IMG/VR virus record: IMGVR_UViG_3300036884_000521
Coordinates: 1-31,470 of that record
Origin: a virus
Reading direction: 5' to 3' (one strand)
DNA: 31,470 nt
Positions 1-31,470 of the stretch are shown piece by piece (the first letter of the stretch is position 1; each line of letters begins with the position of its first letter). Made by a program: the position numbers and the translations under genes. A model generated the notes under the pieces. It searched no databases and was not told the DNA's origin. It was given only the letters and a program-made list of their open reading frames with translations.

Positions 1-1
1 C

Positions 2-121
2 TGTCAAATTATAAGGATTAATCAAAAAGAATTTTTAAAAGATGTTGATAATCAAATAAATCTGGTTTGTAATAAAATTAATAATTTAATAAAAGATAAT
101 TATAATGGCAAACCTATATAG
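2..121 (+). CDS. C-terminal end of an endonuclease-like protein (partial)
   Basis: Only the last 39 codons are in the window; the frame is open from base 2 to a TAG at 119-121 and overlaps the next start (105) by 17 bases, the tight packing seen throughout. The visible part has CQIIRINQKEFLKD followed by a helical tail. An IRI/IRL-type strand followed by an acidic helix is how many PD-(D/E)XK or Vsr-like phage endonucleases end, and the homing-endonuclease-like protein at 12444-13385 ends in a comparable way (CAFIRIKESE). I infer a homing or Vsr-like endonuclease, but the catalytic part lies outside the window, so the assignment is weak. The reading frame itself is fairly secure. Confidence 0.45.
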   Translation, partial: CQIIRINQKEFLKDVDNQINLVCNKINNLIKDNYNGKPI

Positions 122-467
122 TTGGGGTGGTAATCCATTTCGTGATTATTTGCTTAATTCAATATTATTGGATATTGATATTTCGAATAAACAAACGAAA
201 AGAGACATTAATAGTGCATTTAAATATATTTTACAAAACATTTTGAATAATCCTAATGAAGCAGTATATTTGGATTTTGAAATAACAAAAAATGAAGGTT
301 ATTATAAACTCATTGGAAAAAATGCAATAAGTGCTTTGTGGTTATGCGGTTTTTTTCCAGTTGATGCCACAAATATAATGAAAAGTTGTATGTTTATTAT
401 TGGAAATAGAAAATATGAATACAACAAAAAAACGAAAGAATTAACGTATATAATAATTAAAAATTAA
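105..467 (+). CDS. Hypothetical protein, 120 aa
   Basis: I do not recognise this family. The protein is small and soluble-looking, with alternating helix and strand character: a Trp/Gly-rich start (MANLYSWGGNPFRDY), a helical middle rich in Asn, and a C-terminal segment with LWLCGFFPVDA followed by strand-like IGNRKYEYNKKTKELTYI. No signal peptide, metal-binding motif or long hydrophobic segment is visible. It overlaps the preceding partial gene and ends two bases before the QueC-like gene, so it is probably cotranscribed with it and with the DNA polymerase. A role in DNA modification or replication is possible only by position. Confidence 0.7.
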   Translation: MANLYSWGGNPFRDYLLNSILLDIDISNKQTKRDINSAFKYILQNILNNPNEAVYLDFEITKNEGYYKLIGKNAISALWLCGFFPVDATNIMKSCMFIIGNRKYEYNKKTKELTYIIIKN

Positions 468-468
468 C

Positions 469-1326
469 ATGAGTAAAAAGATTGCTGTATTATTTTCAGG
501 CGGGTTGGATTCAACTTATTTGATTTGGAAAAATCTTAAAGACGATAATGAAGTATATCCAGTTTATATTGAGATTGAAAATAATCAAACTAAAACAATT
601 CTTGAAAAAAATCGTATTAAATTGTTAATTAAAGAGTTTAGAAAAGAATTTACCAATGAAAAAGATTATAGCGGGACGAGAATACATGATATTGAATATG
701 CATTAAAAGTTACTGTTAGCACAAGTGAATTTAGTTTATATTTTAAACAAATACCTGTTTGGATTTTTGGTACTGCATTTTTACAAAGTTTACCAGTTAG
801 TGAGATTCAGATTGGTTATGTAACAAATGATGATGCAGTTTCATTTTTAGAGGACATAAAAAAAATTTATAAATCATATCAGGCAATTTGTGAACCAATG
901 AAACGTTTAACCTTTCCCGTTTCAAAAGTACGTAAAATTGAAATGGCAGAACAATTACCAAAACAATATCTTGATCTGATATTCAGTTGTGAAAACGCAA
1001 CAATTATTGGTTCAGAAGATGCGGAAATAATTGATTATGAGCCATGCTGTAGCTGTCCATCTTGTAAACGTGTTATATCGAGCAATTATTATGGATTAGG
1101 TAGGTTTCCAGAAAAATATAAAAAGGGCATTCGAATGCAACATGCGGTTGCTTTGTTGAGTGAAGGTTTTAGAGTTTTAGATAAGAATGGAAATGATTTT
1201 CAAAACATTAAAAAATTTGAATATAAAAAAGAACCATATCAATTAGATTTATATTTAGATGGAGTTAATGCTGATAAAGTTGAAGAAGATAGTAGTAATT
1301 TAGAAAAAGTACCATTTAATGGATAA
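469..1326 (+). CDS. QueC-like ATP pyrophosphatase (7-cyano-7-deazaguanine synthase family)
   Basis: The N terminus carries the PP-loop SGGLDST at residues 10-16, the ATP-binding signature of N-type ATP pyrophosphatases. A cysteine cluster follows: C174, C193, C194, C196 and C199 (in the context CCSCPSCKR), like the zinc site near the C terminus of QueC. QueC turns 7-carboxy-7-deazaguanine into preQ0. In phages, preQ0-pathway enzymes supply 7-deazaguanine bases for DNA, which protects the genome from restriction. The protein (285 aa) is longer than typical QueC (about 230 aa), and the region between PP-loop and zinc site is divergent, so a related thiolation or amidation reaction cannot be excluded. 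The stop overlaps the polymerase start by 8 bases. No QueD, QueE or DpdA-like gene is in the window. Confidence 0.75.
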   Translation: MSKKIAVLFSGGLDSTYLIWKNLKDDNEVYPVYIEIENNQTKTILEKNRIKLLIKEFRKEFTNEKDYSGTRIHDIEYALKVTVSTSEFSLYFKQIPVWIFGTAFLQSLPVSEIQIGYVTNDDAVSFLEDIKKIYKSYQAICEPMKRLTFPVSKVRKIEMAEQLPKQYLDLIFSCENATIIGSEDAEIIDYEPCCSCPSCKRVISSNYYGLGRFPEKYKKGIRMQHAVALLSEGFRVLDKNGNDFQNIKKFEYKKEPYQLDLYLDGVNADKVEEDSSNLEKVPFNG

Positions 1327-4300
1327 AGTAAAAGTTTTAGCAGAAATTAAAGGTTTCCTTGAAGGTTATAATAACGATTTAAAATATTTGGTAAATGTTG
1401 AAACCGACCCAAATACAAATGTTGCTGAATGTTTAATACGTGAGCCAAACAAAGAACAAAAGATTGTAAAATTTCAATATGAACCTTTCACGTATGTAAA
1501 GGATTTAGCGAAATTAGGGCACATATTATATGAAGGTTATTCAGATAATTATATTGAAAGCAAAAGAATTAAATATGGCATTAAAATTATTAAATTAAAA
1601 ACTGGTAATCAAAAAAGACTGGTTAATGGATATTGTTATAAAGTTACAAGCAGTAAATCATATAATGCAATTGTAAATTATTTTAGCGATGGTGGCATTA
1701 ACCCATTTGAAAAAGTCAGAGATGTTGATGGAAATGTTGTGAAAAATAAAAAGGGTGATGTAAAATTTATAAACCGTGATTTATTTCATTCACCCAAAAC
1801 AACTGAGCAATTCTTTATATCCACACAATCAAGATTATTCAAAGGTATTGAAGAATATAAACAAATACATAAATTTACTTTCGATATTGAAACTACTGGT
1901 TTAAGATACCAGATGGCAAGAATAATACTTATCGGTGTCAGGGACAATAAAGGTTTTGAAATGATTCTTGAACCAGAGAAACCAAATGATGATGAAGCAG
2001 AAGCAAAACTTATACAAGAATTTTTTAATGTTATTGATCATATAAAACCTTCAATTATTTCTGGGTTTAACTCTGAAATGTTTGACTTTGAGTTCATTTT
2101 GGGTAGAGCAAAATTACTTAAAATGGATTTGAGTAAAATTCCAACGAGTCTTAAAGAAGGAGTTCAATTAAAAAGAAAACCGAGAACTTCAGTAAAATAT
2201 GGTAATACTGCAGATAAATATACGGCTACAGAAATGTGGGGTTATTCCATTATTGATATTCTTCATGCAGTAAGAAGAACTGCTGCAGTTAACAGTGAAA
2301 TAAAAGAAAATAAATTAAAATACATTGCCAAATTTGAAAAAATAGCGAAACCTAATAGAACCTACATCCCGGGCGAAGATAATGCCATTGGTAGAATTTT
2401 TAATGAAAATAAAGTTTTTGTCATAGACATAAACAATAATTACATACAAATACCTAATGAATATCAAATAGTTGCAAAAAAATTATATACATTACAGACA
2501 AATAAAGCAACATTATCTGATGAACGCTATATTGTAATGAGAGACACATATCTTAATGATGCCTCAGATTTTGTTAAATGGTTTAGAACAGAAGCACTTC
2601 CAAAAAAAATGAATAGTTTTATTGGAGGTAAAAATCTCGTAAAACAATATTTGCTTGATGACCTTTGGGAAACCGAACATGTTGATGAATTATATAATCA
2701 GTCATCATTCATGCTTGCAAAAATAGTACCTACGACATATCAACGTATTTGTACAATGGGTACTGCTGGTATTTGGAATTTACTTATGACTGCATGGAGT
2801 TATGAAAATGATTTAGCAATTCCTATTTCAGATGTGAAATTGCCGAAAAAGTTTGCGGGTGGTCTTGCAAGATGTTTTAAATCAGGATTTTCAAAAAGAA
2901 TTATTAAAATTGACTTTGCTGGTCTTTATCCTACAATACAATTAACTGAAGATGTATTTCCGATCTTTGATATTACTGGCGTTATGAAGAAAATACTTTT
3001 GTATTTAACAACCACTCGTAATATTTACAAAAAATTGGGGAATGGTGTTACATTAGATGATGAAGAAGTCATGTTATTTAAACAAATTGACCCTGAATAT
3101 CATTTAAAATATGTAAACAAATCATTAACACCTGCCGATATTGCAATGTTCAAAATCAAACAGTTACCTATAAAGATTTTGAATAACTCTTTATATGGTG
3201 CTTTAGGTTCTGATGTTTCATTCAATTGGTCAGATAACGTTTGTGCAGCACGCATTACTTGTACAGGTAGATTACATTTAAGACATGCAATTTCATGGTT
3301 TAGTAAATTTGGTTGTGTTGCATTACTTGCAGTTACCGATGGTACAAATTTTAATTATCCTGAAAGAACGAATATTAGAATAACTAATGAGGGAACAACT
3401 GAGGGAACAACTGAGGGAACTATTGAAGAAATGTGGCAATATGGTGGCAAAACGGGTATGAATGCACTTATTGAGAAGTTCAATAAAGAAGAAATGAAAC
3501 CACCTTATATGTCAATTGATAATGATGGAGAATCAATTTCATGTTTAAATCTTTCAAGAATTAATTATGCGACTTTATCATTGGCAAAAGATAAGAAGAG
3601 TAATGAAATGAAAGAAAAAATCAAATTGACGGGTAATACAATTAAATCGAAAATTATGCCCGGATATATTGAAGAATTCATCGATAATGGTCTCAATATG
3701 ATTCTTCATGATAAAGGTAATGAATTTGTTAAATATTATACCGATTATGCAGAGAATTTATATTTGTGCCAGATTCCATTAAAAAAGATTGCAAGTAAAA
3801 GTAAAATAAAAACAACAATAAGTGCATATAAAAAGAGAGGTAAAGACAAAAATGGAAGGGAGAAAGGAAAACAAGCGCACATGGAACTTTTGATTGAAAA
3901 AAGAAATAAGATTGCAGAAGAGTTATTTCAAAAACATAAAGAAACTTTAATATTTACCAGAGCAGAAGATAAGTTATCAATTGAAGATAAATTGAAATTG
4001 GTTACTAACTATATGCCACCTGAACCTGAACTTGATAGCGTTGTTTATTATGTAAATACAGGAACTAAATTATCCGAAGGTAATTCGGGCATTATTAAAG
4101 ATAAAGTGACTGGTGAAGAAAGATATTGTGCTACACTAATCACTACTGAAGATTTATTGGAAAATCCAAACATGATAGGTAAATATAATGTGGCAAAATA
4201 TTTAAATGCATTTAATAAACGTGTTACAGCATTGCTTGTTGGCTTTGAACCAGAAGTTTCTAAAAAGATTTTAGCTACGATAGTTAAAGATAAGAAAACT

Positions 4301-5005
4301 AAAGAGGTTAGTTTAAAATGCGGGGGTGAAAATTTTGCATCATATGAATTAGGATTGAAAAATTTTGATCTGAATGATTTTGACGAATCAATGCATTTGG
4401 AAGAAAAAGAAGTTGAATATTGGAATAAAACGGGTTATGACCCAAGAAAGATATGGAATGGTTTTAAAATGTATGATGACAATAAAGTTTATTATGAAAT
4501 ATATGATCATGCATTAAATTATTTGAATGAAAAAATGATAGCAAGTAATAGACCAAAAATCAAATCAATTAATGAAGAATACGGAGAAGGTGATTTAGTT
4601 TTAATTAAATATGGTGATGAATATACTGTTGGAAAACATAATGGTGTGTTTATCGAAACTATTAGAGAAAATGTTGTTATTCCAAAGAGTGAAATTGAAA
4701 TAGAATTGGACAGAAAAAAAACTGAAGAAGAAGAAAGAATTAAAAATCTTGAAATAACATTAGCCACTAAATCTGAGAAAGATAAAGAAATTGAAATTAT
4801 AAAGCAAAACAGAGCAAGATATTTTGACAGATTTAAAAAACGTTTTAATATTCCAGAGGATATGACAATGGAAGAACTCTTTCGTGAAGAAAGCAGTGCA
4901 AGTGAAATGCTTGATTTTTATGTCAGCCAAATGGAAGGTATTGAAGACGAAGAAGAGGCAGAATATATTGATAGTGAAAATGAAGATGGTGATGGTGCAT
5001 ATTAA
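1319..5005 (+). CDS. DNA polymerase, family B (T4 gp43-like) with 3'-5' exonuclease
   Basis: Replicative DNA polymerase of the phage. Exonuclease motifs are visible: Exo I FDIETTG (D189, E191), Exo II GFNSEMFD (N251, D256), and an Exo III-like YLLDD (Y444, D447/D448). Polymerase motif A is DFAGLYPTI (D532) and motif B is KILNNSLYGALGS (about 619-631). Motif C reads AVTDGTNF: the T and the second, catalytic Asp of the usual DTDS are kept (D674), but the first Asp is Val and Ser is Gly. Shortly after motif C there is a 12-base tandem repeat encoding EGTT twice. A segment with ESISCLNLS matches the EAISCPPL region of T4/RB69 polymerase. At 1228 aa it is longer than RB69 gp43 (about 900 aa), with a charged, acidic C-terminal tail after about residue 1130 that may hold the clamp-binding end. 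It starts inside the QueC-like gene. Confidence 0.92.
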   Translation: MDKVKVLAEIKGFLEGYNNDLKYLVNVETDPNTNVAECLIREPNKEQKIVKFQYEPFTYVKDLAKLGHILYEGYSDNYIESKRIKYGIKIIKLKTGNQKRLVNGYCYKVTSSKSYNAIVNYFSDGGINPFEKVRDVDGNVVKNKKGDVKFINRDLFHSPKTTEQFFISTQSRLFKGIEEYKQIHKFTFDIETTGLRYQMARIILIGVRDNKGFEMILEPEKPNDDEAEAKLIQEFFNVIDHIKPSIISGFNSEMFDFEFILGRAKLLKMDLSKIPTSLKEGVQLKRKPRTSVKYGNTADKYTATEMWGYSIIDILHAVRRTAAVNSEIKENKLKYIAKFEKIAKPNRTYIPGEDNAIGRIFNENKVFVIDINNNYIQIPNEYQIVAKKLYTLQTNKATLSDERYIVMRDTYLNDASDFVKWFRTEALPKKMNSFIGGKNLVKQYLLDDLWETEHVDELYNQSSFMLAKIVPTTYQRICTMGTAGIWNLLMTAWSYENDLAIPISDVKLPKKFAGGLARCFKSGFSKRIIKIDFAGLYPTIQLTEDVFPIFDITGVMKKILLYLTTTRNIYKKLGNGVTLDDEEVMLFKQIDPEYHLKYVNKSLTPADIAMFKIKQLPIKILNNSLYGALGSDVSFNWSDNVCAARITCTGRLHLRHAISWFSKFGCVALLAVTDGTNFNYPERTNIRITNEGTTEGTTEGTIEEMWQYGGKTGMNALIEKFNKEEMKPPYMSIDNDGESISCLNLSRINYATLSLAKDKKSNEMKEKIKLTGNTIKSKIMPGYIEEFIDNGLNMILHDKGNEFVKYYTDYAENLYLCQIPLKKIASKSKIKTTISAYKKRGKDKNGREKGKQAHMELLIEKRNKIAEELFQKHKETLIFTRAEDKLSIEDKLKLVTNYMPPEPELDSVVYYVNTGTKLSEGNSGIIKDKVTGEERYCATLITTEDLLENPNMIGKYNVAKYLNAFNKRVTALLVGFEPEVSKKILATIVKDKKTKEVSLKCGGENFASYELGLKNFDLNDFDESMHLEEKEVEYWNKTGYDPRKIWNGFKMYDDNKVYYEIYDHALNYLNEKMIASNRPKIKSINEEYGEGDLVLIKYGDEYTVGKHNGVFIETIRENVVIPKSEIEIELDRKKTEEEERIKNLEITLATKSEKDKEIEIIKQNRARYFDRFKKRFNIPEDMTMEELFREESSASEMLDFYVSQMEGIEDEEEAEYIDSENEDGDGAY
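3389..3424 (+). repeat. 12-bp tandem repeat inside the polymerase gene
   Basis: GAGGGAACAACT occurs twice in tandem (3389-3400, 3401-3412), followed by a third degenerate copy (GAGGGAACTATT, 3413-3424). The unit is a multiple of three, so copy-number change would add or remove Glu-Gly-Thr-Thr without breaking the frame. It lies in the loop just after motif C. Confidence 0.85.
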
Positions 5006-5015
5006 ACATTTAATA

Positions 5016-5024
5016 GTATTTATA
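5016..5024 (+). promoter_or_regulatory. GTATTTATA motif, candidate phage late promoter (copy 1)
   Basis: First of nine copies of the invariant 8-mer GTATTTAT in this window. It lies between the polymerase stop and the start at 5040, leaving 16 bases to the ATG. No second conserved block is visible upstream, as in T4 late promoters, which have only one 8-base element. Confidence 0.6.
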
Positions 5025-5039
5025 TGAAAATATGCACTA

Positions 5040-5690
5040 ATGAAAATAAAAAAAATACAATTATTTGAAATTATTGATTCAAATGGTGAACTGATTGGAA
5101 GAAATGACGTGCCTTCAACTGGCGCAGATTTAGAATCAGGAGCAAACGGTACTACCGACATGAATGTTGGAAAAGGTCAACAGCCATTCAGATACGATAT
5201 GTTAGGTCGTTTCGGCTTTACATTATTGCCATTTTTCGAAGGCAAAGAAGATCAGGGACAAAAAGAATTATTAAAAGATTTGGCACAACTTATGCATGAT
5301 AAGCGTATTGATATCTTAAAATATTATTATAAAAATCCTCAATTATTAAAACCTGATTATAGAAAAGAAGCTGCTGGTGAACCACATTCAGAACAGTGTG
5401 AAAAAGAAGATATTGCATGGGCAAGAAAAGCTATTAAGGCAGTTGAACCACATTTTGAAAAAGCATTTAAAGAACCTATTGATGAAGTTGATTCAATAAA
5501 TGAAGATAAAATTATTGAAGACAATGTAGCTGAAGATAAACTTGTAGATAAAAGGGGTGAAGATGAAATATCTCAGAAAGCTGAAGATAATGATATTAAA
5601 GATAAAAAACTTGAAAAAATTGCTGGTCTTATCAGTAAATTAGATCAGAAAGATAAGGATAAACTTACAAATTTATTGGAAAGAAGATAA
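5040..5690 (+). CDS. Hypothetical acidic protein, 216 aa
   Basis: Family not recognised. The first 30 residues (KIKKIQLFEIIDSNGELIG) look like a short helix/strand leader. A middle part (about 45-150) with QPFRYDMLGRFGFTLLPFF, then helices and one HSEQCEKED stretch, appears folded. From about residue 150 the chain is low in complexity and rich in Asp, Glu and Lys, and it closes with a helix (LEKIAGLISKLDQKDKDK). No membrane segment or signal peptide is seen. I chose the ATG at 5040 because an ATG at 5024 opens only 15 codons. It follows promoter copy 1 and is followed after one base by the Nudix fusion, so the two are likely cotranscribed. A virion or scaffold-type role would fit the composition but is not shown. 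Confidence 0.75.
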   Translation: MKIKKIQLFEIIDSNGELIGRNDVPSTGADLESGANGTTDMNVGKGQQPFRYDMLGRFGFTLLPFFEGKEDQGQKELLKDLAQLMHDKRIDILKYYYKNPQLLKPDYRKEAAGEPHSEQCEKEDIAWARKAIKAVEPHFEKAFKEPIDEVDSINEDKIIEDNVAEDKLVDKRGEDEISQKAEDNDIKDKKLEKIAGLISKLDQKDKDKLTNLLERR

Positions 5691-5691
5691 T

Positions 5692-6465
5692 ATGGCAAAC
5701 TCACAATTACTCGATAAGCAGTATAAGATACCCTCAGACGTGTTGAAAGGCATCCAAATGACTCTTATTACCAATCCTCAAGGTGAGGGCGTAAAAAGGG
5801 CTAAATTCATGCTTAATAACGGTGCTATTACTTATCAGGCAATGAAAAGATTGAAAAATTTCTTTGATTATTTCAATCCACAGACTGGAGATAGAATACA
5901 ATATGCTCTTGCTGGTGGAAATGCAATGAAACAATTTGTTGAAACAACCTTAACAAGCGACAGGGCAGGTGTTGAAATGACAAAGAACGTCAAACAGGAT
6001 ATGAATGTTAATACTATGTTTGGCACAAAACCAGCACAGACACCAAGACTAAATGAAGATAAAAAAGAATTGAAAAAGAATGCAGTTGTTGTAATTGTTG
6101 ACGAAGATAATAAGATATTGTTACTAAAAAGAAGTTCTGACCCTAAAATATGGCAACCAAGTAAGTGGGCATTAGTTGGTGGTGGGATTGAAAAAAATGA
6201 GACTCCACAACAAGCAATTGAAAGAGAAATAACTGAAGAAACAGGATTAGAAATAAAAAAATTTATTAAATCATTTAGTATTCAAAGAAATCCAGACAGT
6301 ATTGAACATATATTTGCTTGTCGATATGAGGGTGACCCAACCGATATAAGGCTAAATGAAGAAAATACAAATTATGGTTGGTATGATGTTGATGAAATGA
6401 AATTCTTAGATATTGTGCCACATTTGATAGAATATATTACAATGGCATTCAAAAAATACGATTAA
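5692..6465 (+). CDS. Nudix hydrolase fused to an N-terminal phage domain
   Basis: Two parts are visible. Residues 1-115 form a helical domain (YKIPSDVLKG, RAKFMLNNGAITYQAMKR, FFDYF) of a kind I associate with large-phage proteins but cannot name. Residues 128-257 are a Nudix domain: a first strand NAVVVIVDEDNKILLLKR, then a complete Nudix box from G164 to L186 with spacing G-x5-E-x7-REI-x-EE-x-GL (E170, R178, E179, E182, E183). Nudix enzymes hydrolyse nucleoside diphosphates linked to another group (NDP-sugars, ADP-ribose, NADH, capped RNA); the substrate cannot be read from the sequence. A linker holds L-N-E-D at about 120-123, just before the Nudix domain, a possible T4-type prohead-protease site. 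T4 also encodes a Nudix enzyme (NudE), but there it stands alone. Confidence 0.88.
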   Translation: MANSQLLDKQYKIPSDVLKGIQMTLITNPQGEGVKRAKFMLNNGAITYQAMKRLKNFFDYFNPQTGDRIQYALAGGNAMKQFVETTLTSDRAGVEMTKNVKQDMNVNTMFGTKPAQTPRLNEDKKELKKNAVVVIVDEDNKILLLKRSSDPKIWQPSKWALVGGGIEKNETPQQAIEREITEETGLEIKKFIKSFSIQRNPDSIEHIFACRYEGDPTDIRLNEENTNYGWYDVDEMKFLDIVPHLIEYITMAFKKYD

Positions 6466-6468
6466 TTT

Positions 6469-6477
6469 GTATTTATA
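6469..6477 (+). promoter_or_regulatory. GTATTTATA motif, candidate phage late promoter (copy 2)
   Basis: Invariant GTATTTAT just after the Nudix gene stop and 35 bases before the start at 6512. The upstream context is ATTAATTT. Confidence 0.6.
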
Positions 6478-6511
6478 TTAAAATAATTGAGTTTAAATAA
6501 AAAATAAAAAA

Positions 6512-6751
6512 ATGAGCAAATTAGAAGGAATTAGTTTACAATTTCAAACTTGCAGCATCGCAAAAAATTCTTACACTTGTAATGATCAATATAATACTGG
6601 TAACCCAGATGCATTATCTGATGGTGACGTACAAGGCAAAGGTGAATTGAACGGTAGTATTGGTAGCTGTGATGATATTAAAGACAGAAAATGTGAAATC
6701 ACGAAAAATAAATATCAAGAAGACAGACAATATAATGCGAGTACCGCATAA
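6512..6751 (+). CDS. Small hypothetical protein with four cysteines, 79 aa
   Basis: Family not recognised. The chain is polar, rich in Asn, Asp, Gly and Ser, with four Cys residues (FQTCSIAKN, YTCNDQYN, GSCDDIKDRKCEI). The spacing could support a small metal site or disulfides, but no known knuckle pattern fits. The C-terminal end (NKYQEDRQYNAST) is Tyr/Gln/Asp-rich. It follows promoter copy 2 and its stop overlaps the next start by one base (TAATG), so it is translationally coupled to the WYL-like gene. The size and position suggest a minor structural or accessory protein; this is only a guess. Confidence 0.65.
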   Translation: MSKLEGISLQFQTCSIAKNSYTCNDQYNTGNPDALSDGDVQGKGELNGSIGSCDDIKDRKCEITKNKYQEDRQYNASTA

Positions 6752-7656
6752 TGATCAGTGAATCTAAAATACTATTTGAGAACGTTAAACATTTTCGCCA
6801 ATTATTAACTGAAGGCGTTAGTGATAAGGTTATTGTCGATGCTATTAATCAACATAAATTTCTCTATATTTATTATAAAGGAGAAAATACAGTTGAAACT
6901 GGCTATCGAACAATAAGACCTTTTGTGCTTGGCGTAAATACAAGTGGTAATTTAGCTGTTAGAGCATGGCAGGACAAAGGTAGAAGTGATAGCCTTAGAT
7001 CAGATTCTCCAAGAAATAGATTACATCATGAACATGAAGTAGATACGGATGGATTGACAAAACCGGGTTGGCGATTGTTTCTTGTTAACAATATAACTTC
7101 TGCAATACCAACAGGTAAAAGATTTATTGATGCTCAAGGAAATGTTGAAATACCAACAGGATATAAAGAAAATGATAAAGATATGACAGGTGGTATAATT
7201 GCATCTGTTACATCTGGCGGTAAAATACCTGTGGGCGGTATACCAACAACAAGACAAAAATTGCCGAGATGGGACAAATATAAAAACGCAGATAAAAATA
7301 ACCGACAAATTACAAAAGCAGATGTTCTTGGATTAAATGATATTGCCAAAAGAGTTATGAAAAAACCCATCACGGATTTTTTTGTTGCAATTGATGATAA
7401 AAATAACTTTAATTTACAGGATATAAGAACCAAACTTAGTTTTCCACAAAACGCATATGTGGATGATTTAAGTAATTTATATAATAGGCTTGTTATGAAA
7501 ACACCTGTGGATAAAACAGCACAAGATCAGTTTGCAAAAAACCAAAAAGATAAAATGGTAAAAGGTCTTGCCGAAAAGCAAACTCCACAAAATCCGTCAA
7601 TGTTTAAAGAAAATGAAAATAATCCTATTGATAAGAAGACTTTTTTCAAACAATAG
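6751..7656 (+). CDS. WYL-domain-like protein with a head-targeting-like leader, 301 aa
   Basis: Residues 30-115 resemble a WYL domain: a helix with AINQHKFLYIYYKG, then GYRTIRPFVLGV, NLAVRAWQ, and after a short insertion WRLFLVNNITSAI. WYL domains are Sm-like folds that sense ligands (nucleic acids or nucleotides) in defence and transcription regulators. The usual HTH is missing at the N terminus. Instead residues 1-21 form a helix-like leader ending in RQLLTE-G, which fits the L-x-E cleavage rule of T4 prohead protease. The rest (about 115-301) is Lys/Asn/Pro-rich, with NRQITKADVLGLNDIAKRV and a helical tail; I do not recognise it. The gene is coupled to the small upstream gene, and a promoter-like motif follows its stop by two bases. 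Confidence 0.6.
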   Translation: MISESKILFENVKHFRQLLTEGVSDKVIVDAINQHKFLYIYYKGENTVETGYRTIRPFVLGVNTSGNLAVRAWQDKGRSDSLRSDSPRNRLHHEHEVDTDGLTKPGWRLFLVNNITSAIPTGKRFIDAQGNVEIPTGYKENDKDMTGGIIASVTSGGKIPVGGIPTTRQKLPRWDKYKNADKNNRQITKADVLGLNDIAKRVMKKPITDFFVAIDDKNNFNLQDIRTKLSFPQNAYVDDLSNLYNRLVMKTPVDKTAQDQFAKNQKDKMVKGLAEKQTPQNPSMFKENENNPIDKKTFFKQ

Positions 7657-7657
7657 A

Positions 7658-7666
7658 GTATTTATA
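7658..7666 (+). promoter_or_regulatory. GTATTTATA motif, candidate phage late promoter (copy 3)
   Basis: Starts two bases after the TAG of the WYL-like gene; 23 bases separate the 8-mer from the ATG at 7689. Confidence 0.6.
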
Positions 7667-7688
7667 AAAAAATATAAAAATTTATAAA

Positions 7689-8369
7689 ATGGCAAAACCA
7701 GATTTAAATAAACTTAGAACCGAGATCGATAATCGCAAAAGAGAAAGAAACATATCATCATCACCATTAGGTGAAAGTACAGGTGCTAATATTGCACCAA
7801 GGGATGCTTTTTTATATGAATTGATTAGGTCACATGATACTGGCGTTGAAACACCAGCAACCGATTTAATCAAGTTAGTTGAAAATCAAGTTGCAATTAA
7901 AAATAAAGAAACGGTACGACATAACATTAATGAAACTGCTGTTGTTGACAGAGTACCAGCACGTCTTCCTATTCAAAACAATAAAGCTACTGAGATGTCA
8001 CCTGAAAGAGACGAGCAGTTATTCACTGATCTTCAAAATAAAAGCAAACAAACATTAGCCGACTCAATTGCACCTTATGTTGGTGGTCAGAAAAAAAATC
8101 TTAATCCAACTGCTGGTGCAGCAGTATCACCAATGAATTTAAATGAAGGTTATTTGGTTGAAAACGTAAAAAAGATTGTTGATAACTACTTGATTGATAA
8201 TTTCGGTCCCGTTATCGAAGAAGCAATTAAAGGTACAATTATTGAAATGTATGCTGCAGAAAGAATCAAAGAAGTACTTACCGAGAACAAAGAAATGATC
8301 AGAGCAGTTATAATTGAAGTTATTAAAGAAATTTCAGACAAAAATAAAGCAAAGAAAGCGCAACTGTAA
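7689..8369 (+). CDS. Hypothetical helical protein, 226 aa
   Basis: Family not recognised. Residues 1-25 are a charged helix, followed by a Ser/Gly-rich turn with SPLGESTGA (an L-G-E-S site). A middle part (about 50-145) is polar, and the C-terminal 80 residues are strongly helical and amphipathic, starting with NLNEGYLVENVKKIV (an L-N-E-G site) and ending in a Lys-rich tail. Proteins with this make-up are common among phage scaffold, core and internal head proteins, and the two L-x-E-(S/G) sites would fit processing by a T4-type prohead protease; this is inference. It has its own promoter-like motif, and its stop codon lies in the loop of a strong terminator, so it is probably a single-gene unit. 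Confidence 0.75.
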   Translation: MAKPDLNKLRTEIDNRKRERNISSSPLGESTGANIAPRDAFLYELIRSHDTGVETPATDLIKLVENQVAIKNKETVRHNINETAVVDRVPARLPIQNNKATEMSPERDEQLFTDLQNKSKQTLADSIAPYVGGQKKNLNPTAGAAVSPMNLNEGYLVENVKKIVDNYLIDNFGPVIEEAIKGTIIEMYAAERIKEVLTENKEMIRAVIIEVIKEISDKNKAKKAQL

Positions 8370-8386
8370 TTGCGCTTTCTTTTTAT
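8351..8386 (+). terminator. Rho-independent terminator overlapping a stop codon
   Basis: A perfect 13-bp stem (AAAGAAAGCGCAA, 8351-8363, with TTGCGCTTTCTTT, 8370-8382) and a 6-base loop, continuing into a T-rich tail. The upstream arm is coding sequence, and the TAA stop (8367-8369) sits in the loop. Confidence 0.85.
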
Positions 8387-8396
8387 AATCAAGTTT

Positions 8397-8404
8397 GTAT
8401 TTAT
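8397..8404 (+). promoter_or_regulatory. GTATTTAT motif, candidate phage late promoter (copy 4)
   Basis: Follows the terminator at 8351-8386 and precedes the start at 8426 by 21 bases. Terminator followed by motif followed by gene is the order expected for a promoter. Confidence 0.65.
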
Positions 8405-8425
8405 TAATAACTTAATATTCTTAAC

Positions 8426-11400
8426 ATGACTTACGATAACTTCTTAAAATTATTGGATGAATTTGAAGAAATACAATCATTTGCAAAGAAAATCGAATTT
8501 GCTAATCGATATTTTCAAAGAATAGGTAGTGGGTCAGGTAGAATTGTTTATGATATTGACGGCACTAAAGTTTTTAAATTAGCAAAGAATGCTAAAGGTG
8601 TTGCTCAAAATGAAGCTGAAATAAACATTGGTTCATATCATGACACCCACAATATAGTTACGAAAGTTTTAGAAAGTAATAATAATGGTAGTTGGATTAT
8701 TTCCGAAAAAGCAAAAAAAGTCAACGAAAGTAGAATTAAACAATTAACTGGCATTCCAAGTTTAAATGAATTATTTTATTTTCTTAGAAATCACGAAAAT
8801 AACATTAAAGGTGGTCATAATATTTTTGGTCTGGATACAGATGTTGAAGAATCATTAAATAATAATGAATTCGTTATTGAATTGCAAGACATAATGTCAA
8901 ATTATTCAATATCTGCTGGCGACTTAGGTAGACCAAGCACATATGGTGAAGTTCTTCGTGATGGTCAGCCAACAATTGTTTTAACTGATTATGGATTAAC
9001 AGGTGAAGTATATGATACTCATTATAATCCAAGTAGAAAGAAAAATGATCGTTATGGTTTCAAAATGTATGAATTATATAATAATAATGATGGCAACGAT
9101 GATATACTTGGAGATATGCCACCACAAGATGCAATAGATACACGTAGAGGCATGTGGGCGCAAATACCTTACAGCGTAGGCGATGGTAGTGGTGTAATAA
9201 ATGAAGGTTTTATATCATTTATACTTGACAGAGATAAGTATCCGACAAGAGTGTTGCCGAGCGCACCATATATAGTCGATGAATTTCATAATTGTGTAAA
9301 TAATATTGACGAAACTTTGAATCATGTTAAAAATAAAAAGAAATTTTATGAAAATTTATTGAAACTTCAAGAATATCTTATTGAACAAAAATTTTATGAC
9401 AGAGAACCTTTAGGTGAAATTGTATATTTAAAAGAAGATGGTAGTGCTTTATACTCTACTGATAATGCAATGGGACAAGATAATTTTCCTGTACATAATA
9501 ACATTGATACTTCACCTTTAATTAGAAATGATCTTGATGCAAATAGAGATAAGAATAATGAAGATTTAGAATATCATAATGTGGTGGGAGATGCTACGAA
9601 AGATCAATACATGTTGGATGAAAGACAATTATCTTCAATGGCTGGCAGCAGTACTGTAGAAGTAAAACAGAAATGCAGATTAGCGGGTAACGGTAACACT
9701 TCAACTGCATGCAATCAAGGAGACATTAGAAACTTGAATATCAAACCTCTTAAAGAAGAAATTTCAGCAAAGGAAGCATATACTGATGAAGGTGCATTGA
9801 AAACAGTTTTAAACGGAAAAAGAAAGATTGGTTTTGTTCATATAAATAAACCAATTGCTCAAAAATTAGAAAAACTTAAAATTGGTGTTATTCCAGTAAG
9901 AATGACATCGCAAAATACCATGACAGCAATAATATATCGTGATAAAGTAAAAGCATATTTATTGTATGAAATTGCTAAAAAGCATGGTGGATATTTAAAT
10001 GATAGAACTCCTGAAGAAGCACGTGAAATAGGACGATTGTTAGAATATAAAGAAGAGGATATTAACGAGTTTATTCATAAAAATTATGGTGTAATACCAG
10101 ATAAATCACCAGACGATTTTAATGATCTGGCTGAAAATGCTTCATTGGATTTTTGGGATTTGAATGAAGGAAATTTTCCAGCATTTGAAAAAGATATCCA
10201 GCAAGACCTTACAACCCATCAATTGGATAAAAAATATATAAGAAGTTATCAGGACGGAGAACACACATATAATGTATATGCTGTTAATGGTGATCAAGTT
10301 CGTGATAGTGGTTTTATTGAATGGGTAGATGGTGGTAATCATTGGGTTGATGCTGATTTACCGAAAAAAGAACAAAAATATGCAAAACATATTGGAGAAA
10401 ATGATTATTGGATTGATGATGTGTTTATGGTCAAACCAGCAGATTTTGAAGCAATATTATTACATGAGAGAACAGAAAGTTTTATTATAAGACATTATGG
10501 TTACGAATACGATGATGCTCATGAAATTGCAAATAAAGTTGAATTAATGTTCAGAAAAAAAATACCTGAAGGTGCAAATCGTGCTCTTGCTGAGAAAATT
10601 TATGATATATTTGTAGCTAATTTCAAACCAGAAAAAAGTAAACAGAAACATAAACCAGTAAATGAAAGCATTGCAGATGTGGCAGCAGAAAAACAATTTG
10701 GCATTCAGCATCCAGATACCGATTTTGAAACTCAATTCAGTAAAGAACAAAATATTGAAAATAAAGAAGAAATAATATATATAACATCTAATGATAGATC
10801 ATATAGTAATGTAGCAATGATAAAAAATCCAAAATCATGGCGTAATATTGGTAATAGTGTCAGAGGAGTTATAGATTCTACAGGAAATTTATATATTGAA
10901 TTAGTATCAAAACTAATACATGAAGATATTATTAATGAATTAAGTAGATTAAATCTTATTAAATACCAATCAGATTGGGATAAAAAACTCCCTGAAAGTT
11001 TTATTACTGTACAACGACATAGAAAAACAAATAATATTTTTCTTGGAGAATCTACTTCAACGATGTATCCAGATGAATTTAGACCTAAAACAAATTATTG
11101 GCAAGAAATTCCAAGTAATAATTTTGCAAAACCAGTTATTCAGAAATTTTTAGATAAAGCAAAACAAAAAAATCCATATATTAATTTTATTAATGAAACT
11201 ATTTATGAATATTATAAAAAAAATAAAGAAGAAGATATTTTTGAAAATGAAATATTAAATGAAGGACAGATAATGGCATTAAATTATCTTCCGTTTAAAG
11301 AAGATGTTGAAGAAGCTGGTGGTAAAATATATTCAGTTGGTGGTGCTGTCAGGGATGAAATTCTCGGTAAAGAATCCAAAGACTTAGATATTCTTATTAC

Positions 11401-12454
11401 TGGTGTGCCATTTGAAAAACTTGAAGAAATACTTAGTAAATATGGTGCTGTCAATGCAGTTGGCAAATCATTTGGTATATTAAAATTCAAACCAAAAGGC
11501 GCAACAGAAGATATTGATATTGCAATTCCACGTACCGAAACACCAACAGGTGAAGGTGGTCATCAGGGATTTGATGTTAAATCAAATCATGCTTTGCCAA
11601 TTGAAAAAGACCTTGAAAGACGTGATTTTACCATCAATGCAATTGCAAAAGATGCTGAAGGTAATATTGTTGACCCATTTGGTGGTCAAGAAGATTTAAA
11701 AAATAAAGTTATTAAGGTTGTTAACCCACAGGCATTTAGTGATGACCCACTCAGAATGTTGCGTGCTGTACAGTTTGCAAGTCGTTTTGGTTTTACTATT
11801 GACCCAGACACAATGAAAATGATTCAGGAAAATGCTGGTCGTGTAAAAGAAATTGCACCTGAGAGAATTTTGACAGAATTCGAGAAAATTGTCAGAAAAT
11901 GCAACATTTTGACAGGTGCAATACTACTTAATGAAACTGGTTTGCTTAAAGAAATATTTGGCAGAGGATTAAATTACGATTTTAGAAATACGAGAGAACC
12001 CTTTGATAAAGTTAGAACAATGGGAGAATTTGTTTATCTATTAAGTAAAAATCTTGTTAATAACCCTGCAGAGTTCTATAAAAATAATCTTAAAGGTGAC
12101 GAGAATTCATATAAAGAGATAAAGGCACTTCAATTAGCATATGAAAGTGGAGAGGCTACCAATTTAATCGAAGCAAGATCAATTGCACATAATATGTACG
12201 TGACATCTCCAACATCATTACAAAGTCAGATATTGCCAAATGTAATTAAAACTGCTGCACAAGAATTATTTGAAGGTAAGTATCCCAAAACTGTTAATGA
12301 ACTGGCAGTAAATGGTAATGATTTAATGGAACTTGGTTTACAAGGTAAAGCAGTTGGTGATATGCAAAAATCATTATTATTGAAGATTTATTCAAATAAA
12401 GTTATGAATAATAAAGAAGATTTACTATCTTTGGCGGGTCAAAATGGAAAATAA
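8426..12454 (+). CDS. Giant fusion: kinase-like domain, HExxE middle region, CCA-adding enzyme (1342 aa)
   Basis: Three recognisable regions. (1) Residues 30-200 are protein-kinase-like: a glycine-rich loop IGSGSGRIVYDIDG (34-38), a Lys in VFKLAK (K51), a Glu in a following helix (E63), and TDYGLT (D188) in the DFG position; a canonical HRD loop is not evident, so activity is open. (2) The middle holds LLHERTESF (H680, E681, E684) with AHEIA about 20 residues later (H699), a zincin-like pattern of unknown function. (3) Residues about 950-1342 are a complete class II CCA-adding enzyme/poly(A) polymerase: GGAVRD (972-977), DLDIL with D986 and D988, RRDFTINAIA (1065-1074), DPFGGQEDL, a LRAVQFASRFGF helix and the C-terminal NGNDLMELGLQGKAVG element. 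It would rebuild or extend tRNA 3' ends. L/I-N-E-G sites occur at E260, E581 and E946, the last four residues before an internal Met (ATG at 11273). Confidence 0.85.
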   Translation: MTYDNFLKLLDEFEEIQSFAKKIEFANRYFQRIGSGSGRIVYDIDGTKVFKLAKNAKGVAQNEAEINIGSYHDTHNIVTKVLESNNNGSWIISEKAKKVNESRIKQLTGIPSLNELFYFLRNHENNIKGGHNIFGLDTDVEESLNNNEFVIELQDIMSNYSISAGDLGRPSTYGEVLRDGQPTIVLTDYGLTGEVYDTHYNPSRKKNDRYGFKMYELYNNNDGNDDILGDMPPQDAIDTRRGMWAQIPYSVGDGSGVINEGFISFILDRDKYPTRVLPSAPYIVDEFHNCVNNIDETLNHVKNKKKFYENLLKLQEYLIEQKFYDREPLGEIVYLKEDGSALYSTDNAMGQDNFPVHNNIDTSPLIRNDLDANRDKNNEDLEYHNVVGDATKDQYMLDERQLSSMAGSSTVEVKQKCRLAGNGNTSTACNQGDIRNLNIKPLKEEISAKEAYTDEGALKTVLNGKRKIGFVHINKPIAQKLEKLKIGVIPVRMTSQNTMTAIIYRDKVKAYLLYEIAKKHGGYLNDRTPEEAREIGRLLEYKEEDINEFIHKNYGVIPDKSPDDFNDLAENASLDFWDLNEGNFPAFEKDIQQDLTTHQLDKKYIRSYQDGEHTYNVYAVNGDQVRDSGFIEWVDGGNHWVDADLPKKEQKYAKHIGENDYWIDDVFMVKPADFEAILLHERTESFIIRHYGYEYDDAHEIANKVELMFRKKIPEGANRALAEKIYDIFVANFKPEKSKQKHKPVNESIADVAAEKQFGIQHPDTDFETQFSKEQNIENKEEIIYITSNDRSYSNVAMIKNPKSWRNIGNSVRGVIDSTGNLYIELVSKLIHEDIINELSRLNLIKYQSDWDKKLPESFITVQRHRKTNNIFLGESTSTMYPDEFRPKTNYWQEIPSNNFAKPVIQKFLDKAKQKNPYINFINETIYEYYKKNKEEDIFENEILNEGQIMALNYLPFKEDVEEAGGKIYSVGGAVRDEILGKESKDLDILITGVPFEKLEEILSKYGAVNAVGKSFGILKFKPKGATEDIDIAIPRTETPTGEGGHQGFDVKSNHALPIEKDLERRDFTINAIAKDAEGNIVDPFGGQEDLKNKVIKVVNPQAFSDDPLRMLRAVQFASRFGFTIDPDTMKMIQENAGRVKEIAPERILTEFEKIVRKCNILTGAILLNETGLLKEIFGRGLNYDFRNTREPFDKVRTMGEFVYLLSKNLVNNPAEFYKNNLKGDENSYKEIKALQLAYESGEATNLIEARSIAHNMYVTSPTSLQSQILPNVIKTAAQELFEGKYPKTVNELAVNGNDLMELGLQGKAVGDMQKSLLLKIYSNKVMNNKEDLLSLAGQNGK

Positions 12455-13385
12455 TAGAAAAGAAATATTGATTTGTAATGAATGTAATAAAGAATTTAAT
12501 TCATTAAAAGGATTGAAAAATCATAATAGATACGGATGTAGTACCAAATTACATTCAAATTATTTTAAATATTGCCCAATATGTAATGAAATAATACATT
12601 ATGAAAGTAAAACTAAATATGATTATGCAATTAAAAATGATTCAAAATGCCATAAATGTGGTAATATTGGTAGAGAAGTGTCTGAAAACACAAAAATTAA
12701 AACATCTAAAACATTAAAAGAAAAATATGATAATGGCACACTAATTCCAAACATGATAGGCGCACATTCAAATGAATCAAGAAAAAAACAATCTGCAAAG
12801 AGAAAGAATTGTAAGTTAACTGAATCGCATAAATTAAATATTTCGATTGGTTTAAATAAATCTGAAAATTTTAAAATATCCGTACATTCAAAAGAAAGAG
12901 GTAATAAAATTTCAAAAAAATTAACAAATAAAAAATTTTCAAAAGAACATATCATTAAACTTTCTGAATCACATGCAAATGTTGCGAACGAAAATAATCC
13001 GTTTTATAATAAAAGTCATACTAATGAAGCTAAGAATAAAATGAGAATTAGTGCCATTGAAAGAATTAGATTAAATAAGTTTGAAAATAATCAAATAGTG
13101 CCGTTTTATAACAAAAGAGGTTGTGAATATTTTAATAATCTAATGAAAATCAATAATTGTTTCATACAACACGCTGAAAATGGTGGTGAATTTTATATTA
13201 AGAAATTAGGATATTTTGTTGATGGATATGACGAAAAAAACAATATTGTTTATGAATGGGATGAAAAACGTCATTTTCAAAAAGGTAAATTAATTGAAAG
13301 GGATATTATTAGAGAAAATGAAATTACCAATTTACTAAAATGTGCTTTTATTAGAATTAAAGAAAGTGAGGTAAATAATGATTAA
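12444..13385 (+). CDS. Free-standing homing endonuclease, zinc fingers plus NUMOD3-type repeats
   Basis: The N terminus has a zinc-finger-like unit (C11-x2-C14, H27, C32) and a second CxxC pair set (C44, C47, C69, C72). The middle (about 100-205) is Lys/Ser/Asn-rich with repeats such as SNESRKKQSAKRK, TESHKLNISIGL, SKEHIIKLSES and TNEAKNKMRISA, the NUMOD3 DNA-binding pattern of phage homing endonucleases. The C-terminal part carries GYFVDGYDEKNNIVYEWDE followed by KRHFQKGKLIERDIIREN and CAFIRI, which reads as a PD-(D/E)XK/Vsr-like nuclease core. Such proteins cut at a specific site and spread their own gene by recombination repair. It overlaps the end of the CCA fusion by 11 bases and the next gene by 8, so it has slotted into the operon without disrupting either neighbour. 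Confidence 0.8.
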   Translation: MENNRKEILICNECNKEFNSLKGLKNHNRYGCSTKLHSNYFKYCPICNEIIHYESKTKYDYAIKNDSKCHKCGNIGREVSENTKIKTSKTLKEKYDNGTLIPNMIGAHSNESRKKQSAKRKNCKLTESHKLNISIGLNKSENFKISVHSKERGNKISKKLTNKKFSKEHIIKLSESHANVANENNPFYNKSHTNEAKNKMRISAIERIRLNKFENNQIVPFYNKRGCEYFNNLMKINNCFIQHAENGGEFYIKKLGYFVDGYDEKNNIVYEWDEKRHFQKGKLIERDIIRENEITNLLKCAFIRIKESEVNND

Positions 13386-13983
13386 GAAAATTATAGTTGA
13401 GGAAATTAAAAAATTTTTCTTAAATGAATTTGCTTATCCTGAAATGAGACCAGAAGAAAAGAATACTTGGGACATAAATGGAGAAAATGTTGACATTAAT
13501 TTCTTTGTACATAAATATGATGAATGGAATCATCAGGGTGGTGAAAATAGTGGTTATAAAGACCCTTCAGAAGCATCAGTGTTAGAATTTATAGAGAATA
13601 ACTATGAAGATTTTACACATGATGAAAAATTAAAAAAAGAGTTGCTTTGGGCATTGACAGATCGAGAAGTTTTAAATGAGAATGAATCTAAATATAATAA
13701 AGAAAAAGAAGCATTAATGAAATCAAAAAGTATTGATGCTGAAATGAAAGAAAAGATTCTAAAATATTTTACTGCTGGTTCAACATATAAAGAAGGTGGA
13801 CATGTACATGGTTTAAGCAAGCCAAAAGAATTAATGGACAAAACATCTAAAACAGAAGGTGTTAGTATGGGTGCAGATAAAGACGGATTCTTTGTATATA
13901 CACATCGTCAAAGGTCTAAGTCATATGAATCACCCGAAAAAATATCAATAAAAGACATTGAATTTACTGAAAGTACTGGCTAA
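13378..13983 (+). CDS. Hypothetical protein with a head-targeting-like leader, 201 aa
   Basis: Family not recognised. The first 17 residues form a basic amphipathic helix ending in KKFFLNE (E17), then FAYPEMRPEEK; this looks like a capsid-targeting leader cut after L-x-E as in T4 internal proteins. Residues 20-90 contain a small acidic domain (NTWDINGENVDINFFVHKYDEW). A helical linker (about 95-130) leads to a Gly/His-rich stretch (STYKEGGHVHGLSKP) and a C-terminal basic, strand-like end (KDGFFVYTHRQRSKSYESP, then IKDIEF). The last part looks like a nucleic-acid- or protein-binding tail. It is coupled to both neighbours (overlaps of 8 and 1 bases). Confidence 0.7.
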   Translation: MIKKIIVEEIKKFFLNEFAYPEMRPEEKNTWDINGENVDINFFVHKYDEWNHQGGENSGYKDPSEASVLEFIENNYEDFTHDEKLKKELLWALTDREVLNENESKYNKEKEALMKSKSIDAEMKEKILKYFTAGSTYKEGGHVHGLSKPKELMDKTSKTEGVSMGADKDGFFVYTHRQRSKSYESPEKISIKDIEFTESTG

Positions 13984-14639
13984 TGAAAAAAGAAAAATTA
14001 CTTAAAGAACAACAACGCAATAAATTACTCGAAGATTCGGGCATAAATCTTGTTCAAAATGCAAATTTATTGTCAATTGATATTCAACCAGAATATCAAA
14101 ATGCATTTAATTTTCAATTGAGTAATTATATACGATTTTTAAATAGAAATTTTGATACTATGAATTCTCTTACATTTTTATATAATGGTGAGAATACTGT
14201 TGGTGGCGTAAGTGAAGGAGAATATAAAATGTGGTTAATAGAAAATGGTATTAAAGAATCAATACTTGATTATGCCAGATTTTACGATAAAGGTTATGCA
14301 TTTTTCAGAAGCTGTATGGATGATGGTCATGATGAAAAAGAAATTGTTAACTTAGTAAAATATATGATTAAACATGACATTAACGATAGTAGAGACATTG
14401 ATGAAGAAATGTGGCAAGGTTTTATGACAGAATATGGATATGATTCAAGTGATGTTCGTGATTTTCTTGAACCAGCACAGGATTGCATTAATATACCAGA
14501 TTTAATGGATTACTTACAAAAATTTTCTGGAAAAATAGTTATATGTGGCGGTGGAATAAACCAATGCTTTAAAGAAGTAGAAATTGCTTTAAATGCATTG
14601 GAAAAAATTTATAATGTTTTAACAAAATTTACTTATTAA
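13983..14639 (+). CDS. Hypothetical protein, 218 aa (weak cysteine-hydrolase-like pattern)
   Basis: Not confidently recognised. An N-terminal helix (1-25) precedes a strand with LLSIDIQPEY (D33), then a region with TFLYNGENTV and DYARFYDKGYAFFRSCMD. Near the end there is IVICGGGINQCFKEVEIAL (C195). An Asp after a first hydrophobic strand, and a Cys opening a helix after a late strand, is the layout of isochorismatase-type cysteine hydrolases, but the catalytic Lys is not identifiable and the order of elements is only roughly right. I would treat it as unknown. The TAATG overlap with the previous gene shows coupling; no gene follows directly, and a promoter-like motif lies 40 bases downstream. 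Confidence 0.7.
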   Translation: MKKEKLLKEQQRNKLLEDSGINLVQNANLLSIDIQPEYQNAFNFQLSNYIRFLNRNFDTMNSLTFLYNGENTVGGVSEGEYKMWLIENGIKESILDYARFYDKGYAFFRSCMDDGHDEKEIVNLVKYMIKHDINDSRDIDEEMWQGFMTEYGYDSSDVRDFLEPAQDCINIPDLMDYLQKFSGKIVICGGGINQCFKEVEIALNALEKIYNVLTKFTY

Positions 14640-14679
14640 TTTTATTATTGTATAAGTGTGAGTTACTAAATCCTATAAA

Positions 14680-14687
14680 GTATTTAT
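14680..14687 (+). promoter_or_regulatory. GTATTTAT motif, candidate phage late promoter (copy 5)
   Basis: Lies in the 49-base gap after 14639 and ends only one base before the ATG at 14689. If it acts like a T4 late promoter, transcription would begin downstream of that ATG, which argues for the internal start at 14728. Confidence 0.55.
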
Positions 14688-14688
14688 T

Positions 14689-14877
14689 ATGAAAAGCAAA
14701 GACAAAACAAGAACAATTACATCAATGGATGTGGCTAAATTTTTAGGTGTTGAAAAAGAATATAAAGAAGCTCTTTTTGAGCAGGAATTGAAAGAAAATC
14801 ATGATATTATTATGAATGATGATATCGAAAAAAATAATACTATGAAAAAAGATAGTAATAATGAAAACATTAAATGA
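14689..14877 (+). CDS. Small protein with an MDVAxFxGVExEY motif, 62 aa (or 49 aa)
   Basis: A short charged protein whose recognisable part is TSMDVAKFLGVEKEYKEAL (about 13-31). Nearly the same sequence ends the ArdC-like protein encoded just downstream (TPMDVARFVGVEREYQ). The similarity includes a few residues before the Met, so the upstream codons seem to be or to have been coding. The rest is Asp/Glu/Asn/Lys-rich. The start is uncertain: ATG 14689 lies one base after the promoter-like motif, while ATG 14728 (MDVAKFLG) would leave a 40-base leader and a 49-residue product. It overlaps the next gene by 17 bases. It may be a partner or regulator of that protein, or carry a shared targeting tag. 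Confidence 0.6.
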   Translation: MKSKDKTRTITSMDVAKFLGVEKEYKEALFEQELKENHDIIMNDDIEKNNTMKKDSNNENIK

Positions 14878-16432
14878 AGCATTTGTTATAAGTAAAAGAA
14901 CAGACCAGAAGGGTAATTATATTGCATACGTTGACCCGAATAAACCAGAAAATAAAGAAACTTTTAAATATAAAGATATATTTAAGAATCATGGTGCTAG
15001 ATGGAATAACGACTATAAGTTTTGGTTTTGGTACATAGGTAAAACAAAAGATCAATGGCAGAATGTTTATAGCCATTTCATTGAACCTGCATTAAAAGAA
15101 GTACATGGATTAGAAAGTGCTCCAGAAGAAGAAAGTGCAGCAGCATTAACAACGTCATTGGATGCTCTTTTGTCAGAAATTACTGCAACACCTGCTACCA
15201 CAAATCCTGAAAGTGATACAGAACTTACGGCTGACGAAAAGAAAGCACTTATTGACAAATTAGGAAAATTTAAAGAAACTTTGGTCAATATTGACAGTGA
15301 TGAAGAGTTTAAAAAAACAATGCAAATTATTTTGTCTTTTAAAAATGCACAGGGACATTCATATAGCTTTATGAACACTATTTTGATTATGATTCAAAAT
15401 CCCAATGCAAAATTGGTTAAAAGCGAAATTAACTGGAATAGATTTAATAGAACTATTATTGACAAGAAAAACAGAATGATTGTACGTTCTCCAAGTAAAA
15501 GGGCAATGAGACCGTATTCAAAAAATGAAAAAGAAGTAATCACAGCAAAATTCTTAAAATCAGTCGATAAAAATAGTTATAATGAATTGGGTCCGGGTGA
15601 ACGTGAACGTCTTGGTATTCAGCTTCGTGGAGCATTTAGTGGTCATGATTTTGATTATACATTTGTATATGATGTTTCGAACACACAACAAATGGAAGGA
15701 AAAGAAAATTTTTTAGGTGATTATGAAAAACGTGATCAAATTAAATGGTTTGAAGAAAATATGATAAGTGAGGAAGTGAGACCAATTTATAAATCATTAC
15801 TTGATTTTGCTCAAGAAAATGGTATTAGAATAGAATTGGTTGATGAATTAAATGGTGCAAGAGGAATGAGTTCAAGCGGTATGATTCAACTTTTAAAAAA
15901 TGAAGGAAATGATGTTGGTTTAACAAAGACACTTGCACATGAAATTGCGCATGAATTGTTACATCAAAATTATGTAAAAAGTAAGAATTCAAAATATGCA
16001 CAATATTTTATAGGGAAATCCGAAGGTAGGGATGCAGTTGAACAGCAAGCAGAATTAACAGCATGGATGGTATTGGGAGCATTTAATTTTGATATGAAAA
16101 CCACTTCTTTAAATTATGCAGCATTATGGGGAGCAGATAAAGATGCAATGATCAGGGTATTTGATACTGTATCTAGTGTTGTAAGCATGTTGGTGGATTA
16201 TATCAGCAGGAAAAATAAAACTAATGCAAATACTGCTGCACCACAAAACAATACAAACACTACTGCACCACAAGCAGCACCACAAAATGAAGCACTTGAC
16301 AATACAGCAAGAAGAGTTACTCCAATGGATGTGGCAAGATTTGTTGGTGTTGAAAGAGAATATCAGGACGTTTTAAATAAAAATAAAGGAGAACTGGTAG
16401 AAAATTTCTATAGTTTATTGAAAAAATTATGA
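14861..16432 (+). CDS. ArdC-like antirestriction protein with HExxH metallopeptidase domain, 523 aa
   Basis: Order of parts: a leader MKTLNEAF (E6, an L-N-E-A site); a small domain (about 28-80) with NHGARWNNDYKFWFWYIG, the kind of GA+W...K.W unit also found beside other DNA-related proteins; a low-complexity linker; an ArdC-type N domain (about 125-290) with HSYSFMNTILIMIQNP and KSEINWNRF; and a zincin domain with LAHEIAHELLH (H360, E361, H364) and a following EQQAE (E394/E398) as third ligand. ArdC proteins bind single-stranded DNA and protect incoming DNA from type I restriction; the metallopeptidase may add proteolysis. After an Ala/Asn/Thr/Pro-rich linker the C terminus carries VTPMDVARFVGVEREYQ, shared with the small upstream gene. 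It is followed by the 2H gene with an ATGA overlap. Confidence 0.8.
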   Translation: MKTLNEAFVISKRTDQKGNYIAYVDPNKPENKETFKYKDIFKNHGARWNNDYKFWFWYIGKTKDQWQNVYSHFIEPALKEVHGLESAPEEESAAALTTSLDALLSEITATPATTNPESDTELTADEKKALIDKLGKFKETLVNIDSDEEFKKTMQIILSFKNAQGHSYSFMNTILIMIQNPNAKLVKSEINWNRFNRTIIDKKNRMIVRSPSKRAMRPYSKNEKEVITAKFLKSVDKNSYNELGPGERERLGIQLRGAFSGHDFDYTFVYDVSNTQQMEGKENFLGDYEKRDQIKWFEENMISEEVRPIYKSLLDFAQENGIRIELVDELNGARGMSSSGMIQLLKNEGNDVGLTKTLAHEIAHELLHQNYVKSKNSKYAQYFIGKSEGRDAVEQQAELTAWMVLGAFNFDMKTTSLNYAALWGADKDAMIRVFDTVSSVVSMLVDYISRKNKTNANTAAPQNNTNTTAPQAAPQNEALDNTARRVTPMDVARFVGVEREYQDVLNKNKGELVENFYSLLKKL

Positions 16433-16815
16433 GTAATATTTCCTATAGTGCTATAGTTCTTGATGATATTTCGAGACAAAGATTAATCAACAGGTTTAAA
16501 TCAATAATTCCAGAAGAATTTGAAATTATTGCGCATCATATGACCATTAACTTAGACGAAATTGACCCTGAATATGAAAAATATCTTGGTTTAGCAGTAC
16601 GTTTAACTGTTAACGATATTGCTATGAATGATAAAGTAATTGCAGTGGGTGTATCATCAGAAATTAAAAGTGTTAATGCTAAATCACATATAACACTGGC
16701 AGTAAATCGTGTAAATGATGGTAAACCAGTAATGTCAAATAATCTAACTAATTGGGAAAGATTACGAAGACCATTGTCCTTAAGGGGAAAAGTAACACAG
16801 GTAGAATATAATTAA
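16429..16815 (+). CDS. 2H phosphoesterase (cyclic phosphodiesterase-like), 128 aa
   Basis: Two H-x-T-h motifs, H37-M-T-I and H87-I-T-L, are 50 residues apart, the defining pair of the 2H phosphoesterase superfamily, and the flanking strands fit (YSAIVLDD at the start, DKVIAVGVSS between, LSLRGKVTQVEY at the end). 2H enzymes open or hydrolyse 2',3'-cyclic phosphates on RNA or related cyclic nucleotides. The overall look (SAIVLD, HHMTI, KSHITLAVN) is closest to the cyclic-phosphodiesterase part of fungal-type tRNA ligase and the Swiss-Army-Knife RNA repair set. The T4 anti-CBASS enzyme Acb1 has the same fold type, so degradation of a defence signal is an alternative. It shares four bases with the ArdC-like gene and is followed after two bases by the next gene. 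Confidence 0.78.
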   Translation: MSNISYSAIVLDDISRQRLINRFKSIIPEEFEIIAHHMTINLDEIDPEYEKYLGLAVRLTVNDIAMNDKVIAVGVSSEIKSVNAKSHITLAVNRVNDGKPVMSNNLTNWERLRRPLSLRGKVTQVEYN

Positions 16816-16817
16816 TT

Positions 16818-17405
16818 ATGAATACAATTGAATATGTTGCTGAAAAACAGCACAAGGATTACGAAAAAGGTAAAAAATCTCAAAAATTGTTCATGGATTT
16901 AATGGGAAAAAATGGGTATCGTTGTTATAGTGCAGACACTTTTCAAGACACAAACGAACATTGGGATGTAGTAACAGTTAAGGACACTGAAAATGGCGGT
17001 AAAATTTTTGAACGTTTTGATGTTAAAGGATTAAAAGAATGTGTTAGTGAAGGATTTGAATGGGTTGAATTGATGACTGTTGACGGAAGAAAAGGTTGGT
17101 TATATTCTGAATACATGAATAGTCTTGCTTTTGAACTTAACGATTATTTTATTTTAATTAAAAGAATAGAATTAGTTCCGATTATAGAAACAAATATTGC
17201 CATAATGGATAAATTAGATGAAGAAGCAGGAGAACGTATACCATTGTTGCGTGTAATAAAAGATGGATTACTGAATTATCAAAGATATAGTAGAATATTA
17301 TGGGGAAAAAACGATGTTGTAGTTAAAGCACCAATTAAAGATTTTGAACATTTAACTTTTGCAAAACTATATAAAAAAGATGGTAAATTAGAAATGATAA
17401 AATGA
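16818..17405 (+). CDS. Putative PD-(D/E)XK nuclease-like protein, 195 aa
   Basis: An N-terminal helix (EKQHKDYEKGKKSQKLFMDLMG) is followed by NEHWDVVTV (D50) and, about 18 residues on, FERFDVKG (D68, K70), then GFEWVELM. This order of helix, Asp strand and D-x-K strand is typical of PD-(D/E)XK nucleases. The C-terminal half has RIELVPIIETNIAIMDKLDEEAGERIPLLRV and a strand-rich end (NDVVVKAPIKDFEHLTFAKLY). I do not recognise the specific family, and the fold call rests on the short motif only. It sits between two RNA-end-processing enzymes and overlaps the second by four bases, so cutting or binding of RNA or tRNA is as likely as DNA cleavage. Confidence 0.6.
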   Translation: MNTIEYVAEKQHKDYEKGKKSQKLFMDLMGKNGYRCYSADTFQDTNEHWDVVTVKDTENGGKIFERFDVKGLKECVSEGFEWVELMTVDGRKGWLYSEYMNSLAFELNDYFILIKRIELVPIIETNIAIMDKLDEEAGERIPLLRVIKDGLLNYQRYSRILWGKNDVVVKAPIKDFEHLTFAKLYKKDGKLEMIK

Positions 17406-17947
17406 TAACAAGACTATGTGCATTTGATTTTGATAGTACTTTAATTTCAAGTCCAATGCCTGAAACTGGTAAAATTGAATGGGAAAAGTATTACAACAAA
17501 CCGTTTCCATACAAAGGCTGGTGGGGCAGACCTGAGAGTTTGGATTTGAATGTTTTTGATGTTAGAACATTTCCAAAGGTACAAAATATTTTAAATAAAG
17601 ATGTTTCAACACCTGACACATATACAATTGTATTAACTTCAAGACAGGAAAAATTGCGTCCTTTACTTCAAAAAATATTGGATTTTAATAATATTCGTGT
17701 TGATAAACTTGACATGAAACGTGATGAAAGAACAAAGGGTCAAAAAATTCTTGATTATATTAAAAAATTTCCTGAATTAATTGAAATAAATGTTTATGAG
17801 GATAAAGAAGATGAAATAAATTCATATAAAGAAATTAAAAATCAAATTCCCGAAAACATAAAATTTAATATTTACGTTGCAAATCAAGGTATATTAACAT
17901 CAATTATTAATGAAGAAATTGAAAAACTATTTTATGAAAGAAAATAA
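17402..17947 (+). CDS. HAD phosphatase of the Swiss-Army-Knife RNA repair type (HAD_SAK-like), 181 aa
   Basis: HAD motif I is at the start, AFDFDSTL (D9, D11). A family-typical stretch follows: SSPMPETGKIEW and GWWGRPESL, the pattern of the HAD domain in Swiss-Army-Knife RNA repair proteins. Motif II is VLTSR (about 77-81) and the acidic motif IV is VYEDKEDE (about 138-145); K108 or a neighbour in the MKRDERTKG stretch would be motif III. In that family the HAD unit is thought to remove phosphates from RNA ends, and here the gene is in the same coupled series as a 2H phosphoesterase, which handles cyclic phosphates. It ends 13 bases before the lipoprotein gene, and the cassette ends here by function. 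Confidence 0.8.
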   Translation: MITRLCAFDFDSTLISSPMPETGKIEWEKYYNKPFPYKGWWGRPESLDLNVFDVRTFPKVQNILNKDVSTPDTYTIVLTSRQEKLRPLLQKILDFNNIRVDKLDMKRDERTKGQKILDYIKKFPELIEINVYEDKEDEINSYKEIKNQIPENIKFNIYVANQGILTSIINEEIEKLFYERK

Positions 17948-17960
17948 TGTTAAAAAATTC

Positions 17961-19106
17961 ATGAAGAAACTATTAACTATTATATTAATATTTGCAATAA
18001 TATCAATATCATTTACTTCTTGTGCTATATTCAAGAAATCGACTTCTAAAAACACTCTTATTACGCAAAAAAATCTTACATTATCTGTATTAACAATTGA
18101 AGGAACTACAACGGTTAATACATCAACAGGTGAATGGGATGGAGTAAATATTTTAAGAACTACACCCACAAGATTTACTTTTGTCAATAACTATATCACA
18201 AGTCAAAATAATGCTGGTTATATGTTACAGGCAGGTACTGACAATTTAACTAATGATGGAAGTTTTGGTAATCTTGATGGAGAAGTTATAACGGGTAATT
18301 ATCTTAATTTTACTGGAAGTGTTCTTGGGGAAAATAGTGGACTTGTACATGGTTTGATGACCTGTAACATGATTAATTGTGATGTCAGGTATAATAAAAT
18401 TAAAGATGTTGCAGGTTCATTTGTAATTAAAGGTCACGGTAATACATATACATCAGGTGGATATGCATATAATATTGTTAAAGTGGGATTGGTAGGAGCA
18501 AATATATTAGGTATGAATGGAGTATATGTTTATAATAATACATTTTATTCAAACCATCCATTTTACAGTTCTGATAATTTAGGCGTTTGGAGAGGAATAA
18601 TAAACATATATCAAAATGATCAAAACGGTTCACCTATATGGGGTTCAACAGGAACAAAAATTAAAAATAATATTTTTTATACTGTACATCAGATACCTTG
18701 TATTAGTATACATAATTCAAATTGTTTATCAGGTTTTGAGTCAGATTATAATATTTTTTATTGTGAAGCAGGAGAACCTTATTTTCAATATTTGGAAGAT
18801 AATATTCCTTTTAGTGAATGGCAAGCATTAGGATATGATACACATTCAATAGTAATTAATCCGAATTTTAATAATTTTAATGATTTTGTACCTGCTGCAC
18901 GTCTTAATTATGGAACAAACCTAGGCACAATATGGCAAATTGGATTATCAATAACAGCTACATGGGTAGTTAATTCTCCACCAGCTACTGTTAATCAGAA
19001 CGGTACTTGGCAAGTTGGTGCACGAATATATGATGTTTCAGTACCATTAATAAATGTATCAAATGTGGTTCAATTTATTGTTAATAAAAATTCCAATAAA
19101 GAATAA
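17961..19106 (+). CDS. Exported beta-helix lipoprotein, 381 aa
   Basis: The start at 17961 gives a textbook lipoprotein signal: MKKLLTIILIFAIISISFTSC, lipobox FTSC with the Cys at residue 21. An ATG at 17910 would add 17 polar residues and overlap the HAD gene, so I reject it. The mature part is rich in Asn, Gly, Ser, Thr and short strands (FTFVNNYIT, GNYLNFTGS, VRYNKIKDV, VYVYNNTFYS, IKNNIFYTV), the rung pattern of a right-handed parallel beta-helix, as in pectate-lyase-like folds and phage tailspikes. The C-terminal part has ALGYDTHSIVINP and a closing domain with NPPATVNQNGTW-like turns. The region about 231-302 is repeated in the next gene. A Sec/SPII-exported protein in a phage is unusual; it may change the infected cell's surface. 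Confidence 0.8.
   Translation: MKKLLTIILIFAIISISFTSCAIFKKSTSKNTLITQKNLTLSVLTIEGTTTVNTSTGEWDGVNILRTTPTRFTFVNNYITSQNNAGYMLQAGTDNLTNDGSFGNLDGEVITGNYLNFTGSVLGENSGLVHGLMTCNMINCDVRYNKIKDVAGSFVIKGHGNTYTSGGYAYNIVKVGLVGANILGMNGVYVYNNTFYSNHPFYSSDNLGVWRGIINIYQNDQNGSPIWGSTGTKIKNNIFYTVHQIPCISIHNSNCLSGFESDYNIFYCEAGEPYFQYLEDNIPFSEWQALGYDTHSIVINPNFNNFNDFVPAARLNYGTNLGTIWQIGLSITATWVVNSPPATVNQNGTWQVGARIYDVSVPLINVSNVVQFIVNKNSNKE
18651..18866 (+). repeat. Copy 1 of a duplicated beta-helix segment
   Basis: Matches 19416-19636 closely at both DNA and protein level, sharing KIKNNIFYTV, ESDYNIFYCEAG and WQALGYDTHSI. The two copies are about 765 bases apart, which points to tandem gene duplication followed by shortening of the second copy. 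Confidence 0.8.
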
Positions 19107-19121
19107 TTTTAAAATACTCTT

Positions 19122-19129
19122 GTATTTAT
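19122..19129 (+). promoter_or_regulatory. GTATTTAT motif, candidate phage late promoter (copy 6)
   Basis: In the gap after the lipoprotein gene, 36 bases before the ATG at 19166. It supports 19166, not the downstream TTG at 19203, as the original start of the following gene. Confidence 0.6.
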
Positions 19130-19165
19130 GAAATTAAAAATATAATTTTACAAAAATTAAAAACT

Positions 19166-19640
19166 ATGAAAAAACTATTAGCAATTATCTTTTTATTAAG
19201 TATTGTCATGTACAATATTGATTGCACAAAACACATCAAGTATAATTCAATTTGTCATCAGTAAAAATCCTAACATTGTAATTAGTATTAAAGGTGCTAA
19301 TGGAATTAAATATTATAATAATATTTTTTACAGTACTAAAGTGGTAGCAGATAATCCTGTTGGAACAGGTATTATTGATGTAAATCAAACTATTGATACA
19401 ACACAAACAACCGCAGGAGCAAAAATTAAAAATAATATTTTTTATACCGTTAATCAGATACCAAATATTAGATTAGTTGATAATAATTCTTTAGTTAATT
19501 TTGAATCTGATTATAATATTTTTTATTGTGAAGCAGGTACTCCGATATTTACTTATCTTGGAACACAAAAAACATTTGCTCAGTGGCAAGCATTGGGATA
19601 TGATACTCATTCAATTATAGCTAATCCTAAATTTAAATAA
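19166..19640 (+). pseudogene. Frameshifted, shortened paralogue of the beta-helix lipoprotein
   Basis: From ATG 19166 the frame reads a signal peptide (MKKLLAIIFLLSIV) and then runs out of frame, stopping after 32 codons. The frame that encodes the rest (to 19640) is blocked upstream by a TAA at 19197-19199 and has only GTA or TTG to start. Removing one A near 19198-19199 joins them into MKKLLAIIFLLVLSCTIL, a lipoprotein signal with an LVLSC lipobox, followed by a beta-helix-like chain whose last 75 residues are highly similar to the previous protein (YNIFYCEAG, WQALGYDTHSI). So the signal and the body belong together, and one extra base separates them. Either the gene is broken or there is a one-base sequence error. 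Without the error it would be about 157 aa. Confidence 0.75.
19416..19636 (+). repeat. Copy 2 of the duplicated beta-helix segment
   Basis: Counterpart of 18651-18866; same protein motifs in the same order, with substitutions spread over the length. Confidence 0.8.
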
Positions 19641-19648
19641 AATAATAT

Positions 19649-22600
19649 ATGAAAAAGTTTTTAACAATTTTAATGTTTTTATTTGTCAGTTTGACAATTA
19701 ATGCAACCGAATATTATGTTGCTACTCCCGCAAATGGTGGTAAAGATACTAATACAGGACTTAATGGTTTTCCTTTTGCAACACTAAAATATGCTTCTCT
19801 TCATGTACCTGCAGGAAGTAATACAATTCATGTTGGTGCAGGTGTATTCAATGAAGGAATTAATCGAGTAAAATTTGCCGAAGGAGTTACACTTGTAGGA
19901 GAAGGCATTGGTATTGCACCAACAAAAATAATATCATCTTATGTAGGTGATAGTTTAACATTAGGTTCTTTTGTATTTAGTAGTTCTGCACAAGGAACAA
20001 ATGGAAATCAAAGTGTATCAAATATATGGTTTGATGGTAGTTTAACAACAGCAAATATTGCAATATTGGTAGAAAAAAGAAGTAATGTAATTATCTATAA
20101 TTGTAAATTTACCAATTTTAAATATAGTGCTATAACAATGATTGGTGGTGCAGATATGATAACTGAACCAACAACATATGCAACAGGAAATCAAATATAT
20201 AATGATACTATTAATAATTGTACAGGATATTATGGTAGTAAAACACTTGGTGCAATAGAAATTGTTGGTCAATCAGGAATTAAAATATATAATAATCGTT
20301 TTGATCAAAAACAAAGAGTTGTTGGAAATGAAGCATTAATACAGGGCGTTAGTACTTTCAATAAATTAATGGATGTTCATGATAATTATGTAAATAAATT
20401 ACTTTTAAGTAATGTTGTTATACCTACCGATTTTCATTTACAATCTACTTCTCCTGCTATTGGTAAGGGATTAACACTTGGAAATATGACCACTGATGCT
20501 GGTGGAAATCCGATAAAAAATCCTCCAGATATTGGTGCTTATGGATATTATGCTGTTGTACCAACGGTTTCAACAGTAGCAGCAACTAATATTTCAAATA
20601 CAACTGCAACATCAGGAAGACTGTTTGTTGCTGATGGTGGTAGTAATATTGCAATGAGTGGTGTTTGTTGGAATAAAACCGGTAATCCCACAATTAGTGA
20701 TTCACATACAAGTGATGGTGCAATTAGTCCATTTGGTGTTCCTAACACAATATCAAATATAACAGGATTAGCACAAGGTACTTTATATCATGTTCGTGCT
20801 TATGCAACAAACGCTACTGGTACAGGATATGGAAATGATTTAATATTTACCACTTCTGGTTCTAGTTTTATTCTTGTAACAGGTTTATCTATAAACACTA
20901 TACCTGTTAATAGTATTCATACTATTTCTACTTATCATGGTATTTTGCAATTGGGAGTTACTAGTGTAATACCAAGTAATGCAACAAATCAGACAGTTAC
21001 TTGGTCAGTAACAAATGGAACAGGGTCAGGTTCTATAACAAGTTCTGGATTATTTACAGCAATTACGGATGGAAATGTTGTAGTTTATGCTACTGCAAAT
21101 GATGGTTCTGGTGTGCGAGATAATTTTATTATAACAATATCAAATCAAATTGTAATTACTTATCCAACAGTAACAACAACAGCAATAAGTAATATTGTAC
21201 AAACCACTGCAACATCAGGTGGTAATGTAACTTCCGATGGTGGTGCTACGGTAACAGCAAAAGGTGTGTGCTGGTCAACAAATATAAATCCTACAATTGC
21301 TAATTCTAAAACTTCTGACGGTACAGGGACAGGAATATATACAAGTTCATTAACGGGGTTGGTGGCTAATACTTTATATCATGTGCGTGCATATGCTACA
21401 AATAGTGCAGGTACTGCTTATGGTAGTGACATTACTTTTACAACATTATCAATTCCAGTAGTATTACCAACAGTTACTACAACGGTGATAACAAATATTG
21501 CACAAACAACAGCAATGTCGGGTGGCAATGTAACTTCTGATGGTGGTGCTTCTGTAACAGCAAAAGGTGTATGTTGGTCAATAAATGTAAATCCTACAAC
21601 AAGTAATTCATTAACAAATGATGGTACTGGTATAGGGATATATGTGAGTTCATTAAATGGATTATTACCGAACACTTTATATCATCTGCGTGCTTATGCA
21701 ACAAACAGTATAGGTACTGCCTATGGTAATGACATTACATTTACAACATTATCAATTCCAGTAGTACTGCCTACAGTTACAACAACAACAGTGACAAGTA
21801 TTGGAAATACAACAGCAATAAGTGGGGGAAATGTAACGGCTGACGGAGGGGCAACTGTAACAGCTTACGGAGTTTGTTATAGCACAACTTCTTATCCTTC
21901 ACTTATAAATCCTCATACAACAGATGGAAGTGGAATGAGTAGTTTTGTGAGTTCAATAATAGGATTATCAGCAAATACAAATTATCATGTCAGGGCATAT
22001 GCAACAAATAACGCAGGTACTGCTTATGGTGCTGATATAGCATTTACAACATTAATTGTAAATAGCACAATACCAATAGTTTCTACATTTGCAACAACTT
22101 TAATTGTAAAAACTACGGCAACATCGGGTGGCAATGTAATTTCTGATGGTGGTTCTCCAGTAACAACAAGAGGTGTATGTTGGAATACAACAGGAAGTCC
22201 TACAATTTTTGATAGTAGAATGGGTGATGGTATTGGAACGGGGTCATTTATATTAAATTTAACTGGATTAACTAAAAGTACGGTATATTACATACGTGCT
22301 TATGCAACAAATAGTGTAGGTACTGCTTATGGTAATATTTTGACATTTAAAACAGATGATGTACCAGTACTTACAACAACATCTGTATATGCTATACAAC
22401 AAACAACAGCAAAATCAGGTGGTAATATAATTGCAGATGATGGTTTTCCAGTAGCTGTTAGGGGTGTATGTTGGTCAATAAATCCAAATCCAATTTCTAC
22501 TGACGCACATGGAACTAATGGCGTTGGAATGGGAATTTATCCAATAAATATATCAGGCTTGTTACCAAACACTACTTATTATGCAAGAGCATATGCAATA

Positions 22601-23017
22601 AACACTGGTGGCGTTGGTTATGGTGATGAAGTTGTATTTACAACATTACCTTCTGCAGTATTAGCAACAATTACCACATCTATTTCAGAAACTGTTGTAT
22701 GGACAGCAGAATTTGGATTTGGTGGTACTTCATCAATAAAATTAAATTGTACTGGTGAAATTACAAATACAGGATATACTCCAATTACTGCAAAAGGTTT
22801 TTGTTGGGGAACAACAGCAAATCCTACTGTAACTGCTAATCGTTATGTTTATAATTCAAGTCTTAATACAGGTACGGGCATATTTACAGCATTTATAAAC
22901 AGTTTATCGCCAAATAATACATATCATATACGAGCATTTGCAAAAAATAAAATTGGTGTTGCATACGGAAATGATATTACTGTAACAATACCAGTATATA
23001 CAATTACTGGAAATTAA
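19649..23017 (+). CDS. Large exported adhesin-like protein: beta-helix plus Fn3-like GVCW repeats and a BIG2-like domain, 1122 aa
   Basis: A Sec signal peptide opens the protein (MKKFLTILMFLFVSLTINATEYY, cut near residue 20). Residues about 20-300 are a right-handed beta-helix of the choice-of-anchor type: GGKDTNTGLNGFPFATL, later NVIIYNCKFTNF, and the typical end SPAIGKG ... PPDIGAYGY. Seven Fn3-like repeats follow, starting near residues 305, 506, 607, 708, 809, 906 and 1004; each has TSGGN, GVCW, a GL-x-x-NT-x-YH-x-RAYATN strand pair and YG-x-x-FTT. Repeats 2 to 4 are exactly 101 residues each. Between repeats 1 and 2 lies a BIG2-like Ig domain (VTSVIPSNATNQTVTWSV). No C-terminal sorting domain is visible. 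It starts 8 bases after the pseudogene. It could be a surface adhesin made by the infected cell, or a fibre-like protein; the signal favours the former. Confidence 0.82.
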   Translation: MKKFLTILMFLFVSLTINATEYYVATPANGGKDTNTGLNGFPFATLKYASLHVPAGSNTIHVGAGVFNEGINRVKFAEGVTLVGEGIGIAPTKIISSYVGDSLTLGSFVFSSSAQGTNGNQSVSNIWFDGSLTTANIAILVEKRSNVIIYNCKFTNFKYSAITMIGGADMITEPTTYATGNQIYNDTINNCTGYYGSKTLGAIEIVGQSGIKIYNNRFDQKQRVVGNEALIQGVSTFNKLMDVHDNYVNKLLLSNVVIPTDFHLQSTSPAIGKGLTLGNMTTDAGGNPIKNPPDIGAYGYYAVVPTVSTVAATNISNTTATSGRLFVADGGSNIAMSGVCWNKTGNPTISDSHTSDGAISPFGVPNTISNITGLAQGTLYHVRAYATNATGTGYGNDLIFTTSGSSFILVTGLSINTIPVNSIHTISTYHGILQLGVTSVIPSNATNQTVTWSVTNGTGSGSITSSGLFTAITDGNVVVYATANDGSGVRDNFIITISNQIVITYPTVTTTAISNIVQTTATSGGNVTSDGGATVTAKGVCWSTNINPTIANSKTSDGTGTGIYTSSLTGLVANTLYHVRAYATNSAGTAYGSDITFTTLSIPVVLPTVTTTVITNIAQTTAMSGGNVTSDGGASVTAKGVCWSINVNPTTSNSLTNDGTGIGIYVSSLNGLLPNTLYHLRAYATNSIGTAYGNDITFTTLSIPVVLPTVTTTTVTSIGNTTAISGGNVTADGGATVTAYGVCYSTTSYPSLINPHTTDGSGMSSFVSSIIGLSANTNYHVRAYATNNAGTAYGADIAFTTLIVNSTIPIVSTFATTLIVKTTATSGGNVISDGGSPVTTRGVCWNTTGSPTIFDSRMGDGIGTGSFILNLTGLTKSTVYYIRAYATNSVGTAYGNILTFKTDDVPVLTTTSVYAIQQTTAKSGGNIIADDGFPVAVRGVCWSINPNPISTDAHGTNGVGMGIYPINISGLLPNTTYYARAYAINTGGVGYGDEVVFTTLPSAVLATITTSISETVVWTAEFGFGGTSSIKLNCTGEITNTGYTPITAKGFCWGTTANPTVTANRYVYNSSLNTGTGIFTAFINSLSPNNTYHIRAFAKNKIGVAYGNDITVTIPVYTITGN
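20561..23000 (+). repeat. Array of seven Fn3-like GVCW protein repeats
   Basis: Units of about 290-310 bases start near 20561, 21164, 21467, 21770, 22073, 22364 and 22658; the units starting at 21164, 21467 and 21770 are each exactly 303 bases. The 21164 and 21467 units are the most alike, including a shared linker LSIPVVLPTVTTT, so the array has probably grown by recent unit duplication there. Confidence 0.85.
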
Positions 23018-23032
23018 TTTTTTAAAATCTCT

Positions 23033-23041
23033 GTATTTATA
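23033..23041 (+). promoter_or_regulatory. GTATTTATA motif, candidate phage late promoter (copy 7)
   Basis: Sixteen bases after the adhesin stop; 15 bases separate the 8-mer from the ATG at 23056. Confidence 0.6.
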
Positions 23042-23055
23042 GTAAAAATTGTACT

Positions 23056-23877
23056 ATGATTGACATGAGATATAAACCACGTTTTCTTCCACAAGTGAGT
23101 GCACCATATAAAATTGTGTTGCAAAAACTTGAAGAAGAAGGTGTGAAATATGAATTAGTCGAAGTAGACCCAAATGATCTGGAAGCGTCACAAGGTGTTA
23201 CATTTTCTGATGAAGTTGAAAAATGTGAACTCAGTGATAATAATCCAATTTGGATTGCTGATGAAAATAAAGTTTGCGATGGTCATCACAGAATGGTAAA
23301 AGCCTTACTTGATGGTGTTAATCTTAAAGCAGTAAAAATAGGATTGAACGAAAAAGATGCTTGTAGGGTATTAAATAAAATAGAAGATATTTATGAGTAT
23401 CAGCAAAAAAGTGGATTAGAAGAAGTTGAAATGCAGGATACAATTAATTATTATGGTGATGATGAAAACCAATTTTTAAATTCTCTGGAAGAAGATAATT
23501 TAAGCATAGAAACTCCATCAGGAGAAACGAAAACAAATCAAAAAACGATTATTGCATATCGAAAAGAACCAATAAAAGAAAATTCTGCTGTTGGAAATTT
23601 CTTTTCATTAAAACCTATGGAGGGATTTGGTAAATATGAAATTGAATTTGATAATCTTTTGGACTTACATTCTATGGGCGTTACATATAAAGACGGGCAA
23701 GAACCAGCAGATATTCTGTCAAAGATTTGGTTTCCTCATATAAATTTTGAAAAACTAAGTGAACAATATGATATGCCTTCAGCTAATCTTAAAAATAAAG
23801 CAATTGCAGAAAAAGCAATGAGTTTAGGATATGATGGCATTAAACATGACGATAAATTAATACAAGGATTAAAATAA
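23056..23877 (+). CDS. ParB-like domain fused to an ADP-ribosyltransferase-like domain, 273 aa
   Basis: Residues about 18-105 look like a ParB/sulfiredoxin-type domain: YKIVLQKLEEEGVKYELVEV, then IWIADENKVCDGHHRMVKALLDG with DGHHR at 75-79, the nucleotide-binding signature position. After an acidic linker (about 110-160), residues 163-273 resemble the ADP-ribosyltransferase barrel seen in phage proteins: TIIAYRKEP (R169), GNFFSLKP (S about 184), a long insertion, and a C-terminal AEKAMSLGYDGIKHDDK. The usual catalytic E-x-E is not evident; the KHDDK end is at about its place, so activity is uncertain. T4 injects ADP-ribosyltransferases (Alt) that modify host proteins. An I-K-E-N site (E about 172) is inside the domain and probably not a cleavage site. 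A coupled structural gene follows. Confidence 0.6.
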   Translation: MIDMRYKPRFLPQVSAPYKIVLQKLEEEGVKYELVEVDPNDLEASQGVTFSDEVEKCELSDNNPIWIADENKVCDGHHRMVKALLDGVNLKAVKIGLNEKDACRVLNKIEDIYEYQQKSGLEEVEMQDTINYYGDDENQFLNSLEEDNLSIETPSGETKTNQKTIIAYRKEPIKENSAVGNFFSLKPMEGFGKYEIEFDNLLDLHSMGVTYKDGQEPADILSKIWFPHINFEKLSEQYDMPSANLKNKAIAEKAMSLGYDGIKHDDKLIQGLK

Positions 23878-23885
23878 GTAAAGCT

Positions 23886-24275
23886 ATGAATACATACAAA
23901 ATTACAAACCTAACCAATACCGCAGGAAAGCGTGATTTCAAATTCAATTCACCATTGAATATTGATTATATTGATAAGATGATCAAAAAAACGATTACTA
24001 TACAACCCGGGGCAAGTCTTTACCTAACAGTACCTTCTTTACCAATATCAGTACATAAATTAAGAGCAAAAAATTTAATTAGTGTTGTTGAGGTAAGCGC
24101 AAAAGAATTAGCAGACTCTATGGGTGTTGTTAAATCCAAACCAACACCAGCTACTATAAAAGCACCTTTAGACAAAGAAGTTACTGTAAAAGTACCTTCA
24201 GTCGAAAAACTTACAGAAGTACCTTTAACTGAAGAAGAAATTACAAAAAGATCAAATAAAAAAAAGAAAGATTAA
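23886..24275 (+). CDS. Hypothetical, probably structural protein, 129 aa
   Basis: Family not recognised. The N-terminal 75 residues are strand-rich (YKITNLTNTAGKRDFKF, KTITIQPGASLYLTVPSLP) and look like a small beta-sandwich or decoration-type domain. A short helix (SAKELADSMGV) and a Pro/Lys/Val-rich extended segment with a repeated K-V-P-S/APL character follow, ending in a basic tail (RSNKKKKD). No signal peptide. It begins 8 bases after the ART-like gene and is followed by a terminator, so the two genes form one unit behind promoter copy 7. A small virion protein such as a head- or tail-surface protein is likely by composition only. Confidence 0.7.
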   Translation: MNTYKITNLTNTAGKRDFKFNSPLNIDYIDKMIKKTITIQPGASLYLTVPSLPISVHKLRAKNLISVVEVSAKELADSMGVVKSKPTPATIKAPLDKEVTVKVPSVEKLTEVPLTEEEITKRSNKKKKD

Positions 24276-24301
24276 CACGTTTTTTTCTCAGAAGAATATT
24301 G

Positions 24302-24330
24302 ATGCCAGCATTTTGTTGGCATTTTTTTTT
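24302..24330 (+). terminator. Rho-independent terminator
   Basis: A 9-bp stem ATGCCAGCA (24302-24310) with TGTTGGCAT (24314-24322), one G-U pair and a three-base loop, followed by eight more T. A second TGGCAT copy at 24339-24344 could pair with the same arm as an alternative. The 142-base gap 24276-24417 holds this, promoter copy 8 and no gene that I can see. Confidence 0.8.
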
Positions 24331-24370
24331 AAAAAGACTGGCATCTTTGATGATTTTCAGTTATTTTTAC

Positions 24371-24379
24371 GTATTTATA
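24371..24379 (+). promoter_or_regulatory. GTATTTATA motif, candidate phage late promoter (copy 8)
   Basis: Lies 40 bases downstream of the terminator and 39 bases before the glycosyltransferase start at 24418. Confidence 0.65.
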
Positions 24380-24417
24380 ATTAATTACATAATTTTATAA
24401 TAATTTATAAACAAAGC

Positions 24418-25800
24418 ATGGACGGAAAAATTAGAGTTTTATTTTATAACTTAGATTCAGCAGGGGTAAATTACTTCAGAACATTAACACCAGCAATGGA
24501 ACTTCAGAGAAATCATTCAGACGAATTTTATGTTGAAATTAATCCGCAAATAGATTTTAATGACCCAAAATATGTTGACTATTTGAAAACATTTCACATA
24601 ATACATTATCATCGTCAATTCTTAGGTGAAACAAAAGAAATGTTAAAATTAGCAACCGAATTAAGAAAATCAGGAGTAATATTGATGGTTGATATTGATG
24701 ACTATTGGGTATTACATAAGAAACATCCGTTCTATTCTTTGAATGCTGAAAAGAAAATGCATATTCCAATGTTGGAAAATCTTAAGATTGCTGATTATGT
24801 TACAACAACAACTGATTTATTTGCGGATGAAATTCGTAAAATAACTGGCAAGGATAATGTTGGTGTGTTTTACAATTCAATTGACCCCACATGGATGAAA
24901 CAATTTCAGGATAACAGAAAACCTGACCCAGATGGATTTGTAAGAATTACATATGCTGCAGGGTCAAGTCACATGGCTGACATGGAACAACTTGAAGGAG
25001 TGTTTAACGTATTATATAATGATTCACAATTAAAAGATAAATTCAAAGTTATTCTTGCTGGTTGGGATACTGAAGGTAATACTACCGATGTAACATTTAA
25101 TCAAGAATTTAGTGACATATTACAAAAGAAAAAATTATGGACACCACAGATTGTTAAAGCGATTAATAGGTCAAGAGGTGATGTGGATAAAATCCCCAAT
25201 TTACCAGCAGATTTGAAAGAAAAGTACAGAGGCAAGGTTTTTAATCAGCAACAAAGAGATATTAAATCAATTGAAAGTGTTTATTTAATATATGAAAAAA
25301 TTTTTACAGATAATTATCATATGATAAATAATCCAGATTATGTGCAATGGTTAAAAAATTATGAAAGAAATGTTAAATACGATAACGAATTTAATTATGC
25401 TAGACGTTGGACTGAAAAAGCAAATACATATGCCAAAGTATTGGATGAAACCGATATTGTTATTGCTCCGCTTGCTGATAATCCATTCAACAGAATGAAA
25501 TCAAATTTGAAACAGGTAGAATGTTGGACAAGAAAACTTCCAATAATATGTTCAGACATGCCACCATATAATATAGATGGTAAACACATGAAAAACTGTA
25601 TTCTTATTCCAACTGAAAAGAATGCTCGAAAATATTGGCAGAAATATCTCAAGAAACTCATATTAGATGCTGATCTACGTAAACAACTTGGCGAACAGCT
25701 ATATGAGGACTTCAAGGATGAATATAACTTGGCAACGGTTACAAAAAAGCGTGCTGACTTTTATAAAGCAGCAGTTGCTAAAACATTAGTACTAGTCTAA
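24418..25800 (+). CDS. GT-B fold glycosyltransferase (GT4-like), 460 aa
   Basis: The N-terminal half begins KIRVLFYNLDSAGVNYFR and continues with IIHYHRQFLGETKEML and LMVDIDDYW, then ADYVTTTTDLFADEI and GVFYNSID, the acceptor-side pattern of GT-B enzymes. The C-terminal half has ITYAAGSSHMADM, KFKVILAGWDT and, near residues 350-385, IVIAPLADNPFNRMKSNLKQ followed by VECWTRKLPIICSD, where the N-R-x-K-S-x-x-K-x-x-E element binds the nucleotide sugar as in GT4 enzymes. The insertion at about 230-310 is longer than usual. It has no signal peptide and is cytosolic. T4-like phages glycosylate DNA bases; glycosylation of a virion protein is also possible given the baseplate genes downstream. Coupling with the coiled-coil gene is likely (11-base gap). 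Confidence 0.85.
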   Translation: MDGKIRVLFYNLDSAGVNYFRTLTPAMELQRNHSDEFYVEINPQIDFNDPKYVDYLKTFHIIHYHRQFLGETKEMLKLATELRKSGVILMVDIDDYWVLHKKHPFYSLNAEKKMHIPMLENLKIADYVTTTTDLFADEIRKITGKDNVGVFYNSIDPTWMKQFQDNRKPDPDGFVRITYAAGSSHMADMEQLEGVFNVLYNDSQLKDKFKVILAGWDTEGNTTDVTFNQEFSDILQKKKLWTPQIVKAINRSRGDVDKIPNLPADLKEKYRGKVFNQQQRDIKSIESVYLIYEKIFTDNYHMINNPDYVQWLKNYERNVKYDNEFNYARRWTEKANTYAKVLDETDIVIAPLADNPFNRMKSNLKQVECWTRKLPIICSDMPPYNIDGKHMKNCILIPTEKNARKYWQKYLKKLILDADLRKQLGEQLYEDFKDEYNLATVTKKRADFYKAAVAKTLVLV

Positions 25801-25811
25801 AATTAAAAAAC

Positions 25812-26234
25812 ATGAAAAAAAGAAAAACAATTAAACAGCTTGAAAAAAAACAAGCAAAAAAAGAGAAAAAAATTTATTCCAAAGTAAAAAAAGAATTTAA
25901 CAGAAGAATTGAAAAACAGAAAAAAAACAATCCATATTTTAGTAAAGAGGATAATAAAAAAAACAATCAACTTGTTGATGCAATCACCAAATCTGTTATT
26001 CTTAATAAAAGAATGCTAGGCAGGGATAATTATAATTTAAAAAGATGGCAAGAATCATATTTTCAAGAATTATATACTGAGTTCAGAAAACTTATTGAAA
26101 AATATAATAATGGACTTCAGGTTAAAGCAGAAGAATTAAGTACTAAAATTTCTGATTTGGAAATTAAAAAGAAAACACTTCAATACGATGTAAAAGAACT
26201 TGAAACAAAAAAGAAAATATTAGTTAATGTTTAA
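25812..26234 (+). CDS. Lysine-rich coiled-coil protein, 140 aa
   Basis: Family not recognised. Residues 1-45 are almost entirely Lys, Glu and Gln with heptad-like hydrophobics (KKRKTIKQLEKKQAKKEKK), a strongly basic helix. A middle part (50-85) with KRMLGRDNYNLKRWQESYF may be a small folded or binding segment. The last 55 residues are a second coiled coil (ELSTKISDLEIKKKTLQYD). No signal peptide or membrane segment. The stop overlaps the following start by 8 bases. It probably works as a dimer or trimer in tail or baseplate assembly, or as a chaperone; the N-terminal basic helix could bind nucleic acid. Confidence 0.7.
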   Translation: MKKRKTIKQLEKKQAKKEKKIYSKVKKEFNRRIEKQKKNNPYFSKEDNKKNNQLVDAITKSVILNKRMLGRDNYNLKRWQESYFQELYTEFRKLIEKYNNGLQVKAEELSTKISDLEIKKKTLQYDVKELETKKKILVNV

Positions 26235-27138
26235 TGTTTTAAAAAAAATATATTTCTGGTGTTATCTTAAGATATATATCATCTTGATGAACATTGGTAT
26301 TATGATCTACAGAGCAGAAGTGGATGCTCAAGCAGACCCCAATGATATAAAAGAAGGCGATAAAAAAATTCAGAGAATGCTTCATAGAAATCAGACTCTT
26401 GAAAAATTCTATGCTGGCAAAACTGATGAAAAATATGTCAGAGAATATTATGAAATATTAAAAAAAGCAGATAGATTTATTCGTACAGCAACCCCATATC
26501 AAATGGCAATTGCAGCAGACAAACATGGTAGTTCTTATGCTCAAGCAGACCCAACAAATGGTAGAAGATATGAACATTTTGGTTTTTATGATGAAAAACA
26601 TAAACATGCTGGTAAAACAATTGGCGAAGTTTTAGTTCAAGAATATGAAGAAAGAAGACTCAAAGATGATGACTATGAATTACTTGGTATTTATAACAAC
26701 GAGCCAATTGAAGTAGGATTAGCAAAAGTTATGAATGTGGTTAAAAAAATTGATGAAAATGATTTGGATTCTCAGTATGAAGTAAAGGATATGACTGAAA
26801 AATCCAAGACTTTTGAATTTCCAATTAAAATTGTTCGTGAAAACGAAAATGTGGTCAATAAAATTGAACAACTTACTGAATTTTTACATATTAAAAAAAT
26901 TGGCTTTGATTATCGACAGTTAGAATTTTTAATACCATTAAAGTTCAAAACAAGTAATTATGATGAAGACACTGATGTTTTTAAAGAATTGATCAATATT
27001 AAAGAAGTTTTTCTCCGTAATGATTATGGCGAATTAACTGGTTATGGAATTATGAAATTTATAAAAAGAATACAACTAAATAATACTCATGATGTGTTTA
27101 AATTCGAAGCAATTGAAATGCAGAATATGAAAATTTAA
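26227..27138 (+). CDS. Hypothetical virion-region protein, 303 aa
   Basis: Family not recognised. The first 25 residues from ATG 26227 are hydrophobic and aromatic (KKIYFWCYLKIYIILMNIG), unlike the rest; later ATGs at 26287 and 26302 (MIYRAEVDAQADPND) would remove this part and are plausible starts. The body has a helical section (DKKIQRMLHRNQTLEKFY, VREYYEILKKADRFI), a Gly/His/Asp-rich middle (YEHFGFYDEKHKHAGKTIGE), and a strand-rich C-terminal part ending in FKFEAIEMQNMKI. It sits between the glycosyltransferase unit and the baseplate genes, so a tail or baseplate role is likely. If the long form is right, the protein would be membrane-anchored. Confidence 0.7.
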   Translation: MFNVLKKIYFWCYLKIYIILMNIGIMIYRAEVDAQADPNDIKEGDKKIQRMLHRNQTLEKFYAGKTDEKYVREYYEILKKADRFIRTATPYQMAIAADKHGSSYAQADPTNGRRYEHFGFYDEKHKHAGKTIGEVLVQEYEERRLKDDDYELLGIYNNEPIEVGLAKVMNVVKKIDENDLDSQYEVKDMTEKSKTFEFPIKIVRENENVVNKIEQLTEFLHIKKIGFDYRQLEFLIPLKFKTSNYDEDTDVFKELINIKEVFLRNDYGELTGYGIMKFIKRIQLNNTHDVFKFEAIEMQNMKI

Positions 27139-27149
27139 TACTAAAAAAT

Positions 27150-27602
27150 ATGAATCCGTACTTAGAAAATTTAAAAAAAGCAGTTGATACTGGAGATTTC
27201 AACTCAGAAGCAGCAAAAAAAATAATCCAGATTGATAAAAATGCAGACAATGCAAAAGGTTTGTCTTTAACAGAAGAAGAAAAAGCTGAATTAGCAAAGA
27301 AGCGTTTGGATGGTACTTTGAAAGAAAATACTGTTGTTACCGAAGAAGAGGTATTAAAACTTAATTCAGAATATGAAAAGAAAATGGCAGAAATTAAAAA
27401 ACAGGATACTGTTAATCTACAATTGGCAACATTAACTGATATTGAAGACATGGTAACAGCAAGTGTTAATGACATGGTATCTTTCATCAAAGAACTTGAA
27501 GATAAATTTAAAAAAGAATTTGATGAAAATGACCCAATTTTTGAAAAATTAAAAACAAAAACATTGGAAATAAAACTTAAATATGTATCTTTTATTAATT
27601 AA
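27150..27602 (+). CDS. Hypothetical helical protein, 150 aa
   Basis: Family not recognised. Almost wholly helical and charged: NPYLENLKKAVDTGDFNSEAAK at the start, an acidic helix SLTEEEKAELAKKRLDG, a heptad-like stretch (EEEVLKLNSEYEKKMAEIKK), and a C-terminal helix pair (LTDIEDMVTASVNDMVSFI). No motif or signal peptide. It lies in the tail/baseplate gene run with a 12-base gap to the next gene. It may be an assembly chaperone or a small structural protein; the sequence does not decide. Confidence 0.7.
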   Translation: MNPYLENLKKAVDTGDFNSEAAKKIIQIDKNADNAKGLSLTEEEKAELAKKRLDGTLKENTVVTEEEVLKLNSEYEKKMAEIKKQDTVNLQLATLTDIEDMVTASVNDMVSFIKELEDKFKKEFDENDPIFEKLKTKTLEIKLKYVSFIN

Positions 27603-27614
27603 AAACAATTATTT

Positions 27615-28085
27615 ATGGCAAAAATTCAAAAAGCATCTGAAGAGATGGAGAACCTTTTCGATAAGGTAAAAGACAGTACAACAATTAAAGATTGGCTAAA
27701 ATTTGAAGTTCTTTGTAACAATAAACAGAAAGAACTTTGTAAAATTGTCAAAGTAAATGAAATTGTTGAACTATTGACTGGTGGAGTAAACTTCGCAGTA
27801 ATAATTAATGAAGACATTTTCGATCAATTACCTGATGAAATGAAAGAAACGGCAATTATTGAATGTCTTGCAGGTGTTACCGTTGATGGTAACGACAAGA
27901 TAACTCTCGAAAAACCAAATTTCAGTACTTACAGAGGCGTTTTAGAGAAGTATGGACACGACCCGATCATTGTTCTTCATGAATCAATTAAGAGTCTCTA
28001 CGATGCTGAAAAGCAGAAAGAAGACGAAGAGAAAGCACAAAAAAAAGCGAAAAAAGTCAAAAAAGGTTTTCCAAAAGCCTTTTAA
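27615..28085 (+). CDS. Hypothetical tail-region protein, 156 aa
   Basis: The core (40-130) has a definite pattern: KVNEIVELLTGGVNFAVIINEDIFDQLPDE, then IIECLAGVTVDGNDKITLEKPNFST, YRGVLEKYGHDP, and HESIKSLYDAEK. I recall this pattern from other large phages, where it lacks a firm function; no HExxH or other catalytic signature is present here. The C-terminal 25 residues are a Lys/Glu-rich tail (EKAQKKAKKVKKGFPK). It precedes a terminator and the gp25/gp6 unit. In T4 the small hub-assembly proteins gp26 and gp51 lie next to gp25, so a baseplate-assembly role is possible by position. Confidence 0.7.
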   Translation: MAKIQKASEEMENLFDKVKDSTTIKDWLKFEVLCNNKQKELCKIVKVNEIVELLTGGVNFAVIINEDIFDQLPDEMKETAIIECLAGVTVDGNDKITLEKPNFSTYRGVLEKYGHDPIIVLHESIKSLYDAEKQKEDEEKAQKKAKKVKKGFPKAF

Positions 28086-28097
28086 TTATTAATTCAG

Positions 28098-28131
28098 AAA
28101 AATCCTGACACATAAAATGTCGGGATTTTTT
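28098..28131 (+). terminator. Rho-independent terminator
   Basis: Stem AAAATCCTGACA (28099-28110) with TGTCGGGATTTT (28118-28129), one T-G pair, seven-base loop, then a T-run. It comes 13 bases after the stop at 28085 and before promoter copy 9. Confidence 0.85.
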
Positions 28132-28139
28132 ATTTATTA

Positions 28140-28148
28140 GTATTTATA
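28140..28148 (+). promoter_or_regulatory. GTATTTATA motif, candidate phage late promoter (copy 9)
   Basis: Directly after the terminator and 16 bases before the gp25-like start at 28164. A baseplate gene is a typical late gene, which supports the late-promoter reading. Confidence 0.7.
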
Positions 28149-28163
28149 GAAAAATCTTTTATA

Positions 28164-28562
28164 ATGGCTTCATATAATATTACCTTTCCGTTAAATGATG
28201 ATGTCAGCACAAACTCATATTTTTTAATGAGTAAAGTGACTAAAGACGCATTCAGTTCTGACTTGTTAATTTTATTAGTAACACAAAAGGGTGAAAGATA
28301 TTATGAACCAGATTATGGTACTAATTTATTAAAATATATATTCGAACCGAACGATAATTTAAATGCAGATGATATTGAAAAGGAAATTAAAACAACAGTA
28401 TCAACATATATACCAGCACTTACAATTAATAGTGTAACATTTAACTGGCATACCGATGATGAAGCAAATTCAATATCAGAAAATCAAGTAAATGTCAACA
28501 TTAAATTTACTTTTACTGAAGATGCTTTTACTGAAAACGGTGAATTAGATTTAAACTTTTAA
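28164..28562 (+). CDS. Baseplate wedge protein, gp25/GPW-like
   Basis: The size (132 aa) and pattern match the gp25/W family: after a 30-residue lead (VSTNSYFLMSKVTKDAFSSD) comes LLILLVTQKGERYYEPDYGT followed by NLLKYIFEPND, where GER, the P-x-Y-GT-x-L turn and FEP are the conserved core. Then helix DIEKEIKTTVSTYIPAL and strand NSVTFNW. In T4 gp25 is a small wedge component that joins gp6 and gp53 at the sheath end of the baseplate and nucleates sheath assembly. It is the first gene of its unit and is followed after 10 bases by the gp6-like gene, an order common in contractile phages. Confidence 0.9.
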   Translation: MASYNITFPLNDDVSTNSYFLMSKVTKDAFSSDLLILLVTQKGERYYEPDYGTNLLKYIFEPNDNLNADDIEKEIKTTVSTYIPALTINSVTFNWHTDDEANSISENQVNVNIKFTFTEDAFTENGELDLNF

Positions 28563-28572
28563 AACATAAAAT

Positions 28573-30420
28573 ATGGCAAACAATTTAACTACAAACATAA
28601 TTCAATACGGAAGCAGAACATTTGGCGACATACGTACCGACCTCATAGCATATATCAGACAAGCATATCCAGAGATTTTATCTGATTTTACTGATAGTTC
28701 AATTGGTGCAATAATGATTGACCTTAATGCTGGTGTTACTAATAACCTTTCAATTAATACCGATAGAGCATTTCAGGAAACACAATTAGAATATGCACAA
28801 CAAAGAGCATCAATATTAAATATTGCAAAAAATATGGGATTTAATATTCCAGCAAGAAGACCTTCAGTTACGGTAATTGATTTTACTGTAACAATTCCTG
28901 TTCTTGGTGACAAACCAGATGCATCATATTATCCTCAATTACAGGCAGGTGCACAAGTGCTTGGCGGAGGAAAAGTGTTTGAAACACAAGCAATTATTGA
29001 TTGGAGTTCACCAATAAGTAATTTGGGCGACCCTAATCGTTCGATTATTCCTAATACTGATTCAAACGGTATTATTGTTAATTATAGTGTAACAAAAAGA
29101 GAAGTGGTTATTAATGGTTCTACAAGTATTTTTAAAAGAGCAATTAGTTCAACAGATGTTATACCATTTTTTTCTATAACATTACCAGACCCAGACGTAC
29201 TTGAAATAGATAGTATTATTTTATTGGAGGGCACTAATTATTCAAGTAATCCGACTGCTGCAGATTTTGCTACGGCAACAAATAAATATTATGAAGTAGA
29301 TTATCTTGCACAACAAAGAGTATTCGTTGTAGACACAAGTAGTTCACAACCAAATACAAATACGGACGGATTAAAAGCAGGTACATGGATAGATGTAACA
29401 AAAAAATTTATAAAAGAATTTGATATAAACGGTTATTGTAAAATAATATTTGGTTCGGGTGATGCAGATATTGATGCATTTAAATCGGGTTTTCTTAAAG
29501 TAGGTGTAAGCAATCAGTATTTTCTTGAAAATTTTTTAAACAACACAGCGTTGGGTGAAAAATTATTGGCAAATTATACTTTATTTATTCAGTATAGAAC
29601 TGGTGGTGGTAGTAATTCGAACGTAGGAGCAGGTACTCTAACACAACTTGGTAGTTATAATTTAACTGTTCAAGGTTCACGTCAGGATTATAATCAGACA
29701 GTACAAAGAAGTTTAACTGTAAATAATCCAATTCCAGCAATTGGCGGTAACGATGGATTAAGCATTGAACAAATAAGAGAATTAATAAAATATAATTTTA
29801 GTAGTCAAAACAGGGATGTAAGTTTGGTTGATTATTTATTACAACTCTATAAAATGCCCGGGCAGTTTGGTTCTCCCTTCCGTGCTAATGCAATGAAAAT
29901 AAATAATAAAGTTGTTATTTCAACATTAGGTATTGGGTCAGATGGCAAACTTGACAATACAAGTACCACATTAATGAACGAAAACATTAGTGAATATCTT
30001 AGTCAATTTAGAATGCTTAACGATTATGTTGAAGTAACTAACGGTAAAATATTTAATTTAGCTTTTGATGTTGATGTGTATGTTGAAAATATTACCGATA
30101 ATCAAGTTGCAAATAGTATTATAACACTTGTCAGAAATTATTTGGACATAAATAATTACGAAATGAATCAGGATTTATTTTTAGGTCTGCTTCAACGTGA
30201 AATACTTAGTGCGAATGGAGTTATTAATGTTATTGATATTAAAGTTTATAACAGAGTAGGCGGACAATATTCAAATAATGTTATTTCTCAAGCTGTGAAT
30301 CCAAGCACTGGCGAGATAACGATTATTAACAATACAATTCATTCAACCGAAGATAGTATGTTTGAAATAAAATATCCAGAAAAAGATATCACAGTTTATT
30401 TAAGAAAGAGTACAGGATAA
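28573..30420 (+). CDS. Baseplate wedge protein, gp6/baseplate-J-like, 615 aa
   Basis: The N-terminal 100 residues have the family signature: GDIRTDLIAYIRQAYPEI, DFTDSSIGAIMIDLNAG, NLSINTDRAFQETQLEYA, then ILNIAKNMGFNIPARRPS. A strand-rich middle with QLQAGAQVLGGGKVFETQ follows, then the conserved baseplate-J-type stretch PAIGGNDGLSIEQIRELIKYNFSSQNR with SLVDYLLQLYKMPGQ, and a C-terminal domain with FNLAFDVDVYVENITD. T4 gp6 dimers form the inner ring that holds the wedges together and drives the shape change on contraction; it is about 660 aa, close to this length. The stop overlaps the next start by one base (TAATG). Confidence 0.9.
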   Translation: MANNLTTNIIQYGSRTFGDIRTDLIAYIRQAYPEILSDFTDSSIGAIMIDLNAGVTNNLSINTDRAFQETQLEYAQQRASILNIAKNMGFNIPARRPSVTVIDFTVTIPVLGDKPDASYYPQLQAGAQVLGGGKVFETQAIIDWSSPISNLGDPNRSIIPNTDSNGIIVNYSVTKREVVINGSTSIFKRAISSTDVIPFFSITLPDPDVLEIDSIILLEGTNYSSNPTAADFATATNKYYEVDYLAQQRVFVVDTSSSQPNTNTDGLKAGTWIDVTKKFIKEFDINGYCKIIFGSGDADIDAFKSGFLKVGVSNQYFLENFLNNTALGEKLLANYTLFIQYRTGGGSNSNVGAGTLTQLGSYNLTVQGSRQDYNQTVQRSLTVNNPIPAIGGNDGLSIEQIRELIKYNFSSQNRDVSLVDYLLQLYKMPGQFGSPFRANAMKINNKVVISTLGIGSDGKLDNTSTTLMNENISEYLSQFRMLNDYVEVTNGKIFNLAFDVDVYVENITDNQVANSIITLVRNYLDINNYEMNQDLFLGLLQREILSANGVINVIDIKVYNRVGGQYSNNVISQAVNPSTGEITIINNTIHSTEDSMFEIKYPEKDITVYLRKSTG

Positions 30421-31190
30421 TGGAGTTAATAAAGAAAACCATATATAGAATAATGACAACTGGTACAACAAGTGGTTGTACAGGCACATGTCGTGTAATT
30501 ATTCCAGATACTGGTGTTACATATAACATAAAATTTTTAATAAATCAAGAAGTAAAAGATGTTGGATTTTTTGAAGCATATATGCTGAATTCTTCTTTTG
30601 ATTATATTGATATTGGTGCAACTTCTTCAGGTCTTACCAAATTTAACCATTATTTAACTGGCGGTACGACACTTGCGGGAAGTGGGTTAATAATATCATA
30701 TAGTGATGGTGGTGTTACTGGTACAACAGGTATAACCAATACTTTATATACAGTTACTGGTGAATGTACAAGTAGGTTATTAGAATTGCAAAAATATACA
30801 GTAAGCAGTGCTTTTACTGCTCAATATTTTAGTGGTGGTAGTTATACTGTTGATGGTGTGGATTATTCGAATTCATTTTCGGGAATAAGCATTACTTATT
30901 ATCTTGGCGGAATTAAATATGTTGATCTTCTTACTGGCACTACTTCAGGTTCAACATTCAGTTTTTCAAGTCAAGGTTATCTTAATCCTAACTTTATTAA
31001 TAAACCAATATATCAAGACCCGAATAAAGAAAATATTATTAGTAACCCAAAAATTAGTAATGATGTATTTATAATAAGACAAGAATTACCAGCATTTGAT
31101 GGAAATTATAGATTAGAATATATAAGAAAATTAGTCGATTTGGAAACATATGCAGCAGGTAAATTTTTTAATGTAATTAATAACACGTAA
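30420..31190 (+). CDS. Putative baseplate/tail structural protein, 256 aa
   Basis: Family not recognised. The protein is strand-rich with many Thr, Ser and Gly residues (TTGTTSGCTGTCRVIIPDTG, SGLIISYSDGGVTGTTG), with a more ordered C-terminal part (NPKISNDVFIIRQELPAFDG, IRKLVDLETYAAGKFF). Five Cys are present, three of them in the N-terminal turn (SGCTGTC, then ECTS). No signal peptide. Coupled to the gp6-like gene by a one-base overlap, so a further baseplate component (a wedge or fibre-attachment protein) is the natural guess. The C-terminal NDVFI-RQ-x-P segment looks like part of a conserved phage tail protein, but I cannot name it. Confidence 0.75.
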   Translation: MELIKKTIYRIMTTGTTSGCTGTCRVIIPDTGVTYNIKFLINQEVKDVGFFEAYMLNSSFDYIDIGATSSGLTKFNHYLTGGTTLAGSGLIISYSDGGVTGTTGITNTLYTVTGECTSRLLELQKYTVSSAFTAQYFSGGSYTVDGVDYSNSFSGISITYYLGGIKYVDLLTGTTSGSTFSFSSQGYLNPNFINKPIYQDPNKENIISNPKISNDVFIIRQELPAFDGNYRLEYIRKLVDLETYAAGKFFNVINNT

Positions 31191-31192
31191 AA

Positions 31193-31470
31193 ATGAAGAT
31201 TAGTAGAAGAATATATTCTGAAAATGAAATCAATGAAATGATATTGTTGTATAAATCAGGAATGTCGCTTTTTAAAATTAGAGAAAATTTAAAGATGGAT
31301 AAGAGTAACATAAAAAAAATTCTTATTCAAAATAATGTTTGGATTGAAGATAGAGACAATAATAAAAAAATTGGTGATTATAATATTGATGAAATTAATG
31401 AAATTGTTTCGTTATATCACTCAGGAATGTCATTAACGTCAATCGGTAATAAATTAAATATTGTGAGGTG
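31193..31470 (+). CDS. N-terminal part of a tandem helix-turn-helix protein, likely homing endonuclease
   Basis: The reading frame starts at ATG 31193, two bases after the previous stop, and is open to the window end (92 codons). It holds two copies of a helix-turn-helix unit: NEINEMILLYKSGMSLFKIREN with KMDKSNIKKILIQNNVWI, and about 55 residues later DEINEIVSLYHSGMSLTSIGNKL. Repeated Sin-recombinase/homeodomain-like HTH units of this type, with a short L/I-x-x-x-Y-x-x-G-M-S core, precede the nuclease part in many free-standing phage endonucleases. The nuclease part would lie beyond the window, so a site-specific regulator is an alternative. Its insertion between baseplate genes fits a homing element. 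Confidence 0.65.
   Translation, partial: MKISRRIYSENEINEMILLYKSGMSLFKIRENLKMDKSNIKKILIQNNVWIEDRDNNKKIGDYNIDEINEIVSLYHSGMSLTSIGNKLNIVR

Follow-up and report, generated by a model that had tools for sequence, protein, structure and literature searches.

A conserved fusion of a phage ParB-like domain with a predicted ADP-ribosyltransferase-fold domain encoded beside baseplate genes

A virus record of 31,470 bases, analyzed over its full length and referred to here as the window, encodes a protein in which a ParB/sulfiredoxin-fold domain is joined to a C-terminal domain predicted to have the fold of an ADP-ribosyltransferase (ART). The open reading frame (ORF) for this ParB-ART protein (23056..23877, plus strand, ATG start, 273 residues) is a real gene under selection. 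The fusion, its conservation, the gene order around it, and the homology of its ParB half are established by comparison with relatives; the ART fold is a computed one. With a probability of about one-half, we read ParB-ART as an ART effector that is late or carried in the particle and that has a ParB module responsive to nucleotides.

The gene, its relatives, and its genomic setting

An AF2 model of the whole protein built from 36 rows (mean pLDDT, 75.7; pTM, 0.44) contained two folded parts and a linker, all encoded on the plus strand. The ParB/sulfiredoxin-fold domain (23077..23406, residues ~8 to 117) was assigned from the AF2 model, VIA structure comparison, and phrog_2859. It is followed by a low-confidence linker (23407..23535, residues 118 to 160) with pLDDT below 50 at residues 119 to 136 and 148 to 158. 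The predicted ART-like domain (23536..23874, residues ~161 to 273) was assigned from a separate model of the C-terminal half and its VIA match to AcrIF11.

A scan of viral_contigs with the ParB-ART protein found 47 loci, and a search with alignment A1 (36 hand-picked rows) found 95 relatives, of which 80 were kept. The resulting script-built alignment held 84 ParB-ART proteins, including that of the window, and 69 distinct rows. Left out of the counts were L027, whose frame has a stop close to its start; L001, which duplicates the window; L088, retrieved at a later stage; and repeats of identical proteins. The truncated L025 and L043 were kept among the 69. Two further alignments were used: A3, of 34 hand-picked rows, and A2, with 61 rows left after removal of L043 and of rows whose C-terminal halves were 93% or more identical. 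Contigs carrying relatives reached 365 kb, and each of the 10 records searched whole had exactly one ParB-ART copy. Between the window and four relatives, dN/dS was 0.13 to 0.24 for the whole gene, 0.14 to 0.31 for the ParB half, and 0.06 to 0.18 for the ART half, where the value of 0.06 is rough because dS exceeded 1 in one comparison. Mean pairwise identity was 51% in the ParB half, 45% in the linker, and 62% in the ART half. The higher identity of the ART-like half than of the ParB half (62% versus 51%), alongside the dN/dS values, indicates that the ART-like half is the more constrained of the two.

The fusion is old. With the ParB half alone as the query, 74 loci were found and 73 were newly fetched, and 73/73 fetched ORFs with the ParB signature also had GNFF, a motif from the C-terminal half. 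This count came from the single pattern LNKI[QE]DI, so that ParB halves without it are invisible to the count, and many of the loci lie in contigs already counted.

The first-pass annotation had called the fusion uncommon, a fair description of its exact form. A tblastn search with the C-terminal half against 50,697 phage records gave no match at E ≤ 10, and a query with the full protein hit 16 phage records, in each case through its N-terminal half only. Among 72,556 plasmid records, none matched a full-length relative at E ≤ 0.01. A scan of genome_contigs with the C-terminal alignment gave 273 pattern matches, just one of which was a relative; it lies in a Bacteroidota metagenome-assembled genome (MAG). 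Fused relatives were also sought in immuto, Mel-JY01, PTm1, and two uncultured huge phages; three matches to the ParB half were inspected, and none had a half with GYDG or GNFF. In immuto, a weak match to the C-terminal half (E = 0.016) fell in a frame with a stop. The viruses that carry ParB-ART are bacterial viruses of very large size and are apparently uncultured. The lineage was met solely in metagenomic records.

Synteny was counted over 68 distinct loci out of 85, with smaller totals where a flank was short. Downstream of ParB-ART, on the same plus strand, lie a small conserved gene (23886..24275; within 1.5 kb in 60/66 distinct loci), a glycosyltransferase-like gene (24418..25800; phrog_7162, E = 2.2e-33; within 2.5 kb in 66/66), a further conserved gene (26227..27138; 57/57 distinct loci), and two baseplate wedge genes. 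The first of these wedge genes is gp25-like (28164..28562; PF04965, E = 6.7e-13; within 7 kb downstream in 54/57), and the second is gp6-like (28573..30420; phrog_219, E = 5.1e-16). This location among tail genes suggests that ParB-ART may travel in the particle and act on the host. Upstream are a family B DNA polymerase and, again on the plus strand, a large protein of several domains, the last of them a CCA-adding enzyme (8426..12454; upstream in 55/57), the length of which differs among relatives. A 2H phosphoesterase-like gene resembling a tRNA-ligase CPD (16429..16815, plus strand) is upstream in 26/57 loci, and two genes past it is a HAD_SAK_1-like gene (17402..17947, plus strand; PF10307, E = 8.2e-8; upstream in 49/57). 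HAD_SAK_1 is a domain of RNA-repair proteins. For the block between the HAD gene and ParB-ART (17910 to 23017), an upstream homologue was present in 1/57 loci.

From a Nudix fusion and the 2H enzyme in the window, it had been proposed at first pass that the phage both makes and erases ADP-ribose-type marks. That proposal found no support: the best Pfam match of the 2H gene was the tRNA-ligase phosphodiesterase PF08302 (E = 6.4e-5), among neighbors that are RNA-repair-like, and no NCBIfam model singled out ADP-ribose for the Nudix protein. Among the 25 NCBIfam matches listed for the latter, none reached the cutoff; the best was a dihydroneopterin-triphosphate model (2e-12), and NAD(+) diphosphatase (9.4e-11), the AdpP family (1.1e-4), and ADP-ribose diphosphatase (0.012) were also present.

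A recognized ART family, ART-PolyVal (PF18760), occurs in some of the same viruses. In the record of locus L054, it lies inside the large upstream protein, ~4 kb upstream of ParB-ART (E = 2e-12). Of the 10 records searched for it, 9 were phage records of relatives, and 4 of these 9 had the domain outside ParB-ART, all above the cutoff (two only with neighbors in frame). The Bacteroidota MAG carries ART-PolyVal on contigs other than the ParB-ART contig. Of 296 genomes sampled from the MAG's phylum, 3 had the domain, the MAG included; phage records and genomes are not like-for-like in this comparison.

The ParB half and its standalone relatives

Structure and sequence both place the N-terminal half in the ParB/sulfiredoxin superfamily, within the widespread phage family phrog_2859. 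In the whole AF2 model, this half matched ParB, sulfiredoxin, and free serine kinase structures at VIA Z scores of 4.4 to 7.8 (best row, 5k5d_C; Z, 7.8; rmsd, 4.1; 89 residues aligned), and phrog_2859 matched residues 10 to 125 of the window protein (E = 5.4e-7). The DGHHR-type ParB/sulfiredoxin-like domain named at first pass was thus borne out, with DGHHR at residues 75 to 79 (23278..23292, plus strand). The A3 profile of the ParB half found standalone phage ParB proteins at E values of 2.8e-9 to 2.9e-16: ACP17 (2.9e-16), Marzo_058 (6.8e-16), Acinetobacter SH-Ab 15599 (6e-14), Sajous1 gp192 and bering gp064 (5.8e-12 each), GR28A (4.9e-11), JA15 (1.3e-10), phiMAM1 (8.5e-10), and AS-zj (2.8e-9). 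Against 1628 background ORFs, the profile gave nothing at E ≤ 10 beyond frames of those standalone ParB genes. Four of these proteins (Menderavirus Marzo_058, ACP17 ASD50458, Kuttervirus bering gp064, and Sajous1 gp192; E = 2.9e-16 to 5.8e-12) belong to the same family as the N-terminal half, match phrog_2859 as well, and share with ParB-ART the MPQI/LPQV motif, a conserved Gln after L-x-x-x, and DG[HS]HR. Unlike ParB-ART, they are 133 to 195 residues long and have no match to the ART-half profile.

In the ParB half, residues D75, G76, H77, L106, and N107 were invariant (69/69), and H78 was present in 68/69. Position 110, in the LNKIED motif of the window (residues 106 to 111; 23371..23388, plus strand), is Q in 60/69 rows and E in the window. 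DGHHR is a GxxR-type P motif, in the terms used for the ParB-CTPase fold in PMC12704722. Its Arg, R79, was found in 55/69 rows and was otherwise K (8), T (2), S (2), Q (1), or N (1). Because this Arg is lost in 14/69, NTP binding by the ParB half may not be universal. Several ParB-fold fusions described in PMC12704722 bind CTP, ATP, or GTP, and their NTP specificity is, according to that source, reliably predicted neither by sequence nor by AlphaFold3. With GxxR present in the window, the nucleotide-binding role suggested at first pass for the ParB part is plausible.

The fusions surveyed in PMC12704722 resemble ParB-ART in that an NTP-binding fold is joined, in phages, to an enzyme or effector domain. 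That survey relied on PF02195, a family matched by none of 36 ParB-ART members scanned, and the stem "ADP-ribos" is absent from its main text. A pairing of ParB with ART is already known as a theme: PMC5512222 describes DdrB-like ParB and ART domains as hubs in the polyvalent proteins of phages, which have 2 to 15 domains, and reports that DdrB-like ParB often adjoins virion genes and that processed DdrB sits in the P1 head. ParB-ART fits the broad definition of a polyvalent protein, with two effector-type domains in one phage polypeptide. Another trait of polyvalent proteins is their early-phase delivery into the host. Its halves match neither PF18763 nor PF18760, however, and its architecture is compact and constant in the relatives seen. 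For the DdrB-like ParB model PF18763, there was no match at E ≤ 1 for the window protein or among 36 members. Literature searches for ParB together with ADP-ribosyltransferase in phages returned no report of a two-domain ParB-ART fusion (Tox-ART-HYD definitions are given in PMC3482391).

Relatives of the ParB half recur in phage genomes near enzymes that handle NAD or nucleotides, a suggestive pattern and not a statistical result. The Marzo ParB protein (P0002) matched 434 phage records. In 12/12 records present in both the ART and the ParB listings (bering, Cba120, SS9, PM10, KE31, Det7, pSC20, Se_AO1, SeKF_64, selz OL964737, BRM 13313, and FSL SP-029), a phrog_832 "RNA polymerase ADP-ribosylase" gene lies ~500 bp or less upstream of the ParB gene. 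The bering ParB gene matched 372 records versus 76 for the phrog_832 ART, so most records with a bering-type ParB gene are without that ART. The stretches inspected in JA15, SH-Ab 15599, AS-zj, phiMAM1, GR28A, and Sajous1 contained no annotated ART. In ACP17, the second and third genes upstream of the ParB gene encode nicotinamide phosphoribosyltransferase and NMN adenylyltransferase/Nudix. In a protein of a 484-kb phage, a ParB domain (ParB_N, E = 2e-4, below the cutoff) is joined to a cytidylyltransferase-like one (PF01467, E = 9e-9), and the family phrog_3041, "cytidyltransferase," is matched by both kinds of domain at different places. Marzo_056, labeled "ADP ribosyltransferase" and encoded near the ParB gene, was rejected as an ART; it is cytidylyltransferase-like (PF01467, E = 5.1e-10). 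The Kuttervirus neighborhood of ParB and ART genes represents one lineage.

Relatives of the ParB half have also been linked to particles. They are annotated as structural proteins in two records. Sajous1 gp192, the gene for which was confirmed in its record as a distant relative of the ParB half by profile, was represented by 11 spectra in CsCl-purified virions (PMC10892097, Table 6), whose authors warn that low spectral counts can be contaminants.

The C-terminal half: predicted fold and active-site positions

Folded alone from the 61 rows of A2, the C-terminal half (122 residues) gave a model with a pLDDT of 87.8 and a pTM of 0.77. VIA comparison of this model covered the 207 chains ranked highest by Foldseek, and its best match was 6kyf (Z, 5.8; rmsd, 4.8; 102/122 residues). 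Chain 9k3a_B (Z, 5.2; rmsd, 5.6; 103 aligned) and 8dwq (Z, 2.8; rmsd, 5.9; 107 aligned) also covered the domain; an unrelated chain, 8hnp_B, ranked above 8dwq (Z, 3.0; 48 aligned), and the 15 rows besides 6kyf, 9k3a_B, and 8dwq all aligned 50 residues or fewer. Both 6KYF and 8DWQ (AcrIF11Pae2) are AcrIF11 proteins, experimentally proven ARTs (PMC12421852). The whole-protein model matched 9qe9_B at Z 4.2 over 93 residues; this chain, a catalytic domain from a diphtheria-toxin homologue (PMC13171429), was missing from the rows obtained with the C-terminal model. Chain 9k3a_B, from the pre-ejectosome of cyanophage A4, was considered as an ART and rejected: the 103 aligned residues are spread over 315 target residues, and a single literature search returned no paper on it. 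A Foldseek search with the same model had no significant match (best E, 0.56), and a VIA Z score below 8 may, by the tool's own warning, reflect merely an arrangement of strands and helices that is common. We therefore treat the ART fold as computed and not as shown, although very probable: the C-terminal half is predicted to have an AcrIF11- or diphtheria-toxin-like shape. The first-pass annotation had called this half ART-like and would have dropped the idea had structure prediction given no ART fold; the prediction instead agreed with it, AcrIF11 being the best match.

Sequence searches with the C-terminal half gave little. Against PDB sequences (phmmer and hmmsearch), six had E ≤ 10, the best at 0.24, and no ART was among them. 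There was no match in Pfam, NCBIfam, or PADLOC and none that convinced in PHROG, and no ART family appeared in any of these. The ART-PolyVal model in Pfam, PF18760, matched neither the window protein nor 36 members. An hhalign comparison with 26 ART-PolyVal domains gave a probability of 20% (E = 0.0011) over just 16 columns around GYDGI, and hhalign with three ART-PolyVal rows likewise gave only the GYDGI segment. This segment is part of GYDGIK (residues 258 to 263; 23827..23844, plus strand), a motif also present in ART-PolyVal domains. In ungapped comparisons with the 26 ART-PolyVal rows, GYDGI was in the best segment for 19/26 with the window protein and 21/26 with a distant member, against 2/26 and 8/26 for the ParB half as a control. 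The rows for which no more than 2 of 100 shuffles reached the score numbered 5/26 and 6/26, versus 0/26 and 1/26 in the control.

Positions that would form the active site were matched between families by strand order, and the assignments below are candidate ones to that extent. The first strand (residues 163 to 169) ends in Y168-R169 (R169 at 23560..23562, plus strand), and R169 is present in 69/69 rows where the aligned ART-PolyVal rows have His. Strand 2 carries GNFF (residues 180 to 183; 23593..23604, plus strand) in 69/69, so that F182 and F183 are both invariant. The strand before the last starts with D260-G261, and D260 is present in 68/69, one row being truncated. In the loop before the last strand (D265-D266; 23848..23853, plus strand; alignment of 69 rows), position 266 is D in 55 rows, E in 3, N in 8, S in 1, K in 1, and a gap in 1. 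An acid at 266 (58/69) is thus common but not universal. Q270, in the last strand, was found in 65/69, and N181, N200, W225, and A254 are invariant (69/69). The strand-1 His is absent from all 69 rows, which have Arg instead, as is ExE, the last strand of the window protein being LIQGLK. In R-S-E ARTs, the Arg of the site sits in strand 1, and ExE is the motif of the catalytic Glu. The expectation, raised at first pass, that relatives would keep NAD-site residues therefore held for R169, F182/F183, D260, and, in most rows, the acid at 266, and failed for the strand-1 His and ExE. From sequence, the family looks like an R-F-(D) variant, with an Arg of the R-S-E-clade type, without ExE and with a frequent loop acid. 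Measured against the H-Y-D of ART-PolyVal, which has an aromatic Tyr in strand 2 and an Asp in strand 5, F182/F183 (69/69) and D260 (68/69) fall in matching strands and are candidate counterparts.

AcrIF11, a small phage ART, is the closest fold to the C-terminal half, and most ParB-ART members have an acid in the loop before the last strand. Its key residues are H-F-H-D, and its D115/E116 loop is described as its most structurally conserved region (PMC12421852); the D265-D266 loop is a candidate counterpart. AcrIF11 differs in having H-F-H-D where ParB-ART has an Arg in strand 1, and it was not matched in the PDB-sequence profile search. T4 Alt/ModA/ModB and phrog_832 resemble ParB-ART in the Arg at the first active-site place and in lying near baseplate genes, as reported for Alt-clade phage ARTs (PMC5512222). 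They differ in belonging to the R-S-E clade, from which the ExE-less ParB-ART departs, and in being without a ParB domain.

Alternative readings and what the fusion may mean

The residue pattern leaves room for a C-terminal half that has kept the ART fold and lost enzyme function. This half would then be a binding or structural module, maybe one that still holds NAD or another nucleotide, in an assembly or baseplate-associated protein. The missing canonical His and ExE, with Q270 in the last strand, fit such a module; the invariant N181, N200, W225, and A254 would suit a binding surface; and the core-like synteny with baseplate genes and the structural label on ParB relatives point the same way. 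Against it, R169, GNFF, and D260 are invariant at ART active-site places and the loop acid is frequent, and AcrIF11 itself departs from H-Y-Y-E yet is active (PMC12421852). We consider this the most serious alternative, with odds clearly below even.

An AcrIF11-like anti-defense ART, directed at one specific defense protein, is partly a special case of the effector reading, and the odds of the two overlap. The small size of the domain and the AcrIF11 proteins as closest solved structures speak for it; AcrIF11 is reported to have Cas8 (Cas8f/Csy1) as its sole target in the cell (PMC12421852). A gene that is fixed and syntenic across the lineage, with a dN/dS of 0.13 to 0.24, would, however, be unlike a typical anti-defense accessory gene, and there is no known defense target. 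We regard this version as unlikely.

It is also improbable that the C-terminal domain is no ART at all and that its structural match reflects a common arrangement of strands and helices. The nonsignificant Foldseek result, the Z scores below 8, and the lack of a sequence-profile link past GYDGI are what such a chance resemblance would leave. Yet few rows cover the domain, and those that do include two ART families, AcrIF11 (6kyf and 8dwq) and the diphtheria-toxin homologue (9qe9); GYDGI was also the best ungapped match to ART-PolyVal more often than in the control. Finally, action of the domain within an RNA-repair set, like a Tpt1/KptA 2′-phosphotransferase (an NAD-using relative of ARTs with the residue pattern R-H-R-R), has very little in its favor: neighbors do match tRNA-ligase CPD, HAD_SAK_1 (49/57), and a CCA-adding enzyme, but no KptA family was matched in Pfam or NCBIfam, R-H-R-R is not evident, and the 2H neighbor is present in just 26/57 loci.

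The reading that we favor, a particle-carried or late ART effector, combines a phage-type ParB/sulfiredoxin domain, a flexible linker, and what would be a minimal ART domain, in very large tailed phages. ParB-ART would be made late, together with the baseplate genes, and would be carried in or on the particle through its ParB half. After entry, or late in the cell, it would use NAD+ to modify a target of the host or phage by ADP-ribosylation. The ParB half may bind a nucleotide or a partner and so place or gate the ART half. A broader version of this idea, in which ParB of the phrog_2859 type serves as a nucleotide-reading adaptor for NAD-linked enzymes, represented here by a ParB-gated, particle-delivered, AcrIF11-shaped ART of the Arg type, is speculative and doubtful as it stands. 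Nucleotide- or ParB-gated control was not found described for ARTs in the literature searched.

ParB-fold domains are increasingly recognized as general NTP-binding modules, and phage ARTs are recognized as enzymes that modify host and defense proteins. A fixed ParB-ART fusion in a lineage of large phages joins both themes and provides a testable case of nucleotide-controlled ADP-ribosylation. ParB-ART is also a candidate effector, conserved beside the baseplate genes of these viruses.

Gene neighborhood and fusions of the ParB family

Across phage records, the phrog_2859-type ParB domain that forms the N-terminal half of the ParB-ART protein (window 23056-23877, + strand, 273 aa) was examined together with its neighbors. 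In Salmonella phage bering, an "RNA polymerase ADP-ribosylase" gene (fetched locus L207:5075-6399) lies a short distance upstream of a ParB-family gene. The two genes were separated by approximately 500 bp or less in all of the records that appeared among the listed matches of both the ADP-ribosylase gene and the ParB gene (12/12). A 484-kb phage (LR756508.1, L215:1438-3366) has another ParB domain from this family joined to a cytidylyltransferase-like domain that bears GRFQPFHRGH, a pairing that phrog_3041 also seems to contain. Marzo_056 (L049:5296-5796), annotated in its record as an ADP ribosyltransferase, was rejected as such; the protein is cytidylyltransferase/NMNAT-like. A Kuttervirus ParB gene was also found at 100% identity in a 7.9-kb record named as an Enterococcus phage (OR844945.1, 6897-7343), possibly a mislabelled or contaminating contig.

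A disrupted relative of ParB-ART and a weak match

One relative (L027:8001-8830) carries a ParB-ART gene with an in-frame stop near its start, the remaining frame being open; intact copies were found in other loci. The ART-half region also weakly matched Flavobacterium phage immuto (L218, NC_055915.1, approximately 7696-7887; E = 0.016), in a frame that contains a stop.

Other genes of the window

Between the HAD gene and ParB-ART lies a block encoding FN3-containing, secreted-looking, tail-like proteins (17910-23017), with a homologue upstream in 1 of 57 distinct relatives. A QueC-like gene (469-1326), possibly for DNA-base modification, adjoins the DNA polymerase. The Nudix domain protein (5692-6465), which has an N-terminal extension of approximately 120 aa, matched PADLOC candidate PDC-S07 (E = 3e-15).

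The large multidomain protein (8426-12454) ends in a CCA-adding enzyme, varies widely in length across relatives, and includes ART-PolyVal in one relative's version. Read by eye, its N terminus may hold a kinase-like motif. Immediately behind it is encoded a homing-endonuclease-like protein with zinc-finger and NUMOD3 domains (12444-13385). Together with the upstream CCA-adding enzyme, the 2H (tRNA-ligase CPD-like) and HAD_SAK_1-like genes (16429-17947) look like an RNA-repair set.
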